Assembly (NCBI GenBank): GCA_019352875.1
Contig: JAAAFW010000015.1
Coordinates: forward strand, 1,404,583 to 1,468,582
DNA from: Pedobacter cryoconitis
Lineage (GTDB): Bacteria; Bacteroidota; Bacteroidia; Sphingobacteriales; Sphingobacteriaceae
DNA length: 64,000 nt
Reading direction: 5' to 3'
Positions within the stretch are counted from its first letter, which is position 1; every line of letters starts with the position of its first letter. This document shows positions 1 to 64,000 of this stretch, piece by piece. The notes under the pieces were generated by a model. The model was not told where the DNA came from and did no database searches. It was given only the letters and a program-made list of their open reading frames with translations. The position numbers and the translations under genes were made by a program.

Positions 1-485
1 GGAGATAAATCCATTAAGTTGGAAAAGTTACGGCCGTTAACAGGTAGTTGGTTCATTGTTTTTGCCGATATTTCAGTTGATGCACCGAAATTCTGGACTT
101 TGTTTTTCAAACCTGATGCGACAACCTGCACCGCTTCTAAATCCTGAGATGCTTCCTGCATTGAAATGTTCACTCTTACTACGTCTCCAAGGTTTAAGGA
201 GTAACCACTTCTGGTCTGCTCGCCGTAACCCATAAAAATAGCCTTTACTGAATAGGGGCCACCTAATGGGAGTTCTTTAAAAGTGTATTCACCCTGTGCA
301 TTGGTAGATGTTCTGGTCGTAAAACCAGTGGAGTTGTTTTTAACCTGAACTGAAGCACCTGGAACAGGCTTCTTTTGTTCATCGGTTATAATCCCTAGAA
401 TAGATGCTTGTGTGGTTTGTGCATGTAGGGAACTTTTTACACAAAAACACAGCATTATTACTGCTAATAGTAAATTTCTCACCAT
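1..485 (-). CDS. TonB-dependent receptor, N-terminal part (truncated by window edge)
   Basis: Translating the minus strand from the ATG at 483-485 gives 161 residues that run off the left edge. Residues 1-23 form a signal peptide ending near SLHA-Q. Residues about 27-110 look like a carboxypeptidase-regulatory-like beta-sandwich (ITDEQKKPVPGASV, then NAQGEYTFKELP). Residues from about 115 start the TonB plug, with the LPVNGRNFSNLM motif common in Oar-like receptors. The protein should sit in the outer membrane and import or bind a ligand that cannot be named from this part. The gene points away from the fimbrillin region and is transcribed separately. Confidence 0.85.
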   Translation of the reverse strand, partial: MVRNLLLAVIMLCFCVKSSLHAQTTQASILGIITDEQKKPVPGASVQVKNNSTGFTTRTSTNAQGEYTFKELPLGGPYSVKAIFMGYGEQTRSGYSLNLGDVVRVNISMQEASQDLEAVQVVASGLKNKVQNFGASTEISAKTMNQLPVNGRNFSNLMDLS

Positions 486-846
486 AATTAGTTTGTTTTT
501 TTTGCTACAAAGATGTTGTTGCAGTATTAAGTTAAGCTTGATTCTAGATTAATAAATGGTTGTGAAATTTCCCCTTTCCTGAACGAATGTTAATATAAAA
601 AGCGAGTTAAGACTGCCGATATAATCAAGCATCTGCTAATAATAGATATATCAAAGTAGACTCCATTGGTATGTGACTTTTTTCACCCTGTATATAAATC
701 TAATTAGTTCTTGTTATGTAGTGTATACCAGTACTTTATGTGTATGTGTGTTTATTTTTTTAGTCCTATGTAACATCAAAATGTGTCTTTCTCCCCCGAC
801 TGAAACTCTGGCAATTGATTAAATTTGTAGGTAAATAATATTTCTT
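486..846. other. AT-rich intergenic region between divergent units
   Basis: These 361 bases hold no convincing reading frame. They separate the minus-strand TonB receptor from the plus-strand small-protein and fimbrillin unit. A near-consensus -7 box (CATCTTTG on the minus strand, about 20-30 bases before the receptor start) and the plus-strand box at 820-827 are the only signals I can support. I see no stable terminator or riboswitch. Confidence 0.5.
797..827 (+). promoter_or_regulatory. Bacteroidota-type promoter for the fimbrillin unit
   Basis: TAAATTTG at 820-827 matches the Bacteroidota -7 consensus TAnnTTTG exactly. A CTG (one mismatch to the -33 TTG) lies 17 bases upstream. The predicted transcript would start near 834, just before the 35-codon ORF at 847 and ahead of the 60-aa small protein. 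Confidence 0.5.
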
Positions 847-954
847 ATGAAAAGAACCTGGCGAATATTCTTTGCCATTGCTGCAATGATTAATCATGTG
901 GCGTTGCCATTAACCAAGTGGTATTCAGGTCTAATTATTCATCAAGACAACTAA
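847..954 (+). CDS. Possible 35-aa small protein or leader peptide
   Basis: A short ATG-to-TAA frame of 36 codons encodes a basic, partly hydrophobic peptide beginning MKRTWRIFFAIAAM and ending GLIIHQDN. It begins about 13 bases after the predicted start of the transcript from the TAAATTTG promoter, which is the main reason to list it. I recognise no family. It could be a translated leader peptide of the downstream unit or a chance frame. Confidence 0.25.
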   Translation: MKRTWRIFFAIAAMINHVALPLTKWYSGLIIHQDN

Positions 955-1043
955 AACATATGCTGTGTCATTTGCAATGCAAATAAGGATACCCTACAGA
1001 GCGGGGAAAAGTGAGCAAAATAATATACATAAACATTATACCA

Positions 1044-1226
1044 ATGAAAAAGGAAAAAAAGATCAAATACGAAGCCCCCACTTTGGAAGTGGTGTTAGTA
1101 GAGTTGGAGCAAGGTATAGCTGCTGCTTCTGTAACTGTTTCCGGAGGAAACGCTGGCTCACCATATCAACCTCAGGTAGACGATTGGGGAGACGGGGGAG
1201 GAACTACCTTCAATGGAGACCTATAA
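1044..1226 (+). CDS. Small 60-aa KYEAPTLE-type protein
   Basis: The ATG at 1044 is preferred over the in-frame GTG at 1011 because the resulting start, MKKEKKIKYEAPTLEVVLVE, matches the layout of numerous small Bacteroidota proteins (basic N-terminus, Y-x-x-P, then an acidic stretch and a G-I-A-A-A-S motif). There is no classical signal peptide. The C-terminal half is rich in Gly, Ser and Asp with Trp (DDWGDGGG). It ends about 30 bases before the fimbrillin-like gene and is probably cotranscribed with it. Function is unknown; it could be a processed secreted peptide, a RiPP-like precursor, or a small partner of the fimbrillin. The family placement is from memory of similar sequences. Confidence 0.6.
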   Translation: MKKEKKIKYEAPTLEVVLVELEQGIAAASVTVSGGNAGSPYQPQVDDWGDGGGTTFNGDL

Positions 1227-1257
1227 TTAATGATGACGAACTATTTAATGAAAAAAT

Positions 1258-2967
1258 ATGAAATTACTATACAAAAATTATATCCCTAAAATAGCGGTAG
1301 CTATTTTATTTGTATTTGCCGGTCAGCTTTTTCAAAGTTGCTCGAAAAATAAAGCTGAAGATGAAGTACCAGGGGATACCAGACTAGATGGAAAAATTTC
1401 AGTAAAGGTTCTTGGTATTGATGAGGACGATGACGTTGCTGTGATTAACCCAAAGGGTAATGTAGCAAGTAAGTCAGTAGCCAGAGAAACTGGTACTACC
1501 CCAAGAAAGACCATCATCTATCCGGGATTTGATGCTGTCGTGTCTGTGGAGCGCGATGTGTTAAAACAACCAAACATAGCTATTGGGAATGTGCCGAAAG
1601 GAATATCAAGTACGAGCGATTTATTAGCTGTCTCTGCAATGGCGACTAATGTTAAATACCGTCTGTTGTTATATAAAACGGACGGAACATTTGTGAGTTC
1701 TACGCCTTTGGTATCGGGAACTGCAGGTGCAGTGGATGTTGCTAAAGGTACTGCTTATAACTGGTATGCAATTTCCTATAATAATACAGATGATGTTCCA
1801 GATGTAGCAGATCATGCAAATCCAACTCTTGCTCTGCCAGGAGGCAAAGATGCATTATATGCTAGCGGATCAATCACTATTCCTGCAAATGGCCCGGATG
1901 GTAATAGCCCATTGGGTATAACCTTTAAACATAGCCTTGCGCGTATTGCAGTGGAACTTAATACTATGGGGATGTTTGCAGATATAAATACAGCTGCGGT
2001 TGCTGTATCAGGGATAGTAGTGAAGACTGGTACGATCAATCTAAAAACCGGTGCCCTGTCAAATTTAGTGAATTATACACAGACTGTTAATTATGCTAGT
2101 TTTTCAGACGTGCTGGCTCCATATCATGATGCAAAAGTGGCCTATATATATACCGCGGATGCAGTTACTCCTGCAGCACTAACGGTTACGCTAACAAATC
2201 TGGCATTAGACATAGATAATGGCACGGTTAGATCTTTTGCTACTTTATTAGGTACAACCCCATCGGTTTTCACATTTAATGTGACGCCTCAATTGGGTAA
2301 GAGCTACCGGGCATTAGTTAACCTGGTTGAATCACCACTAACGCTAGCGGGTGTGAGATGGGCGAGAGCCAATTTGTATAATCCTGGTGGCCACAATCCT
2401 TACCGTTTTCATCATACTTATGCAGCTACAAATCAACGAAACAGCTATTTTTCTTTTAAAGGAATTGTTTCGGCCGATTACGGTACAAACGGTGATCCTT
2501 GTTCGTTGGTTTATCCGGCCGGAATATGGCGTCAGGCTAGTGAGCCTGATTTTAGAACCTTGGTAGGTGGAGCATTAGGAATAGGTGCTCAGCCATTAAC
2601 ACCCGGGACTGCTGGTGGAATTCGTTATCTGGAATATAATAATTCCACAGGGACGGTGGCTCCATATCCAAGTAACAAATTGCATTTTAATTATAATGGA
2701 GAGGGTGTCGGTCTTGCTTTGGTAGCAGGTATAATTCAACTTAATTTTAACGGTACTTACGGAGCCAGCGCGCAAGTATGGACAGGTACTGCCGGTATTG
2801 ACTTACTTGGACTAATTGGTGTAGGAGCCTGGGATTATTCGGGAAACACTGGTATTCTTGGCACTAGTGGAGCCCTTGGGGTTTCCCTTCTGAACGTATC
2901 TGCAATTGGGCTGGATGTTATTAAGACGAATTTCAAGAACGTTCGCTGTGTACGTACAGCCATTTAA
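1258..2967 (+). CDS. Fimbrillin-family (Mfa-like) lipoprotein
   Basis: 569 aa. The N-terminus has a lipoprotein signal (LFQSC, Cys at about residue 28). The middle resembles the Mfa-like fimbrillin fold: YRLLLYKTDGTFVSS, a WYAISYNNTDDVP segment and the characteristic FKHSLARIAVELNT. The C-terminal third, from LAGVRWARANLY to the end, resembles the FISUMP or major-paralogous type of surface domain (GDPCSLVYPAGIWRQASEPDF). The protein is probably exported, lipid-anchored and then displayed on the cell surface as a pilus subunit, tip protein or adhesin. It follows the 60-aa small protein closely and is ended by the hairpin at 3008-3038. Confidence 0.75.
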   Translation: MKLLYKNYIPKIAVAILFVFAGQLFQSCSKNKAEDEVPGDTRLDGKISVKVLGIDEDDDVAVINPKGNVASKSVARETGTTPRKTIIYPGFDAVVSVERDVLKQPNIAIGNVPKGISSTSDLLAVSAMATNVKYRLLLYKTDGTFVSSTPLVSGTAGAVDVAKGTAYNWYAISYNNTDDVPDVADHANPTLALPGGKDALYASGSITIPANGPDGNSPLGITFKHSLARIAVELNTMGMFADINTAAVAVSGIVVKTGTINLKTGALSNLVNYTQTVNYASFSDVLAPYHDAKVAYIYTADAVTPAALTVTLTNLALDIDNGTVRSFATLLGTTPSVFTFNVTPQLGKSYRALVNLVESPLTLAGVRWARANLYNPGGHNPYRFHHTYAATNQRNSYFSFKGIVSADYGTNGDPCSLVYPAGIWRQASEPDFRTLVGGALGIGAQPLTPGTAGGIRYLEYNNSTGTVAPYPSNKLHFNYNGEGVGLALVAGIIQLNFNGTYGASAQVWTGTAGIDLLGLIGVGAWDYSGNTGILGTSGALGVSLLNVSAIGLDVIKTNFKNVRCVRTAI

Positions 2968-3007
2968 TTATAATCTGCCCAATATAGGGTAATGAATGAT
3001 AATGAAG

Positions 3008-3038
3008 GCGGTTTGATGCTGCATCAAACCGCTTTTTT
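3008..3038 (+). terminator. Rho-independent terminator after the fimbrillin gene
   Basis: GCGGTTTGATGC at 3008-3019 and GCATCAAACCGC at 3021-3032 form a GC-closed stem, followed by six T. It separates the fimbrillin unit from the S41 peptidase gene. Confidence 0.9.
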
Positions 3039-3107
3039 ATACCAACCGTTTGCGGTCAGGAATGAGACAAGACTAATTTTATTTTTTACTGGAAAATAAT
3101 AAGCGTG

Positions 3108-4571
3108 ATGAGGTGCCTGGGTTATAAGTTTTTTTTGGTAATTGGATTATTTCTGCCGTTTTGTTTATCCTGTAAAAAGGAAATGCTGCCTATTTCCGGC
3201 GGCACTGACAGAGCAGCTGACCAGCAGCTCAAGGACAGTATTTTCCATTATTATAAGCTTTATTCTCTATGGAGTGATAATATAATGCCTGAAGATAAAG
3301 CTGTGTTTTCATTTACAGATGCATATGGTTCACCGGCAGATGTACTTATAGCCTTAAAAAAGACAACTCCATTTCACGCCGGCTATAATGCGAATATTGA
3401 CCGGTTTTCTTATCTGGAAGACAGGAGTAACATAGGAGGATCTCCCGAGGACTTAGATCTGAACCGGGGTTTTGGTCTCTTCGTATCATTAGGTGCAGTA
3501 AATGAGAAAGTAGCTTATCCTATAATATATTATGCAGAGGGGGGTTCTTCAGCAGCGCAGGCCGGTATCAGACGATCTGACGTGATTTTGGGAATAGACG
3601 ATGATCAGGATTTTAGTGTTCCGGTTTCCTGCGAAGGTGGAGGGTGCAGATTTCTTGACGATAAAATTCGCCAGACAGTTGTCAATAAGCTGTTGGCGGC
3701 TCTGCAGCAGAGTAGCGTGCGGATAAGGGTTCGCCACACTGATGGCATTGAGTCCACTTTAGTAATCTCATCAAAACCATATGAAGTTAATCCAATAATA
3801 AAAAATAAGGTGTTCCTGTATCCTGCTAAAGCTATTGGTTATCTGGCGCTTTCTTCTTTTGAAGCAGTACCGGAAGGAAAAGTGGGCCGTAGCCGATTGA
3901 ACCAAGTATTTGAAGATTTTGAGCAGCATCAGATCAGGGACCTGATTTTTGATTTGCGTTACAACACAGGGGGGCATGTTAGTACTGTCGAATATATCGC
4001 TAACAAAATAATTGGTGCTACCGCTGACGGGGCTTTAATGTATAAGTATATATTAAATGCATACCTGTCGAAACCTAATAATTTACCAGGGGAGTCTTTT
4101 GATGATGTCAGTTTTAAACGTAATAATAATCTGAATCTGAGTACTGTCTATTTTTTAGTGACAGACGTTACAGCTTCTGCCTCGGAATTGCTTATCAATG
4201 TTCTCCGTCCCTACATGAATGTAGTCATCATCGCAGACCATAATGGTACATACGGCAAACCCGTTGGTTTTTTCAGAAAGGAAATTATGGGGAAAACGGG
4301 GCTTTGGGTGGCGTCTTTCAAACTGACTAATGCGCGTAATCAGACGGATTACTGGGATGGTATTGGTGCCGATCAGCGGAATGTGGCAGATTATATCTTT
4401 CGGGATTTTGGAGATGCAGAAGAGACTATGCTATCCGCAGCCCTCAACCATTCAGTGGGTAAAGCTAGTTCATCTGCTCTGGCATCGGGAAGATCAGACA
4501 GGGGGCCGGCGGTAAAAATGAGCAAGCTAGAAAATGTAAATGCGGTCCGTGAGGGATATATGCGCAGGTAG
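3108..4571 (+). CDS. S41 family peptidase lipoprotein with PDZ domain
   Basis: 487 aa from the ATG at 3108; a GTG at 3105 is directly in front, and ATG is preferred. A lipoprotein signal ends at LSC (Cys about 22). Residues about 110-165 form a PDZ-like segment (AEGGSSAAQAGIRRSDVILG). The S41 core follows: IGYLALSSFE, DLIFDLRYNTGGHVS, and the catalytic-serine block VTASASELL near residues 355-362. A later GTYGKPVGFF may supply the general-base lysine. S41 enzymes are C-terminal-processing serine proteases; this one would act in the periplasm or at the outer membrane. It starts after a terminator and lies about 46 bases upstream of a thioredoxin-like lipoprotein, probably its operon partner. 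Its substrate is unknown. Confidence 0.85.
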   Translation: MRCLGYKFFLVIGLFLPFCLSCKKEMLPISGGTDRAADQQLKDSIFHYYKLYSLWSDNIMPEDKAVFSFTDAYGSPADVLIALKKTTPFHAGYNANIDRFSYLEDRSNIGGSPEDLDLNRGFGLFVSLGAVNEKVAYPIIYYAEGGSSAAQAGIRRSDVILGIDDDQDFSVPVSCEGGGCRFLDDKIRQTVVNKLLAALQQSSVRIRVRHTDGIESTLVISSKPYEVNPIIKNKVFLYPAKAIGYLALSSFEAVPEGKVGRSRLNQVFEDFEQHQIRDLIFDLRYNTGGHVSTVEYIANKIIGATADGALMYKYILNAYLSKPNNLPGESFDDVSFKRNNNLNLSTVYFLVTDVTASASELLINVLRPYMNVVIIADHNGTYGKPVGFFRKEIMGKTGLWVASFKLTNARNQTDYWDGIGADQRNVADYIFRDFGDAEETMLSAALNHSVGKASSSALASGRSDRGPAVKMSKLENVNAVREGYMRR

Positions 4572-4617
4572 GAATCCCAGGATAACAGATATAATAATAT
4601 TAGATAGATAGTTGAAT

Positions 4618-5544
4618 ATGAATAAAGTGCTTTTTTTTAGATCTATTGTATTGTCTTGCATTATTTTAAATGTATTGTTTAGCTGTGCAAGGAAAAATGA
4701 GAAATTACCAGGTTCTGCTAAAGCGGCTACACGTGTTGATCTCTCTTCAGATACCTCTCCTGAAGGTATGCTTTTTCATTATTGGTATGATTTTGATTTT
4801 AAGGATACTATAGCTTTAAGAAATCCAGATATAGGTGAACAGCATCTGGTTGATTTTATTGCCAGGTTCCCCAAATTTCCGGATACCACCAGTTCGAAGG
4901 CAATAAAACATATGCTTTCAAAAGCAAAGCCTTTTACTATCAGTTTTGAGTTCTTCAAGCAGCAGTATGAACGGTATTTATACGATCCAAATTCGCCGAT
5001 GCGTAATGATTTGTATTATAAACCTGTATTAGAATTTCTATTGGATTCGTGTCGGCTCAGTGAGGCCGATAAATATATATACAGCGCACAACTGGCACTG
5101 ATCAAAAAAAATAATATAGGTACACCAGCACTTGATTTTGAATTTCAGATACCTACAGGCGAAAAAAGGAAAATCTCTTCTGCCCATGCGCCTTTTGTAC
5201 TCTTATTCTTCTATGAACCGGGTTGCCCACATTGTGAGACAGCAATTGAGGAGCTTCGAAATAGTACGGGATTCAGTCAGCTTGTGAACAAAGGAGTAAT
5301 GAATGTATTAGCGATATACGCACTGGGTGATCATAATGTCTGGCAGGCATATCAATCGCATATTCCGGCAACCTGGACAAATGGATTCGACAGTAATAAG
5401 CAGGTTCTCGCTAAAGGGTTGTATGATATTCGTGCCTCGCCTACAATTTATTTGCTGGACAAAGACAAAAAAGTTCTTTTGAAAGACACTGACCTATCAA
5501 AGGTGGCCTTATACTTCAACTCCCAGTCTAGCCTTAATATATAA
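4618..5544 (+). CDS. DUF5106 / thioredoxin-like lipoprotein
   Basis: 308 aa from the ATG at 4618; an in-frame TTG at 4612 is less likely. The signal peptide ends in a lipobox, VLFSC. Residues about 35-165 match the pattern of DUF5106, a helical domain found in front of thioredoxin folds in Bacteroidota. From about 175 there is a thioredoxin-like domain with a CPHC redox motif (FYEPGCPHCE) near residue 202 and the cis-proline region ASPTIYLLD. It is probably a membrane-anchored periplasmic thiol-disulfide oxidoreductase. It follows the S41 peptidase closely; a joint role in folding or processing surface proteins is inference. Confidence 0.8.
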   Translation: MNKVLFFRSIVLSCIILNVLFSCARKNEKLPGSAKAATRVDLSSDTSPEGMLFHYWYDFDFKDTIALRNPDIGEQHLVDFIARFPKFPDTTSSKAIKHMLSKAKPFTISFEFFKQQYERYLYDPNSPMRNDLYYKPVLEFLLDSCRLSEADKYIYSAQLALIKKNNIGTPALDFEFQIPTGEKRKISSAHAPFVLLFFYEPGCPHCETAIEELRNSTGFSQLVNKGVMNVLAIYALGDHNVWQAYQSHIPATWTNGFDSNKQVLAKGLYDIRASPTIYLLDKDKKVLLKDTDLSKVALYFNSQSSLNI

Positions 5545-5599
5545 AATTAATAGTAACAGATGTTGAGTGTGGTTTATGTTTCATTTAATGAATTAAAAG

Positions 5600-6760
5600 A
5601 TGACGACCGTAAAAATTTTAATTATCCTGATCCCTTTTCTATTAGCATTTTACCTTGGAAGGTCCATTATCCGTTTCATTTATCTAATAAGCTATAAGAA
5701 GAGGCTTTTTGACCCGATTAATAATCGAAAGATACATGAGCACATCATACCCAGGTTGGGTGGGGTGGCATTTGCACCAATCCAATGTTGTTTGATGACA
5801 TTAGCTGTTGTCATCTTTCATAAATACAATTTTTTAAATGACCTGCATCTGAATACGGGTGAAATATTACCTATGTTTCTTTTGCTTACAACTGGTTTGG
5901 TAATCTTGTTTATAGTTGGACTTGCAGATGATCTGATAGGTGTAAGTTATAAGTTCAAATTTTTAGCGCAGCTGGTTGCTGCAATGCTTTTACCACTTTC
6001 GGGCCTATGGATAAATGATATATACGGTGTGCTGTTTATCGATTTTCTACCTGCCTGGATAGGCATGCCGCTGACGGTTTTCGCAGTGATGCTTATTATC
6101 AATGGTATCAATCTTATCGATGGAATCGACGGCTTATGCTCTGGACTTATTATGGTCAGCACGCTGATTCTTGGTATTTTGTTCGCTTCGGAAGGTGCGT
6201 GGTTACATGCTATTTTCGCTTTCATTACAACCGGCCTGTTAATTCCTTTTTTTTACTTCAATGTGTTTGGTGCATCAAAACGGAAACGTCGCATATTCAT
6301 GGGAGATACCGGCAGTTTAACACTTGGATATTCGGTCGCTTTTCTAGCTGTCAGTTTTTCTATGAACAACCAGGACATCAAACCCTTCTTTGATGGCGCC
6401 ATTGTTTCGGCATTTACAACGTTGATTGTTCCGGTATTGGATGTCGCCAGGGTAATGTGGGTACGATTTAGAAATGGAAAGTCAGTTTTTGAACCTGACA
6501 GAAGTCATATTCATCATAAATTTTTAGACCTCGGCGTTTCACATCGTGTGGCCATGATCTATATCATATTGCTTGCATTATTTTTTAGTGTTTTTAATAT
6601 TGTCAGTGTACAATACATCAGTAATAATATTGTGCTGGCTTTAGATGTTGTCCTGTGGGGTGTATTTCATTATGTATTTCACCGAATCGAAGCGAGTAGA
6701 AGAGCCGATGCTGCAATTTCCTTAAGTGAGAATGTACAAGTCACTTATAGCGAGGGGTAA
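5600..6760 (+). CDS. MraY/WecA-family polyprenyl-phosphate sugar-1-phosphate transferase
   Basis: 386 aa integral membrane protein with about ten hydrophobic segments. Diagnostic motifs of the family are present: ADD at 109-111, NGINLIDGIDGL at 168-179, FMGDTGS at 233-239 and the HIHH motif at about 303-306. It should transfer a UDP-linked N-acetylhexosamine-1-phosphate to undecaprenyl phosphate, starting each repeat unit of the polysaccharide. Being the first gene of the EPS locus fits this role better than the peptidoglycan MraY role. The exact sugar cannot be read from sequence. It is followed after 21 bases by an epimerase gene. Confidence 0.9.
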   Translation: MTTVKILIILIPFLLAFYLGRSIIRFIYLISYKKRLFDPINNRKIHEHIIPRLGGVAFAPIQCCLMTLAVVIFHKYNFLNDLHLNTGEILPMFLLLTTGLVILFIVGLADDLIGVSYKFKFLAQLVAAMLLPLSGLWINDIYGVLFIDFLPAWIGMPLTVFAVMLIINGINLIDGIDGLCSGLIMVSTLILGILFASEGAWLHAIFAFITTGLLIPFFYFNVFGASKRKRRIFMGDTGSLTLGYSVAFLAVSFSMNNQDIKPFFDGAIVSAFTTLIVPVLDVARVMWVRFRNGKSVFEPDRSHIHHKFLDLGVSHRVAMIYIILLALFFSVFNIVSVQYISNNIVLALDVVLWGVFHYVFHRIEASRRADAAISLSENVQVTYSEG

Positions 6761-6781
6761 ATTTTATTTAAAATTAAAGAT

Positions 6782-7747
6782 ATGAAAGTTGCAATCATTG
6801 GAGGTTCCGGTTTCGTCGGAACCCGACTAATAGAGACCCTGAAACAAAATCGTGGAATTGAGTTTCTTAATATAGACAAACAGCAAAGTCGAAGTTTTCC
6901 ATCTATTACCCACATTGCGGATGTACAGGAAAAGGACACAATAGTCGCTTTATTGAAAGGTATTGATATCGTTGTATTATTAGCGGCAGAGCATCGGGAC
7001 GATGTTACACCTGCTTCTTTATATTATGATGTGAATGTTCAGGGTATGAAAAATACATTGGAGGCTATGGAACAAAATGGTGTAAAACGAATCGTATTCA
7101 CCAGTACGGTGGCTGTATACGGATTAAATAAAGTAAATCCAGATGAACTGACCCCGGCCAATCCTTTTAATAACTACGGAAAAAGCAAATGGCAGGCGGA
7201 ACAGGTTCTGCAGGAATGGTACGAGTCACATACGGACTGGAATGTTAATATTATCCGTCCCACCGTGATTTTTGGAGAAGGAAACCGTGGGAATGTATAT
7301 AATCTGCTAAACCAAATTGCCTCCGGAAAGTTTTTGATGATCGGAAAAGGTAATAACGAGAAATCAATGTCTTATATTGGTAATATAGTTGCTTTTATGG
7401 AATTTTTGATTCACGAACGAAAATCAGGTTATGAGGTATATAATTACGTAGATAAACGTGATTTTACGACTAATGACTTGGTTCACCATACCGGTGAAGT
7501 ATTGGGTAAGAAAATTCCAACAGTACATATTCCCTATATATTGGGCATATTGGGCGGATATGGTTTTGATATACTGGCATGGGTACTTCGTAAAAAATTA
7601 ACTATAAGTTCAGTGAGAGTGAAGAAATTCTGCTCAGTAACACAGTTTGATTCGAGTAAAGCTATGACAACTGGATTTGTACCACCTTACTCTATTGAAG
7701 AAGGATTGAAAAGAACGCTGAGAGCTGAGTTCGGTAAGATTAATTAG
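6782..7747 (+). CDS. NAD-dependent epimerase/dehydratase (extended SDR)
   Basis: 321 aa. The Rossmann motif GGSGFVG lies at 7-13, the catalytic Thr/Ser block TSTVAVYG at about 107-114 and the catalytic YGKSK at 132-136. This is the extended SDR family of nucleotide-sugar epimerases and reductases, similar to UDP-glucose 4-epimerase and WbpP/Gne-type enzymes. It probably supplies the sugar nucleotide used by the neighbouring initiating transferase, for instance an epimerised or 4-keto-reduced N-acetylhexosamine; the sugar is inference. Cytoplasmic. Confidence 0.85.
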   Translation: MKVAIIGGSGFVGTRLIETLKQNRGIEFLNIDKQQSRSFPSITHIADVQEKDTIVALLKGIDIVVLLAAEHRDDVTPASLYYDVNVQGMKNTLEAMEQNGVKRIVFTSTVAVYGLNKVNPDELTPANPFNNYGKSKWQAEQVLQEWYESHTDWNVNIIRPTVIFGEGNRGNVYNLLNQIASGKFLMIGKGNNEKSMSYIGNIVAFMEFLIHERKSGYEVYNYVDKRDFTTNDLVHHTGEVLGKKIPTVHIPYILGILGGYGFDILAWVLRKKLTISSVRVKKFCSVTQFDSSKAMTTGFVPPYSIEEGLKRTLRAEFGKIN

Positions 7748-7767
7748 ATGTTTATAATTATAAGATA

Positions 7768-9177
7768 ATGATATTGCTGTCAAAAAAGGATGTTGTATGG
7801 AGCTATATAGCTCAGTTCTTTAAAATTGCTTCAGGCATTTTGATTTTGCCTATAATTTTAAGGATGCTAACGACTGAAGAAATTGCATTGAATTATCTTT
7901 TAGCTTCTATTGTTGCGATGGTAGGATTGCTTGATTTCGGTTTTTCGCCTCAATTTGGTAGAAATATTACTTACATTTTTAGTGGCGCGCAAGAATTGAA
8001 AAGGGAAGGAATACAAGTTGTTTCAAAGCATCAAGGCATCAATTATAAATTATTGGTGACGATGATCGAAACGGCCAGATACGTGTATTTGAGGATCGCT
8101 TTTCTAGTCGTGCTGTTACTAGCAACTTTGGGTACATGGTATATCTATAAAGTTACCAATGGATTGACGTCTGTAGATAACGCACTTTTAATTTGGGGAG
8201 TTACCATTCTTTCTTGTTTCTTCAACTTTTATTATGCCTATTTTGATTCTCTATTGATCGGTCGTGGCCTTATAAAAGAGGCTAAAAAGGCTGCTATTTT
8301 TTCTAAACTTGTTTATATAGCTCTTGCCATTTCTTTTTTGTATTTAGGATTGGGCCTTTTGGGTGTAGCGATTTCTAGTCTAATTTCAGCATTTGTATAT
8401 CGTACAGTGTGTTATTTTTACTTCTACGATAATGCGTTTTTGAAGCTTATTGAAGGAATTCAAATTGATATGTTAAAAAGACAGGAACTATTCAAAACGT
8501 TATGGCACAATGCCAGAAAGTTGGGTTTAGTGTTTTTGTCTGCATATGCAATTAATAATTTTAGCATTTTTTTGGCTGGATTGTATTTGGATTCAGATAC
8601 GATTGCTTCTTATGGTGTTTTAATGCAATTAACAGGTATTATAACAACCGTTTCGAGTACGCTTTTTATGAGCCTTAATCCTACCTTTTCAGCACTCCGC
8701 ACTTCAGGAGATAACCATAAATTGGTGAGAGTGTTCGCTTTTTCAATGAATGTGTACTACGTACTTTTTATACTCGGTGCTTTTATACTAGTCGTATTTG
8801 GTCCTGGTATATTACATCTTCTGGGCGCTAACGTCATATTGCCATCTGCAACGATAATGGTAGTTTATTCCCTGATAGTTTTTTTTGAAGGAAATCACTC
8901 TGGATACGCTACTTTAATTGTGACTAATAATCAAGTCCCATTTTTAAAATCGTCTGTCATTGCAGGGGTATTTGTTGCATTTGGGGACTACATTATTCTA
9001 GCTTTTACCCCTTATGGTCTTTTGGGTTTAATTCTGGTACAAGGTATTGTCCAACTTGGTTACGCAAATTGGAAATGGCCCTGGGTTATATGCAAAGAAT
9101 TCAAATTTAATTTTTTTAGTTTTCTTCGGATGGGAATCGATGAGTCAATACATAAAGTGAGGAATATCAATGCATAA
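7768..9177 (+). CDS. Polysaccharide flippase (Wzx-like)
   Basis: 469 aa with about 12-14 hydrophobic segments spread over the full length. It starts MILLSKKDVVWSYIAQFFKI, the usual MOP/Polysacc_synt layout in which a short basic N-terminus precedes the first membrane helix. It would flip undecaprenyl-linked repeat units across the inner membrane. It sits between the initiating enzymes and the glycosyltransferases, and its stop overlaps the next start by 8 bases. Confidence 0.85.
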   Translation: MILLSKKDVVWSYIAQFFKIASGILILPIILRMLTTEEIALNYLLASIVAMVGLLDFGFSPQFGRNITYIFSGAQELKREGIQVVSKHQGINYKLLVTMIETARYVYLRIAFLVVLLLATLGTWYIYKVTNGLTSVDNALLIWGVTILSCFFNFYYAYFDSLLIGRGLIKEAKKAAIFSKLVYIALAISFLYLGLGLLGVAISSLISAFVYRTVCYFYFYDNAFLKLIEGIQIDMLKRQELFKTLWHNARKLGLVFLSAYAINNFSIFLAGLYLDSDTIASYGVLMQLTGIITTVSSTLFMSLNPTFSALRTSGDNHKLVRVFAFSMNVYYVLFILGAFILVVFGPGILHLLGANVILPSATIMVVYSLIVFFEGNHSGYATLIVTNNQVPFLKSSVIAGVFVAFGDYIILAFTPYGLLGLILVQGIVQLGYANWKWPWVICKEFKFNFFSFLRMGIDESIHKVRNINA

Positions 9178-10108
9178 GTTAGCGATATTAATTCCATATT
9201 TCAAGATAGACTATTTGGAGGAAACTATTAGTTCTCTGGCAAGTCAGACGAACAAGGATTTCACGCTGTACATCGGTAATGATCTTAGTTTCGACGATCC
9301 TTTACCAGTTATTCAAAAATACTTTCAACCACATCAGTATAAATATTATGATTACAAATATAATTTAGGGGCAAGGAATTTATCATTACAATGGGCTAGA
9401 ATATTAGAAAATGTGCAGGAAGAATGGTTTCAAATATTAGGAGACGATGATTTTGTCTCCCCTAATCTTGTAGAAGAGTTTTACAGCCACATACCGGGTA
9501 AAGAAAGTTTTATTAATGTTATTAAGTTTAAAAGTCAGCTATGTGATGGTAAAAGTAAGATTACTAAGCAGTTGTATGAAAGTTTTTCCACCGGTATTTA
9601 CGAGGTAGTAGACTTGATGATCATGAAATTCAGGGGCAGGTTAAATAGTAGTTTAAGTGAGCATATTTTTAAATTAAGTAAATATAGAGATATCGGATTT
9701 GCAGATTATCCAATAGGATGGCATACTGATGATATGCTGATACTACAAATGAGTAATTATAGATCTCTATTATTTGTCGCAGAGGCATCTGTTACTGTAA
9801 GGATTTACGACGGGAGTACGTCTGGTTCAGAAAATAATCTTCTGCTAAAACAAAAGGCTAGTAGACACTTTTTTTTGGATTTTATAAAGGTCCTCGATAA
9901 GTACAATTTTTCCCGCAAAAGAAAACAGGAGTTTCTTAAGGCCTTACTTCAACACAAAGAGATTTTAGGCATGGATTACCTGCGGAAAATTTATTATGAA
10001 AATGGATGGGTCGGACAAGTTGATTTTAAAAAATATCAGTTGAAGTGTTTTGTGAAGTATTGCTTTTCAGGTGTTTTTGGTAATGATGTTTGGAGACTAA
10101 AAAGTTAA
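9170..10108 (+). CDS. Glycosyltransferase family 2
   Basis: 312 aa. The N-terminal GT-A fold is clear: LAILIPYFKIDYLEETISSL, a nucleotide-binding GND and the metal-binding GDDD at 91-94. The C-terminal third is less conserved and has no membrane segment. It adds one sugar to the lipid-linked repeat unit in the cytoplasm. It overlaps the flippase gene by 8 bases, and the next glycosyltransferase starts 7 bases after its stop. Confidence 0.85.
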   Translation: MHKLAILIPYFKIDYLEETISSLASQTNKDFTLYIGNDLSFDDPLPVIQKYFQPHQYKYYDYKYNLGARNLSLQWARILENVQEEWFQILGDDDFVSPNLVEEFYSHIPGKESFINVIKFKSQLCDGKSKITKQLYESFSTGIYEVVDLMIMKFRGRLNSSLSEHIFKLSKYRDIGFADYPIGWHTDDMLILQMSNYRSLLFVAEASVTVRIYDGSTSGSENNLLLKQKASRHFFLDFIKVLDKYNFSRKRKQEFLKALLQHKEILGMDYLRKIYYENGWVGQVDFKKYQLKCFVKYCFSGVFGNDVWRLKS

Positions 10109-10115
10109 GCTGGAA

Positions 10116-11141
10116 ATGATTAAAGTTACTATTATAATTCCTGTATATAATGTCGAAAACTATATTGATAGATGTTTGAATTCGGTTATTCAACAAGATT
10201 ACCCTTTTATTGATTGTATTTTAGTTAATGATTTTAGTACTGATAAGAGTCTAGATATTCTTAATTTAATAATAGGAAATTATAAGGGTGATGTGAATTT
10301 CACAATTCTTAATCATCCTTCCAACAAAGGAGCTGCTGCATCCAGAAACCTTGGTATACGACATTCGGAAACAGATTATATATATTTTTTGGACAGCGAT
10401 GACGAAATTTATCCTGATACTATCTCAAATTTAGTTAACCGGGTTGAAAAATTCCCGGACGTAGATATTGTTCAGGGAGAAATGTATTGTGAAAACAAAA
10501 CATTGAATAAAATTTTGTCCATTAAAAATAAAAATTTCCCGAATTACACTAACGATTTAGAATGGTTAAGAAACTATTTCCTGTTAGATATTCCTGTTAG
10601 TCCCTGTAATAAATTGATTAATCTTAAGTTCCTCAAGGAAAATAAAATTTACTTTGAGGAAGGGGTCGTTCATGAGGATATACTATGGCGTTTTAATTTG
10701 GCAAGATTCGTTAATTCCATAGCATTCACAACAAGGGTTGGTTATAAATATAATTTTAATTCGGATTCCGTTATGGCCTCTCCTGAAAATGATATTAAAA
10801 GAATAGATTCTCAAATTTATGTAATAGCTTATATCTCAAGTCACTTGAGTAGTAAGTTCAGTTATGTAGAAAATCTAAGTCTGTTAAAGCAGTTTCATTA
10901 TGCAAAATTAATGGATGTACTTGTAGAAAATAATAAATACAGGAATTCTCTTCTGAAAGAGCAGATAGAAATAAAATTAAAAGATGCAGAGTTAAGCATA
11001 CTGTTTAAAATTTCTTATTTGATACTATCGTCTGATAATTTTTTTAAGTCTTTCTCCTGGCTATGGGATAAAAATATGGGTGTTTTATTTCGCATTGCGA
11101 AATACAAAACCAGATTAGCTCTTCACAAGACTAATGAATAA
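10116..11141 (+). CDS. Glycosyltransferase family 2
   Basis: 341 aa. It has the canonical GT2 start IIIPVYNVENYIDRCLNSV, the LVNDFSTD nucleotide-binding stretch and the DSDD metal-binding motif at 93-96. The C-terminal half carries helical receptor-specific sequence. It is a soluble or peripheral cytoplasmic transferase in repeat-unit assembly. This stretch (9.2-12 kb) is noticeably more AT-rich than the flanking export genes, which is common in serotype-specific parts of such loci. Confidence 0.85.
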   Translation: MIKVTIIIPVYNVENYIDRCLNSVIQQDYPFIDCILVNDFSTDKSLDILNLIIGNYKGDVNFTILNHPSNKGAAASRNLGIRHSETDYIYFLDSDDEIYPDTISNLVNRVEKFPDVDIVQGEMYCENKTLNKILSIKNKNFPNYTNDLEWLRNYFLLDIPVSPCNKLINLKFLKENKIYFEEGVVHEDILWRFNLARFVNSIAFTTRVGYKYNFNSDSVMASPENDIKRIDSQIYVIAYISSHLSSKFSYVENLSLLKQFHYAKLMDVLVENNKYRNSLLKEQIEIKLKDAELSILFKISYLILSSDNFFKSFSWLWDKNMGVLFRIAKYKTRLALHKTNE

Positions 11142-11201
11142 ATTGAGATATGGGTATAGCTGGTTAATTAATAGTTTTTTATAGGGTTAAATAGAATTAA
11201 A

Positions 11202-12092
11202 ATGAAAAGGAGTAGGATTAGTTTAATTTATTGGAGCGAGGATAATTTCGGAGACGCATTAAGTCCTGTGGTCATAGAAGAGCTTTCCGGTAATTTAACT
11301 CAACTTAAGCATGCCTATAAAAGTAAATTCAGGCGTTTTGTGAAAAGTATTATATACTTCTCTCCGAAAGAATTAAATACAATACTATTCCCATGGCAGG
11401 AAAATGTTCTTGGTGTCGGTTCTGTTATTTGTTGTGGAAATTCCAAATCAAAGGTATGGGGATCTGGTTTTATGAGTAATTCAGGAGATTTTCTGGGCGG
11501 ATCCGTTTTTGCAGTGAGAGGACCTTCTACTTCGAAACGGTTAGTAGAACAGGGATTTGATAAATGTGAGGTGTATGGCGATCCAGCCCTGTTATTACCT
11601 CTCTGGGAGGAGCCGGTAGAAAAAAAGACACATCAATTAGGGATTGTCCCACACTGGAAGGAAACTGATAAATTTATTGAGGAGTATGGTGATAAATATA
11701 AAATCATTGATTTAAGGACAAAAGACATTAAAAAGGTTATTACTGAGATAACCAGTTGTGAGTATATTTTGTCAACCTCATTACATGGAATTATAGTTGC
11801 TCATGCATACAATATACCCTCGTTATGGATAAAAAAGGGTTTTATCGAAACAGATGGATTTAAATTCGCAGATTATTTTGGATCGGTGGGGATTCCTGCC
11901 TACACGGGGTTTGAAGATATAGAAAGCATCTTGCTGAGTGACGCCAATTGGAAAGCTTTATTTCTGGATAATGAAGATAAAAGTTCTATTAGTATCGATT
12001 TAAATGAAATACAATTTGGTTTGCTAAAAGCATTTCCATTTTCGTTGAAAGACAAATATGAACAACTGCTTAAGAGGGGGAAATCCCTCTAG
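11202..12092 (+). CDS. Polysaccharide pyruvyl transferase family protein
   Basis: 296 aa. Hallmarks of the PS_pyruv_trans family are visible: the N-terminal WSEDNFGDALSP (the family's N-x-GD motif), AVRGPSTSKRL, the YGDPALLLP motif and the C-terminal STSLHGIIVAHAYNIP. Members move pyruvate from phosphoenolpyruvate onto a hexose as a ketal, giving the polymer a negative charge. The presence of this gene suggests an acidic, pyruvylated EPS. A 60-base gap precedes the gene. Confidence 0.85.
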   Translation: MKRSRISLIYWSEDNFGDALSPVVIEELSGNLTQLKHAYKSKFRRFVKSIIYFSPKELNTILFPWQENVLGVGSVICCGNSKSKVWGSGFMSNSGDFLGGSVFAVRGPSTSKRLVEQGFDKCEVYGDPALLLPLWEEPVEKKTHQLGIVPHWKETDKFIEEYGDKYKIIDLRTKDIKKVITEITSCEYILSTSLHGIIVAHAYNIPSLWIKKGFIETDGFKFADYFGSVGIPAYTGFEDIESILLSDANWKALFLDNEDKSSISIDLNEIQFGLLKAFPFSLKDKYEQLLKRGKSL

Positions 12093-12162
12093 ACCAGGTA
12101 AATATATATTCGGAATTTGAATATTATATTGAAAATTATGTTTGTCAAAAATAGAAAAAATT

Positions 12163-13101
12163 ATGTCTGACTATATAAGGAAAGAAGGTGTACCGATTGT
12201 TTTGGCGTTTACACCTAGTTATTTTATCCCGGCAGCTACATTTCTTAATTCCTTATTAGAGAATAGTGACTTGTCGGATTGTTATGATCTGATTTGCCTT
12301 CTGACCGAAGATTTACCGGAGGTTATGAAACGGGAATTAGAATGTTTGGGAGGTGAACGGATAGCGGTAACATATATGAATCTAGATGGTTATTTAAAGG
12401 AAATATATATTGATGACCGTTATACTGTAGCAGCTTCTTTTCGATTAATATTGCCTGATGTTTTACCTGGATATGATAAGGTATTATATATGGATTGCGA
12501 TATAATTGTCCGAAATAATATGGCTGAGCTCTACAGATCTTCAGACATGGGAGACCGATATCTTGCTGCCGTTCATGAAGCAACTTTGGATTTTCAAGAA
12601 AAAAATATAAAAGATTTAGGCTGTGAACCAGGTTATTACTTTAATTCTGGTGTGTTATTAATGAATTTAACATTGATGCGAAAAAATAATATGACAGAGA
12701 AGTTTCTGGAAGCTGCCCAGATAGAGGGTTTGGAGTTTCCGGATCAAGATGTATTAAATCAATTATGCAAAGGTAATGTTTTGGCTTTAGCTCCTCACTA
12801 CAACAGTATACGAACATTCTATCTGCCGAAATATAAAGCTGATTTTCTGAAAAGATACAATGAAGCTGATTGGGATGCTGTACAAAAACATGGAAATGTG
12901 CATTACACTGGTTCAAAGCCCTGGAATTCATTTACAGTTGAATTTGATGTGTGGTGGGAATCCTATTTCAATTTACCCAAAAGCATCAGGAGTTATGGAC
13001 AAATAAGTAAAAAGATGCTGATTTTTTCAAAAATGTATAAAACAAATATGGGCAAAAGACTTATTGATATGTTAAGGAACTTATATCGAAAAATTAAATA
13101 A
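12163..13101 (+). CDS. Glycosyltransferase family 8
   Basis: 312 aa from the ATG at 12163; a TTG at 12142 would add seven residues and cannot be excluded. The GT8 signature is clear: LYMDCDIIVRNN with the DCD metal site at 111-113, then YFNSGVLLMNL, the PDQDVLNQL segment and HYTGSKPW near the C-terminus. GT8 enzymes are retaining galactosyl- or glucosyltransferases of the LPS and capsule type. It is probably a cytoplasmic enzyme of repeat-unit assembly. Confidence 0.88.
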   Translation: MSDYIRKEGVPIVLAFTPSYFIPAATFLNSLLENSDLSDCYDLICLLTEDLPEVMKRELECLGGERIAVTYMNLDGYLKEIYIDDRYTVAASFRLILPDVLPGYDKVLYMDCDIIVRNNMAELYRSSDMGDRYLAAVHEATLDFQEKNIKDLGCEPGYYFNSGVLLMNLTLMRKNNMTEKFLEAAQIEGLEFPDQDVLNQLCKGNVLALAPHYNSIRTFYLPKYKADFLKRYNEADWDAVQKHGNVHYTGSKPWNSFTVEFDVWWESYFNLPKSIRSYGQISKKMLIFSKMYKTNMGKRLIDMLRNLYRKIK

Positions 13102-13109
13102 GACGGATT

Positions 13110-13982
13110 ATGAAACATGCTTACTTAATTATTGCCCATAATCAATTTTCTATATTACAACGGTTGCTTTCATGTTTGGATGACAGACGTAATGACATTT
13201 ATATACACTTTGATAAAAAGGTAAAGAAAATTCCAGTATTGAAAGTGCTTTATTCCAGATTATTTGTATTGGATGAGCGGGCCGATGTGAGGTGGGCAGA
13301 TGTTTCTCAGATACAATCTGAGTTTATTTTGTTTCAAGCTGCTTTTAACAATGGTCCGTATGCGTACTATCATACATTATCTGGCGTAGATATGCCGCTT
13401 AAATCTCAAAATGAGATTCATGATTTTCTTAAATCTCACGATGGTAAAGAGTTTATTGGTTATACTCAGGGTGATATTAGTAAAGAAATAGATCGAAAGG
13501 TAAAAAGATATCACCTTTTTTCCCGTTTTTTTAGAGCAGATAGCACCTATTTTTTCTCTCTGTTCAGATTATTGAGATTTGCCTTGCTTCGCTTTCAGTA
13601 TCTATTTATAATTCAGCGCCATAGAGGTGTTGATTTTAAAAAGGGTACATCCTGGGTAAGTGTGACGCAGACATTTGTCGAATTTTTACTGCCACACTAC
13701 AAGGAGGTAATGAAAATGTATAAGTATACTTTTTGTGCAGACGAGATCTTTTTGCAGACAATTTGTTGGAATTCTTTATTTCGTGATAGGTTGTACGACC
13801 CTAATAATGAAGGTCGCGGCAGTATGCGTATGATAGGCTGGAGAAATAATCAGCTAGTAGATTGGGAAGATAAGGATTTCGATATTTTAATGAACTCGGA
13901 TGCGTTGTTTGCCAGAAAATTTGATACTAAACATATAGAAGTTGTTGATAGAATACTGAAAAAGATAACGTCTTATGATTGA
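13110..13982 (+). CDS. Core-2/I-branching (GT14) glycosyltransferase
   Basis: 290 aa. The start MKHAYLIIAHNQFSILQRLL, HTLSGVDMPLKSQNEI, KGTSWVSVT and CADEIFLQTI are the usual conserved blocks of the bacterial branch of beta-1,6-N-acetylglucosaminyl or xylosyl transferases (DUF-type GT14). It may make a branch in the repeat unit. The stop overlaps the acyltransferase start by 8 bases, indicating tight coupling. Confidence 0.85.
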   Translation: MKHAYLIIAHNQFSILQRLLSCLDDRRNDIYIHFDKKVKKIPVLKVLYSRLFVLDERADVRWADVSQIQSEFILFQAAFNNGPYAYYHTLSGVDMPLKSQNEIHDFLKSHDGKEFIGYTQGDISKEIDRKVKRYHLFSRFFRADSTYFFSLFRLLRFALLRFQYLFIIQRHRGVDFKKGTSWVSVTQTFVEFLLPHYKEVMKMYKYTFCADEIFLQTICWNSLFRDRLYDPNNEGRGSMRMIGWRNNQLVDWEDKDFDILMNSDALFARKFDTKHIEVVDRILKKITSYD

Positions 13983-15087
13983 AAAAGTAACTAACAAGAC
14001 AAATTTTGAAGCGATTGAAGTACTCCGTTTTCCACTGATGATATTAGTAGTTTTTGTCCACGTCATTCCTGTTAACTTATATTCTATGCAACCATATTGG
14101 AGGACAAATAGCGCATATGTATTAGTTTCCGAGCTAATATCTCGTCATTTAGGTCAAATAGCTGTACCCTGTTTTTTTCTGTTTTCAGGTTATTTCTTCT
14201 TTCTAAAAATATACACATTTGATGTCCAGATTTACGCTGCACAAATAGTTAAACGTTTGAGGACCCTGCTTATTCCTTACCTATTATTGAATATAATTTT
14301 TGTTCTCATTGTACTATTGAAAAATTTTGTTTTCGGGAAGTTAGGTATGGCTCAGGATGAGTTATATTTCAGTATACAGCGCGCGTCTTTTTATGAAATA
14401 TTTTGGGGAGGACCTTTCTTATTTCCATTATGGTATCTCCGTGATTTGATTTGTATGATGGTGCTATCGCCAGTTTTCTATTTCTTCCTTAAATACGGTA
14501 AGGGCTTAGCATTGTCTCTGATTATCGTGGGATATTTAACGACATGGGAATTAAATATTACTGGGTTGAGTAGTACAGCTTTCCTGTTTTTTGGAACAGG
14601 CGCATTTATGGGAATATTTAAGTATGATTTGACGATGTTGGGAGCAAGATATAAAGGATGTAAATTTCTTATTTCGGCACTTTTTCTTGGGATGGTAAGT
14701 TATTTTACTGCGACGCCTTACTATGAATACTTGATACGTTTTTTTATCATTTCCGGAGTTATTTCGGCCTTATGTATTGGTAATATGTTACTCAAAACGA
14801 AAAAAGTGAAGTTTTATTTATCAGCATTGTCCTCTTCGGTTTTCTTTATTTATGCTATCCACGAAATGTACATCATAAACTGGTTGAAGGGAGGTTTTGC
14901 TAAGTTGCCTATGGCAAATAATGAGTGGGGAAAATTTATAGCCTATTTTACTATTCCTATTGTCTGTCTTATAGTCTGTTTGTGTCTTTATAGACTAATG
15001 CGGAGGTTTCTTCCTAACTTATTAGCTATTTTAATAGGTGGGAGAATGATTGTTAAATCTGTAAAAATTAATTTACATGGTGTCTGA
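13975..15087 (+). CDS. Acyltransferase family 3 membrane protein
   Basis: 370 aa with about ten membrane helices. The N-terminal block EAIEVLRFPLMILVVFVHVI carries the family's R and H (the acyltransferase-3 RxxA/VxxxH region), followed by a FFLFSGYFFF segment. These proteins O-acetylate or O-succinylate sugars on the polysaccharide using cytoplasmic acyl-CoA. It overlaps both neighbours (8 bases upstream, 11 bases downstream) and so is probably translated together with the GT14 and GT2 genes. Confidence 0.85.
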   Translation: MIEKVTNKTNFEAIEVLRFPLMILVVFVHVIPVNLYSMQPYWRTNSAYVLVSELISRHLGQIAVPCFFLFSGYFFFLKIYTFDVQIYAAQIVKRLRTLLIPYLLLNIIFVLIVLLKNFVFGKLGMAQDELYFSIQRASFYEIFWGGPFLFPLWYLRDLICMMVLSPVFYFFLKYGKGLALSLIIVGYLTTWELNITGLSSTAFLFFGTGAFMGIFKYDLTMLGARYKGCKFLISALFLGMVSYFTATPYYEYLIRFFIISGVISALCIGNMLLKTKKVKFYLSALSSSVFFIYAIHEMYIINWLKGGFAKLPMANNEWGKFIAYFTIPIVCLIVCLCLYRLMRRFLPNLLAILIGGRMIVKSVKINLHGV

Positions 15088-16072
15088 ACCATTAGTGTCT
15101 GTAATAATTCCTGTTTACAATGCAGAGAATACACTTCATATTGCCTTGGAATCTCTAAAAAAACAGACTTATCCACAATTGGAAATCATAATTGTAAACG
15201 ATAGTTCTACAGATAATACTTTAAATGTAATTGAGGGGTATATTCCGGTTTTTGAAAATAAGGGAATGCGGATAAAGGTTATTAGTCATGAACAAAATCG
15301 TGGGGTTGCTACTACAAGAAATACCGCGATTGAGCACGTGACAGGAGAATTTATTTATTTTTTGGATGCCGATGATCGTATTGAATCTAATGCCATTGAA
15401 CTTTTGGTGGAAGAGGCGATCTTGAAAAACGCAGATATTGTAGGCTGCAATTGGTTTCTAACATTCGAAAAGAATGAACGGAAAATGAATCAGCCTTCTT
15501 TTAATGAGCCAAAAGAGGCGATTCAAAAGATGCTTAATGGAACTATGCGTTGGAACTTATGGTTATTTATGGTACGTAAGTCTTTGTACATTAATCATCA
15601 AATTCGCTTTATTCCAGGAATGAATATGGGTGAAGATTTAACAGTAATGATTAAACTGTTTGTACACGCTTCCAGTGTGACTTATTTAAATAAAGCTTTG
15701 TACCATTATGGACAATCTAATGACCAATCATTAACGAAAATTTATTCAGATGTCCATATTCTGGAGGTGTCGACTAATGTAAAAGAGGTGGAACAGTACT
15801 TATTTATTCATGGCTTCTTAGATCAATTAGGTAACAGCATGGATTTTCTGAAATTGAATATTAAACTTCCACTTTTGATTTCGGACGATGAGGAGCGGTA
15901 TCGAACCTGGTTAGACTGGTTTCCAGAAAGTAATGATAAGGTTATGATTAATAAAGCACTCCCGTTTCGAACCCGATTTATACAATGGTTAGCCGTCAGG
16001 GAGCAGTTTTGGGCAATTAAGTTGTATTACCGTATAGTGATAAGTTTTATTTACGGTAGAGTTTACAGATAG
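15077..16072 (+). CDS. Glycosyltransferase family 2
   Basis: 331 aa. It has the GT2 start VSVIIPVYNAENTLHIALES, the IIVNDSSTDNTL nucleotide-binding loop and the LDADD metal motif at 96-100. The remaining 200 residues have no membrane anchor. It adds a sugar to the repeat unit. The gene overlaps the acyltransferase by 11 bases and abuts the polymerase gene. Confidence 0.87.
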   Translation: MVSEPLVSVIIPVYNAENTLHIALESLKKQTYPQLEIIIVNDSSTDNTLNVIEGYIPVFENKGMRIKVISHEQNRGVATTRNTAIEHVTGEFIYFLDADDRIESNAIELLVEEAILKNADIVGCNWFLTFEKNERKMNQPSFNEPKEAIQKMLNGTMRWNLWLFMVRKSLYINHQIRFIPGMNMGEDLTVMIKLFVHASSVTYLNKALYHYGQSNDQSLTKIYSDVHILEVSTNVKEVEQYLFIHGFLDQLGNSMDFLKLNIKLPLLISDDEERYRTWLDWFPESNDKVMINKALPFRTRFIQWLAVREQFWAIKLYYRIVISFIYGRVYR

Positions 16073-17361
16073 TGATTATGGGACATATTTTAAAAATTTT
16101 CGCAATCGGACTTGTTGTTAGTTTATTTTATTTTTCTTTTGGATTTACTTTTTTACCTTCGGGTATTAATACTAAAATGATCCTTGCTCTGTTTGGTTTG
16201 CTAACCGCATCCTACCACGCTATTCAAAACAGATCTTTAAAAGTAAGCCGACCGTTATTAGGTGCTGTCGGATTTGTCATTTTATTCTCAATAATTTGTT
16301 TTGTTTCTGTGGACTACCGTCATACGAACGATTTTTCTTATGCAACTTATTTTGTAAGTTTTGCCGTTTGGATTTTTTCCGCATATACAGTTTGCACATT
16401 GGTCCGATGGGGACATGGTACTGTCAATATATCGCTTATAGCTTTCCACCTAACCGGGGCCTGTTTTGTCCAGTGTATTTTGGCCCTGTTAATTGATTCG
16501 AGTCCTGATTTTCAGATATGGGTGAATCGATATATTGATCAGGGGCAAGATTTTCTTTTGGAAGTCAACCGCCTGTACGGTATTGGCGCTTCCTTGGATA
16601 ATGCAGGGGTACGGTTTTCTATAGTATTGATTATGATAGCTGGAGTTCTTTCTAATGAAGAGGCTGTGCGAAACAGCCGATTGAAAATTGTAATGCTGCT
16701 AACTGGATTTTTCACGATTATTGTTATTGGCAATATGATGTCCCGTACTACGTCAATAGGAACTGGTTTGGCACTATTATACTTTATGTGGAATACTGGA
16801 ATTTTCCGAATGGTTATCAAATCTGATTTTTTCAAATTTCATTTTATTTTTGGATTCATGTTTGTTCTGGCGTTATTGGTTACTGCTTACTTCTACCAAG
16901 TTGATAGTGTTTTCCATGATCAGATTAGATTCGCCTTTGAGGGGTTCTTCAACTGGATAGAGAAGGGGGAATGGCGTACCGATTCAACCGATAAACTAAA
17001 TAACAATATGTGGGTTTGGCCGACTGATTTGAATACATGGATTATCGGGACGGGATTGTTCGATAATTGGATATTCGGCACCGATATAGGTTACTGTCGC
17101 TTTATATTATATTGTGGGTTAACTGGATTTAGTGTTTTTGCGTTGTTCTTTGTATACAACGCGGCAGTATTTGCAACAAAATATCGACAATACCGGGGCA
17201 TGTTTTTCTTTTTTCTAGTCCTTACATTCATCATCTGGATCAAAGTTTCCACGGATATTTTTCTGATTTATGCATTGTTTTATTGCATGGATATGTTGAG
17301 TAATAATAAAGTCTTAAACCCAAAAAATGAAAATCGTTTATTGTATAGTCGGTACGTTTAG
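16072..17361 (+). CDS. Wzy-like O-antigen/EPS polymerase (membrane protein)
   Basis: 429 aa with about 11-12 hydrophobic segments and a large periplasmic stretch rich in Trp and Asp around residues 270-330 (FNWIEKGEWRTDSTD). No motif names the family, as is usual for Wzy proteins. The assignment rests on topology and on being the only unassigned polytopic protein in a locus that has Wzx, Wza and Wzc. The start may be GTG at 16072 or ATG at 16078. The next glycosyltransferase start lies 35 bases inside its 3' end. Confidence 0.65.
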   Translation: MIMGHILKIFAIGLVVSLFYFSFGFTFLPSGINTKMILALFGLLTASYHAIQNRSLKVSRPLLGAVGFVILFSIICFVSVDYRHTNDFSYATYFVSFAVWIFSAYTVCTLVRWGHGTVNISLIAFHLTGACFVQCILALLIDSSPDFQIWVNRYIDQGQDFLLEVNRLYGIGASLDNAGVRFSIVLIMIAGVLSNEEAVRNSRLKIVMLLTGFFTIIVIGNMMSRTTSIGTGLALLYFMWNTGIFRMVIKSDFFKFHFIFGFMFVLALLVTAYFYQVDSVFHDQIRFAFEGFFNWIEKGEWRTDSTDKLNNNMWVWPTDLNTWIIGTGLFDNWIFGTDIGYCRFILYCGLTGFSVFALFFVYNAAVFATKYRQYRGMFFFFLVLTFIIWIKVSTDIFLIYALFYCMDMLSNNKVLNPKNENRLLYSRYV

Positions 17362-18460
17362 TTCAGGAGGAATGGAGCGGGTGCTAGCTAATAAGGCGAA
17401 TTATCTGTCCAGACAAGGACATGAATTGGTCATTATAACCACCGATCAGCGAGATAGAAAATCTTATTTTGAACTGCATAATAATATAGTTCAGTATGAT
17501 TTAGGAATAAATTATACCGATACAATGAATAAGGGTGTTTTACGCAAAATATTGGCTTATTCGGCAAAGCAAAGGAACCATCGGCAAAAATTATCGGGAT
17601 TACTGTTACGTCTAAGAGCTGATATTGTGATTTCCATGTTTGATCACGATGCTTCTTTTTTGTTTAAGCTAAAAGATGGCAGTAGAAAGATTCTGGAGAT
17701 TCATTTTTCCCGTTACAAGCGCTTGCAATACGACCGGAAAGGTTTATGGAAGCTGATTGACCAATTCCGTAGCCGGAAAGATCTGCATACGGCTAAAAAA
17801 TATGACAGCTTCGTTGTATTGACTCATGAGGATAAAGAATATTGGGGAGATTTGCCTAATATAACTGTAATTCCAAACGCAAATAGCTTCATTCCTCAGA
17901 CACGTGCCGGTCTTCTTGAAAAGAAGGTAATAGCGGTGGGACGATACGATTATCAGAAAGGATTTGACGAGTTAATCAAGGCCTGGACGCACGTGTATAA
18001 AATGCATCCTGAGTGGTCGCTTTCAATTTTCGGACATGGACCATTGGCGGAGACATTGCAATCGTCGATTCAAACTCTGGGATTGCAGGATGTCGTGCAT
18101 TTGTGTGTCCCAGTCAAGAATATCGAAAAGGAATATGTGTCGAGTTCTATTCTCGTTATGACCTCACGTTACGAAGGTTTGCCTATGGCCCTTCTGGAAG
18201 GGCAGGTTTGTGGTTTGCCTTTAGTATCCTATGCTTGTAAATGTGGGCCAAATGATATTATTCAGGAGGGTAGAAATGGCTTTTTGTTAGCTGAAGGAGA
18301 TCAGGAGGGGCTGGCCAGCAAATTAGTCGTTTTAATGGATGATGCTGTACTGCGGAAACAGATGGGATGTGCCTCGGCTGAACTATCTGAAAACTATTCC
18401 GAAGAACCTATTATGAAACAATGGTTGGCACTGTTTAAACAGTTAACCGAAAATATTTAA
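17327..18460 (+). CDS. Glycosyltransferase family 4
   Basis: 377 aa GT-B protein. The N-terminal glycine motif TFSSGGMERVLANKA and the C-terminal donor-binding block SRYEGLPMALLEGQVCGLPL (E-x7-E type) are typical of GT4. The sugar donor cannot be predicted. The start ATG lies inside the 3' end of the polymerase gene in another frame. It is one of three consecutive GT4-type genes. Confidence 0.88.
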   Translation: MKIVYCIVGTFSSGGMERVLANKANYLSRQGHELVIITTDQRDRKSYFELHNNIVQYDLGINYTDTMNKGVLRKILAYSAKQRNHRQKLSGLLLRLRADIVISMFDHDASFLFKLKDGSRKILEIHFSRYKRLQYDRKGLWKLIDQFRSRKDLHTAKKYDSFVVLTHEDKEYWGDLPNITVIPNANSFIPQTRAGLLEKKVIAVGRYDYQKGFDELIKAWTHVYKMHPEWSLSIFGHGPLAETLQSSIQTLGLQDVVHLCVPVKNIEKEYVSSSILVMTSRYEGLPMALLEGQVCGLPLVSYACKCGPNDIIQEGRNGFLLAEGDQEGLASKLVVLMDDAVLRKQMGCASAELSENYSEEPIMKQWLALFKQLTENI

Positions 18461-18466
18461 TATTTA

Positions 18467-19597
18467 ATGTTTGAAATCCAAAACTCTCGAAAGACAATCG
18501 TCATATCAGCGGTTAACCTAAATATAGGTGGCACGCTGACTATTTTAAATGATTGCTTACGCTATCTTTCTGAGTTAGCTCTCGAAGGTAATTACAAGGT
18601 CATTGCATTGGTGTATAAGCAGGAGTTGGCTGATTATCCAAATATCGAATATATTGAGACCCAATGGCCTAAAAAGCGCTGGATAAATCGCTTATGGTAC
18701 GAATACGTTTCGATGGAGAAAATCTCCAGGGAAATCGGACCTGTTTATTTGTGGCTTTCGCTGCATGATACAACGCCAAATGTTATAGCCGAAAGAAGAG
18801 CTGTATACTGCCATAATCCATTTCCATTTTACAAATGGAAATGGCGTGAATGTTTTTTTGCTCCGAAAATTGTATTATTTGCATTGTTTTCAAGATTTAT
18901 TTATCAAAAAAACATACATCGCAATGATATGGTTATTGTGCAGCAACAATGGCTAAAGGATTCGTTTCAGAGCTTGTTTAATCTGGATAAGAACAGAATT
19001 GTAGTAGCCGTACCCGATGTGAAAGAGGTTGATTTTTCACATAATGGTGTTCAGATACCATCAAAAGACTACGAATTTGTATATGCTGCGTCTCCCAATA
19101 GCCACAAAAATTTTGAATGTATATGCCGTGCCGTTGAGCTTCTTGAAGAGAGAGATGGGCTGACGAATTTCAAGGTAAATATAACTATAAACGGAAAAGA
19201 GAATAAATATGCTAAATGGCTCATCAAAAACTGGGGGCACTGTTCAGCTTTGAATTTTGTTGGGTTTTTAGACAGGACTAAACTTTTTGGTTATTATACC
19301 ACTAGTAATTGCTTAATCTTTCCGTCAAAGGTAGAAACATGGGGTCTGCCAATCTCTGAATTTTCAATTCTGGACAAACCAATGTTACTGGCAGATCTGT
19401 CTTACGCTAAAGAGACAGCTGCAGGTAGTAAATATGTCGCATTTTTCGATCCGGACCGGCCTGACGTGTTAGCGCGCCAGATGAAACAATTGATTGAAGG
19501 CGATCTGTCGTTTTTAAAAGTAGTGCCGGGCGTTCCAATTGGAGGGCCAGTTGCACATTCCTGGGAGAAATTGTTCCGTATTCTTTTAAAACCATAA
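18467..19597 (+). CDS. Glycosyltransferase family 4-like
   Basis: 376 aa GT-B protein. The N-terminal VNLNIGGTLTILNDCLRYLS is the acceptor-side glycine motif. The C-terminal IFPSKVETWGLPISEFSIL and the following DLSYAKETA match the donor-binding block of GT4 enzymes that use deoxy-hexoses or mannose. It starts 6 bases after the previous GT4 gene. Cytoplasmic repeat-unit assembly is inferred from context. Confidence 0.85.
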   Translation: MFEIQNSRKTIVISAVNLNIGGTLTILNDCLRYLSELALEGNYKVIALVYKQELADYPNIEYIETQWPKKRWINRLWYEYVSMEKISREIGPVYLWLSLHDTTPNVIAERRAVYCHNPFPFYKWKWRECFFAPKIVLFALFSRFIYQKNIHRNDMVIVQQQWLKDSFQSLFNLDKNRIVVAVPDVKEVDFSHNGVQIPSKDYEFVYAASPNSHKNFECICRAVELLEERDGLTNFKVNITINGKENKYAKWLIKNWGHCSALNFVGFLDRTKLFGYYTTSNCLIFPSKVETWGLPISEFSILDKPMLLADLSYAKETAAGSKYVAFFDPDRPDVLARQMKQLIEGDLSFLKVVPGVPIGGPVAHSWEKLFRILLKP

Positions 19598-19621
19598 TCA
19601 CTAGCTGAAATAAAATAGAAC

Positions 19622-20743
19622 ATGAAAATACTTCAAGTCGGTAAATTTTACCCTATACGCGGGGGAGTAGAAAAGGTTATGTACGATCTAATGCTAGGTC
19701 TCGCTGTCCGGAATATCCACTGTGATATGCTTTGCGCAACTACTGAAGATCATCCGGGTGGCATTTTGCCGGTCAGCCCATATGCTAATGTGATAGCCAT
19801 ACCGACGCAGATTAAATTCGCGGCTACGATGATCGCTCCAAAAATGATCGTGAAACTTCGTCAAATAGCCGGAGATTACGATATCATCCATATTCATCAC
19901 CCTGATCCTATGGCAACCCTGGCTCTTTTTCTATCAGGTTATAAAGGCAAGGTGGTTTTACACTGGCATAGCGATATTCTTAAACAAAAAATGTTGTTGA
20001 AATTGTATAAGCCGTTGCAGGATTGGGTGATTAAAAGAGCAGATCTGATAGTTGGAACTACTCCGGTATATGTAAATGACTCTCCTTTTCTAAGTAAAAT
20101 GCAGCACAAAGTAGATTATATCCCTATTGGTGTCGAGCCGGTAATTCCAGAAGTTGCGCAAGTCGAAATAATTCGTCAAAAGTATGGAGAAAAGAAATTG
20201 ATTTTCTCACTGGGAAGATTGGTGGAATATAAGGGCTATGAATATCTGATTCGTGCCGCGAAGCACCTCAATGAAAATTATCAGATCATTATAGGAGGGA
20301 AAGGCCCGCTTCATGACGAATTACAGCAGTTAATACTGGATCTAAATGTAAAGGATCGTGTCGAGCTAATTGGATTTATATCTGACGATGATCTTCCTTC
20401 TTATTATGGTGCCTGTGATATTTTCTGCCTGAGCTCGATTTTGAAAACCGAAGCTTTTGCAATTGTACAGATCGAAGCAATGTCTTGCTCAAAGCCCATT
20501 GTATCCACACATATTCCTGGATCTGGTGTAAGTTGGGTAAATGCAGACGGACAATCCGGACAGGTTGTAGAGCTCGAAAATCCAAAAGCACTCGCTGATT
20601 CAATTAACAATATTTTGCAAGAAAAAGAAAAATACGACCAGCTCTCCGCTGGAAGTTTACAACGTTATCAGACATTTTTTACGCGCGAAAAAATGGTTGA
20701 TAAATGTCTGAACTTATATCATAAAGTGTGCTCAAATCTCTGA
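19622..20743 (+). CDS. Glycosyltransferase family 4
   Basis: 373 aa. The N-terminus has FYPIRGGVEKVMYDL, the middle has HIHHPDPMATLALF, and the donor site reads KTEAFAIVQIEAMSCSKPIV, all standard for GT4 mannosyl- or glucosyl-type transferases. FSLGRLVEYKGYEYLI marks the start of the C-terminal Rossmann fold. It is the last glycosyltransferase before the PqqD/HprK-like cassette. Confidence 0.9.
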   Translation: MKILQVGKFYPIRGGVEKVMYDLMLGLAVRNIHCDMLCATTEDHPGGILPVSPYANVIAIPTQIKFAATMIAPKMIVKLRQIAGDYDIIHIHHPDPMATLALFLSGYKGKVVLHWHSDILKQKMLLKLYKPLQDWVIKRADLIVGTTPVYVNDSPFLSKMQHKVDYIPIGVEPVIPEVAQVEIIRQKYGEKKLIFSLGRLVEYKGYEYLIRAAKHLNENYQIIIGGKGPLHDELQQLILDLNVKDRVELIGFISDDDLPSYYGACDIFCLSSILKTEAFAIVQIEAMSCSKPIVSTHIPGSGVSWVNADGQSGQVVELENPKALADSINNILQEKEKYDQLSAGSLQRYQTFFTREKMVDKCLNLYHKVCSNL

Positions 20744-20762
20744 GAAGTACCGGACCGTATAA

Positions 20763-20846
20763 ATGCACAAAATGAACAGAGGTATATTTCCTTCTATTTC
20801 ATATTTTGAACAGAATTTAACGGCGGAAGATATTATTGCTAAATAA
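20763..20846 (+). CDS. 27-aa mini-ORF overlapping the peptidase start
   Basis: A frame with ATG at 20763 (second in-frame ATG at 20772) and TAA at 20844-20846 encodes 24-27 residues, with NRGIFPSISYFEQNL in the middle and the end AEDIIAK. Its stop lies 11 bases past the TTG at which the next gene must begin, since that frame has no ATG upstream of the active site. This arrangement would allow translational coupling. Position at the head of a PqqD, peptidase and exporter cassette makes it a candidate substrate or leader peptide. No family is recognised, it has no lasso-type ring-forming Asp/Glu at positions 7-9 after a Gly, and it may be a chance frame. Confidence 0.35.
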   Translation: MHKMNRGIFPSISYFEQNLTAEDIIAK

Positions 20847-21273
20847 AGATAGAATTACGATACCCAACAAACTTCTTTTTGAACAGGTACTGAGTTACAT
20901 AAAGCAAGGCAAATATGTAACCATCCGGGTCAAAGGGACCAGTATGCTACCTTTCCTAAAGGAAGGCAACAGGGTATCGCTGAAGTCTTTCCATGCAGGT
21001 GAGTTAACCAAAGGTATAATTGTATTGGCAAACGTACACGGACAGATGATACTTCATCGTGTAGTAAGGTATAATAATACAACAATTTATCTCGCGGGTG
21101 ACGGTAATGTTTCGGAGCATGAAGTCGTGAGCTACGGTGATGTGGTGGCAACTGCCTTCAGCGTTTATCGCGGTGAGACCGAAGTTAAATTAAATCAGAG
21201 ATGGTTGCGTTATCTGGGGCAAGTCTGGTACTGGATCAGGCCTGTCCGAAGAGTAGCGAGGAAATTGTTCTGA
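20836..21273 (+). CDS. S24/S26-family signal-peptidase-like protease (SipW-type dyad)
   Basis: 145 aa from a TTG codon; the frame is closed by a stop at 20818-20820 and contains no ATG before the active site, so a non-ATG start is required. The serine motif is VKGTSMLPF with Ser36. Further on, ILHRVV places a His at 74, the arrangement of SipW/ER-type signal peptidases, which use Ser-His instead of Ser-Lys. A GD box (LAGDGN) follows. No clear membrane helix is visible, unlike true signal peptidases, so it may be a cytoplasmic or peripheral processing protease. The PqqD-like gene follows after 25 bases. Confidence 0.75.
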   Translation: MLNKDRITIPNKLLFEQVLSYIKQGKYVTIRVKGTSMLPFLKEGNRVSLKSFHAGELTKGIIVLANVHGQMILHRVVRYNNTTIYLAGDGNVSEHEVVSYGDVVATAFSVYRGETEVKLNQRWLRYLGQVWYWIRPVRRVARKLF

Positions 21274-21298
21274 AAATGGTGTTGTAATTAACGGCTTT

Positions 21299-21583
21299 AT
21301 GAAAATAAGAGAAGATTTAGTGTTGAGGCATGTTGGAGATGATCATATTATTGTCGACCCGGGGCAGGATATGGTTGATATGTCGAAGGTTTTTACGCTG
21401 AACGATTCTGCAGCCTGGTTATGGGAACAGTTGGCAGGGCAGGAATTCACCAGGGAGACTATGGTGAATTTGCTAATCGAACGCCATGATTTGCCATATA
21501 AACAAGCCGAAGAAGATATTAACAAGCTGGTTGAGGTTTTAGAAGAAAATGGATTGCTGGACAAATTAGCTAATGCCGGATAA
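21299..21583 (+). CDS. PqqD-family peptide-binding (RRE) protein
   Basis: 94 aa. Layout and motifs match the PqqD winged-helix family: an N-terminal beta hairpin (DDHIIVDPGQDMVDMSKV), FTLNDSAAWLWEQLAG, and a C-terminal helix pair ending LVEVLEENGLLDK. PqqD proteins bind leader peptides of ribosomal peptides as RiPP recognition elements and pass them to modifying enzymes. Free-standing PqqD proteins beside HprK-like kinases form an HPr-rel-A type set in sequence databases. It overlaps the nucleotidyltransferase gene by 11 bases. Confidence 0.85.
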   Translation: MKIREDLVLRHVGDDHIIVDPGQDMVDMSKVFTLNDSAAWLWEQLAGQEFTRETMVNLLIERHDLPYKQAEEDINKLVEVLEENGLLDKLANAG

Positions 21584-22670
21584 CAAAATTCACACGGTAT
21601 TACTGTCTCTGTTGCGCTCAGGTCTTTGGGGTGAGAATGAAAATAATAAGATACTCCCTTTATCTGATGAGCAATGGATTCAGCTGTATAATTGTGCCAG
21701 ACAACATACTATAGAGGGGATTGTATTTGACGGCCTTCAACGGTTACCTTTCGACATGTTGCCTCCACGTGAGCTGATGCTGAAGTGGACCGTGAAAATC
21801 GATCAGATTGAACGGCGTAATATGCAGATGAATATCTGTATAAAAGAGGAACTGGAGTTTTTTAATGATCAGGGTATTTATCCGGTATTACTTAAGGGAC
21901 AGGGTGTTGCTTCCTGCTATGATGTTCCGGGACATAGGGTTTGCGGAGATGTAGATTGGTATTTTGAACAGAAAAAGGAATACCATAAAGCAAATAGAAT
22001 GCTTAAGCAAAAGGGGATTAGTATCTCAGGCACAGCTGGATTCAGTACAGAATATGTATGGCGTGGGATTCTTACAGAACATCATACACGAATGTTTGAT
22101 ATTCATAATCCTTTTTGTTTCACATATCTCGATCGTTTGCAGCAACAATTTTATAACGAAAGACTGAAAAGGGAGTTTCAGGGACACGCTTTGCTTTTGC
22201 CCGCACCTATACTGATGATCTTGCAGGTAAATGTTCATATTCTGAAGCATCTGTTATCTTTTGGTGTTGGGCTAAGGCAATTATGCGATTCAGCGAGAGT
22301 ATATCATACTTTTCGAACGAAGGTAAATGGGCAGGAGCTTAAGCAGATTTACCAAACATTGGGAATTCTCAAATGGATACATCTGCTGCATACTGTGCTG
22401 GTCAAATTCGTAGGGTTGCCGTTGACGTCTTTACCTTTTGAACTTCCTGACGCGAGCGACGCGGACTGGATGATGGACGAAATTTTGATGTCAGGGAACT
22501 TTGGCTTTTTTCATCCCCGGTTTGAAGGAAAAATGGAAAATGCTGGTTTCGTGAGAAATCATGTGACCAGAAGGGTATGGTCAAATATGAGAAGATACTT
22601 TAAGTTTGCGCCAATGGAGGCTGTTAGCTTTCCGCTGGTGCAATTTTACTCAAAATTAGCAGTAAAATAA
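21573..22670 (+). CDS. NTP_transf_5 nucleotidyltransferase family protein
   Basis: 365 aa. The DNA-polymerase-beta-like core is visible as PVLLKGQGVASCYDVPGHR followed by CGDVDWYF (catalytic GD-x-D at about 125-128). The rest is helical (HILKHLLSFGVGLRQLCD). Members of this uncharacterised family occur in lasso peptide and EPS clusters, where they may add a nucleotide or phosphate group to a peptide or sugar. Its start overlaps the pqqD-like gene by 11 bases and the ABC exporter begins 3 bases after its stop, so it belongs to this cassette. Confidence 0.75.
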   Translation: MPDNKIHTVLLSLLRSGLWGENENNKILPLSDEQWIQLYNCARQHTIEGIVFDGLQRLPFDMLPPRELMLKWTVKIDQIERRNMQMNICIKEELEFFNDQGIYPVLLKGQGVASCYDVPGHRVCGDVDWYFEQKKEYHKANRMLKQKGISISGTAGFSTEYVWRGILTEHHTRMFDIHNPFCFTYLDRLQQQFYNERLKREFQGHALLLPAPILMILQVNVHILKHLLSFGVGLRQLCDSARVYHTFRTKVNGQELKQIYQTLGILKWIHLLHTVLVKFVGLPLTSLPFELPDASDADWMMDEILMSGNFGFFHPRFEGKMENAGFVRNHVTRRVWSNMRRYFKFAPMEAVSFPLVQFYSKLAVK

Positions 22671-22673
22671 CCA

Positions 22674-24299
22674 ATGAATACCGCCGCTCTACATCAAATC
22701 AATTGGGTGTGGTCTATAACGAAAGGACATAGACCGGCCTTACTGATTTATTTTTTGCTTGAACTCTTCGCAATAGCACTTTCATTGCTATTTGTGCTTT
22801 GGTCTAAAAGGGCAGTGGATATGGCAATGCAGCCGTCTGCTGCTGACATGAAAATGGTGCTGATACTTGTTGTGACCAGTTTATTGTTTGCTTTGGCCAT
22901 CCGTGGCTTTTCAACCTGGTTAAATGAACGTACCAGTTTGAAGATGGGGCTGGATTTGCAGCAAAAAATGATCGAAGTACAGATGATGTCTGTATGGAAG
23001 GTTGTAAAAGACTGGCACTCGGGTGATATACAGTCACGTATTCATTCAGATTGTAATGAAGTGGTTAGTATGGTGGCGTATTCGGGTATTTCGTTTCTGC
23101 TGACGCTGATCAGATTGCTAGCTTCTTTTGGATTTCTTTGGAGTATGGATCCGATGCTTGCCTTCATAATTTTGGCTATTACACCACTCTTTTTATTTTC
23201 TAAGGTATACTTCAGGAGAATGAGGCGCCTAAGTAAGGAAGTTAAACAGAAAGAAAGCGATTTCTGGAGAATTTTACAGGAGAATTTAAGGTTCCGCATA
23301 GTAATCCGTGCAATGGATTTACTTTCGGGTAGGAGAGAAAAGCTGGAGAATAGCCAGGATTTAATTTACAAATTAAAATCAGAACAGTTGAATTTTTCCA
23401 GCCTTACACAGTTGGCTATGAAATTCACAATCAATATTGGATACTTGCTGACATTTATCTGGGGAGTTTATCGCTTACATGCCGGAGAGATTTCATTTGG
23501 TACGATGACGGCTTTTTTACAGCTAGTTGGAAGAATTCAGACACCTGTTTTAACACTGAGTGGTTTTTTTTCGCTTTTTATCAGGTTTAGAACTTCCCTC
23601 GAAAGAATAATGGAGTTAATGTCAGGAGAAAAAGAACCGGTTGTTGCCCCGCAAAAAATAAAGGGACTCACTACCCTTTATATTGATAACCTGACTTTCA
23701 AATATGAGGACCAAAAGGTTATTGATGGCTTGAATATGAAAGTTAAGATTGGTGAACCAACTGCAATTATTGGTTCGAGCGGGAAAGGTAAGACGACTTT
23801 AATGCGCTTATTACTGGCTTTGCTACAGCCAGATAATGGCTGGATATGGTTAGCAGATTGTCGTCAGAAATACGTATTGAATGCCGGTCATCGTGTGAAC
23901 TTTGCCTACGTTCCGCAGGGAAATACATTGTTTAGCGGCTCTATTCGGGAAAATTTGTTAATCGCGACGCCTGAAGCAAGCCAGGAGAAACTAAACTATG
24001 CTTTATGGCTTTCGTGCGCTGAATTCGTGTATCATTTACCACACGGTATAGATACTATAGTTGGGGAGTCAGGACATGGTTTATCGGAAGGACAGGCTCA
24101 GCGTATTGCTATCGCACGGGCAATGATGCGCGACTGTGATATTTGGCTCTTTGATGAGATTACATCTGCGTTGGATAAAGAAACAGCCAGCCGTTTAACC
24201 GAAAGATTAATAAAAGCCGGAGAAAATAAGCTCTGCATATTCGTTACGCACGATTTTAATCTGGCGGAAAATTGTAACCAAACCATATATATTAATTGA
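22674..24299 (+). CDS. ABC exporter, fused membrane and ATPase domains
   Basis: 541 aa. Residues about 1-310 hold six membrane helices and about 330-541 an ATPase domain: Walker A IGSSGKGKTT near 363-372, signature LSEGQAQR near 470, Walker B IWLFDE near 490. The signature has Glu in place of the second Gly of LSGGQ. There is no C39 peptidase domain at the N-terminus, so any leader cleavage must be done elsewhere, plausibly by the nearby Ser/His protease. The protein probably works as a homodimer exporting a peptide, lipid or glycolipid. It overlaps the HprK-like frame at its end. Confidence 0.85.
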   Translation: MNTAALHQINWVWSITKGHRPALLIYFLLELFAIALSLLFVLWSKRAVDMAMQPSAADMKMVLILVVTSLLFALAIRGFSTWLNERTSLKMGLDLQQKMIEVQMMSVWKVVKDWHSGDIQSRIHSDCNEVVSMVAYSGISFLLTLIRLLASFGFLWSMDPMLAFIILAITPLFLFSKVYFRRMRRLSKEVKQKESDFWRILQENLRFRIVIRAMDLLSGRREKLENSQDLIYKLKSEQLNFSSLTQLAMKFTINIGYLLTFIWGVYRLHAGEISFGTMTAFLQLVGRIQTPVLTLSGFFSLFIRFRTSLERIMELMSGEKEPVVAPQKIKGLTTLYIDNLTFKYEDQKVIDGLNMKVKIGEPTAIIGSSGKGKTTLMRLLLALLQPDNGWIWLADCRQKYVLNAGHRVNFAYVPQGNTLFSGSIRENLLIATPEASQEKLNYALWLSCAEFVYHLPHGIDTIVGESGHGLSEGQAQRIAIARAMMRDCDIWLFDEITSALDKETASRLTERLIKAGENKLCIFVTHDFNLAENCNQTIYIN

Positions 24300-24310
24300 T
24301 TAACGGGAAA

Positions 24311-25282
24311 ATGGTAAATCATATTCAACAAGACACGATCCCGCAGAAAGCAACTTATAAAGTTGCCGGGCTTTATCTGGAACTCGTTTTTCCGGCGATA
24401 CTTAAACGCGCAGAAATATTGCCTTCTTTCGAGCCTTTTTTTATAGAATACGACGTAACCGAAAAGAGTATATGTTCAATAGAATTAACTTTTCAAGCGC
24501 CATTAACACAAAATGATGGTGGGAAACTTCTGAGTGATTTATCGGTTGTGTGGGGTGAAAATTTCCGTTTTTATGAAGGCGAGGACTACTATACAACGAC
24601 TATATGGAATGAATTTGACGACGGGTTGTGGAAAATGAAAAGTAGTAAAGATTTCAGTCATTCAGTCATATATCTGGTAAACAATGGGTTCTCTATAAAT
24701 AATGCTCTGAGCTGGCTGGTTATGGTTGCTTTCGGACAGGCTTGCCTATTACATCATACTATTTTGATACATGCTTCTGTAATTGCCAAAAGTGGAGAAG
24801 GTTATGCTTTTTTGGGTAAGAGCGGAACAGGGAAAAGTACGCACAGCAGACTATGGCTGGATCATATTCAAGGGGCGCAATTGCTTAACGACGATAACCC
24901 GGCAGTACGGCTTGAAAATGATGGGCAGGTTTATATCTACGGTACACCGTGGAGCGGCAAGACTAGCTGCTACAAAAACATCAAAGTTCGTTTACAAGCA
25001 TTTGTAAGGTTAAAGCAGTCCTCTTATAATCACCTGGCAGAGCAAAGGGGAACGGCAGCTTTTGTCTGTTTGCTGCCAAGTTGTACAGCTATACGCTGGA
25101 ACAACCGCCTTTTCACGGCGATGAGTAATACTGTCGAAGCAATTTTGCATAGAGTTATTATTACTGAACTAGGTTGCCTGCCCAACCGGGATGCAGCCCT
25201 GCTCTGCTACCATGAAATTTTAAAAATTGATAAACAAACTGTACAAAATTCCGGCTACCAGGAGGTTACGGGAGCTAACTAA
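24311..25282 (+). CDS. HprK-like kinase (HPr kinase/PEPCK-type P-loop protein)
   Basis: 323 aa from the ATG at 24311; a TTG at 24296 inside the ABC gene end is an alternative. The P-loop FLGKSGTGKSTHSRLWL lies near residues 166-182, followed by NDDNPAVR and GTPWSGKTSCY, as in HprK-related proteins of lasso and EPS clusters rather than true HPr kinase. The N-terminal 140 residues are divergent. In lasso clusters a related kinase phosphorylates the precursor C-terminus; the substrate here is unknown. It closes the cassette, and the Wza gene follows after 14 bases. Confidence 0.75.
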   Translation: MVNHIQQDTIPQKATYKVAGLYLELVFPAILKRAEILPSFEPFFIEYDVTEKSICSIELTFQAPLTQNDGGKLLSDLSVVWGENFRFYEGEDYYTTTIWNEFDDGLWKMKSSKDFSHSVIYLVNNGFSINNALSWLVMVAFGQACLLHHTILIHASVIAKSGEGYAFLGKSGTGKSTHSRLWLDHIQGAQLLNDDNPAVRLENDGQVYIYGTPWSGKTSCYKNIKVRLQAFVRLKQSSYNHLAEQRGTAAFVCLLPSCTAIRWNNRLFTAMSNTVEAILHRVIITELGCLPNRDAALLCYHEILKIDKQTVQNSGYQEVTGAN

Positions 25283-25296
25283 TTAATTATACCTAT

Positions 25297-26091
25297 ATGA
25301 AAAAATGTCTACTTATTTCCTTTGTCGGCTGTGTATTGCTCTTAAACTCGTGTGTTGTGAGTAAAAAAGTGGTCTATGTCCGCGATATGGAGCCGGATAC
25401 GACTTATCGTGCCATGTCTGCCCCTCCATTACGTGTTCAGACGAGTGATCGTCTGAGTATTATCGTTAGTGCTAAAACTCCTGAACTGGCTATTCCTTTC
25501 AATCAGGGTGTTGGTGCATACCAGGTAAATGATCAGGGTGATATATCTGCCGGATCATCTTCAGCAACGGAAATTCAAGGTTACCTGGTCGATGATAGCG
25601 GTGAAATCGAATTTCCCATACTAGGTGCATTTAAAGTCGAGGGTATGACACTGGACGAGGTCAAAAATTTGATTAAGAGCCAATTGGTTAAGGAAAAATT
25701 GATTAACAATCCTGTTGTCAAGGTCGAATTATTAAACCTTAAAATCAACATGATGGGTGAAATCAATAAGATAGGCGTGCTAACTGTACCTGACGCCAGA
25801 ATTACGCTTCTTGAAGCGATATCACGAGCAGGTGGGTTGACGGTAAATGCATCTCCGGGTAAAATAACGGTAATTCGTGAGGAAAATGGTGTACGCAAAA
25901 TGGTGGTCAATGACATCCGTTCAAGGGATATTTTTAATTCCTCCACTTATTATCTGCAACAAAATGATATCGTATATATCGAACCGCTGGATGCGCAGCC
26001 AACTCCCAAAGTACAGACTAATTGGCGATATATCACCACAGGTCTCGGCTTAGTCGCAACTGTATTTACTATCATCAATGTTTTTAAATAA
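25297..26091 (+). CDS. Polysaccharide export outer-membrane lipoprotein (Wza-like)
   Basis: 264 aa. Lipoprotein signal with Cys19 (LLLNSC). The Poly_export domain follows: RVQTSDRLSIIVSAKTPEL, then GEIEFPILGAFKVEGMTLDE, and an SLBB-like stretch IGVLTVPDARITLLEAISRA. A C-terminal hydrophobic helix (YITTGLGLVATVFTIINVF) is the membrane anchor typical of Bacteroidota Wza proteins. It forms the outer-membrane channel for the polymer together with the Wzc protein encoded 5 bases downstream. Confidence 0.9.
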   Translation: MKKCLLISFVGCVLLLNSCVVSKKVVYVRDMEPDTTYRAMSAPPLRVQTSDRLSIIVSAKTPELAIPFNQGVGAYQVNDQGDISAGSSSATEIQGYLVDDSGEIEFPILGAFKVEGMTLDEVKNLIKSQLVKEKLINNPVVKVELLNLKINMMGEINKIGVLTVPDARITLLEAISRAGGLTVNASPGKITVIREENGVRKMVVNDIRSRDIFNSSTYYLQQNDIVYIEPLDAQPTPKVQTNWRYITTGLGLVATVFTIINVFK

Positions 26092-26096
26092 GCGGT

Positions 26097-28490
26097 ATGG
26101 ATAATCTTAATAACATCAACCTTATGCCAAAGGCAAAGGAAGAAAAATCCATCAACCTGTTGGATATTCTAAAGTACCTGCTCTTTCAGTGGAAGTGGTT
26201 TCTATTGTCAATATTCATATTTGGAGGTTATTACCTATATCAATATAGCAAAACGCCATTTATATACAGCCGTTCGGAGACCATTATGATTAAGACTCCG
26301 CTGAATACGATGCCGGGTACCCGTATCACACGAGCTAATTATTACAATACTGTGAATGTTGCCAGTGAGATTCTGCAGCTGCGTTCGAAGGAGTTAATGC
26401 GTAAAACTATTGATCGAATTGAAGGTGATATAAGTTATACTGTGAAAAAAGGGTTGAGGGAATATGAACTCTATAGAGACGCACCTGTTAAAGTCCAGTT
26501 TATAGATGCTAAACCTGAAGTTGGGTTGTCTTTTCAAATAGAATCTGTGGACCAGGACCACGTAGCACTTTCTTCATTTTCAAAAGGAAATCCCGGCCAG
26601 GTGCTAAAGATTAAACTGAATCAAACAGTTCGAACGCCTATAGGTGTACTTAAAGTTACCAGGTCTCCTGGATATAAAGTCTCAGCTTTTGACAAGCCTG
26701 TTACTGTCAGAAAATATCCGCGTGAAGCAATGGTCGGCTATTATATGGCCAACTTGAAAATTCAGCAAATGGAGGAAGACGCTTCCTTATTACAGGTTTT
26801 TGTGGAAGATAGTTCACTGCAGCGTGCAGATGATCTGATTACTACATTAATAACAGTCTATAATGAAGACGCAGTTGAGGACAAAAACAAAGTTGCAATC
26901 AATACAGCTCAATTTATAATGGATCGGATCCAGATCATACAAAGTGAGCTGGGATCCGTTGAGTCTAATTTAGAGAACTTAAAAGTATCAAATCAGGGAA
27001 TTGACGTCAACGCGGCCAGTCAGATGTATGTTAGTGAAGGAATGCAGCACGAATCTGCTGGTAATGATGTCGAGACTCAGCTGAAGCTGGTAGAGATGAT
27101 GCAAAACTATATGCGTGATGCAGATAAGAAGGATGATCTGATTCCCAATAATACAGGATTGGTTGATGTTAATATCGAAAACCGGATTAATGAATATAAT
27201 ACAGCCTCACTTAGACGAAACCGTCTGCTGGAAGGAAGCAGCTCTGAAAATCCTATTGTTCAAGATTTAAATGTAACGCTCGCTGCCATGCGCAAAAACA
27301 TTTACCGGGCAATGGAAAATGCAGTGAGTGGCTTACAAATTAAGATTAATAATCTAAAAAAAGAACAAACATTAGCGCGAAATAAGGCTATGGCTGTTCC
27401 TGCTAAACAGCGCATGATGCTTTCAGTAGAGCGTCAGCAAAAGGTTAAAGAAGAACTGTATCTGTTACTGCTTAATAAACGCGAAGAAAACGCAATTAAT
27501 CAGGCGATGACAGAAGATAATGTACGGATTATTGACCCTGCTTCAGGTTCTGATGCGCCTATTTATCCTAGTCGTTTTAAGAAAATAGCGTTAGGTGTAG
27601 GAATCGGTGTTGCGTTGCCTGCAATAGTGTTTTTATTAATGCTAATGCTGGATACAGGGGTACGCACCCGTAAAGACATTGAAGAAGTATTGACTGTGCC
27701 TTTTCTGGGTGAGATTCCATTCACGCTTAAAGATAATGGTGGCGAGGCAGTTGTTGAGGAAAAAGGAAGGGATTATACATCTGAAGCATTTCGTATTCTC
27801 CGGACAAACATTGGTTTTATGGCTGCGGGAAAAGAGCAGCGCGTAATCACATTTACATCTTTTAATATTGGAGCCGGAAAAACTTTTACGGCAATTAACC
27901 TTGCTGCGAGTTTTAGGTATTTAAATAAGAAAGTACTGTTGTTGGATTTAGATCTTCGAAAAGGGACATTAAGCAACAGAGTAAATGCCCAAAGAGAAAA
28001 AAGTTTGGGTGTAACAAACTTTTTAGCGAATCCAAAAGTGACTGTTGATGACATTATTTATCAGGGCCTTGTTGGCGGCATTATAGATGTTATTCCTATC
28101 GGTGTGATCGCACCAAATCCCGTAGAACTGTTATTGAGCACACGGTTGGAGGAGTTGATCGTTGAATTGAAAAAAAGATACGACTATATTATTGTAGACA
28201 ATGTACCTGTTAATCTGGTTGCCGATGCGTCAATTGTAGATCGTATATCTGAGTTAACCATTTTTGTGGTTCGCTCAGGGAAGATGGACCGCAGACAACT
28301 GCCTGAGATTCAAAGCTTATATGATCAGCGGAAGATTTCCCATATGGCTGTGCTGCTGAATGGTGTCCGTCTAAATAAAGGCGGTTATGGATACGGTTAT
28401 GGCTACGGTTATGGGTACGGTTACGGTTATGGCTATGGTAATGAAACCAAAAAAACTTTATGGGATAAATTATTTGGAAAGCGGCGATAA
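26097..28490 (+). CDS. Wzc-like tyrosine autokinase / chain-length determinant
   Basis: 797 aa. Wzz-type N-terminus with a membrane helix near residues 36-52 and a long coiled-coil periplasmic region (250-480), a second helix near 500-520, then a BY-kinase domain: Walker A NIGAGKTFT near 590, Walker A' VLLLDLDLRKG and Walker B YDYIIVDN. It controls EPS chain length and export with Wza. The tyrosine-rich C-terminus, where BY-kinases autophosphorylate, is a run of nine Gly-Tyr units before NETKK. Tyr phosphorylation of such tails controls assembly in the family. No separate Tyr phosphatase (Wzb) gene is visible in this window. Confidence 0.93.
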   Translation: MDNLNNINLMPKAKEEKSINLLDILKYLLFQWKWFLLSIFIFGGYYLYQYSKTPFIYSRSETIMIKTPLNTMPGTRITRANYYNTVNVASEILQLRSKELMRKTIDRIEGDISYTVKKGLREYELYRDAPVKVQFIDAKPEVGLSFQIESVDQDHVALSSFSKGNPGQVLKIKLNQTVRTPIGVLKVTRSPGYKVSAFDKPVTVRKYPREAMVGYYMANLKIQQMEEDASLLQVFVEDSSLQRADDLITTLITVYNEDAVEDKNKVAINTAQFIMDRIQIIQSELGSVESNLENLKVSNQGIDVNAASQMYVSEGMQHESAGNDVETQLKLVEMMQNYMRDADKKDDLIPNNTGLVDVNIENRINEYNTASLRRNRLLEGSSSENPIVQDLNVTLAAMRKNIYRAMENAVSGLQIKINNLKKEQTLARNKAMAVPAKQRMMLSVERQQKVKEELYLLLLNKREENAINQAMTEDNVRIIDPASGSDAPIYPSRFKKIALGVGIGVALPAIVFLLMLMLDTGVRTRKDIEEVLTVPFLGEIPFTLKDNGGEAVVEEKGRDYTSEAFRILRTNIGFMAAGKEQRVITFTSFNIGAGKTFTAINLAASFRYLNKKVLLLDLDLRKGTLSNRVNAQREKSLGVTNFLANPKVTVDDIIYQGLVGGIIDVIPIGVIAPNPVELLLSTRLEELIVELKKRYDYIIVDNVPVNLVADASIVDRISELTIFVVRSGKMDRRQLPEIQSLYDQRKISHMAVLLNGVRLNKGGYGYGYGYGYGYGYGYGYGNETKKTLWDKLFGKRR
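28383..28436 (+). repeat. Nine tandem Gly-Tyr codons in the Wzc tail
   Basis: Nine consecutive GGN-TAY hexamers encode (GY)9. The codons vary (GGT, GGA, GGC, GGG; TAT, TAC), so the repeat is conserved as protein rather than as a freshly expanded DNA repeat. It is the presumed autophosphorylation tail. Confidence 0.95.
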
Positions 28491-28559
28491 GACTGCGTTT
28501 ATGCCTTAATGTAAGGAATATTTTTAGGGGGTACAATAATATTTTAAACAAAAACAATT

Positions 28560-29753
28560 ATGATTATGAAAAAAGAATTAATGGTTTTGCTCTGTTTGTT
28601 TTGCGGTGGCGAAGCATGGAGCCAATCTGTCGAGTCGGTAAAAGATACCGTAGTACAGCAAAGTACAGATAAATACAAAGTTGAAACAAACCGGTTTTTT
28701 GATAACTGGTTTATTGGCGCTGGTGCCGGTGCCCAAATCTTTTTCAGTGATCACGATAAGCAAATGAAATTTGGAGACCGACTGACACCAGCTTTCGAAT
28801 TTTATCTGGGTAAATCATTCAGTCCCGGAATTGGGGTTCGTTTGGCGGCTAATGGTTACAAGCTTAAAGGGCTTACTCAGAACGGAGCGCATTCCACTGG
28901 CGAAGTTTTCGATGCTTCCAGGAGGTTGTCAAAACAAGAGTTTAAGTACTATAATCTGCATGGTGATGTGCTGTTTAATCTAACTAATATTATAAGTGGA
29001 TACAGAGAAGATCGTGTTTATACTTTAAGTCCTTATATTGGTTTGGGCTGGATGCATACCTGGGATAAACCCGTAGAAAGCGGTATAAGTGCAAATATTG
29101 GTATTCTAAACTCATTTCGTATAAGTGACGGACTTGATATTACAGTAGATTTCCGTGGAAGTTTGGTGGATGATAAGTTTGACGGTGAGGTTGGCAATAG
29201 AAAATGGGACGGCCTTTTAACCGGTGCTTTAGGTCTGAAATATACATTTAAAAAGCGCAATTGGGATAGAAGCTCGACGACTGTAATCCGCTACAGCGAT
29301 AAAGAATTGAATGCATTGCGTGATCAATTAAATACTTTGGCAAATGACAATGAAATTTTACGTAAACAGTTGGCACAGGCTGGAAATAAATCTGTTACAG
29401 ACGTGGTTGTAGAGAAAAATATTATAGTTGCACCAGTACTGTTGACCTTTCCAATTAACAAAAGTGTGGTTAGTAATGAAATGCGTGTGAATCTTGGCTT
29501 CTTAGCGAAAGTAATTAAAGAAGGTCGCGCACAGGTTAAATATCGTGTTACTGGTTATGCAGATAAGGGTACAGGATCTAGAAAAACTAATGAGCGTCTA
29601 AGTAAAGAGCGTGCTCAGGCGATTTACAACGTGTTAGTAAAAGAATTTGATGTATCACCGTCACAAATCGAAGTTTCGCATGAAGGTGGAGTAGATAATA
29701 TGTTTTATGACGACCCTCGCCTAAGTCGCGCAGTGATTACCATTGCAAACTAA
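28560..29753 (+). CDS. OmpA family outer-membrane protein
   Basis: 397 aa; start at ATG 28560 or 28566. A signal peptide ends at GEAWS-QS. Residues about 45-230 are a beta-barrel-like region (FIGAGAGAQIFFSDHD, ALGLKYTFKKR), residues 245-275 a short coiled coil (LNTLANDNEILRKQLAQ) and the C-terminus an OmpA peptidoglycan-binding domain (VTGYADKGTGSRKTNERLSK). It ends the EPS unit just before a strong terminator, so it may anchor or stabilise the export apparatus at the cell wall. The link to EPS is from position only. Confidence 0.85.
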   Translation: MIMKKELMVLLCLFCGGEAWSQSVESVKDTVVQQSTDKYKVETNRFFDNWFIGAGAGAQIFFSDHDKQMKFGDRLTPAFEFYLGKSFSPGIGVRLAANGYKLKGLTQNGAHSTGEVFDASRRLSKQEFKYYNLHGDVLFNLTNIISGYREDRVYTLSPYIGLGWMHTWDKPVESGISANIGILNSFRISDGLDITVDFRGSLVDDKFDGEVGNRKWDGLLTGALGLKYTFKKRNWDRSSTTVIRYSDKELNALRDQLNTLANDNEILRKQLAQAGNKSVTDVVVEKNIIVAPVLLTFPINKSVVSNEMRVNLGFLAKVIKEGRAQVKYRVTGYADKGTGSRKTNERLSKERAQAIYNVLVKEFDVSPSQIEVSHEGGVDNMFYDDPRLSRAVITIAN

Positions 29754-29780
29754 TTTATCGAACATTAGAGGTATCAAAAA

Positions 29781-29816
29781 CAGGCAGATCATTTTAAAAT
29801 GATCTGCCTGTTTTTT
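29781..29816 (+). terminator. Rho-independent terminator closing the EPS locus
   Basis: A perfect 15-bp inverted repeat (29781-29795 with 29796-29810) with the AT-rich centre acting as the loop, followed by six T. No other strong terminator was seen between 5600 and this point, which supports one long transcript or a chain of linked units. Confidence 0.93.
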
Positions 29817-29890
29817 GTTTAAAATAAAGTGTAGCATTTTTTGAATAACATACGTTCTAGCTTTATAAACCATTTATAAAACTTATTAGA

Positions 29891-30319
29891 ATGAAAAGAA
29901 CGCTTTCTCTCCTCAGCCTGACCCTCTGTGTGTCTCTGTTATTTGTTGCTTGTAAGAAAAATAAGGACGGAGCTCCGAACCATGAACTGGTTAACCAATG
30001 GCAAGAGAATTTATCGGGTGGATATGCCCGTAAATTAACTTTTGCGGCGGATGGCAAATTCTCCATAGAATATATTGGCGGTAACGAAAATTCGGTATCG
30101 AACGGGAAATATACAGTGAATGGTAATTCGCTAAAAGTTATTTTAACCGAATCGTTGTCCAAACAGGGTACCCCCAATGTGGTAAGGACGGAGATAAACT
30201 ACGAAATTTTTGAAAAAGGCACATATAAGATAGAAGGATCAGTGCTGAAAATTCAATACATCAGTTATCCTGCAGATGCACCCGTTCAGACTGAGGCAGA
30301 ATACAATCTGGTTAAATAG
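29891..30319 (+). CDS. Small lipocalin-like lipoprotein, hypothetical
   Basis: 142 aa. A lipoprotein signal ends at LFVAC. The rest is beta-rich with alternating short strands (KLTFAADGKFSIEYIGG, GKYTVNGNSLKVILTES), like DUF5004 or lipocalin-like proteins of Bacteroidota; the family is not certain. It is transcribed alone between two terminators. Confidence 0.7.
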   Translation: MKRTLSLLSLTLCVSLLFVACKKNKDGAPNHELVNQWQENLSGGYARKLTFAADGKFSIEYIGGNENSVSNGKYTVNGNSLKVILTESLSKQGTPNVVRTEINYEIFEKGTYKIEGSVLKIQYISYPADAPVQTEAEYNLVK

Positions 30320-30327
30320 ATATTAAG

Positions 30328-30350
30328 GCCGGTTAAAACCGGCTTATTTT
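30328..30350. terminator. Bidirectional terminator between convergent genes
   Basis: GCCGGTT (30328-30334) pairs with AACCGGC (30337-30343), followed by TTATTTTTT on the plus strand. It lies between the stop of the small lipoprotein gene and the stop of the TauE/SafE gene on the other strand. Confidence 0.75.
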
Positions 30351-31090
30351 TTAATAGTCAGCAGTGAATTGATTACCAGGAACGTACCTATTAGTATTAA
30401 ACCATAATAGACATATTTGAAAAAGGAGTCATTTTTGAGTTTATGATTTAGATATCTTCCCAGAAATACTGCGGGTATAATCGCAGGTAATGAGATTAAA
30501 AAGTATTTAAATACTTCATAAGTCAGAAGCCCTTTAAATAAATATCCCATTATTCCGATGAAGCTGGCTGGCAGAAAATAAGCCTGGAGGGTTGCCCGGA
30601 AATGTTTTGCACTCCAGTTTCTCATATTTCCATAAACGACAAGCGGAGGACCATTCACTCCATAGGCGCCTCCTAAAACGCCGGATAGAAATCCGCAGAT
30701 GAATAACCACCATTTATTGTCATTTGCAAGTGACAGACTCTTTTTGCCATATAATGCATAAGCTGAGTAAGTGATAATTAGTATTCCGAGTCCGATTTTC
30801 ACCCAAAATTCATTGCCGTAAATTAAGATCAGCAATCCAACGGGGATCCCTAGCATGGCAAAAATAATTAACCATTTTGCGCTATTAATATGAATCTGGC
30901 TGTGGTCCTGAATTACTACGATAAGTGCAACGAGAACTGACATCAAAACAGATAGAGGTACTGCGACATCCAAAGGCATAAAAAGAATAAACAAGGGAAC
31001 AGCGATTAATGATTCGCCGAATCCGAATGTAGATCTGACTAGAGTGGCGAGGAAGGAAATAGCTAATATAAAGAAGTACGTAAGCTCCAT
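30344..31090 (-). CDS. TauE/SafE family anion permease
   Basis: 248 aa with about eight hydrophobic segments. The family's repeated motifs are visible: STFGFGESLIAVPLF in the first half and FLSGVLGGAYGVNGPPLVVY in the second. Members export or import sulfite, sulfonates or other organic anions across the inner membrane. The substrate here is unknown and no sulfur-metabolism gene is adjacent. Confidence 0.9.
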   Translation of the reverse strand: MELTYFFILAISFLATLVRSTFGFGESLIAVPLFILFMPLDVAVPLSVLMSVLVALIVVIQDHSQIHINSAKWLIIFAMLGIPVGLLILIYGNEFWVKIGLGILIITYSAYALYGKKSLSLANDNKWWLFICGFLSGVLGGAYGVNGPPLVVYGNMRNWSAKHFRATLQAYFLPASFIGIMGYLFKGLLTYEVFKYFLISLPAIIPAVFLGRYLNHKLKNDSFFKYVYYGLILIGTFLVINSLLTIKK

Positions 31091-31280
31091 GGAAAGGGAA
31101 AGAATTGGGGATTTATGAGGATTGAACCTGGTATCAGAGATATAATAAAGATACGGCTTTTAGTAGGAAAAGTCGATTGAAATGTAACCTTTCTGCCTTC
31201 TTATGCGTCATATTAAATAAGCGCTGCAACCTGAGCATTATCGGGCCGGCCAATACTTTAAATATTTAAAATATAAATAT

Positions 31281-31652
31281 ATGATTAGCCTTAAGTTCTC
31301 TATACTCTGCGGAGTTTTGCTTTTAAATGCGCAAAATTATACCAGGAACTGGGAAGGCAGTGATTTGCCTGGCCACAGCTTTGCTAAGTTCGAAGATTTC
31401 AATGGAAAGCAAGACTTTAAAATTAAGCTCGATAAAAACGACAGTTTTATTTTTAATTACACGGCTACTGTGAAAAAAGGTGAGCTTCGGTTGGAAGTTA
31501 AATCTCCGGCGGGAACAGTCTTGACCAAGGATTTTAAGGAAACAGATTCAGGTGAATTAAAGATACTGAACCCAAAGGGTGAGAAGTATAAATTCATATT
31601 CAGCGCTAAGCATGCTGAAGGTAATTTTGATGTTAAATATAAAAAGATATAA
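31281..31652 (+). CDS. Small exported hypothetical protein
   Basis: 123 aa. A short hydrophobic N-terminus (LKFSILCGVLLLNA) may be a signal peptide. The rest is Lys/Asp-rich and beta-like (DKNDSFIFNYTATVKKGELR), similar to small Bacteroidota proteins that follow a C2- or galactose-binding-like fold. I recognise no family. It is followed by a hairpin terminator and stands alone. Confidence 0.6.
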   Translation: MISLKFSILCGVLLLNAQNYTRNWEGSDLPGHSFAKFEDFNGKQDFKIKLDKNDSFIFNYTATVKKGELRLEVKSPAGTVLTKDFKETDSGELKILNPKGEKYKFIFSAKHAEGNFDVKYKKI

Positions 31653-31655
31653 AAT

Positions 31656-31694
31656 AAGGTTGTCCCGTAAACCTTAACGGGACAACCTTATTTT
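31656..31694. terminator. Rho-independent terminator (bidirectional)
   Basis: AAGGTTGTCCCGT (31656-31668) pairs with ACGGGACAACCTT (31677-31689), followed by ATTTT. It lies between the small exported protein and the convergent SDR gene. Confidence 0.88.
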
Positions 31695-31724
31695 AAAGCA
31701 GATTCTTTATAACATCTTCTGAAA

Positions 31725-32465
31725 TTAGATTAGGACAGCACCACCGTCGACAACAACTGACTGACCGGTGCCAAATTGCTGTTTCATCAGGTAGATATAA
31801 GTTTCTGCTATCTGTTCGGCCTCTCCGATCCGACCAACCAGTAACGCTTCTGCAGTCTTAGTATAGAGGTTGTTGCGTTCCTGTTCTGGTAGATTATCCC
31901 AAAGGTTAGTTCTAACTATACCTGGAGAAACAGTATTTATTCTTAAAGGGGCTAATTCAACTGCCATAGCGCGGCTAAAAGCATCCATGGCGCCACAGAT
32001 GCTTGCACCCAGCCCCCAGCCTGAACCTGGGCGTAATCCAGCTACGCCGCTTGTTAGTGTAATTGATCCTCCTTTGTTAATTAGTGCAGCACTGTATTTA
32101 ACGGCCGCCAATGCTCCCCAGTAACGGATATTGAAAAATTGCCTTGCCTTCTCCAGGTCAGTTTGTGTTATCTTACCGATGTGCAGGTTCTCACCTGCTG
32201 TATAAACGAGATGATCAAAGTTACCTGTACGCTCAAAAAATGTTTTAATCTCTTGCTCATTGCGAAGATCAATAGTGAATCCTTCACTGCCAGCGGGTAA
32301 TTGCATGATTGCACTTTCAATGCGGCTTTTGTTACTGGAAACAATAGTTATATATGCCCCCTCTGCAGCAGCTGCTTTTGCTGTTGCGAGACCAAGACCT
32401 GTGCTTCCTCCTAAAATGATTACTTTCTTTTTTTCTAATGAATTTTTTTGAATTGAGTTTTCCAT
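31725..32465 (-). CDS. SDR-fold oxidoreductase lacking the catalytic Tyr/Lys
   Basis: 246 aa. The cofactor motif GGSTGLGLATA is near the N-terminus and the C-terminus ends with the usual VVVDGGAVLI. At the active site the serine is present (LTSGVAGLRPGSGWG), but the expected Y-x3-K is replaced by GASICGAMDAF. This matches an SDR subfamily in which Tyr and Lys are absent (PGW...ASVCGAMEGF type). It may bind NAD(P) without normal dehydrogenase chemistry. It is divergent from a Crp/Fnr regulator gene, a common arrangement for regulator and target. Confidence 0.85.
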   Translation of the reverse strand: MENSIQKNSLEKKKVIILGGSTGLGLATAKAAAAEGAYITIVSSNKSRIESAIMQLPAGSEGFTIDLRNEQEIKTFFERTGNFDHLVYTAGENLHIGKITQTDLEKARQFFNIRYWGALAAVKYSAALINKGGSITLTSGVAGLRPGSGWGLGASICGAMDAFSRAMAVELAPLRINTVSPGIVRTNLWDNLPEQERNNLYTKTAEALLVGRIGEAEQIAETYIYLMKQQFGTGQSVVVDGGAVLI

Positions 32466-32612
32466 CTTACTTTATCTTTTTGATAGGACAAAGTTCGATA
32501 GTGATCATTCCAAACTATTTAACAAATGGTAAAATCGGAAGTGATAAATCCCTTATTTTGTATGGGAGAATATTAACCTGATCCGAATAAAAATAGACCT
32601 CCTGGGACGCAT

Positions 32613-33185
32613 ATGGAAAACACACTTATTACTTATCTGAAATCATTCGGACCTGTTCCCGAAACTGACTATCAGTTAATTCTGGACGCTTTTGAAATGA
32701 AGTCATATCAGGAAGGGGAGGTTCTTTTTGAATCCGGTCGTATATGTAATGATTTTTATTTCATCAATAAAGGTATATTAATGATAGCAGCGAACAATGA
32801 GCTGGGAAATCATGTAACGCATTACTTTTTAAAAGAACACCATTTTTGTACAGTATTGTTTAGCTATGTTAACCAGGTTAGGGCAGAAGTTAATATTGAG
32901 GCTGCCTGTGATGTCGAAGTAATGCAAACAAAAAGAATTAAACTGCTTCAGTTGTACGATAAATTGCCATATCTAAGGGATTTGGTTGAACAAATCCTTC
33001 AGCAGAATCTGATGGAGAAAATACAAAATAATAATGCCTATCAGGGACATGATTCCACTGCAAGGTATAAGCTTTTTTTGGCACTTCAACCGGAGGTAGC
33101 GGCCCGTGTGTCTTTAGGAAATATTGCATCCTATCTTCGGATCACACAGCAGTCGCTTAGCAGGATCAGGAAAAATATGCATTGA
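32613..33185 (+). CDS. Crp/Fnr family transcriptional regulator
   Basis: 190 aa. An N-terminal cyclic-nucleotide-binding-like fold (SYQEGEVLFESGRICNDFYF, NKGILMI) and a short C-terminal helix-turn-helix (SLGNIASYLRITQQSLSRIR) make this a typical Bacteroidota Crp-like protein. The effector is unknown; the residues for cAMP phosphate binding are not evident. It is divergent from the SDR at 31725-32465 across 147 bases, so it probably controls that gene. Confidence 0.88.
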   Translation: MENTLITYLKSFGPVPETDYQLILDAFEMKSYQEGEVLFESGRICNDFYFINKGILMIAANNELGNHVTHYFLKEHHFCTVLFSYVNQVRAEVNIEAACDVEVMQTKRIKLLQLYDKLPYLRDLVEQILQQNLMEKIQNNNAYQGHDSTARYKLFLALQPEVAARVSLGNIASYLRITQQSLSRIRKNMH

Positions 33186-33204
33186 GGCTTTAGGTTCAAA
33201 AATA

Positions 33205-33274
33205 AAAAGGCCCATTTTTAAACTGCTCCGTAATAGTGTCTAATTTTAAGGGGCAGTTTAAAAATGGGCCTTTT
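33205..33274. terminator. Long hairpin, 22-bp perfect arms
   Basis: 33205-33226 is the exact inverse complement of 33253-33274, with a 26-base loop. The stem has A-rich and T-rich ends, as expected for a bidirectional terminator between the convergent Crp/Fnr and DUF5670-like genes. It is longer than needed for termination alone. Confidence 0.85.
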
Positions 33275-33279
33275 ATAGC

Positions 33280-33432
33280 TTAGGCTGCTCTTCTGATTAC
33301 CCCCAGAATGATTGCAATTATAGCGATTACAATAAGGATGTGAATAATTCCGCCGGTGTAATATCCGCCTAAGAAACTAATGGCCCAAATGATGACCAGT
33401 ATGACTGCGATTGTATAAAGTAAATTTCCCAT
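33280..33432 (-). CDS. Lmo0937/DUF5670-type small membrane protein
   Basis: 50 aa encoded from the ATG complement at 33430-33432 to a TAA. The sequence MGNLLYTIAVILVIIWAISF, then GGYYTGGIIHILIVIAIIAI, is two membrane helices with a glycine-rich turn, the exact layout of the lmo0937 family found in many bacteria. The function is unknown; related genes are often stress-associated. It follows the DUF892-like gene after 11 bases on the same strand and is probably cotranscribed with it. Confidence 0.85.
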   Translation of the reverse strand: MGNLLYTIAVILVIIWAISFLGGYYTGGIIHILIVIAIIAIILGVIRRAA

Positions 33433-33443
33433 AGGTTTGAGTT

Positions 33444-34007
33444 TTAATTAGGATTCGAATCAACAACCGCTTTAAGCGCGTTTTGTTTTTGTATTTTTTT
33501 AAAATTAACCTTCACGGATTCGGGATAGATGATATTTCCGGAGATTTGCAAAAGATAGCTATAGCTGTTTTGATTGTCTTTTGAGCATTGTTCCAATAAG
33601 ACGGCATCATCATTTTGCGCTAAAGCCACAGCCATAAGATATAAGGATTGGTAGGCTGAAACTTTCAGTTGCAAGATGATTTGACTATACTCCAAAATCT
33701 CAATATCTCTTTCCCGGGACGGGTTTTTTCTAGGTTTTAGTAAATCACTGACCAGCTTGAGTAACGTGTCAGTGAGGCTGTCATTCGTGCTTGATGCTTT
33801 AATTTTTTGCCGGGCCATACACTGTTTAAGTCTTTCTATATGCTGATCCATTTCCGTAGAAGAAGGAGAGAGGCCCGTTTTTAGTTCATCGGTGAAGGCT
33901 GCAGCCGACAGACGAAGGAAATATTTCAGATATTTCTTTTCCGCGGCCATCAGAGCAGCCAGCCGTTGAGAATATACTGCGGACAGATTTTGAGGAGATT
34001 CTTTCAT
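33444..34007 (-). CDS. DUF892 (YciE/YciF-like) ferritin-like protein, divergent
   Basis: 187 aa, all-helical. The pattern YSQRLAALMAAEKKYLKYF, TEMDQHIERLKQCM, EYSQIILQLKVSAYQSLYLM resembles the DUF892 four-helix bundle, but the metal-binding Glu/His set is not clearly complete. YciE/YciF proteins are stress-induced and of uncertain function. Pairing with a lmo0937-type small membrane protein fits a general-stress unit. The family call is tentative. Confidence 0.6.
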   Translation of the reverse strand: MKESPQNLSAVYSQRLAALMAAEKKYLKYFLRLSAAAFTDELKTGLSPSSTEMDQHIERLKQCMARQKIKASSTNDSLTDTLLKLVSDLLKPRKNPSRERDIEILEYSQIILQLKVSAYQSLYLMAVALAQNDDAVLLEQCSKDNQNSYSYLLQISGNIIYPESVKVNFKKIQKQNALKAVVDSNPN

Positions 34008-34130
34008 ATGTTCTAAATTTTATTGCCTTTTATGGATAGGAATGAGACAACAAAACCAGACCGAATAGGTTTTTAGCAGTGACCAGTTAGAAGGTTGTAT
34101 TTTAATAGAATGATTTAGTAATTTCCCGCG

Positions 34131-34979
34131 GTGAAAGCAAAATCCAGCATACCGGTACTTCGAATCAATGATTTTCAAATTGACCTGCAGTCAGATAGCA
34201 GTATTCAGTATCATGAGATTTTTGGTTCACGGCTGATTGAGAAAGCTCATCAGCATGATTTCTTCCTTTTTTTGCTATTTGAAAACGGCGGAGGTACGCA
34301 CACTATCGATTTTATAACACACGACGTTTCCGGGCACCAGCTACATCTGTTATTTCCGGGTCAGGTACATACCTGGAATTTAACTGGAGATACACGTGCT
34401 TTTCAGCTCATGATCAGCAAACGTATTTTCGAGATCTTCGCGAATTCATTACGTTACGATTTGATACTTTATCAGAAAAACCCTGTCCTGGCTCTTAGTG
34501 CATCAGCTTTTGAGCAGATTATGTATGAGTTTAAAGCAATTCAGACAGAACTAAGCCTGGAACCCAGACTATGGGACATTATCAGTTCCAGGTGCCGGAT
34601 TATTGCGCAAATGGCAAGCCGGGAAGCTGAAGATAAATTCACCGGACTGACGGCCTATCAAAGCAAACCTATATTAGTGGATTACCTGTCTTTAATTGAT
34701 ATGAACTTTAGGCAGCAAAGGTCGGTGACATTCTATGCTGATAAATTAAATATAACACCAAACTATCTTAATATTCTCTGTAAAAAACACTTCCATACTT
34801 CTGCAACGTCATTCATACACAACAGACTGATCCTGGAAGCCAAAAGACTATTACTCACCTCTAAAAACTCGGTAAAAGAGATATCTTATGAATTAGGGTT
34901 TTATGATCTGGCTTACTTCTCTAAATTTTTTAAAACGCAGACCGGAGCTAGTCCAAGAGAATTTAGGCTGCCACTGTAA
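34131..34979 (+). CDS. AraC family transcriptional regulator
   Basis: 282 aa starting with GTG; no ATG is available upstream in frame. The N-terminus is a cupin-like sensing domain (SRLIEKAHQHDFFLFLLFEN, HLLFPGQVHTWNL). The C-terminal 100 residues hold the two AraC helix-turn-helix motifs (VTFYADKLNITPNYLNILCK and VKEISYELGFYDLAYFSKFF). It is followed after 80 bases by the amidohydrolase gene, which has its own promoter and is a likely target. Confidence 0.92.
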   Translation: MKAKSSIPVLRINDFQIDLQSDSSIQYHEIFGSRLIEKAHQHDFFLFLLFENGGGTHTIDFITHDVSGHQLHLLFPGQVHTWNLTGDTRAFQLMISKRIFEIFANSLRYDLILYQKNPVLALSASAFEQIMYEFKAIQTELSLEPRLWDIISSRCRIIAQMASREAEDKFTGLTAYQSKPILVDYLSLIDMNFRQQRSVTFYADKLNITPNYLNILCKKHFHTSATSFIHNRLILEAKRLLLTSKNSVKEISYELGFYDLAYFSKFFKTQTGASPREFRLPL

Positions 34980-35019
34980 TTATAAATCATACAAGTAATG
35001 GCATGAATAGGACTGCCTG

Positions 35020-35044
35020 CAAAGGCGATCCGCGTATAAATTTG
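35020..35044 (+). promoter_or_regulatory. Promoter of the amidohydrolase-MFS unit
   Basis: TAAATTTG at 35037-35044 is an exact -7 box; a CTG lies 17 bases before it. The start codon of the amidohydrolase is 16 bases after the box, so the 5' leader would be very short. Confidence 0.55.
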
Positions 35045-35060
35045 TATAAAAAACAATATT

Positions 35061-36407
35061 ATGTCTGTACAATCAATTTCACGCAAAGATTTTATAAAAA
35101 ATTCATCTATTCTGTTAGCAGCCGGTGCCGGCATTTTTGGGCCTGCCGCCGCGTCTGCAGGAGACAAATCTGAAGGCATCTCGTCAAAAACTGCTTTGAC
35201 CGCAGATAAAAGTTTTGTTTTGAAAAACGTGAGACTGGAAACTGGTTTTGACTATGAAGATGATGAAGTCAGCCATACCAAAACCGATCTTTTTACGGTG
35301 CAGATCAGTGGTGGGAAGATTAAGTCCGTTTTACCTAATCAACCCAATTCAGATGCGATCGATGCAAAGGGACTATTGATGCTTCCGGCATTCCGGGATA
35401 TGCACATTCATTTGGACAAGACAGGTTATGGTTTGCCCTGGAAAGCAAATCCCAGTAAACGCAAGACTGTAAAAGATATGATTGCATATGAACAGCAAAT
35501 TATCCCTGAATTGCTTAAAACGTCGATTCCAAGGACTGAGAAACTGATCGAACTGATGCAAAGTTATGGTACAAACTACGCCAGGACACATGTAAATATT
35601 GATCCTACATCCGGACTCGATTCTTTAAGAAACCTTGAAAAAGCGCTTGAAAATAAAAAAGGCTCTTTTCACGCCGAGATAGTGGCTTTTCCGCAACACG
35701 GAATTTACTACACCAAATCGGAACAATTGATGAAAGAAGCTGCTAAAATGAATGTGGATTTTATAGGTGGACTTGACCCTTATACCATAGACGGTGCTAT
35801 AGAAAAACATATGGACCTGGTTGTTCAGCTTGCGCTGGACAACAATAAAGGAATTGATATACACTTGCATGAAGCAGGAGAGTCAGGAATGAAAACAATA
35901 AATTACCTCATAGATAAAGTGGTCGAGAATCCACAGTTAAAAGGTAAAACATTTATTAGCCATAGCTTTGCACTGGCAAATCTTAATCAGGCTAAAACTG
36001 AAGAAATTGCGGAAAAACTGGGGAATGCGAAAATTGGTATTACTTCAACTATACCATTTACACGCAATGTAATGCCGATACCTACGCTTCATAAACATGG
36101 TGTAGACGTGATGGCAGGAAACGATTGTATTATCGATTGGTGGAGTACATTTGGGAGTGGCAGCATATTACAAAAGACAAATCTTTCTGCTCAGTTATAT
36201 GGATACCGTAATGAATTCGACCTTTCCAGAAGCCTTAGATTAGCTACTCATAATGTTCTGCCATTGGATGATAAGGGAAACCAGGTTTGGCCGAAGGCAG
36301 GTGATACAGCCGATTTCGTACTGATAGATGCCAGTTGTTCATCAGAAGCAGTTTCCAGGATATCACCTGTCAAATCGTTGGTTCATCGTGGAAATATCGT
36401 ATACTAA
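35061..36407 (+). CDS. Exported CodA-like amidohydrolase
   Basis: 448 aa. The N-terminus is an export signal with a Tat-like SRKDFIKNSSILLAAGAG. The metal-dependent hydrolase blocks follow those of cytosine deaminase: MHIHLDKTG, THVNID, DIHLHEAGESG, ISHSFAL and the catalytic-aspartate region GNDCIIDWW. It is probably a periplasmic deaminase or amidase acting on a cyclic amide or base; the substrate is unknown. The MFS transporter starts 3 bases after its stop, which suggests import of the product or export of a toxic substrate. Confidence 0.83.
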   Translation: MSVQSISRKDFIKNSSILLAAGAGIFGPAAASAGDKSEGISSKTALTADKSFVLKNVRLETGFDYEDDEVSHTKTDLFTVQISGGKIKSVLPNQPNSDAIDAKGLLMLPAFRDMHIHLDKTGYGLPWKANPSKRKTVKDMIAYEQQIIPELLKTSIPRTEKLIELMQSYGTNYARTHVNIDPTSGLDSLRNLEKALENKKGSFHAEIVAFPQHGIYYTKSEQLMKEAAKMNVDFIGGLDPYTIDGAIEKHMDLVVQLALDNNKGIDIHLHEAGESGMKTINYLIDKVVENPQLKGKTFISHSFALANLNQAKTEEIAEKLGNAKIGITSTIPFTRNVMPIPTLHKHGVDVMAGNDCIIDWWSTFGSGSILQKTNLSAQLYGYRNEFDLSRSLRLATHNVLPLDDKGNQVWPKAGDTADFVLIDASCSSEAVSRISPVKSLVHRGNIVY

Positions 36408-36410
36408 ACA

Positions 36411-37613
36411 ATGAATTTGAAGAAACCCGAACTCACAAATACAACGTTATGGCTAATGACAATCGCCAGTGGGCTGGTAGTTGGAAACAATTATTATAAC
36501 CAGCCCTTACTAGGTTTAATTGCCAGGGACCTCTCGGTAACTGAAAGTCAGGTAAGTAATATTGCAATGCTTACACAAGTAGGATACGCTTTTGGATTGC
36601 TGTTCATTGTCCCTCTGGGTGATATGTTTCTTAGAAAACGGCTCATCCTGATAGATTTCTGTTTTATTATCCTTTCCTTGCTCGGAATGACTTTAGCTCC
36701 AAACCTGGGCTGGCTGTTGGTTGCGAGTTTTACAGTTGGTTTTACTTCGGTAATCCCGCAGATGTTTGTTCCGATGGCCGCAGAGCTGGCGACTAAAGAA
36801 AAGCAAGGCTCTGCGATCGGGATGGTGATGAGCGGATTGTTAATCGGCATTCTCCTGTCTCGTGTGGTTAGTGGTTTTGTTGGAGATTTATGGGGATGGA
36901 AAGCAATGTACTACATTGCTGCAGCGTTGATGGTAATCCTGGCTGGATTGGTTGCAGTGAAATTGCCCGAGGTTCCACCATCATTTAAGGGTGGTTATGC
37001 CGCATTAATGAAGTCACTGATCCATCTGACCAGAACTCAGCCCGTCCTTCGCCTTGCTGCATTCCGGGGAGCCGTAGGTTTCGCTGCGTTCAGTGCTTTC
37101 TGGACGATATTGGTATTTCATCTAAAGGGGCCTCCATTTTATGCAGGTGCTGCAGTTGCCGGATCATTTGGGATAATTGGTGCTGCCGGTGCACTGGCGG
37201 CAGCTTTAGTCGGTAGAATTAGTAAAAGCGTAAAACCTTTCACTATTGTTCTGGCAGCGATTTTAATGCTTATTTTGAGTTGGGTAGTTTTTTATTTCGC
37301 CGGGTATACCTACATCGGACTGATTTGTGGTATAATCCTAATTGATCTGGGTTTGCAATCGATGCACATTATGAATCAGGCCGGCTTTTTTGCCTTGAAT
37401 CTGGGCGCAACTAACCGCCTGAATACAGTTTATATGTTCAGCTACTTTATAGGCGGTTCGGTGGGCACTTTTCTGGCTTCTTTAGCCTGGGGATATTTTC
37501 AGTGGGATGGTGTGGTTATGGTTGGATTGTTTTTTACATTTTTGGCTCTTGGTGCGCATTTGTTATATGGGAAAGCTAATTTATCCAGTGACGATAGCCG
37601 TAATTTACACTGA
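36411..37613 (+). CDS. MFS transporter
   Basis: 400 aa with twelve predicted membrane helices. The loop 2-3 motif is GDMFLRKRLIL, the usual MFS GxxxDRxGRR-type signature in degenerate form. It starts VVGNNYYNQPLLGLIARDLS, close to YfkF/sugar or drug efflux MFS members. It is cotranscribed with the amidohydrolase, 3 bases apart. Substrate unknown. Confidence 0.88.
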   Translation: MNLKKPELTNTTLWLMTIASGLVVGNNYYNQPLLGLIARDLSVTESQVSNIAMLTQVGYAFGLLFIVPLGDMFLRKRLILIDFCFIILSLLGMTLAPNLGWLLVASFTVGFTSVIPQMFVPMAAELATKEKQGSAIGMVMSGLLIGILLSRVVSGFVGDLWGWKAMYYIAAALMVILAGLVAVKLPEVPPSFKGGYAALMKSLIHLTRTQPVLRLAAFRGAVGFAAFSAFWTILVFHLKGPPFYAGAAVAGSFGIIGAAGALAAALVGRISKSVKPFTIVLAAILMLILSWVVFYFAGYTYIGLICGIILIDLGLQSMHIMNQAGFFALNLGATNRLNTVYMFSYFIGGSVGTFLASLAWGYFQWDGVVMVGLFFTFLALGAHLLYGKANLSSDDSRNLH

Positions 37614-37630
37614 TATCGCTAATTTTATAA

Positions 37631-38548
37631 ATGCAGCAGAAGGAACCCGTATCGACAACTTTATCGGAATTGTATGAGTCCATGGGGCTATCTGTCGCAC
37701 TGGTCAATTCAGTTTCCGGATTTACAGTCCATTCCATAAAGGAAACATTTCTGCACCTGCCTTTTAAATCTATCGCGTACCGTCCAGATTTTTTTAGCTT
37801 CGTTTTCGTCAGAGATGCATTCGGAAAGTATATCATTGACGATACACTATTTGAAATTAGTCCGGGGACAATCTACTTTACTAATCCGGGGAATTACAGA
37901 ACCTTTGAATGGTTTGAAATAAATGATGCATATCTGATCACTTTTAATGAATCTTATCTGAAAGAGAACGTTCATCATGATGTTTATCAGGACTTCTCTT
38001 TTTTGCTGACCGAAACCATTCAGCCAAGGCAGATGAAATCAGAACAGTTTGATCAGATTGAGAGAATTTACCTTCAGATTCACGAGGAGCATCTGGGTAA
38101 TTCTCCTTATAAAGACAGGATTATCGGGAGCTTGTTCGTGGCGCTGTTATTGAAAATTAAAGAATACTTCTGGCAGGATTATAATCCTATTTATGAAGGC
38201 AATCGGAGTTCTTCCATCGTTAAAACCTTTAAAAAGAATTTAGAAGATCATTACCGGGGTTTAGTCTTTGGCCAGGAAAATATTCTTTACAGAGTTCAGG
38301 ATTATGCCGATTTACAGCATTTACACCCAAATTACCTGAGTAGTGTTATAAAAACAAAAACAGGGAAACCCGTAAGTGTCTGGATTTCTGAGAAAACTAT
38401 TGCAAAAGCAAAATCACTATTGCGGAACTTAGAAATCTCTATCAAAGAGATATCCTTCATGCTCGGGTTTACCGAGGCTACACACTTTAGTAATTACTTC
38501 AAAAAACATACGGATCTCACTCCGGTTACCTACCGCAAACAACAATAG
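37631..38548 (+). CDS. AraC family transcriptional regulator
   Basis: 305 aa. The N-terminal 180 residues are a cupin-like domain (DTLFEISPGTIYFTNPGNYR). The C-terminus has two helix-turn-helix units (VQDYADLQHLHPNYLSSVIK, ISIKEISFMLGFTEATHFSN). It starts 17 bases after the MFS gene and lies upstream of the two SDR genes, so it may control either unit. Its distance to the next gene is 99 bases. Confidence 0.92.
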   Translation: MQQKEPVSTTLSELYESMGLSVALVNSVSGFTVHSIKETFLHLPFKSIAYRPDFFSFVFVRDAFGKYIIDDTLFEISPGTIYFTNPGNYRTFEWFEINDAYLITFNESYLKENVHHDVYQDFSFLLTETIQPRQMKSEQFDQIERIYLQIHEEHLGNSPYKDRIIGSLFVALLLKIKEYFWQDYNPIYEGNRSSSIVKTFKKNLEDHYRGLVFGQENILYRVQDYADLQHLHPNYLSSVIKTKTGKPVSVWISEKTIAKAKSLLRNLEISIKEISFMLGFTEATHFSNYFKKHTDLTPVTYRKQQ

Positions 38549-38647
38549 TCCTGATCTTGGATTTTTGTCATTAATCCTTTAGTATCCGTCCTTTACGAGA
38601 CTCTTCTTTACCTGAACTTTGAGATATCAAATTAAGATAAAGAAAAC

Positions 38648-39388
38648 ATGAAAAATCTAAATGAAAAAGTAATTCTCGTTACGGGTGCTTCAAGAGGGAT
38701 AGGGGCAAGCATCGCTCATAAACTGGCTTCAGCAGGAGCTAAGGTTATTGTCAATTACGCTGGTGGTCAGGCAGCAGCAGAACAGACTGTTAATGAAATT
38801 ACCGGCCTGGGTGGAGATGCAATTGCTCTTCGTGCAGATGTAAGTAAAGCTACAGCTGTAAAAGCAATGTTTGATGCAGCTATTAACCATTACGGAAGGA
38901 TTGATGTACTGGTTAATAATGCTGGTATTATGATCACAAAACTATTAAAAGATACTACTGATGAAGATTTTGCGCTGCAGTTTGATATTAATGTAAAGGG
39001 GACTTTTAATACCATGCGCGAAGCAGCTACCCGTTTGGCAGATAATGGTAGTATTATAAATTTTTCTACTTCTGTAAACCGTATTATGTTGCCAGGTTAC
39101 AGCACTTACGTCGCAACGAAAGCAGCTGTGGAGCAGCTTACCCGTGTATTCTCTAAAGAGGTAGGCAGCAGGGGGATTAACGTAAACTCGGTATCTCCCG
39201 GTCCAACCAATACGGAATTGTTTACGAATGGCAAACCCCAGGAAGTGATAGATCGTTTGGCTTCACTTTCGCCTTTTAACCGTATCGGCGAACCTGAAGA
39301 TATCGCTCAAATCGTAACATTTCTTGCAAGTGACGAAGCCAAATGGATTAATGCACAGAATATTGGTGTAAATGGTGGAATGGCTTAA
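38648..39388 (+). CDS. SDR family oxidoreductase
   Basis: 246 aa with complete classical SDR motifs: TGASRGIGAS near residue 13, NNAG in the middle, serine in FSTSVNRI and Y-x3-K in TYVATKAAVEQ. It is similar to 3-oxoacyl-ACP reductase (FabG) homologues, but in this setting is more likely an NADP-dependent ketoreductase for a small molecule. It heads an operon with a second SDR (35 bases later) and an NTF2-like protein. Confidence 0.9.
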   Translation: MKNLNEKVILVTGASRGIGASIAHKLASAGAKVIVNYAGGQAAAEQTVNEITGLGGDAIALRADVSKATAVKAMFDAAINHYGRIDVLVNNAGIMITKLLKDTTDEDFALQFDINVKGTFNTMREAATRLADNGSIINFSTSVNRIMLPGYSTYVATKAAVEQLTRVFSKEVGSRGINVNSVSPGPTNTELFTNGKPQEVIDRLASLSPFNRIGEPEDIAQIVTFLASDEAKWINAQNIGVNGGMA

Positions 39389-39423
39389 CTGGCCGGCGGG
39401 ATGTAAATAAAAAACAGAAGATT

Positions 39424-40176
39424 ATGAATAGTTTAAGAAATAAAGTGGCCCTAATTACAGGGTCGGCAAGAGGGTTGGGAAAAGCGATTGCAGAACGGTA
39501 TGCCGCAATGGGCGCAGATATAATAATTAATTATTCCAGGGACAGTACTTCTGCAGAGGAGGTGCTGAGCAATATTAAAGCGATGGGTGTGAGGGCGATA
39601 GTAATACAGGCAGATGTAAGTAAAGTAGCGGATCTGGAACGTTTATTTGAAACTGCAAAATCGGAATTTGGCAGAATCGATATTGTTGTGGCGAATGCTG
39701 GTATTGAACTGGTAGAGACTCCTGTAGCAGATTTTACTGAGGAGCAGTTTGACCGCCTTTTTGCAATCAATACCAAAGGTGCATATTTCACTATGCAGCA
39801 GGCTGCCCGAAATATTTCGGATAACGGACGTATCATTTATATTGCTTCGAGTACTACTGCCTTTCCGGTTTCTGGCATGGCGGTTTATGGGGGAAGTAAA
39901 ATCACACCAAGGTATATGGTAGATGTATTATCCAAGGAGATTGGTCACAGAGGAGTAACTGTCAATACTATCATCCCATTTGCAGTAGATCATTCAGGAA
40001 TTTTTGCTGAGCCGGAAAGTTTCCCTGAATTAAGGAAGCAATTGCTGGATAGCTGTCCGATGGGAAGATTGGCTGATGTGGAAGATGTCGCAAACGTTGC
40101 AGAATTTTTTGCCAGTGATCTTTCTTCTTTCGTAAATGGGCAGCATCTTTTGGTAAACGGAGGTGCAACGAACTAA
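39424..40176 (+). CDS. SDR family oxidoreductase
   Basis: 250 aa, classical SDR: TGSARGLGKA, VANAG, ASSTTAFPVSG and the catalytic VYGGSK. It resembles the preceding SDR in length and order of motifs, so the pair may be an old duplication, but the sequences are clearly different. It overlaps the following gene by one base (TAATG). Confidence 0.9.
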   Translation: MNSLRNKVALITGSARGLGKAIAERYAAMGADIIINYSRDSTSAEEVLSNIKAMGVRAIVIQADVSKVADLERLFETAKSEFGRIDIVVANAGIELVETPVADFTEEQFDRLFAINTKGAYFTMQQAARNISDNGRIIYIASSTTAFPVSGMAVYGGSKITPRYMVDVLSKEIGHRGVTVNTIIPFAVDHSGIFAEPESFPELRKQLLDSCPMGRLADVEDVANVAEFFASDLSSFVNGQHLLVNGGATN

Positions 40177-40613
40177 TGAGAAATGAAATCATTTACTCCA
40201 CTTTATTACTTGCTGGTCTTTTACTGGTTATCAAGGGGCCAGCATTTTTTAAAAAAGATCTTGGAGCGGACATAAAAAATACGATGGAAACAGATATAGA
40301 GAAACTAAATCAGCCGGTTGTCAAAAAAGCGATTATAGCTTTGCAGGCGGCTGATTCAAAGACATGGTTTTCGTTATTTACGGAGGATGCTCTTCTTTAT
40401 GATGACGGCAGCAGCAGAAACTTTAAAAGTTTTTTTGAGAAGGCTATAGGACAGGAGAGATTTCTGAGTATAGATAAAGTGCAGGACAATGGCCTGTCCT
40501 TATATGGGAAATTTCACAGTGATGTATGGGGCGAGTTTAAAACCTACTTTAAGTTTCAGATCAATCGGGATGGCCGAATCACACGGCTTGACATTGGACA
40601 GGCAAAATACTGA
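40176..40613 (+). CDS. NTF2-like/SnoaL-type protein with membrane anchor
   Basis: 145 aa. The N-terminus has a membrane or signal helix (IYSTLLLAGLLLVIKG). The C-terminal 105 residues show the cone-shaped NTF2-like pattern (ALQAADSKTWFSLFTEDALL, DGSSRNFKSFFEKAIGQERF). Start and stop overlap the upstream SDR by one base, suggesting translational coupling. A ligand-binding or isomerase role in the same pathway is inference. Confidence 0.7.
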   Translation: MRNEIIYSTLLLAGLLLVIKGPAFFKKDLGADIKNTMETDIEKLNQPVVKKAIIALQAADSKTWFSLFTEDALLYDDGSSRNFKSFFEKAIGQERFLSIDKVQDNGLSLYGKFHSDVWGEFKTYFKFQINRDGRITRLDIGQAKY

Positions 40614-40644
40614 TTTTAATACCCGGGTAATTGTTTAAGCTGAA

Positions 40645-41034
40645 CTATTGCTCCCCTGGAGACCAGTCATCACTTAGATGTCCCATCCATTGATGGTACA
40701 TCTCGTCCCCTGAATGTTGAGTATACTCTATGTTTAACTGGTTAGTTTCGAGTTCCAATATCTCATTGCAAATCTGAATCAGATGCTTTGAAAGTTTCTC
40801 CCGGGTATTTTTGTCCCGGCCTGTCCTGATATCGCACATCATTATTGCTGCTGGATAAGGGTCGTCAGTTCCGCATCTCCATATTGATCCTTCTCCTAGT
40901 TCACGAATGGTTACAGTAATACGTTTTACATCTGCTTGCATGATGGTCGAATACACTTTTCCGATACGTTTAGCCAATAACTGTTTGGTTTCTAACGGGT
41001 AACTTCTGATAACTTCAATCTGTATATAAGGCAT
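40645..41034 (-). CDS. Tautomerase-like protein (4-OT superfamily)
   Basis: 129 aa. It starts MPYIQIEVIRSYPLETKQLL, so Met removal leaves Pro1, the catalytic base of the 4-oxalocrotonate tautomerase family. The remaining 60-70 residues are longer than a simple 4-OT monomer and resemble the CHMI-like or double-length forms. It is convergent to the NTF2-like gene. Substrate unknown; it may act on enol intermediates of the neighbouring SDR pathway. Confidence 0.75.
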   Translation of the reverse strand: MPYIQIEVIRSYPLETKQLLAKRIGKVYSTIMQADVKRITVTIRELGEGSIWRCGTDDPYPAAIMMCDIRTGRDKNTREKLSKHLIQICNEILELETNQLNIEYTQHSGDEMYHQWMGHLSDDWSPGEQ

Positions 41035-41090
41035 ACGGCTACATTTAATTTATATAACTAATATACCTATATCGTGGATCTGGTTTTAAA

Positions 41091-41663
41091 TTATTTTTTC
41101 AGCAGATATGATTTCTTGATCTTAAACAAATGGTTTTTGCTCATGTTAAGCAGCTTGGCTAATATAGCCGCATTTACTCTGAACAGGACTGACCTTTGGT
41201 TTTTAGCAAAGACATTAAACCTATCTTTTGCATTTGTCATTCTAAGCAGGATTTCTCTTTCTTTAGCCATATGGATACTTTCTTCCTGTATTTCTAAAAA
41301 TAGCTGACAGAAATACGGACTGTCCCGAAGTATTAATGCGGCTGTATTCAGGTTTAGTGCGTACACCCGGGATTCTTCAATTGCCTGTATATTCTCGGCA
41401 AATGGCAACTGATTAGAGAAGACTCCGCCAGGTGATATAAACCCGCTATCTATTATCCAGGATGGGTAGGGTAGTTCGTTGATTATATAACTACCCATAA
41501 CCAGTCCTTCTTCTACATAGTATAAAGTCGGATAAGAATATCCACTGCTATCCAGTGAGGTTCCCTTTCTGACAGTAAGCTCTACAAAAAGATCTTTGAG
41601 GGCCGTAATATCGTGGAACTGGGTAGCCCGCATAGACAATAATTTTTCATGTAGTTCTTGCAT
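41091..41663 (-). CDS. Crp/Fnr family transcriptional regulator
   Basis: 190 aa with a cNMP-binding-like beta-roll in the first 110 residues (YYVEEGLVMGSYIINELPYP) and a C-terminal helix-turn-helix (VNAAILAKLLNMSKNHLFKI). It matches the same Bacteroidota class as the regulator at 32613. It lies between the tautomerase gene and the NRPS gene; either could be controlled by it. Confidence 0.82.
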   Translation of the reverse strand: MQELHEKLLSMRATQFHDITALKDLFVELTVRKGTSLDSSGYSYPTLYYVEEGLVMGSYIINELPYPSWIIDSGFISPGGVFSNQLPFAENIQAIEESRVYALNLNTAALILRDSPYFCQLFLEIQEESIHMAKEREILLRMTNAKDRFNVFAKNQRSVLFRVNAAILAKLLNMSKNHLFKIKKSYLLKK

Positions 41664-41804
41664 AGTACAATTAAGTAAATGTTTTTTATATAAAAGATAA
41701 CATTTGATTCGATTTGCACATAGTCATCATTTTTGTTGAAATGTTTACTATTTAAAATCGACTTAACTCTACAAATACTAAATACCTATATACTATTTTG
41801 TATA

Positions 41805-44800
41805 TCAAAACCCCTCAATTCCCAGATTTTTAAGATAAGCAGATAACATATTTCTATCAATAGCAGGCACCCGGATGTCACTGTCCTTTAAAAAATGCAG
41901 CGTATTACTGGTGTCAAAATCCGGTGTGTTCTGGTGGATTTCTATGATAGACTTATCATCGTATACTTTAAATTTGAACAAACTCAATAAAGGATACAGA
42001 GGACTCTGCTCGTCATTTTCCCATAAGCTCATCCATTCTGTATATGGAAGCGGTTTAAGATTCATCCCAAATTCTTTATTGAGTAAAACGAAGAAATCGG
42101 TAACACTGATATTATCAGTTTTGGTTGAGCTCAGATGAAAGATTTTTCCAGGCGCATTAGGATTTTTACTTATATGTGCAATGGCTTTACCGATGAAATC
42201 TACAGCTATCAACTCTTCCTTTTGTGCAGCTAGCATTGGGTAAGAATTAAGCTCAATACAGGTTTTAACCAATGAACTCCACCACTGATATTTGGCTGTT
42301 GCGCCGTTTAAGCTGTGACAGAAAGCATACCCTAATCTAAAGATAATTACAGGAACACCCAGTTTAATCGCTTTATCTGCTATTTTCTCCATTACCCATT
42401 TGCTCTGAATATACCCCATATCCCTGCTGAGATACTTAAAAGCCGGATCAGTAGGGTCATTTTCCATGATCATTTCCGGGTGTGTAAAATAATGTTCCCA
42501 ACTGTATACGCCAACTGTAGAAAGCAAGCTGATTTGCTTGAGTTGTACCGTTGTGGCGAGTTGAATTAAGCTGCGCAGGCCACCGATGTTAGCGGCTTTC
42601 ATATAGGCGTAGGGTTGAATAAAATTGACTGCGCCCCCTGCATGATAAATCACGTCAATCTTTTTAGCCAACTCGCCATATGCAGTTTCAGAAAGTCCCA
42701 GTAGCGGTTTGGAGAGATCTCCAGTTAGTAGTTTAACTCTTTCTGAATCATAAATTTCAACCGGTAATAACTGCTGCCGGATAGTTTTTAGCAAGCGCTC
42801 GGCTGCATGTTTTTCGTTGTCCGAACGAATCAGCAGATAAATGGAAGCCTGGGTTGTGCGAATAAACTCCGCAAGCATATGTATGCCTACAAATCCTGTT
42901 GCTCCGGTAAGTAGAATAGCTCGTGGATTGGTGAAATTTCCCTTGCTGCTGTAGTTAAACGCATCAGGATCGATAACCTGGGCAGCATCAATTTTGAGTT
43001 CTTCACTTAAAGGGTCATTCCCCAGGCTGTAATTTTGCGGTGATAAATTCGTGTCGCTTGTTTCAATCAGGCGGGCGAGCTTGCGGATTGTGTTGTTGAT
43101 ATACAATTCACTTAACGATATTTTTCCGGGATAATGCTGGGCAATACGACTGTAAAGCTTAGTGAGTAATAAAGAGTGACCGCCAAGGTGAAAAAAATTA
43201 TCATCTACCTGGATGGACTTAAGCTTTAGCACGTCACTCCATATTTCTTTTAGTAACTGTTCATGTTCATTTAGCTCTTGCTGCTCTTCCTCTGTTTCAT
43301 GACTGCTTTCTTCAGCGAAGCGGGCGAGTGCGTGCAGATCAAGCTTTCCATTATGTTTAACCGGTAGTTCTTCAATTCTGATAATTTCCGCGGGGATCAT
43401 GTAGGCAGGGAGTTTTTTATCCAGCTCGGCCCTGATAGAAGACTTTTTATTATCGCCGGTAATGTATGCACGGATAGAAAGCAGATCACTATCTGGTCTG
43501 ACGAGTTGAACTACTGCCTGCCCGATACCATCAATTTGCTGAAGAGCAGCCTCTATTTCAGATAATTCTACCCGATATCCACGTATTTTGATCTGCTGAT
43601 CTTCCCTGCCGGCATATTCAATCATCCCGTCTTTGAGCAATCGTACACGATCTCCTGTTTTGTACATTCGATTGTAAATGAATTCATTAGGGTCATCTTT
43701 TTGAATGAACGGATTAGATGGGAACTTTTCTGCCGTTAACTTCGGTTGGTTTAAATAACCTCTGGCTACCTGTATTCCGGAAATGTATAGTTCTCCTATC
43801 GCACCTTCCGGAACCTGACGCCTGTATTTATCCAGAATGTAAAACCTGATATGCTGAATAGGTTTCCCCAAAGTGTTTCCTGAATGCCTGGTGTCAAACA
43901 CAAAATTATTGACTGCAACAGTAGTCTCAGTAGGTCCGTAGGCATTAAGCAATTTGACTTTAGATATCCAGCGTCTGCTCAGAGACAATGGACAGACTTC
44001 AGCACCGGTAGCAATCACCCTTAAATGTGGGAAAGCGGCAGATTCTGGTAAAGTCGACAATACCGACGGCGAAATAAAAGGAATAACCGTTATTGCGTGC
44101 AATTGTAGAAAATTAGCCAGGTTTTCGCCAAGAAGTTTATTATTCGGATATAAATGGACAGTAGCCCCTTTGATAAGTGGGATCCATATATCCATCACCG
44201 ATCCGTCAAAATTGTAGGGTGAAAACTGTAAAGTACGGTCTTCAGAACCGATATCAAGCAGGTCTCCATACCGGGTCGTAAAGTTACTTATTGCGCGGTG
44301 TTCAATTAGTACGCCTTTTGGTATTCCTGTTGTTCCTGAGGTATGGATTACATAAATCAGATCCGATGGACTATGGGTATTTGTGAAACTTCGCATCTCT
44401 TGTTCGCCGGTACCGGTATTGAGTATGTCTTCCAGATACAGCACGGGTATCTGCAGCATTTCTGCAATCTTTTTAAAGTTATAGGTGGTGACCAGAAATG
44501 ATGGATTTGTGTCATCAATTAACACGTTCATTCTTTCGATAGGATTATTGATATCCAGTGGTATATATGCAGCTCCGGATTTAACAACACCTAGAAGACC
44601 TGAGACAAGTTCCAGAGACTGCTCCATCAGGCAAGCAACGAACTGTCCACGTTTTACTCCTGATCTGATCAGGTAGTTTGCTACTATAGCAGATTGCTTA
44701 TGCAGCTGGAGATAGGAAAGACTTTCACCTTTAAACGTCAGAGCTATTCGACTCGGATTTGAACTGACCTGATCTTCAAAGAGGCCAACCAAGGTTTTTT

Positions 44801-47800
44801 CTTCCTGATACGGCGCGGAGGTAATCTGCTGACGTGACAGAGTTCTTAAGAACTTCAGGTCGCCAATTTTTTGTTTTGGATTTCTAATTATCGATTCAAG
44901 TAATGCAAGGTATTGCGTTGCCATATTAGCGATAGTCTCTTTTTTGAAAAGGCCGTCGGCATATTCAATGTTCAGCAGTAATCCCTTTTGCCGTGGTATG
45001 ACTTCAAATTGCAGGTCAAATTTAGATTTACCATTGAAAATCCACTCCAACTGATGATTAATGACGGGAGATGCATTATCTGTAGTATGATCGGATTCCT
45101 GTAAAATAAAAATAGTCTGAAATAATGAATTATGGCCATTAAACCTGTCTTTCATCTGTTCCCTGATAATGAGTTCCAGCGGTATTTCCTGATTCTGAAA
45201 TACATGAGGTAGCATCTGTCTGATTTTTTGCAACAAATCTTCATACACCGGATTACCCTCTATCTGAATTCGCAGGGGTAACATGTTAACAAAATAGCCA
45301 ATTGTTTCGTCTGCGGTTGAGGGTGTTCTGTTGGCTGCTGGGCTACCTATACAAAGATCATCCTGGCCACTGTAATACTGCATAAGTAAGCTAAATGCCG
45401 ATAGTAAGGTCATGTATAAGGTTACATGCTGCTCTTCTGAGAGTGTACGGACCCCTTCGGTTAAATCTGCAGGAATAAAAACCTGATGTTGTTTTCCTGA
45501 AAGTTGCGGGGTGGAAGGCCTCGGATAATCAAGCGGCAGCTGGAGATAAGGCACTTCCAGGAGGTAATTTTTCCAGAAGTCAAGACCTGCATTTATTCTG
45601 ACGGGCGTGATATTGGTTTGTTGCCAGTAGGCGTAGTCCCGGTATTGGAGTGGTTGTTCTTTTGGTATTGGTTTTTTCTGATGGGCGATGTGCTGGTATA
45701 GGTCATTGAGTTCTCTAATGAGCAGGGGCATAGACCATCCATCGGTTGCAATATGATGAATAATGAGGAACAAAGAGGATGGTTTGTTTACCTTGTTTAT
45801 TAAATAGGCGCGGAGCATATAATCTTTGTTCAGTTCGAAAGGTATGTCTAAATAAAACTGCAGTGAGGTGGGATCTTCAAGCGAATGCAGTTGCCAGTTT
45901 TCCGGGCTTATCAGGTTTTGATAAGGTTCGTCTTCCTCCTCAGTTATTACGGTTCTAAGAACACTATGCCGGTCCAGTAGCATCCGGAACGCAGTTTGTA
46001 GTGCGCTGAAGGAAATGCTTTCTTCCACCGGATAGATAACGCCGATGTGGTAGGGCAAACTGCCGTTTAACCGGTCAATAAACCACAAACTTCGCTGCTG
46101 CGTGGATAGCCTGACCTTTTTTGTCGCCGCGGTTCTGGTAATTTCGATATTTTCCTGCCATTGCTTATCTTTTTGGGCAAGATAAGCTGTAAGTTCACTG
46201 ATCGTTGGGAAAAGGAAAAGATCTGCGATTTGAAGAGGTAGGTTTAATTGCGTCCGAATCCTGGATACCAGTTTATAAGCATAAATTGAATTGCCTCCGA
46301 AGTAGAAGAAATTGTCATTAATGCCGATTTTTTCCATTTCCAGAATCGCTCCCCAGAGTTTAACGAGTTCTGCCTGCAAAGGTGTCTGCGGAGCTTTATA
46401 AGAATCCCTGAATTCATAATCTTCCGTATAATAAGTCGCCAATAATTCCCGGTCCAGTTTTCCATTGGCAGTAAGTGGAAAGTTCCCGACCCTGATAAAT
46501 CGGGAAGGCACCATATATGATGGCAAAAGGTTATTCAGGTAATCTCTTAATTTTTCTCCGGTGACATCGGATGGGCTGATGAAATAGCAAATCAATTTTT
46601 TGTTTTCGGGCTGTTCACCCCGAACAAGTACACTGCAGTTCATGATATCTGGTGACTGACGTAACTGCTCTTCGATTTCAGAAAGCTCTACTCTGTAGCC
46701 ACGAATCTTAACCTGAAAGTCTACCCGACCTACAAATTCATAATTATTATCCGGCAGCTTCCTGACGATATCTCCTGATTTATATACCTTTTCGATATCT
46801 CCTGATTGGTTTTTTAAGTCAATAAAACGTGCTTGAGTCAGTTCAGCCCGGTTATGATAGCCGTTGCCTACCTGAATGCCGCCAATAAACAGTTCTCCAG
46901 TTTCCCCTTGTGGTACAGGATTTAATTGTTCATCCAGTACATAATATGTTACATTCGGAAAAGGTTTCCCTATGGTTGTCAGCGGATGTACATCGTCAAA
47001 AGTAAAGACGCTGACAACTACAGTTGTTTCTGTTGGTCCGTACATATTCACCAGAGTTAGCATTGATTTCCAGTAATTTACGACATATGATGCCGGGGCC
47101 TCGCCACCGGTATATACTTTTCTGAGATTACCTTTTCTTCCATCTGCAGGTAGTGTCGCAAGCGTAGAAAAAGGGATGTATGGAATTATTGTTATTCCTT
47201 TTTCACAGATGAAATCAAGCAGGGCATCACCGATAATCCTGTTATCCGGATAAAGTTGTACTGTAATGCCCAGGGTAAGGGGTGCCCATAAATCAAGAGC
47301 TATCCCGTCAAAATTGGGACTTGAGATTTGTAATGCATAATCAGCTTCCTCTGCTTCCAGCTGATGGCCGTAGTGTTTAACAAAATTGGCAATTGCGTGG
47401 TGTGCAATCTTTACCGCCTTTGGAATACCCGTACTACCAGACGTATAGGCAAAATAAGCCGTTGAATCGTAAAGGTCTTCTATTGGGGGCTTCTCTGTTG
47501 AAAGATTTTTTAAAGTATTTTGAGTCTCTGTATCATCTATGAATATGATATCGCCGTTATAAAAATTAAATTTTTCTGCACAGGCTTTGGTTGTAATCAG
47601 TAAAGGGTTATCCATGTCTTCAAGCATCAGCATCAGCCGCTCCTCAGGATAATGCAGATCCAGGGATAGATAGGCAGCTTCTGCTTTCCAGATCGCCAGC
47701 ATAACAATAATTCTTTCTATTGATTGCTCCATGCAAAAGGCAACAGGTTTATTCAAATATTTTCCTTTAAGCTTTATAAGTCTCGCTGTTTTATTTGCTT

Positions 47801-47927
47801 TATGATCAAGATCTTTAAAGTTAATTTTATCGTTCTCAGAAATTATAGCTGTTTTATTGGAGTGATTTAACGCTGAATCTTCTAGTGAATTCAGTATTGT
47901 GTTGAATAAAGGGGGATAATCGCTCAT
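41805..47927 (-). CDS. Dimodular NRPS, A-PCP-C-A-PCP-reductase
   Basis: 2040 aa. A1 spans about 20-500 (TSGSTGIPKA, NMYGPTETT, RGYRVELSEIE) and PCP1 has Ser547 in GGNSIYA. The C domain spans about 600-1030 with HHIATDG at 724-730. A2 spans about 1045-1530, PCP2 has Ser1585 in GGHSLLL, and a terminal thioester reductase spans about 1668-2035 (GATGFVG at 1675-1681, Y1839-x3-K1843). There is no starter C domain and no thioesterase, so a dipeptidyl thioester should be released reductively as an aldehyde or alcohol, or cyclise to an imine. By-eye Stachelhaus codes are DGLPYGMVVK (A1) and DGMPITAVAK (A2); both keep the Asp and Lys for alpha-amino acids. No phosphopantetheinyl transferase gene is nearby. 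It is divergent from a methyltransferase. Confidence 0.93.
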   Translation of the reverse strand: MSDYPPLFNTILNSLEDSALNHSNKTAIISENDKINFKDLDHKANKTARLIKLKGKYLNKPVAFCMEQSIERIIVMLAIWKAEAAYLSLDLHYPEERLMLMLEDMDNPLLITTKACAEKFNFYNGDIIFIDDTETQNTLKNLSTEKPPIEDLYDSTAYFAYTSGSTGIPKAVKIAHHAIANFVKHYGHQLEAEEADYALQISSPNFDGIALDLWAPLTLGITVQLYPDNRIIGDALLDFICEKGITIIPYIPFSTLATLPADGRKGNLRKVYTGGEAPASYVVNYWKSMLTLVNMYGPTETTVVVSVFTFDDVHPLTTIGKPFPNVTYYVLDEQLNPVPQGETGELFIGGIQVGNGYHNRAELTQARFIDLKNQSGDIEKVYKSGDIVRKLPDNNYEFVGRVDFQVKIRGYRVELSEIEEQLRQSPDIMNCSVLVRGEQPENKKLICYFISPSDVTGEKLRDYLNNLLPSYMVPSRFIRVGNFPLTANGKLDRELLATYYTEDYEFRDSYKAPQTPLQAELVKLWGAILEMEKIGINDNFFYFGGNSIYAYKLVSRIRTQLNLPLQIADLFLFPTISELTAYLAQKDKQWQENIEITRTAATKKVRLSTQQRSLWFIDRLNGSLPYHIGVIYPVEESISFSALQTAFRMLLDRHSVLRTVITEEEDEPYQNLISPENWQLHSLEDPTSLQFYLDIPFELNKDYMLRAYLINKVNKPSSLFLIIHHIATDGWSMPLLIRELNDLYQHIAHQKKPIPKEQPLQYRDYAYWQQTNITPVRINAGLDFWKNYLLEVPYLQLPLDYPRPSTPQLSGKQHQVFIPADLTEGVRTLSEEQHVTLYMTLLSAFSLLMQYYSGQDDLCIGSPAANRTPSTADETIGYFVNMLPLRIQIEGNPVYEDLLQKIRQMLPHVFQNQEIPLELIIREQMKDRFNGHNSLFQTIFILQESDHTTDNASPVINHQLEWIFNGKSKFDLQFEVIPRQKGLLLNIEYADGLFKKETIANMATQYLALLESIIRNPKQKIGDLKFLRTLSRQQITSAPYQEEKTLVGLFEDQVSSNPSRIALTFKGESLSYLQLHKQSAIVANYLIRSGVKRGQFVACLMEQSLELVSGLLGVVKSGAAYIPLDINNPIERMNVLIDDTNPSFLVTTYNFKKIAEMLQIPVLYLEDILNTGTGEQEMRSFTNTHSPSDLIYVIHTSGTTGIPKGVLIEHRAISNFTTRYGDLLDIGSEDRTLQFSPYNFDGSVMDIWIPLIKGATVHLYPNNKLLGENLANFLQLHAITVIPFISPSVLSTLPESAAFPHLRVIATGAEVCPLSLSRRWISKVKLLNAYGPTETTVAVNNFVFDTRHSGNTLGKPIQHIRFYILDKYRRQVPEGAIGELYISGIQVARGYLNQPKLTAEKFPSNPFIQKDDPNEFIYNRMYKTGDRVRLLKDGMIEYAGREDQQIKIRGYRVELSEIEAALQQIDGIGQAVVQLVRPDSDLLSIRAYITGDNKKSSIRAELDKKLPAYMIPAEIIRIEELPVKHNGKLDLHALARFAEESSHETEEEQQELNEHEQLLKEIWSDVLKLKSIQVDDNFFHLGGHSLLLTKLYSRIAQHYPGKISLSELYINNTIRKLARLIETSDTNLSPQNYSLGNDPLSEELKIDAAQVIDPDAFNYSSKGNFTNPRAILLTGATGFVGIHMLAEFIRTTQASIYLLIRSDNEKHAAERLLKTIRQQLLPVEIYDSERVKLLTGDLSKPLLGLSETAYGELAKKIDVIYHAGGAVNFIQPYAYMKAANIGGLRSLIQLATTVQLKQISLLSTVGVYSWEHYFTHPEMIMENDPTDPAFKYLSRDMGYIQSKWVMEKIADKAIKLGVPVIIFRLGYAFCHSLNGATAKYQWWSSLVKTCIELNSYPMLAAQKEELIAVDFIGKAIAHISKNPNAPGKIFHLSSTKTDNISVTDFFVLLNKEFGMNLKPLPYTEWMSLWENDEQSPLYPLLSLFKFKVYDDKSIIEIHQNTPDFDTSNTLHFLKDSDIRVPAIDRNMLSAYLKNLGIEGF

Positions 47928-48120
47928 AACTTATTGATTTAATTAAAAAATGAAACTAAAAAGTTGCTAATTATTTTATCCAAATGTATATTATTTAATT
48001 ACTGTTTTATATGTTCATTTTATTCATGCTTATTATTTTTACAATTGATTTTATGTTACTACAGTTAACTTAAATATTTTTTATTTAGTTTTATATATGA
48101 ATTAATAATTAACTGATAAC
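47928..48120. promoter_or_regulatory. AT-rich divergent intergenic region of the NRPS locus
   Basis: This 193-base stretch separates the NRPS and methyltransferase starts. On the minus strand TACATTTG (47981-47988) fits the -7 consensus exactly at a good distance from the NRPS start. No clear plus-strand -7 box was found. Otherwise the stretch is nearly all A and T. Confidence 0.45.
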
Positions 48121-49146
48121 ATGAAAAGAACTCAAATTAACCCGGTACAAACATTTAAAATGTATGAATTGATAAGTGGCTATTGGGTTGCATGTGGTAT
48201 ACATGCAGTTGCAGAACTCAATATTGCAGACCTGCTTAATCAAGGCGATCAAACTGTTGAGGAACTAGCGAAGAGAACAGCTTCGCATCCCGGTTCCTTG
48301 TACCGGCTGCTGCGTGCAGTGGCTAGCGTAGGGATCTTTGAAGAAACCGAAGATGGGAGATTTAGTTTAAATGAGCTTGGTGCTGCAATATTGAGTGACA
48401 CACCTGGTTCGGTAAAACCGTGGGCACTCGCCAATCTCGGCGAACATTTTCCGGCCTTCGGAAACCTGACTTATGGAATCAGGACGGGTAAAATTCCTTT
48501 TGACGACTTCCACGGAATATCTCTTTGGGAATATTATAAACAAAATCCGGCAGCCGGTGAAAATGTGATGAAAGCAATGGCCGGTGTTTCTGGTGCTGTA
48601 ATAGATGGTATAACCAGTGCATATGACTTCTCGTCATTTGAAAATATAGTAGATATAGGTGGTGGTAATGGCGCATTGTTGTTTAGTGTATTGCGTACAG
48701 CACCGCGTAGTAAAGGGATTGTGTTTGACGAAGCTTATGTAGTAGAGCAGACTGCGCAGCAAATTCCCGATGACCTGAAAGACAGATGTACAGTTTCAGG
48801 AGGGAGCTTTTTTAATGAAATCCCAGCGGGTTCAGATCTTTACCTGACCAAATGGGTGACGCATGACTGGAATGACGATGAGGTTATCCTTTTATTGAAG
48901 AATGCAAGGACGGCGATGAAAGACAGCAGTAAACTTTTAATTATCGATGCGGTGATCCCCGATGGGAGTTTAAACGTTCCACATGCGGGAAAATTACTTG
49001 ACTTAAATATCATGGCTATGACCAGTGGAAAGGAGAGAACGCTTAAAGAATTTAAACATTTGTTGGAAGCATCTGGTCTGAGTTTTACGCGTCTTATTGA
49101 AACTACTACCGAAGTATCCAGTATAATAGAATGTGAAAAGCATTAA
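48121..49146 (+). CDS. SAM-dependent O-methyltransferase (class I, PF00891 type)
   Basis: 341 aa. An N-terminal dimerisation winged helix (HAVAELNIADLLNQGDQTVE, SLYRLLRAVASVGIF) precedes the methyltransferase domain with DIGGGNG near 178-184 and the catalytic-base His at about 248 in VTHDWNDDE. These enzymes O-methylate small molecules, often polyketides and peptides. It is divergent from the NRPS and followed by an EthD-like gene 11 bases on, so a role in tailoring the NRPS product is likely, but inferred from proximity. Confidence 0.88.
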   Translation: MKRTQINPVQTFKMYELISGYWVACGIHAVAELNIADLLNQGDQTVEELAKRTASHPGSLYRLLRAVASVGIFEETEDGRFSLNELGAAILSDTPGSVKPWALANLGEHFPAFGNLTYGIRTGKIPFDDFHGISLWEYYKQNPAAGENVMKAMAGVSGAVIDGITSAYDFSSFENIVDIGGGNGALLFSVLRTAPRSKGIVFDEAYVVEQTAQQIPDDLKDRCTVSGGSFFNEIPAGSDLYLTKWVTHDWNDDEVILLLKNARTAMKDSSKLLIIDAVIPDGSLNVPHAGKLLDLNIMAMTSGKERTLKEFKHLLEASGLSFTRLIETTTEVSSIIECEKH

Positions 49147-49157
49147 ATAGCTAGGTT

Positions 49158-49484
49158 ATGATCAAAGTGACTATATTTTATCCCGTCCAAACTGGGCAAT
49201 GGTTTGACAAAATATACTACCTCGAAAAGCATTTGCCGCTGTCTAAAGCGGTATTTGGTGAAGCACTCAGAGGGGTGCTGATAGAAGAACTGATTGAGGC
49301 AGACCTATCAGAGGGAAATGTGTCTTATCAGATTATTGGCCACCTTTTCTTCGATTCAGCAGATGACTTTTATAACAAATACCTTCCTGCAAAAGAACTT
49401 TTATTTGAAGATGGATTAAAATACACAAACTGTATCCCTTTTCTGCAGCTTAGCAAGGTTTTATATGGTGATTATCCCGTATAG
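49158..49484 (+). CDS. EthD domain-containing protein
   Basis: 108 aa. The stretch MIKVTIFYPVQTGQWFDKIY, then EKHLPLSKAVFGEALRG and SYQIIGHLFFDSADDFYNKY, is typical of the EthD ferredoxin-like alpha/beta barrel. Members occur beside oxygenases and in natural product pathways and may act as small-molecule cyclases, decarboxylases or monooxygenase partners. It is in the same operon as the methyltransferase. Confidence 0.8.
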   Translation: MIKVTIFYPVQTGQWFDKIYYLEKHLPLSKAVFGEALRGVLIEELIEADLSEGNVSYQIIGHLFFDSADDFYNKYLPAKELLFEDGLKYTNCIPFLQLSKVLYGDYPV

Positions 49485-49486
49485 TT

Positions 49487-49494
49487 TATATTTG
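49487..49494 (+). promoter_or_regulatory. -7 promoter box before the secreted hypothetical
   Basis: TATATTTG is an exact -7 box of the Bacteroidota type, 35 bases before the start codon at 49530. The -33 element is weak. Confidence 0.45.
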
Positions 49495-49529
49495 TCTCCG
49501 CAATACTGCCAAGCTCAATAGCGATTTGA

Positions 49530-50078
49530 ATGAAATCAGTTAAAAAAAATGTTCTGTCTGTAATCGTGGTTACTTTTCTTTGCTCTTTATCTTTCGCGGT
49601 ATTCGCACAGAAATCCGGGAATGCGCGTAAACTATTGGACAGGCCATATTTTTTGGAGCATGAGCTGAAAAGTAAGGACAGTCTGTTTGCTACAGACGTA
49701 GTTACGCTCAAAAAGTATATCACATTTGACAGTCTTGATGTAGAGTTGCTGAAAGCACCAGTTTTAAGGGAGATCTTGTTGGGAGAAGCCAGGGTCGGCA
49801 GGCCGGCAACCTATCAGACTATGGTAGCATATATGGATTACTACCGGCAGACCGTCGCTTACAGGGAGTTCCGCGAAAACCTGTTGCTGTTTAAACGAAT
49901 GGAGTCTGTAAAAGTAAACCCCTTAAATTGGGAGAAGGATCAGATACTTTTTAATCGCCTTGGGTTTACCGAAAGTGACCTGGAAGATTTTAAGTCTTAT
50001 ATCTCAGCTCCGGAACATGCCAATATGAATTATAAGCAGGCTTATATCGGTTATATGAATGAAATAATGGCTTTGTAA
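49530..50078 (+). CDS. Secreted protein of unknown function
   Basis: 182 aa with a cleavable signal peptide (SVIVVTFLCSLSFAVFAQ). The mature part is mostly helical, with many Tyr, Leu and Arg (AYMDYYRQTVAYREFRENLL), and has no recognisable family motif. It is not clearly linked to the NRPS operon, since it has its own promoter-like box. The metallophosphoesterase gene follows after 78 bases. Confidence 0.65.
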   Translation: MKSVKKNVLSVIVVTFLCSLSFAVFAQKSGNARKLLDRPYFLEHELKSKDSLFATDVVTLKKYITFDSLDVELLKAPVLREILLGEARVGRPATYQTMVAYMDYYRQTVAYREFRENLLLFKRMESVKVNPLNWEKDQILFNRLGFTESDLEDFKSYISAPEHANMNYKQAYIGYMNEIMAL

Positions 50079-50156
50079 ATACGGATCTTAAAGTTAACTT
50101 AATACGGCGTTAACTTTTGAGCCTTTATTTTTACCGCCATCAATCAAAAATATAAA

Positions 50157-51062
50157 ATGGAACGAAGAACCTTGATTAAAAGCCTTGGTGGTTTACTTTT
50201 AATGCCATCTCTGGCAATTGGTCATACAATATCTGCAGAGAAGCCAGTGCTGAGGTTTGCACATTTAACAGATATACATCTTAAAGATGAGTTTGATGCG
50301 CCAGCCAGATTCGCGAAATGCCTGCACAAGCTGCAGCAGACGGAACCTAAATTAGACTTTATACTTAACGGCGGAGATGTCGTCTTTGATATGAACAAGC
50401 AAAATCTGAATGCGATATCTGCTCAATGGAAACAATATCACAATGTGCTAAAAGCAGAAAGCAGTTTGCCGGTACATTACTGCCTGGGAAATCACGATAT
50501 CTGGTGGGATGAAAATAATAAAGGTCAAACAGTATATGGGAAGCAATACGCACTTGACCAGCTTGGTATGCCAGGTCTGTATTACAGTTTCGTGAAAAAC
50601 GGGTGGAAATTTATTTTGCTCGATAGTGTACATCTGGATCTTGATGGCACCTGGTATATTGGAAAATTAGGGGAGCAGCAAATTGAATGGCTGGAAAATG
50701 AACTGCGAAATACAAATCCTTCTGTTCCGGTTGTTGTCCTTTCTCATATCCCTATATTGAGTTCGACGGTGTTGATCGCTGCCGACAATGCTTCCAATGG
50801 ATATCAGATTTTGGGAGGAGATATGCATGTCGATGCCCGCAGAATAGTTGATATTTTTTGCAGGTACCCGAATGTTAAGTTATCTCTGAGCGGCCACACG
50901 CATCTAAGGGATAAGGTTGTCTATAATGATGTTACCTATATCTGTAATGGTGCTGTAAGCGGTGCCTGGTGGGAGGGTAACCGGCAGCAAACTGCTCCGG
51001 GTTATGGTGTTATAGACTTATTTGCAGACGGTACTTTCGAGGAAAAATACGTTAATTACTAA
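50157..51062 (+). CDS. Exported calcineurin-like metallophosphoesterase
   Basis: 301 aa. The N-terminus has a twin-arginine-like signal (RRTLIKSLGGLLLMPSLA). The metal-binding blocks are complete: LTDIHL (D39, H41), NGGDVV (D74), LGNHDIWW (N112, H113, D114), SHIP and GHTH. It is a periplasmic or surface phosphoesterase; phosphodiesters or phosphomonoesters are the family's substrates. It ends at a hairpin terminator and is intact despite the IS element downstream. Confidence 0.9.
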   Translation: MERRTLIKSLGGLLLMPSLAIGHTISAEKPVLRFAHLTDIHLKDEFDAPARFAKCLHKLQQTEPKLDFILNGGDVVFDMNKQNLNAISAQWKQYHNVLKAESSLPVHYCLGNHDIWWDENNKGQTVYGKQYALDQLGMPGLYYSFVKNGWKFILLDSVHLDLDGTWYIGKLGEQQIEWLENELRNTNPSVPVVVLSHIPILSSTVLIAADNASNGYQILGGDMHVDARRIVDIFCRYPNVKLSLSGHTHLRDKVVYNDVTYICNGAVSGAWWEGNRQQTAPGYGVIDLFADGTFEEKYVNY

Positions 51063-51079
51063 CACGTTTTATTTAAAGA

Positions 51080-51117
51080 AATGGGCATACATATCAATAT
51101 GAATGCCCATTTTTTTT
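51080..51117 (+). terminator. Terminator after the metallophosphoesterase
   Basis: ATGGGCAT (51081-51088) pairs with ATGCCCAT (51103-51110), with additional inner ACATAT/ATATG pairing, followed by a run of seven T. Confidence 0.85.
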
Positions 51118-51187
51118 GAACTGAAGAAATTGTCCATTCCTGAAAGTAGTTGATAAAGTTTAGGATAATTCTTAAATTAAATTAAGA

Positions 51188-51541
51188 ATGGAAGCACCAA
51201 GAAAAGGATCAAAAGGTGGTCGGGTAGCCATCTATGATGAAAGTTTAAAAATATCAGTTTGCTGTGATTACCACAGTGGTCGACTGAGTGTAAGTCAGGT
51301 AGGGAAGAAATATGGTTTAGATGAAGGGACCGTGTATCACTTTTTGCGTTGGTATAAGAAATATCAGGGGCGTTTGGAAGGTTTGACTAGTGCTTCTATA
51401 TCAAAAGATAAGGATGTTGTGGATCTGAGTAAGGAATTATCCTATGCGCAGCTTCGTATTACCGCTTTAGAATTGCTGTTGAAGAATGCAGAAAAAGAAA
51501 TGGGGGTAGATATCCTAAAAAAGCATGGTACCAAACGGTAA
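51188..51541 (+). CDS. IS3-family transposase OrfA
   Basis: 117 aa. An N-terminal helix-turn-helix of the IS3 OrfA type (GRLSVSQVGKKYGLDEGTVY) and a C-terminal coiled coil (ELSYAQLRITALELLLKNAE) are present. It ends just after the slippery heptamer and makes the DNA-binding part of the OrfAB transposase on frameshifting. The start ATG lies 57 bases inside the left end. Confidence 0.9.
   Translation: MEAPRKGSKGGRVAIYDESLKISVCCDYHSGRLSVSQVGKKYGLDEGTVYHFLRWYKKYQGRLEGLTSASISKDKDVVDLSKELSYAQLRITALELLLKNAEKEMGVDILKKHGTKR
51517..51523 (+). promoter_or_regulatory. Programmed -1 frameshift slippery site
   Basis: The heptamer A-AAA-AAG is in phase with OrfA and sits six codons before its stop. In the -1 phase the frame is open from the heptamer into OrfB, giving the OrfAB fusion. 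This is the standard IS3-family arrangement. Confidence 0.88.
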
Positions 51542-51624
51542 GGCAATTACGGGGCATATTTAATCAGTATTCGCTTCGTTTTATTTGCAAACTGTTTGGT
51601 AAAAGTCCTCAGGGCTGGTATCAT

Positions 51625-52464
51625 TTGCACCAGCATAAGGATGAGAAAGTAATGAAGCAGGCTTTAATTCTGGAAAAAGTACGGCGTATCCGTGCAATAT
51701 TACCACGTTTGGGAACGATCAAACTACTCCACCAATTGCATCAAGAACTGCAATCGGATCAGTTGCATATTGGTCGGGACTCGCTGTTCAGGTTAATGCG
51801 GGAAAACAATTTATTGATCAAAAACAGACGTAGAACGGTAAAAACGACCAATTCTATCCATCGTTTTAAAATATGGCCTGACTTGGTTAACCGGCGTAGC
51901 AGCACGATGGCCGAAGAGATTTGGGTAAGTGATATTACCTATATCCGCTGTAAAAGTGGCTTTGCCTATCTATCATTGGTCAGCGATGCCTACTCCCGTA
52001 AAATTGTCGGATATAATCTAAGTCCGAATCTAAAAGCAGACAGCTGTATGAAAGCGTTAAAGATGGGCCTAGATGCCCGTTTATATCCTAAAAGGCAGCT
52101 AGTACATCATTCCGATCGGGGTATTCAATATTGCTGCGACGCTTATATTCAGCTTCTGCAGCAGCACCAGATCCACATCAGTATGACCCAATCGGGCAGT
52201 CCCTATGATAATGCCATTGCCGAAAGAATCAATGGAATACTGAAGACCGAGTTCGGGCTTCATGAAACTTTTGGCTCCTTAGCCCTGGCTAAAAAACAGG
52301 TGGAGACGGCCATCTCCAAATACAACTATCTGCGCCCACATTTTAGCTGTGGATTAAACACACCACAGTACAAGCATGCCTATGTAGAGCCGCGCAAAAC
52401 CAAGCGAAATCAGGAATATTTAAACTACTCACAAGCAAAATCAGGAATACCAGTTACAGAATAA
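51625..52464 (+). CDS. IS3-family transposase OrfB (DDE integrase)
   Basis: 279 aa counted from a TTG, though the frame is open upstream to the slippery site and the functional product is probably OrfAB. The catalytic triad is complete: D103 in WVSDITYI, D164 in HHSDRG and E200 in NAIAERINGIL, spaced D-x35-E as expected. The C-terminus includes the typical YLRPHFSCGLNTPQ. The copy therefore looks active in sequence. Confidence 0.9.
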   Translation: MHQHKDEKVMKQALILEKVRRIRAILPRLGTIKLLHQLHQELQSDQLHIGRDSLFRLMRENNLLIKNRRRTVKTTNSIHRFKIWPDLVNRRSSTMAEEIWVSDITYIRCKSGFAYLSLVSDAYSRKIVGYNLSPNLKADSCMKALKMGLDARLYPKRQLVHHSDRGIQYCCDAYIQLLQQHQIHISMTQSGSPYDNAIAERINGILKTEFGLHETFGSLALAKKQVETAISKYNYLRPHFSCGLNTPQYKHAYVEPRKTKRNQEYLNYSQAKSGIPVTE

Positions 52465-52766
52465 AGTAAATTCAGGAATATTAAATTGAGTTAGCCTAAT
52501 CTATCAAGTGCATTCAGTATAAGACAAATCAAGTTTAATTCTGAGTTAACGCTTGTCTTGTGCTGATTTTGTCAACATCTCATTCAGAGTTCGTTCGGGC
52601 TTTATTCGCACTTCCTTCGGGGTTCCTTCGGTCGGGATTGAAGGAATCCCGAAGGAAGTATGTACCATCAATAAATGAAGATCGACCCCCTACAAAAGAT
52701 TGCACTTTCTTCAACGGAAAATATATCACAGAATTTTCTTCGCTTATCTTATTATACGCTGTCGTC
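52465..52766. other. Non-coding stretch beside the IS with palindrome
   Basis: These 302 bases hold no credible gene; the 73-codon frame at 52560-52781 has no coding look. The left part is AT-rich. The middle contains a cluster of TTCGG-like motifs and the palindrome at 52610-52659. The right part leads to the 3' end of the TlpA-like gene. It may be remnant of another element. Confidence 0.5.
52610..52659. repeat. Near-perfect palindrome, 20-bp arms
   Basis: ACTTCCTTCGGGGTTCCTTC at 52610-52629 and its inverse complement at 52640-52659 differ at one position (a G-T pair), with a 10-base loop. There is no T-run after it, so it is not a standard terminator. It could be a repeated palindromic element or a relic of a mobile unit. 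Confidence 0.8.
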
Positions 52767-54029
52767 TTATTTTTGGGCTAACAGTTTATCAATTTCCTGA
52801 TTGAACTCATTGACAAACTCATCATAATATTTCCCAGTTGCCGGTCCGGTGTATCCGGTATGGATTTGTGCGACTTCCCCTTTTTTATTGATAATTATAG
52901 TCGTTGGGAAAGATAAAAATGAATTTAATGCAGGAAGGGAATTAGCGACAACTTGTTTGTCTGCTGTTCCTGCAATCACCTGGTCATATTCGATCCCAAA
53001 ACGATCCCGGAACCTGTTGAGCACCTTCTTTACATATTCAGCATCTGTTTTTTGTTCGTAATGTATACCAATTACTTCTACACCACGATCTTTGTTCTTT
53101 TTATACCACGGTGCGATAAATGAAGTTTCGTCTACACAGTTAGGGCACCAGGTTCCCGTTATGGATAAGATCACAACTTTATTCCTGAACTTTTCGTCCT
53201 TTAATGATATCTTTTTTCCATTCACATCCGGAAATGAAAAGTCGAGGGTTTTGTAACCTTCTTTCAGATAAGTTAACTTATAGGCGTCCGGTAATGCAGC
53301 ATTGCTGTTTTTTGTTCCGCTGAAAGATTGGCTTCCTCTGGCACCAATAATTGCTCCTTTGATGGCTCCGTCTGTACTGAAGCTACCTTTGTAATAGGAA
53401 GGACCGGAGCCGATGAAACTGGAAAGCTGAAAGTCATTACCTTCTACAGTTCCTTCCAGATAACGGGAATCTCCGGTTATTTTAAGGAAGGTACCACTGA
53501 GTTTATTGCCGGTTTGCTTAAAAAGGCCAACCGTTTTCTCCTCTTTACCATTTGCGCCGGTAAATACAACGTCATACGTGCCTGAAAAGTCGGCAGTTGC
53601 CGGTTTCCCTGTAGTAGCGAACCTGTAGTCTTTACCACGTTCTGCAATAACTGCGGTAGAGCGTCCTGAATGATCCTGTTTTCTTAGCGTGCCGGTTAAG
53701 CCATCACCTTCAATTTTAAAAGCGAGCTCATTATCGAACTGATCCAGTTTGATAAATAAAGAGTCGGGGCGCTGTCTGATTATACCGCCTTCAAAATGTT
53801 CGTCTGCATTAATGAAGAATAATTTTTCGGTTCCCTTTACATTTCTGATCTCGAAATTAAAAGGGATTTCCAGTTCGGGGTTAATCTTAAAGATTCCACG
53901 CCACTTGCCAAGTGCAGAAAATGCAAATGATTTTTTTGCACTTACCTGGTTAGAGAGCGGTTGTGCCTGAAGGCTTAGTCCCATTAAAGCCATACTGAAG
54001 AAGCTTAATAAAGCGGGTTTTATTTTCAT
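52767..54029 (-). CDS. TlpA-family thiol-disulfide reductase
   Basis: 420 aa with a signal peptide (FFSMALMGLSLQAQP). The first 250 residues are beta-rich repeats (GTYDVVFTGANGKEEKTVGL, FKQTGNKLSGTFLKITGDSR), like the N-terminal domains in other Bacteroidota TlpA/ResA proteins. The C-terminal thioredoxin fold has the WCPNC motif (TWCPNCVDETSF) and cis-Pro loop region. It likely reduces or isomerises disulfides in the periplasm. It is divergent from the SAM-riboswitch-led SusC gene. Confidence 0.85.
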   Translation of the reverse strand: MKIKPALLSFFSMALMGLSLQAQPLSNQVSAKKSFAFSALGKWRGIFKINPELEIPFNFEIRNVKGTEKLFFINADEHFEGGIIRQRPDSLFIKLDQFDNELAFKIEGDGLTGTLRKQDHSGRSTAVIAERGKDYRFATTGKPATADFSGTYDVVFTGANGKEEKTVGLFKQTGNKLSGTFLKITGDSRYLEGTVEGNDFQLSSFIGSGPSYYKGSFSTDGAIKGAIIGARGSQSFSGTKNSNAALPDAYKLTYLKEGYKTLDFSFPDVNGKKISLKDEKFRNKVVILSITGTWCPNCVDETSFIAPWYKKNKDRGVEVIGIHYEQKTDAEYVKKVLNRFRDRFGIEYDQVIAGTADKQVVANSLPALNSFLSFPTTIIINKKGEVAQIHTGYTGPATGKYYDEFVNEFNQEIDKLLAQK

Positions 54030-54060
54030 GATTAGTTTATTAGTCTACTATTTTAGTAGT

Positions 54061-54068
54061 CAAATATA
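54061..54068 (-). promoter_or_regulatory. -7 promoter box of the TlpA-like gene
   Basis: CAAATATA on the plus strand reads TATATTTG on the minus strand, an exact -7 box, 32 bases before the start codon of the TlpA-like gene. Confidence 0.5.
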
Positions 54069-54141
54069 GCTGTATGATATGGGTAAATAAAAAATATTCA
54101 AATAAAATCTACAGAATAAGTAGTTTTTAGATTATGAATGA

Positions 54142-54149
54142 TATATTTG
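54142..54149 (+). promoter_or_regulatory. -7 promoter box for the riboswitch transcript
   Basis: TATATTTG is an exact Bacteroidota -7 box about 19 bases before the SAM-I aptamer. It would give a transcript that starts directly ahead of the aptamer. Confidence 0.6.
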
Positions 54150-54167
54150 CCCCGGTTATTTTAAAAA

Positions 54168-54273
54168 ACTTATCAAGAAAGGTGGAGGGAATGGCCCTTT
54201 GAAGCCTTAGCAACCGTCTGTGAAAATGGAAATGGTGCTAATTCCATCCCGGGGCAACCCGGGGTAGTTAAGT
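54168..54273 (+). ncRNA. SAM-I (S-box) riboswitch
   Basis: The conserved SAM-I core is present in order: the P1 left arm and TATCAAGAAAGGTGGAGGGA, the TGGCCC block, GAAGCCTTAGCAACC, then the P3 stem with the hallmark ATGGTGCTAATTCC, an extra P4 hairpin (CCCGGGGCAACCCGGGG) and the P1 right arm (TTAAGT, 54268-54273). SAM-I aptamers bind S-adenosylmethionine and usually repress methionine and sulfur genes when SAM is plentiful. Here the gene controlled is a SusC-like transporter, which is unusual. The basis is direct sequence match to the family's core. Confidence 0.93.
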
Positions 54274-54327
54274 CAGTTGAATGCACATAATTTATGTCTG
54301 ACATAAACGTAAGCACTTCTGATTTTC

Positions 54328-54353
54328 AGCGGTGTTTTTTTTTGCCGCTTTTA
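54328..54353 (+). terminator. Possible attenuator after the riboswitch
   Basis: AGCGGT (54328-54333) and GCCGCT (54344-54349) form a short stem around a T-rich loop, followed by TTTT. It lies about 55 bases after the aptamer and 220 bases before the SusC start, a suitable place for premature termination. The stem is weak. Confidence 0.4.
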
Positions 54354-54573
54354 ATTGTATTGAATGTTTAATTTAAATGAATACAGATGTAAAAACAATA
54401 CTTAAAGAGTGATCTACCTTCTGCCAGACCTGATTACGTTTACGTATTTGCGGTCTGAGACAAACAAATTTTAAAGACACCTCCTGTTATCTATTCTGAT
54501 CTAAAAAAAAGCGGACGGAAGCCGTAAGGGGATTGGTATGTCTGAATTTTCTCATCATCATTAACCAATAATT

Positions 54574-57500
54574 ATGTTTAAAAGTATAAAACTGTCAGCA
54601 ATACTCTTTCTGCTATTGCTTTCACAAATGACTTTCGCGCAGGACACCGCTATTAAAGGTGTTGTGAAAGCCTCTACCGGAGAGACATTGCCCGGTGTTT
54701 CTGTAGCCCTCAAAGGGTCTTCTCAGGTAGTTGTTACAGACGGTAACGGATCTTTTTCCATTGTTGCGCCGGATAAGAGTGTTCTGGCATTCACTTATAT
54801 AGGTTTCCAGGTACAGGAGCTCCAGGTTAATAAAAATGCAGGAGCGTTACTGGTTACATTGCAGCCGACCGAAAATGCACTGAATGAAGTTGTCGTGACC
54901 GCCTTGGGTATTAACAGACAGAAAAAGTCTTTAGGTTATGCCGTGCAGGAAATCAAAGGTCAGGATCTGGCAGAGGCGAAAGAAACGAATTTAGTAAATG
55001 CATTGGCTGGAAAGATTGCTGGTGTTAGAGTAACTAACAGTCAGGGAGATATGGGTTCATCAAGAGTGGTAATACGTGGCGAGACCTCTATTTCCGGAAA
55101 TAACCAACCTCTGTTCGTAGTAGACGGAATTCCGGTGGATAATTCGCAGTTGAATTCTGCTGGTGCACGTGATTATGCGAACGCCATTTCAGACATTAAT
55201 GCAGATGATATAGAATCGATCAGTGTATTGAAAGGACCAAACGCTGCTGCGCTTTATGGATCAAGAGCAGCTGCAGGTGTTATCATTATCAAAACTAAAA
55301 CTGGTAAATCAAAAAGAGGAGTAGGAATTACAGTGAATTCCAACACTGTTCTGGAGACTATTGCCACATTACCTGTTTATCAAAATGCATTTGGTCAGGG
55401 TTCTGAAGGTTTATTTAGTTATGTAGACGGAAAAGGAAAGGGGCTGAATGATGGAGTCGATGAAAGCTGGGGACCAAGAATGGACGGCCGTTTACTACCT
55501 CAGTTCTTTTCTAAAGGTGTAGCGGTTCCATTTGTAGCACATCCGGATAACGTACGTGATTTTTTTCAGACAGGATATTCATTGAATAATGGTATTGCAA
55601 TTGCAGATGCGACTGAGAAATTTGATTACCGGTTATCATATAACAATTTAAAACAGGTCGGCGTAATTCCAAATTCAGGTCAGGGGAAGAACTCAGTGAC
55701 ATTGAATACAACATTAAGACTGACACCAAAATTAAGTCTGACCGCTAACGCTAATTACAGCAAACTTGGTTCGGACAATCTTCCTGGAACAGGGGGTTCA
55801 AGGTCGACAAGTACTATGCTTCAATTTGCCTGGTTCGGTAGACAGGTAGATATTAATGAGCTTAAAAATTATTTGGACGAAAATGGAAATACTTTCAACT
55901 GGAATAACAGCTACTATTCTAATCCTTACTGGGTTGCCTACGAAAATACAGTGTCTCAAAATAGAAATCGTTTAATTGGAAGCGTAGGCTTGAATTATAA
56001 AATTATTGATGGTTTGGATTTTAATTTTCGCACGGGTACAGATTATTACAATGACCGCAGAAAGGTTCGTGTAGCTTATGGTACGAATGGATCGCCATTC
56101 GGATCTTATACGGAAAGTGCTTTCACTGTTAGCGAAACTAATACAGACGGAACACTGAACCTGAATAAAAAACTGAGTTCTGACTTTACACTGGAGGCTC
56201 TTGTAGGGGCAAACATCCGGTCAAGATATATAGAGCAAAATGATCAGAGTGCGCCGCGTCTTGCAGTAGCGGGTTTGTATGCGCTGAATAATTCACGTGA
56301 TCCGCTTACTTCTTCAAATATTTATAACAAGCTGAAATCTTACAGTATTTATTCTTCGGCACAACTAGGTTTCAGAAATTATCTTTTTGCAAATATTACT
56401 GCACGTAATGACTGGTCTTCTACTTTGCCGGCACAAAACCGTTCTTATTTTTATCCATCATTTAACGGAAGTTTTGTTTTAACGGAAGCTCTGGATATTA
56501 AGAGTGATGTACTTGACTATGCTAAAATCCGTGGTGGCTGGTCTAAAGTTGGTAAAGACGCGGATCCCTACCGTTTAATTAATACCTATGGTTTTAGTGC
56601 TCCATTTGGTTCCAACCCACAATTGAGTCCTTCTACAACTGATCTTAATCCTAACTTAAAACCAGAAACAACAACTTCAACTGAACTAGGGGCTGAAGCT
56701 ACATTCTTTAACAAAAGAGTGCGTTTAGATCTGAGTTTATATAATACAAATAGTTACGATCAAATCCTGAGCGTTGATGTGAGTCAAAGTACTGGTTTTA
56801 AGTCCAAATTGCTGAATGCAGGTAAAATCAATAATAAAGGTATTGAGATTCAACTTGGCGTAACTCCGGTTAAAAAAGCCTTCACCTGGGATGTTGATGT
56901 GAATTTTGCTGCGAACAGGAGCCGGGTTATTTCACTGGATGACGCCGGCCTGCTGCAAAATTATGTAGTAGCGACTAACTCTGCTCAGGTAATTGCATCT
57001 GTCGGACAGCCCTATGGTACTTTATTTGGAAATGCTTTTCTGAGAGATGCCGGAGGAAATATTATCGTCAATTCTACTGGCGCACCACAAACAGACCCGT
57101 CTAAAAAGGTATTAGGTAAATATACTCCGGATTGGATCGGTGGTATTTCAAATACTTTTAGTTATAAAGGACTAAGCCTTGGTGTACTTATCGATGCGAG
57201 TATCGGTGGTTCAATTTACAATGGTACTTATGCTACAGGTACTTATACGGGTGTACTGGCATCTACACTTCCGGGAAGAGGCGCCGAATTTGGCGGTATA
57301 TCGTATTACTATCCAGACAATAAAAAAGCTAATGGTACTGTCCGGGTGGGCAATGGGGCGGCTGCGCCAGCTGGTGCTGTTGTTTATGACGATGGTATTG
57401 TATTCAATGGTGTAACTGCTGATGGTAAACCAAATGAAAAAGTTCTCCCTGCTCAGCAATATTACAAGTCATTCCGTACGATCGACGAGGCAAATATTTT

Positions 57501-57747
57501 TGATGCTTCTTACGTAAAACTGAGAGAAGTAAAATTGAGCTATAATTTACCGGCTAAATGGATTCGTCCTTTAAATCTTCAGGGAGTATCAGTTTCTTTA
57601 GTTGGCCGTAATCTTCTGATTATTCACCGCAACGTAACCGATATAGATCCTGAAGTTGCTTTTAACACTGGAAACGGACAAGGGCTGGAAAGTTTGTCAA
57701 ATCCGACGACACGTAGCTACGGTTTCAACATTAATATCAAAATTTAA
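54574..57747 (+). CDS. SusC/RagA-like TonB-dependent transporter, riboswitch-controlled
   Basis: 1057 aa. A signal peptide ends at TFAQ. Residues about 25-105 are a carboxypeptidase-regulatory-like domain (GVVKASTGETLPGVSVALKG), about 110-240 the TonB plug (LAGKIAGVRVTNSQGDMGSS, PLFVVDGIPVD), and the remainder the beta-barrel ending near YGFNINIKI. SusC pairs with SusD to import large nutrients in a TonB-dependent way. The SAM-I leader suggests a methionine- or sulfur-related ligand, though peptides containing methionine are also plausible. SusD follows 10 bases later. Confidence 0.93.
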   Translation: MFKSIKLSAILFLLLLSQMTFAQDTAIKGVVKASTGETLPGVSVALKGSSQVVVTDGNGSFSIVAPDKSVLAFTYIGFQVQELQVNKNAGALLVTLQPTENALNEVVVTALGINRQKKSLGYAVQEIKGQDLAEAKETNLVNALAGKIAGVRVTNSQGDMGSSRVVIRGETSISGNNQPLFVVDGIPVDNSQLNSAGARDYANAISDINADDIESISVLKGPNAAALYGSRAAAGVIIIKTKTGKSKRGVGITVNSNTVLETIATLPVYQNAFGQGSEGLFSYVDGKGKGLNDGVDESWGPRMDGRLLPQFFSKGVAVPFVAHPDNVRDFFQTGYSLNNGIAIADATEKFDYRLSYNNLKQVGVIPNSGQGKNSVTLNTTLRLTPKLSLTANANYSKLGSDNLPGTGGSRSTSTMLQFAWFGRQVDINELKNYLDENGNTFNWNNSYYSNPYWVAYENTVSQNRNRLIGSVGLNYKIIDGLDFNFRTGTDYYNDRRKVRVAYGTNGSPFGSYTESAFTVSETNTDGTLNLNKKLSSDFTLEALVGANIRSRYIEQNDQSAPRLAVAGLYALNNSRDPLTSSNIYNKLKSYSIYSSAQLGFRNYLFANITARNDWSSTLPAQNRSYFYPSFNGSFVLTEALDIKSDVLDYAKIRGGWSKVGKDADPYRLINTYGFSAPFGSNPQLSPSTTDLNPNLKPETTTSTELGAEATFFNKRVRLDLSLYNTNSYDQILSVDVSQSTGFKSKLLNAGKINNKGIEIQLGVTPVKKAFTWDVDVNFAANRSRVISLDDAGLLQNYVVATNSAQVIASVGQPYGTLFGNAFLRDAGGNIIVNSTGAPQTDPSKKVLGKYTPDWIGGISNTFSYKGLSLGVLIDASIGGSIYNGTYATGTYTGVLASTLPGRGAEFGGISYYYPDNKKANGTVRVGNGAAAPAGAVVYDDGIVFNGVTADGKPNEKVLPAQQYYKSFRTIDEANIFDASYVKLREVKLSYNLPAKWIRPLNLQGVSVSLVGRNLLIIHRNVTDIDPEVAFNTGNGQGLESLSNPTTRSYGFNINIKI

Positions 57748-57757
57748 TAATCTGGAC

Positions 57758-59191
57758 ATGAAAAATAATAAATTATATATCATAGCTGCACTGGCATTTT
57801 CCCTGGCGTCCTGCGCAAAGGAACTGGATAAGATTAATATCAATCCTAATGCAACCGAAAAAGCGCAGCCTGATTATCTGCTGACAGGCGCAATTAAAAA
57901 TACCGCAGATGTATATTGGGGAACGACCAATAATATGAATTCAAGTCTGCTTTTTTCTCAACAATTTGCAAAGGTTCAATATACTGAGGAAGATCGTTTT
58001 ATCTACTCAAACAGTAGCCTGACTACACTGTGGTCAAATGGTTATTCTCAGGGTATCATCGCTTTTAACAAAATAATAGAGGCTGGAGATGCTCAAGAAA
58101 ATCCGAATTACCGGGGCGTTGGCCTGGTCTTGCGTTCGTGGGTGTTTCTTTTGCTGACGGATGCTTATGGCGATGTACCTTATACACAAGCCGGAAAACT
58201 AAGTGAGTTTATTACGCCTGCTTATGACAAACAAAAAGATGTATATTTCGGCTTGCTGGAAGATCTGAAATCTGCAAAAACGGTACTTAATCCAGCTGGA
58301 AAGGCAATCGCAGGCGATATTATTTATAATGGAGATATTTCGCGCTGGAAAAAACTGGCTAATTCACTCAGGGTTCGTATTGCACTGCGTATTGCAGACC
58401 GTGAACCTGGAAAAGCAAAACAGGTATTTGACGAGATTAAGGCAGATAATGATGCATTACTTAGTGAGAATGCAGATATAGCACAGCTAATTTATCAGAC
58501 CTCTCCTCAACAGAATCCGATTAGTGCACAGTTTGAAACCCGGGACGATTACCGGATCAGCAAAACGATCGTAGATAAGTTATTTGAGCTTAAAGATCCC
58601 AGACTGGCCATTTATGCCAGTAAAACGCAGACGCCTACACCAGAAGAGTATGTTGGTTTACCAAATGGATTGACGAATTCTGAAGCAAGTGCATTAGGTT
58701 TTGCAAAGGTATCTAAACCTGGTGCTTACTTTCTTTTACCTCAGGCCCCGGCTGTAATCTTCAGTTATGCTGAATTATTGTTTGACAGGGCAGAGGCGGC
58801 TGCAAGGGGATTCACAACTGAAAATGCTGCAGATCTTTATCAGCAGGGAATTAAAGCTTCTTTCAGACAATATAATATTTCTGATGCTGCTGCGGCAGTT
58901 TATGTAGCTCAGCCTTTGGCTCAATATGATCCGGGTAACTATAAAAAATCAATTGGTGAACAAAAATGGCTGGCTTTATTTGGTCAGGGTCTTGAGGCCT
59001 GGGCCGAAAGACGCCGGCTGGATTACCCGGTATTGAAAGCTTCAGTCAACACAGTTTTAAATGGCGAAATTCCAGTACGTTTCATTTACCCCGGAACAGA
59101 ACAGTCTTTAAATATTCAGAGTTATAAAAATGCGGTTGCAAGTCAGGGTCCTGATTTGCTGACGACTAAGTTGTGGTTTGATGTAAATTAG
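57758..59191 (+). CDS. SusD/RagB-like nutrient-binding lipoprotein
   Basis: 477 aa from the ATG at 57758, which fits the lipoprotein signal (AFSLASC); the frame is open upstream into the SusC gene. The TPR-rich SusD fold is evident (GVGLVLRSWVFLLLTDAYGD, ISRWKKLANSLRVRIALRIA, QKWLALFGQGLEAWAERRRL), best matching the SusD-like_2 subfamily. It forms the lid over the SusC barrel. There are no sugar-degrading enzymes beside it, unlike polysaccharide utilisation loci, which agrees with a sulfur or amino-acid-type ligand. Confidence 0.92.
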   Translation: MKNNKLYIIAALAFSLASCAKELDKININPNATEKAQPDYLLTGAIKNTADVYWGTTNNMNSSLLFSQQFAKVQYTEEDRFIYSNSSLTTLWSNGYSQGIIAFNKIIEAGDAQENPNYRGVGLVLRSWVFLLLTDAYGDVPYTQAGKLSEFITPAYDKQKDVYFGLLEDLKSAKTVLNPAGKAIAGDIIYNGDISRWKKLANSLRVRIALRIADREPGKAKQVFDEIKADNDALLSENADIAQLIYQTSPQQNPISAQFETRDDYRISKTIVDKLFELKDPRLAIYASKTQTPTPEEYVGLPNGLTNSEASALGFAKVSKPGAYFLLPQAPAVIFSYAELLFDRAEAAARGFTTENAADLYQQGIKASFRQYNISDAAAAVYVAQPLAQYDPGNYKKSIGEQKWLALFGQGLEAWAERRRLDYPVLKASVNTVLNGEIPVRFIYPGTEQSLNIQSYKNAVASQGPDLLTTKLWFDVN

Positions 59192-59220
59192 GTTTTAAGC
59201 CAATTCTGAATCATAAAAAA

Positions 59221-59254
59221 AGCATCCCGGATATATATCCGGGATGCTTTTTTT
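59221..59254. terminator. Bidirectional terminator after SusD
   Basis: AGCATCCCGGATAT (59221-59234) pairs with ATATCCGGGATGCT (59235-59248), then a T-run. It serves the SusD gene and the convergent efp gene. Confidence 0.9.
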
Positions 59255-59267
59255 ATTTGGGTATAAA

Positions 59268-59828
59268 TTATTTTACACGTTCTATGTATTCACCTGTACG
59301 GGTGTCTATTTTAACTTTATCACCTTGATTAACAAACAAAGGTACTTTAACTTCAACCCCATTTTCCAATGTAGCATATTTTAATGCACCTGAAGAAGTA
59401 TCTCCTTTTACTGCTGGTTCTGCATAAGTAATTTCCAGTTCGACAAAATTTGGTGTCTGAGCCATAATAGGCTCTTCACTTTCAAAAGAAACGACTACGC
59501 TCATTCCTTCTTTTAAATATTTGGCAGCCGGTCCGAACAATGCTTTAGGAATGTTAAACTGATCAAAAGTGTCATTATCCATGATCACAAAATAATCACC
59601 GTCTTCATACAGATATTGATAGTCGTTGGTTTCTACACGGCAAATCTCCACCTGCTCGTCTGTTCCTAAACGCGCTTCAACTATTTTTCCGGTTTTAATA
59701 TTACGGAATTTACCTAAGTAGAAAGCTCCGCCTTTACCTGGTGTACGGTGAATGAATTCTGTAACTGTTACCAGTTCATTATTGTAACGTAAAATATTTC
59801 CTACTTTAATTTCAGATGCCTTTGCCAT
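59268..59828 (-). CDS. efp: Elongation factor P
   Basis: 186 aa, normal length for EF-P. The three KOW/OB-type domains are visible: ASEIKVGNILRYNNELVTV at the start, the domain-1 tip loop RTPGKGGAF with Lys32 at the position of the modified lysine of E. coli (K34), and the C-terminal NGVEVKVPLFVNQGDKVKID. EF-P binds stalled ribosomes and relieves arrest at proline runs. It stands alone on the minus strand and ends at the terminator shared with SusD. Confidence 0.97.
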   Translation of the reverse strand: MAKASEIKVGNILRYNNELVTVTEFIHRTPGKGGAFYLGKFRNIKTGKIVEARLGTDEQVEICRVETNDYQYLYEDGDYFVIMDNDTFDQFNIPKALFGPAAKYLKEGMSVVVSFESEEPIMAQTPNFVELEITYAEPAVKGDTSSGALKYATLENGVEVKVPLFVNQGDKVKIDTRTGEYIERVK

Positions 59829-60007
59829 AAAAGAATATAATTGTAAAATTTGAGCCTAAAGATAAATGCTTTTTTGAATTTATAAGATTAATCTGATCAG
59901 AATAGTCTCACCCTGATTTTTAATTTGTCTTCTCAGAAAATCCCTATATTGTAGGGGAATTCTTTAATCTTAAGAAGATCAACCTCTTAAAACCTAATAT
60001 TTATTGT

Positions 60008-62416
60008 ATGCATAAAATTCTACAAGCGGGATTACTTCTTCTCCTTCCTCATGCTGTCCTGGCCCAAACGTCCTTAAAAGGTAAGGTTACCAGCGAAAAT
60101 AAAGAACCTGTAGAATTGGCAATAGTCAGTATAAAAAAAGGAAATGTGATAATTGGGAATACTATTACAGACAGTTTAGGACATTATCAATTTCCAGACG
60201 TTAAAAAGGGGGAGTATACGATTTCTGTAAAAAATATAGCCTTTAAGGATACTACATTTCTTGCCATTGCTGATGCAAGTGCTTTACCGGATATCTTGTT
60301 ACGTCGTATCGGAGATCTGAAAGAAGTGACTGTCAAAGCCAGGAAGCCGGTCTTTCAGCGTGAAATTGACCGTTTGCGTTTTAACGTGGGAGAAACCGAC
60401 CTTGTATTCGGAAATAATATCTGGGATGTCATTGAAAAAACGCCGTTGGTAAATGTTTCCTCAGACGGAACTATTCAGATCAGCGGAACCTCAGGCGCAA
60501 TCGTTTATATAAATAATAAGCGCAAAGTACTTAGCGGCAATGCGCTGAAGAATTATTTAAGCAGTATTCCTTCAGATAACCTGGATGCAATTGAAGTTAT
60601 CACTACGCCACCGAGCAAATACGATGCAGAAGGAGGTGCAGGAATTATAAATATACTGACCAAAAAGAACAAAGAGGAGGGACTGGTCGGGAATACCGTG
60701 CTCAGTTCCAGGCAAACCGCAGTTAATTCGCAGGCTGCAAGTGTTTATCTGAATAGCCGCCGGGGAAAATGGAATGTATATACTGATGTCTTTATGGGGA
60801 ATAGAAGCAGACAGCCCGAGTTTAAAAAAGATATATATTATCCCGCTACCGGTACGAAAGACCTATTACATAGGAGTATCACCTCTAACACTAATTTTCA
60901 GAACCTGTATCCCGGGGCAAACCTGGGGATCGACCGCGAGATTAATGCAAACCACGTAGTCGGTTTATTATTTGATTATTCCGGTAGCTGGCATAAGGAA
61001 ACACGAGATGCGTTCAGGCATGATTTTTACCCGAACACAGATTCTCTCAGCAAAACAAATAACAGGGACAATCTTAGTTCACAGACCTATTCGCTGAATC
61101 TGAACTATCAGGGGAAGCTGGACTCTTCAGGCAAAAAAATCAGCATTGATTTTGATGCGCTGGAATACACTGCCAAAAATAATTCGGTAAGCAGGACGAA
61201 TGCTTTAGATCTGGATACGCAGCAACCTCTATTCACAGAGGATTGGTTTAGAAGCGCATCACCACAGAAGATCAGTAATCAATCCGTTAAGGTTGATTTT
61301 GAATGGCCGGTTAATAAGCGTGTTGGTATAGAGTTCGGTTCTAAGCTATCTTTCTCCAATATTGATAATAACCTCCTTTTTGAAAACAGAACCGGGGATA
61401 ATACCTGGGTAAAGGATTTGAACAGAAGTAATCTTTTCAGATATCAGGAAAATATCAATTCGTTGTATGGCCTGATAAAACACAAGGTAAATGCGAAGTG
61501 GTCGTATCAGCTGGGGTTGCGTTTAGAAAATACTGTTGCAACAGGATGGCTCGAGGACATAAAGGAAGTAGACAGAAACTATGTTAATGTTTTTCCAACT
61601 GCCTTTTTGAAATATACAACCAGCCAGGACAGATCATTTGTACTTGCGCTATCTAGCAGAATCACGCGACCTGGTTATTGGGATGTCAATCCATTCCGGA
61701 CTTATACCACTGATCAGACTTATTTTGAGGGAAATCCATTTTTATCACCATCGAAATATTACAGACAGGAGCTTAGTCATACTTTTGGTAGTAAAAACGG
61801 CACATTTTCTGTTCAGTTCGCTGCTGGCCAGTTGCTGGATGAGTTTTATGCCCTGCCTTATAATCCTTCCGGCAATATCATTGCGAACAAGAAAGTTAAT
61901 TATGGGAATAAATACAGCTATTCCAATACTATCACTTATTACAACCAGGTTTTACCATGGTGGAAATTTTCAGGTACAACGCTAACAGGATATGTGGTAT
62001 CCAAGGGTAATTATGCGAATGATGTGGTTATTGATAACAAGACCATGTTATTGAGTATTTCTACCAATCAAACCTTTACACTTTCTAAAAAGGAATCTCT
62101 TTTCTGTACAGTAATTGCGAATAATACTTTTCCGGTAACCATCGTGAACACTGCAATCGGAAACAGACTGGAGACCGAAATAAGGTTGAGGAAGTCTTCC
62201 GGCCCATGGAATATTACTTTATCTGCTCAGGATTTATTAAAGAGCAACAAAGACCGGTATAAAGTACTGTTGAATGAACTTAGTATTGTTGACGTGAATT
62301 ATTATGACACCAGAAGTGCAGCACTGTCTATAAGCTATAGCTTCGGCAAATCTTCTGTTAAAAGTAAAAGAGACAGGGATGCGGGATACGAAGCGGTTAA
62401 ACAAAGACTATCGTAA
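60008..62416 (+). CDS. TonB-dependent receptor, outer-membrane beta-barrel family
   Basis: 802 aa. A signal peptide ends at LPHAVLAQ. The N-terminal carboxypeptidase-regulatory-like domain (SLKGKVTSENKEPVELAIVS) is followed by a plug-like region (VGETDLVFGNNIWDVIEKTP, AEGGAGIINILTKK) and a barrel with AALSISYSFGKSSVKS at the end. It belongs to the PF14905-type family rather than SusC. A ligand cannot be assigned and no SusD partner is adjacent. Confidence 0.9.
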   Translation: MHKILQAGLLLLLPHAVLAQTSLKGKVTSENKEPVELAIVSIKKGNVIIGNTITDSLGHYQFPDVKKGEYTISVKNIAFKDTTFLAIADASALPDILLRRIGDLKEVTVKARKPVFQREIDRLRFNVGETDLVFGNNIWDVIEKTPLVNVSSDGTIQISGTSGAIVYINNKRKVLSGNALKNYLSSIPSDNLDAIEVITTPPSKYDAEGGAGIINILTKKNKEEGLVGNTVLSSRQTAVNSQAASVYLNSRRGKWNVYTDVFMGNRSRQPEFKKDIYYPATGTKDLLHRSITSNTNFQNLYPGANLGIDREINANHVVGLLFDYSGSWHKETRDAFRHDFYPNTDSLSKTNNRDNLSSQTYSLNLNYQGKLDSSGKKISIDFDALEYTAKNNSVSRTNALDLDTQQPLFTEDWFRSASPQKISNQSVKVDFEWPVNKRVGIEFGSKLSFSNIDNNLLFENRTGDNTWVKDLNRSNLFRYQENINSLYGLIKHKVNAKWSYQLGLRLENTVATGWLEDIKEVDRNYVNVFPTAFLKYTTSQDRSFVLALSSRITRPGYWDVNPFRTYTTDQTYFEGNPFLSPSKYYRQELSHTFGSKNGTFSVQFAAGQLLDEFYALPYNPSGNIIANKKVNYGNKYSYSNTITYYNQVLPWWKFSGTTLTGYVVSKGNYANDVVIDNKTMLLSISTNQTFTLSKKESLFCTVIANNTFPVTIVNTAIGNRLETEIRLRKSSGPWNITLSAQDLLKSNKDRYKVLLNELSIVDVNYYDTRSAALSISYSFGKSSVKSKRDRDAGYEAVKQRLS

Positions 62417-62440
62417 TTCAAGATCGCTGAAATCAAATCT

Positions 62441-62484
62441 TATAAAAAACGGGGCTTATTGCAAAATAAGCCCCGTTTTTTATA
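62441..62484. terminator. Bidirectional terminator, 20-bp arms
   Basis: 62441-62460 is the inverse complement of 62465-62484, with the tetraloop GCAA. It separates the beta-barrel receptor and the convergent hexosaminidase gene. The ends are A- and T-rich, so it can act in both directions. Confidence 0.93.
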
Positions 62485-62499
62485 AGTGTTAATTCTGGG

Positions 62500-64000
62500 T
62501 TATAACTGTACTTTAATTAGGTTACTTCCCCTTCCTTTGGCATTGATAGTTTTAAAAGTATAATTCCCTTTCTGACTGATAGGTGTGGTATACTTCTGGC
62601 TGTTTTCATCAGGCTCGGAGCCATCTGTTGTATATACTATAGTTAACCCGGGATAAAGGACATTTGCCGACACTGTTCCATTCTCCACCTTCAGTCCGGG
62701 AGTAGGAATCCGGTAATTAAATCCACCGTACAAATAATCAAGTCTTGGCAGTTCGTATTTGCCGACGGAGCTTAGAAATGACTGGTATGCCGCATTATAT
62801 TGCGCTTCTGATTTTTCTGCATCTTTTTCCAATGCCCATTGCGGATCTTGTGCCCAGGCTCTTTCCGCCAGCCCGAATAGTTTTGGGAAAAGCAGGTATT
62901 CGAATCTTTCTTTGCTGAAGATGATTTCGCTCCAGAGTGGTGCCTGAATACCTACAATGTTAGACTTTCCAAATTCAGTTAGCTGTACAAGGTTCTTGAA
63001 ATGACCAGGAGAAAGGGCATTTCCACGTTCATCTTCCTTCTGATTTTTAGTGTAGTTATAGGGGATAAAGCTAAACGGTTTATCGATGTCTACATAACCA
63101 CCCCAGTATTGTCCGGGCTCTGCGTAACTTTTGCTGTAGGCCAGATCCAGGTAGAGGTTGGTAACATTAGTCAGCACAACTTTATAACCAGCATTGGCTA
63201 ACCTGTAGGCCAGGTCTTCGTTACCGGATAAGTTATTCCAGACATCTGCGTGGAAGTTACTTTTAGCGAATCTTTCATTAACGACCATCTTTCCGTTAAC
63301 CTTATGGAGTCCTATCTCTTCCCAGCCGGAAAGGTAAAGACCCTTACGTTTTAACATCTGGTCCAGTTTATTAAAGTAATAGGGCCAAAGCTGCCCGGTG
63401 TTTTTAACGGAAGGGTTTTTCTGCATTAATGATAATACTACCGGAGATTTCTCCCAAACACCTGCAGGCACTTCATCCCCGCCGAAATGGATCGTTTTTA
63501 AGGGTGCGTCTGCAGTTTTATACATCGCGATGAGCTCATCAGTTACTTTTTCAAGAAAAGTATAAACGGAAGGTAAGGCAGCGTTAATCACATTGTCTTT
63601 AAATCCCTGAACGGATCTGTATACAGATTTATCCTGCAGATCTCTCAGCAGGTATTTTTCTGCTTCTATTTTATTTCCGGATTTAATCAACCTGTTGTAA
63701 CGTGCATTCATAGCGACGATAGCTGCTCTGGCATGGCCCGGAGTTTCTATTTCCGGAATAACAAGAATATGCCTTTCATGTGCAAATTTCAATATCTCGA
63801 TAAAATCATTTTTAGTCAGGTAGCCACTTCCAGTTGGGTTATCACGGTTAGGACCCGACCCATAAGATGGGTTAATCTGCTCATTTTCATCTGTGGTATG
63901 CCCCCTGTGCCCACCTACCTGTGTAAGTTCCGGTAAACCAGGTATCTCAAGTCTCCATCCCTCATCATCGGTAATGTGAAAATGTAATACGTTCACCTTA
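62500..64000 (-). CDS. GH20 beta-N-acetylhexosaminidase (5' end outside window)
   Basis: About 500 codons are visible and the frame stays open to the right edge, so the N-terminus is missing. The GH20 core begins at NVLHFHITDDEGWRLEIP; the catalytic pair is in TIHFGGDEVP; further blocks are IPEIETPGHARA and SGWEEIG. The C-terminal 75 residues look like the CHB_HEX_C domain (VYTTDGSEPDENSQKY). It removes terminal GlcNAc or GalNAc from chitin oligosaccharides, glycans or peptidoglycan fragments, in the periplasm or outside. The apparent GTG start near 63996 is really an internal Val. Confidence 0.92.
   Translation of the reverse strand, partial: KVNVLHFHITDDEGWRLEIPGLPELTQVGGHRGHTTDENEQINPSYGSGPNRDNPTGSGYLTKNDFIEILKFAHERHILVIPEIETPGHARAAIVAMNARYNRLIKSGNKIEAEKYLLRDLQDKSVYRSVQGFKDNVINAALPSVYTFLEKVTDELIAMYKTADAPLKTIHFGGDEVPAGVWEKSPVVLSLMQKNPSVKNTGQLWPYYFNKLDQMLKRKGLYLSGWEEIGLHKVNGKMVVNERFAKSNFHADVWNNLSGNEDLAYRLANAGYKVVLTNVTNLYLDLAYSKSYAEPGQYWGGYVDIDKPFSFIPYNYTKNQKEDERGNALSPGHFKNLVQLTEFGKSNIVGIQAPLWSEIIFSKERFEYLLFPKLFGLAERAWAQDPQWALEKDAEKSEAQYNAAYQSFLSSVGKYELPRLDYLYGGFNYRIPTPGLKVENGTVSANVLYPGLTIVYTTDGSEPDENSQKYTTPISQKGNYTFKTINAKGRGSNLIKVQL

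Follow-up and report, generated by a model that had tools for sequence, protein, structure and literature searches.

Linear polyphosphorylated peptides (LPPs) are a family of RiPPs said to occur in Bacillota only (Popov et al., 2026; PMC13381572). Their gene set comprises a SipW-like peptidase, a discrete RiPP recognition element (RRE), an HprK-like kinase, an NTP transferase and an MsbA-like exporter, and the clusters lack a lasso cyclase and are embedded in polysaccharide loci (PMC13381572). The biological role of LPPs is stated to be unknown in the one paper that a phrase search found. A related enzyme, PsmN, is reported to be linked to hexoses on phospho-Ser, which a host enzyme might add instead (PMC9266682). 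The initial annotation of the DNA analysed here knew of no characterised example of such a set; that statement is out of date, and LPP is the characterised counterpart.

The window, a 64,000-nucleotide stretch of the Pedobacter cryoconitis genome, contains five intact, closely spaced genes on the plus strand in the order S24/S26 peptidase, PqqD, NTP_transf_5 (NTP5), ABC exporter and HprK-like kinase, which confirmed the tightly packed same-strand set proposed initially. The host is a soil bacterium, and the cassette lies inside a slime-polysaccharide (exopolysaccharide, EPS) cluster. The first gene (20836–21273; TTG start; PF00717) encodes a putative SipW/Sec11-like, LppS-like leader peptidase whose S36, H74 and D89 were kept in all 52 cassette homologues. 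Its profile matched SEC11 signal peptidases (E 1.2e-5), and it has the Ser-His-Asp residues of the SpI/SipW-like LPP peptidase at a His-Asp spacing of 15, compared with 25 in LppS. The second (21299–21583; PF05402, E 1e-14) encodes a discrete, LppB-like PqqD protein or RRE. Its N35 (56 of 57) and D73 (57 of 57) were read as equivalents of LppB N33 and D70 from spacing and neighbouring residues; against PDB sequences, the PqqD profile matched the lasso RREs TfuB1 (1.1e-7) and PbaB1 (0.0043), and LppB at only 0.16.

The third gene (21573–22670; PF14907, E 4.5e-36) encodes a nucleotidyltransferase resembling LppN and PsmN, with K108, G109, G125, D126 and D128 kept in 88 of 88 sequences. It is followed by a 541-aa, LppD-like ABC exporter of MsbA-like architecture (22674–24299; PF00664 and PF00005), in which a Pfam domain search found no C39 peptidase domain. 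The HprK-like, LppK-like kinase (24296–25282) was recognised from its motifs and an AF2 model: G177-T-G-K-S-T182, N198-D199-D200 and P202 were kept in 49 of 49 homologues, and the model (pLDDT 86.3) matched PEPCK (2.4e-6) and HprK/P (2.5e-5) in Foldseek. Profiles of the kinase and of NTP5 found no useful relatives among PDB sequences.

The candidate precursor, overlooked in the initial annotation, is a conserved small ORF of 60 aa at 1044–1226 on the plus strand, approximately 20 kb from the cassette and 31 bp ahead of a fimbrillin-like lipoprotein gene. Its leader contains YEAP (a YxxP motif) and continues into ELEQGIA/AAS, where the slash marks the predicted cut; the predicted core of approximately 34 aa starts with AASVTVSGG. 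The family consensus is YxAPxxxVxxIELEQGIAAxS, with an invariant Ser 20 residues after the Tyr, at the place that is phosphorylated in LPPs. Among 66 unique precursors, Ser occupied position +3 in 65 by script and in one more (L052) by eye, a register that was not forced by the search pattern; residue −1, read by eye, was Ala in 64, Cys in one and Met in one (L052). The precursor profile matched 1044–1226 with E 2.3e-23, and nothing else in this genome scored an E of 1 or better. The genome has one precursor and one cassette. Compared with the P. antarcticus precursor, that of the window differed at 15 synonymous and 4 non-synonymous codons, and it is under purifying selection. Five members of the family had no match in Pfam or NCBIfam at E up to 10.

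The initial annotation proposed a RiPP-like system that modifies, cleaves and exports a peptide in step with EPS production. This was largely right, except that the mini-ORF which it named is not the precursor and the feature extends to 1044–2967. The mini-ORF (27 aa, 20763–20846, plus strand) was rejected; it lacks YxxP, had a counterpart only in P. antarcticus among the loci compared with the window, and was absent from three others. A phase-variable promoter ahead of the precursor was likewise rejected, since six upstream regions contained no inverted repeat of at least 13.

We examined whether precursor and cassette occur together across 399 genomes of the family. The precursor profile matched 74 of 75 cassette-type genomes, defined by a full non-lasso NTP5, versus 7 of 324 others. 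No match was found in the 17 genomes having only another kind of NTP5, a count that includes the unclassified G005; G682 is likewise unclassified. One cassette-bearing genome (G735) gave no precursor match. Among 395 genomes of the phylum, believable matches were confined to four (G000, G199, G544 and G536), each with a non-lasso cassette, that of G536 being partial. Precursor matches in G080 (17 residues within a 439-aa ORF) and G447 (a 323-aa frame) were dropped as false. When 198 relatives were searched with a single protein, the cassette NTP5 was present in G000, G111 and G024 only, and a scan of genome contigs gave P. antarcticus as the only match. Records of a Phocaeicola and of an oral Prevotella also contained related clusters. 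In the Phocaeicola stretch (L235), which is outside the family, a matching peptide ORF, with Ser at +2 instead of +3, lies together with PqqD, NTP5, ABC, HprK and S24 genes; a Pfam scan of a 1089-aa Phocaeicola protein gave no match.

These results bear on the alternative that the cassette is of LPP type but that the YxxP peptides act with the lipoprotein alone, the true precursor being another small ORF. Five of the seven other genomes with a precursor match fit this alternative, since every cassette gene tested was missing from them: neither PqqD nor HprK was matched, and a full NTP5 was lacking, as does the frequent position of the peptide gene outside the cassette in EPS-type loci. Against it stand the distribution of the peptide over cassette-type and other genomes, the YxxP and invariant Ser in an LPP-like register, and the single Phocaeicola stretch that unites peptide and machinery. 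We therefore regard it as unlikely and consider the peptide at 1044–1226 to be the probable substrate.

The gene that follows the precursor (1258–2967, plus strand) encodes the presumed partner of the peptide, a fimbrillin-like (Mfa_like_1) lipoprotein (PF13149, 31.1 bits; cut-off 27), and such a gene adjoins the precursor in 55 of 57 precursor loci. Cys28, at the lipobox place, Cys415 and Cys564 were invariant in 23 aligned homologues. A model of the protein (pLDDT 75.5) matched Bacteroides adhesins, Mfa2 and FimA with E 1.5e-6 to 4.7e-4 and TM-scores by target of 0.29–0.48. Downstream on the same strand lie an S41-family protease gene (3105–4571; PF03572), whose accessory role is uncertain and which is not recurrent (2 matches in the whole census), and a probable accessory gene for a DUF5106/TlpA thioredoxin-like protein (4612–5544; PF17127 and thioredoxin-like domains). 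In the census, 11 of 27 Mfa genes are directly followed by a TlpA homologue; in the window, the two are separated by the S41 gene.

Precursor cores tracked the partner lipoprotein more closely than leaders did. Within genomes, the correlation with the lipoprotein was r = 0.80, 0.97 and 0.79 for cores versus −0.20, 0.23 and 0.46 for leaders. When near lipoprotein pairs were removed, Spearman coefficients for the cores were 0.43, 0.68 and 0.50, with p-values that are nominal only. Co-duplication of the adjoining genes could lie behind part of this correlation.

We consider it likely that the cassette is a Bacteroidota variant of the LPP-type RiPP machinery, acting on the precursor at 1044–1226. 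The products of the five genes would most likely add phosphate to a small peptide, trim it and export it; the individual chemical steps and the site of cleavage are inferred by homology. PqqD would grip the YxxP of the 60-aa precursor, and the HprK-like kinase would phosphorylate the invariant Ser29, at predicted core position +3. The NTP transferase may then add a sugar or nucleotide cap to this phosphate. With the aid of PqqD, the SipW-like peptidase would cut after the conserved Ala26 (G-I-A), and the ABC exporter would move the linear core of approximately 34 aa to the periplasm. Least certain is the surface role, in which the product would work with the adjoining fimbrillin-like lipoprotein and the EPS whose synthesis and export this locus encodes. 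A more specific version, which we judge quite improbable, is that the peptide is an encoded EPS anchor or primer: the NTP transferase would place the first sugar on the Ser29 phosphate, the glycan of the locus would be linked to the peptide, and the cognate lipoprotein would hold the glycopeptide at the cell surface. Were this true, the repertoire of peptide-lipoprotein pairs would determine the place and manner of polymer display.

The cassette is preceded by genes for EPS assembly (5600–20743, plus strand), comprising an initiating transferase (PF00953), an epimerase, glycosyltransferases of families 2, 4 and 8, and an acyltransferase. Two products of this region, putatively Wzx-like (7768–9177) and Wzy-like (16072–17361), had no match in a Pfam scan. 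After the cassette come, on the same strand, a Wza-type polysaccharide export lipoprotein (25297–26091; PF02563 and SLBB) and a Wzc-type tyrosine autokinase/chain-length protein (26097–28490; PF13807, with TIGR01007 above cut-off), followed by an OmpA gene starting at 28560. In a census of 108 family loci, labelled with profiles built in this analysis, 36 had the strict order S24-PqqD-NTP5-ABC-HprK, far beyond chance. A GT4 gene lay directly ahead of the cassette in 35 of these 36, and same-strand Wza-Wzc came next after it in 34. The five genes strongly co-occur, and the position first noted in the window, between the last glycosyltransferase and Wza, is a conserved one.

Such a fixed place, together with Wza or Wzc nearby in 76 of 90 non-lasso loci (three stretches excluded), is what might be expected if the cassette decorated EPS or a lipid carrier, with phospho-sugar addition, flipping by the ABC protein and PqqD as a relic. 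This alternative, which the initial annotation had also offered, is disfavoured because the same genes occur without labelled glycosyltransferases or Wza/Wzc in five stretches, and beside the precursor/lipoprotein pair. Further, the recognition residues of PqqD were kept in 56–57 of 57 sequences, and flipping by the ABC protein would be unneeded if the product of 7768–9177 is, as presumed, a Wzx flippase. Polymer or lipid decoration is accordingly very unlikely, and a peptide substrate is preferred.

In trees of HprK, NTP5 and PqqD (19–22 chosen cassette rows from the census, 24–27 lasso-type rows and 3–4 others), the window proteins grouped with an LPP-like cluster of Butyrivibrio (Bacillota) plasmid pNP243, apart from Bacteroidota lasso-type proteins (support 100/99, 91/98 and 99/96), with the reservation that this is a single Bacillota cluster and has flagged long branches. 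An ordinary lasso-peptide cluster with its cyclase and B2 protease elsewhere is extremely improbable: PqqD, HprK, NTP5 and ABC are indeed common to phospho-lasso clusters, also in Bacteroidota, but the cassette proteins stand apart in these trees, an S26 peptidase takes the place of B2, the precursor is missing from genomes with only other NTP5 kinds, the locus ORF lists contain no cyclase, the genome has no match to PF13471 (B2-type protease), on which ground a lasso filing was rejected, and none to one Bacteroidota lasso-type cyclase in a weak search with no positive control. For the locus, the initially noted absence of a lasso cyclase and leader protease holds.

These results would extend to Bacteroidota a RiPP type described as confined to Bacillota; among the best matches listed from the open-licence PMC literature, we saw no LPP in that phylum. 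They link LPP-type peptides to adhesin-like lipoproteins and exopolysaccharide, a first clue to a possible role, and this role becomes directly testable because the Bacteroidota branch pairs the peptide with a dedicated partner resembling a surface adhesin and with an EPS operon.

Comparison with known systems places the locus as follows. The P-loop region of the kinase resembles the HPr-rel-A model (TIGR04352), but only weakly, scoring 25.2 bits where the cut-off is 200, and filing under that set was rejected. Phosphorylated lasso peptides of the paeninodin/pseudomycoidin type share the HprK-like kinase, NTP transferase, discrete PqqD and ABC exporter with the cassette, which differs in having no macrolactam cyclase in the locus, no genomic PF13471 protein and an S26-like peptidase. 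The partner lipoprotein is like the type V fimbrial proteins of Bacteroidales (Mfa2, FimA) in fold, with modest TM-scores; it differs from them by an additional C-terminal region, in which two Cys are invariant, and by the small peptide gene ahead of its own gene. To our knowledge, PEP-CTERM/exosortase enzymes are unrelated to those of the cassette. That system offers an analogy only: an EPS-linked single machinery serving many dispersed substrates through a shared sorting signal, which is C-terminal, whereas the cassette substrates use an N-terminal leader (PMC1569441).

The closest likeness is to LPP. The cassette has the same five enzyme classes, with a discrete RRE and a C39-less exporter, no cyclase or B2 protease, and a setting within a polysaccharide locus; it shares the YxxP leader, the conserved Ser just past the cut site and the RRE Asn and Asp predicted to hold YxxP. 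Because the leader segment HQxIxFET is absent from the Bacteroidota precursors, we file the system as an LPP variant and not as a strict member. The Tyr-to-Ser distance is 20, versus 18 in LPP, and export would take place in a Gram-negative context with Wza/Wzc. Whereas LPP clusters have 1–3 precursor ORFs, a genome here may have up to 15 or more, dispersed and served by one machinery, a many-substrates-to-one-machine layout. New relative to LPP are thus the Bacteroidota host, the dispersed precursors with a single machinery, the adjoining fimbrillin-like lipoprotein and cores that vary with this partner.

The five genes that the initial annotation had described as a tightly packed set are all present in the window on a common strand, with short gaps or overlaps between them: an S24/S26 peptidase (20836-21273, TTG start), PqqD (21299-21583), NTP_transf_5 (NTP5; 21573-22670), an ABC exporter without C39 (22674-24299) and an HprK-like protein (24296-25282). 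Genes of Wza, Wzc and OmpA follow 3' in that order, and the EPS genes 5' of the cassette include an initiating transferase (PF00953), an epimerase, glycosyltransferases (GT) of families 2, 4 and 8 and an acyltransferase. Wzc (26097-28490) has a long Gly-Tyr repeat tail (GYGYGY...) at its C-terminus. The window (G000:C10:1404583-1468582) belongs to a genome of 4.93 Mb, and the closest named relative found was Pedobacter antarcticus, whose NTP transferase is 88% identical.

When genomes were searched with PF14907, 59 of 395 phylum genomes and 135 of 399 family genomes (107 above the cut-off) had a match; 140 stretches were fetched and their genes labelled using profiles grown from window seeds. 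The strict order S24-PqqD-NTP5-ABC-HprK was observed in 36 of the 108 family loci examined, including the window and P. antarcticus, with GT4 directly 5' in 35 and Wza-Wzc next in 34 of the 36. The neighbourhood check proposed earlier thus showed that the five genes co-occur. Lasso-type loci, with a cyclase or B2 protease nearby, accounted for 15 of the 108. With three odd loci set aside, 76 of the 90 loci of non-lasso type had Wza or Wzc no more than about 9.5 kb away, compared with 5 of the 15 of lasso type. Clusters of the lasso type (Asn-synthetase-like, ABC, HprK, PqqD, B2, NTP5) were also found directly 3' of Wzc in two genomes of another family, f15 (L045:165-9779; L056:9891-17586 from Wzc to B2, with NTP5 beyond), and the EPS link is therefore not limited to the S24 type.

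A genome-wide search of 31 genomes of genus g68 detected PqqD in 30, and in 19 of these the contig with PqqD also carries an NTP5 at a distance of 38-82 kb; therefore, the cassette can be split. Lone NTP5 genes in g68 (L082, L088, L093, L138 and similar loci) lie at varying places on the strand opposite to capsule-type loci, and their contig often carries PqqD at a distance of about 50 kb. Other layouts were PqqD-HprK-GT2-GT2-ABC-NTP5 in L172 and L175 (G066 and G760), which has no S24 or cyclase label within the displayed run and may be a glycosylated type of RiPP; a reduced PqqD-HprK-NTP5 run in L060 (G200; 6911-9784), with no S24, cyclase or B2 label nearby and no precursor match; and, on the Segatella copri plasmid NZ_CP085934 (L234; 6258-11083), NTP5 beside glycosyltransferases and a radical SAM protein, in a stretch where PqqD and S24 labels are absent.

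The mini-ORF at 20763-20846, named by the initial annotation, was found in the window and P. antarcticus but was missing from three other cassette loci, and was not kept as the precursor. A second layout comprises a fimbrillin-like lipoprotein (Mfa_like_1; window copy 1258-2967), often with a TlpA-like protein, and the gaps 5' of such lipoprotein genes contain a conserved small ORF. In the window, this candidate precursor (1044-1226) has the sequence MKKEKKIKYEAPTLEVVLVELEQGIAAASVTVSGGNAGSPYQPQVDDWGDGGGTTFNGDL. M1, Y9, E20, E22, A26 and S29 were invariant in a 17-row alignment, and the P. antarcticus gene differs by 15 synonymous and 4 non-synonymous codons. With E values of up to 10 allowed, none of five members scanned matched a Pfam or NCBIfam model.

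The precursor profile matched 82 of the 399 family genomes, one (G080) falsely. Genomes were classed as cassette-type when they had a full NTP5 of non-lasso kind, rather than all five genes; of 75 such genomes, 74 had the precursor, compared with 7 of the others (one had the cassette type only and 317 had neither); the Fisher p-value of this table ignores shared descent and was given no weight. Descent matters, as 71 of the 75 belong to g68. More independent cases are three Pedobacter genomes (the near relatives G000 and G111, and G024), G611 (genus g241) and G536, from another family in the phylum sample, in which loci from 32 of the 59 NTP5-bearing genomes were examined. In G536 the peptide lies 3' of Wzc and 5' of a 728-aa ORF with a lipoprotein-like start; its stretch contains only part of the set (PqqD-NTP5-HprK-Wza-Wzc, S24 at the edge, no ABC labelled), and S24, by its own profile, occurred only there among 34 phylum stretches (L042-L075). 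The precursor was absent from 17 family genomes with only other NTP5 kinds (mostly lasso-type; G005 unexamined, G682 unclassified). Seven genomes with a precursor and no counted NTP5 speak against the link: of these, G797 has both PqqD and HprK, and HprK of G825 is broken by a stop. G623, G723, G827, G831 and G863 have precursor-like peptides, but a search covering PqqD, HprK and NTP5 found no PqqD or HprK match and no full NTP5; either the machinery was lost or the peptide is used otherwise. G735 has a cassette without a precursor match, and G812, an assembly of roughly 240 contigs, has NTP5 with just a fragment of HprK and without PqqD.

Several genomes have at least 15-16 precursor matches (15 in G633 and in G544), dispersed over the chromosome. 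An Mfa-type lipoprotein gene was directly 3' of the precursor in 55 of 57 small loci (two overlapping), the exceptions being a locus edge and the false match. By a stricter rule, an ORF of at least 200 aa came next after 61 of 66 unique precursors, and 53 of these 61 proteins have a lipobox-like Cys. Within three genomes (6, 8 and 7 pairs), core similarity tracked that of the adjacent lipoprotein (r = 0.80, 0.97, 0.79; permutation p = 0.008, 0.0002, 0.006), and leader similarity did so to a lesser extent or not at all (r = -0.20, 0.23, 0.46; p = 0.75, 0.09, 0.02). Co-duplication may be part of the source of this correlation. When lipoprotein pairs at least 0.5 similar were removed, Spearman values were 0.43, 0.68 and 0.50 for cores (p nominal; 0.11 in the first genome) and -0.07, -0.12 and -0.02 for leaders. 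The core correlation fits joint action of peptide and lipoprotein, with leaders answering to one shared PqqD. The lipoprotein model (mean pLDDT 75.5) matched Bacteroides adhesins and Mfa2/FimA with weak TM-scores. C-terminal C415 and C564 of the window lipoprotein are invariant across 23 lipoproteins. Together with a TlpA-like protein gene directly 3' of 11 of 27 lipoprotein genes of this kind, this points to a disulfide.

An ordinary lasso cluster elsewhere in the genome finds little favor: a PF13471 search of it found none, and one Bacteroidota lasso-type cyclase, used as query with no positive control, had no match. In trees of HprK, NTP5 and PqqD, window-type proteins group with those of a plasmid cluster in Butyrivibrio fibrisolvens and separately from the lasso-type proteins of Bacteroidota, a grouping limited by its single Bacillota row and flagged long branches. 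That cluster (HprK, a 57-aa YVKP peptide, PqqD, S24/S26, pssD/E) is LPP-like as judged by gene content. By PDB profile score, window-type PqqD is closer to lasso RREs than to LppB. In Phocaeicola massiliensis (OY725995), one stretch encodes a matching peptide, PqqD, NTP5, ABC, HprK, S24 and a 1089-aa protein with a lipoprotein-like start by eye and no Pfam match; Prevotella oral taxon 299 has PqqD-S24-HprK.

The initial annotation knew of no characterised example, but the linear polyphosphorylated peptides (LPP) match the window set component by component. As described in PMC13381572, LPP clusters consist of the SpI peptidase LppS, which depends on the RRE LppB, the kinase LppK, the NTP transferase LppN and the exporter LppD, lie within capsular polysaccharide loci of Bacillota, and are stated to be restricted to that phylum, with role unknown. 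The leader consensus is YxxPxVLxHQxIxFETxxS, cleavage follows T-1, S3 carries multiple phosphates, and LppN had no visible effect in a heterologous test (PMC13381572). A review reports that hexoses are attached to phospho-Ser in a manner dependent on PsmN, a related enzyme (PMC9266682). Aligning Ser29 with S3 makes Ala26 the last residue before the predicted cut; position -3 is then Gly/Ser and -1 is Ala. Position +3 was Ser in 66 of 66 unique precursors (65 by script, L052 by eye); inspection by eye gave Ala at -1 in 64, the other two having Cys and Met, and 65 have Gly or Ser at -3, although the pattern itself partly imposed both of these counts. Homology and co-occurrence together give good support to putative biosynthesis of an LPP-type phosphopeptide by the cassette. 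We infer a surface role of the peptide with the fimbrillin-like lipoprotein and EPS; covalent linkage to EPS would be a bold but possible reading. Window-type leaders, unlike those of LPP, do not have the HQxIxFET half, and we therefore class the window set as an LPP-related variant rather than a strict member. Like LPP, the window set has each component; catalytic and recognition residues are conserved, the kinase is modelled with the HprK/PEPCK fold, and the precursor combines YxxP with an invariant Ser.
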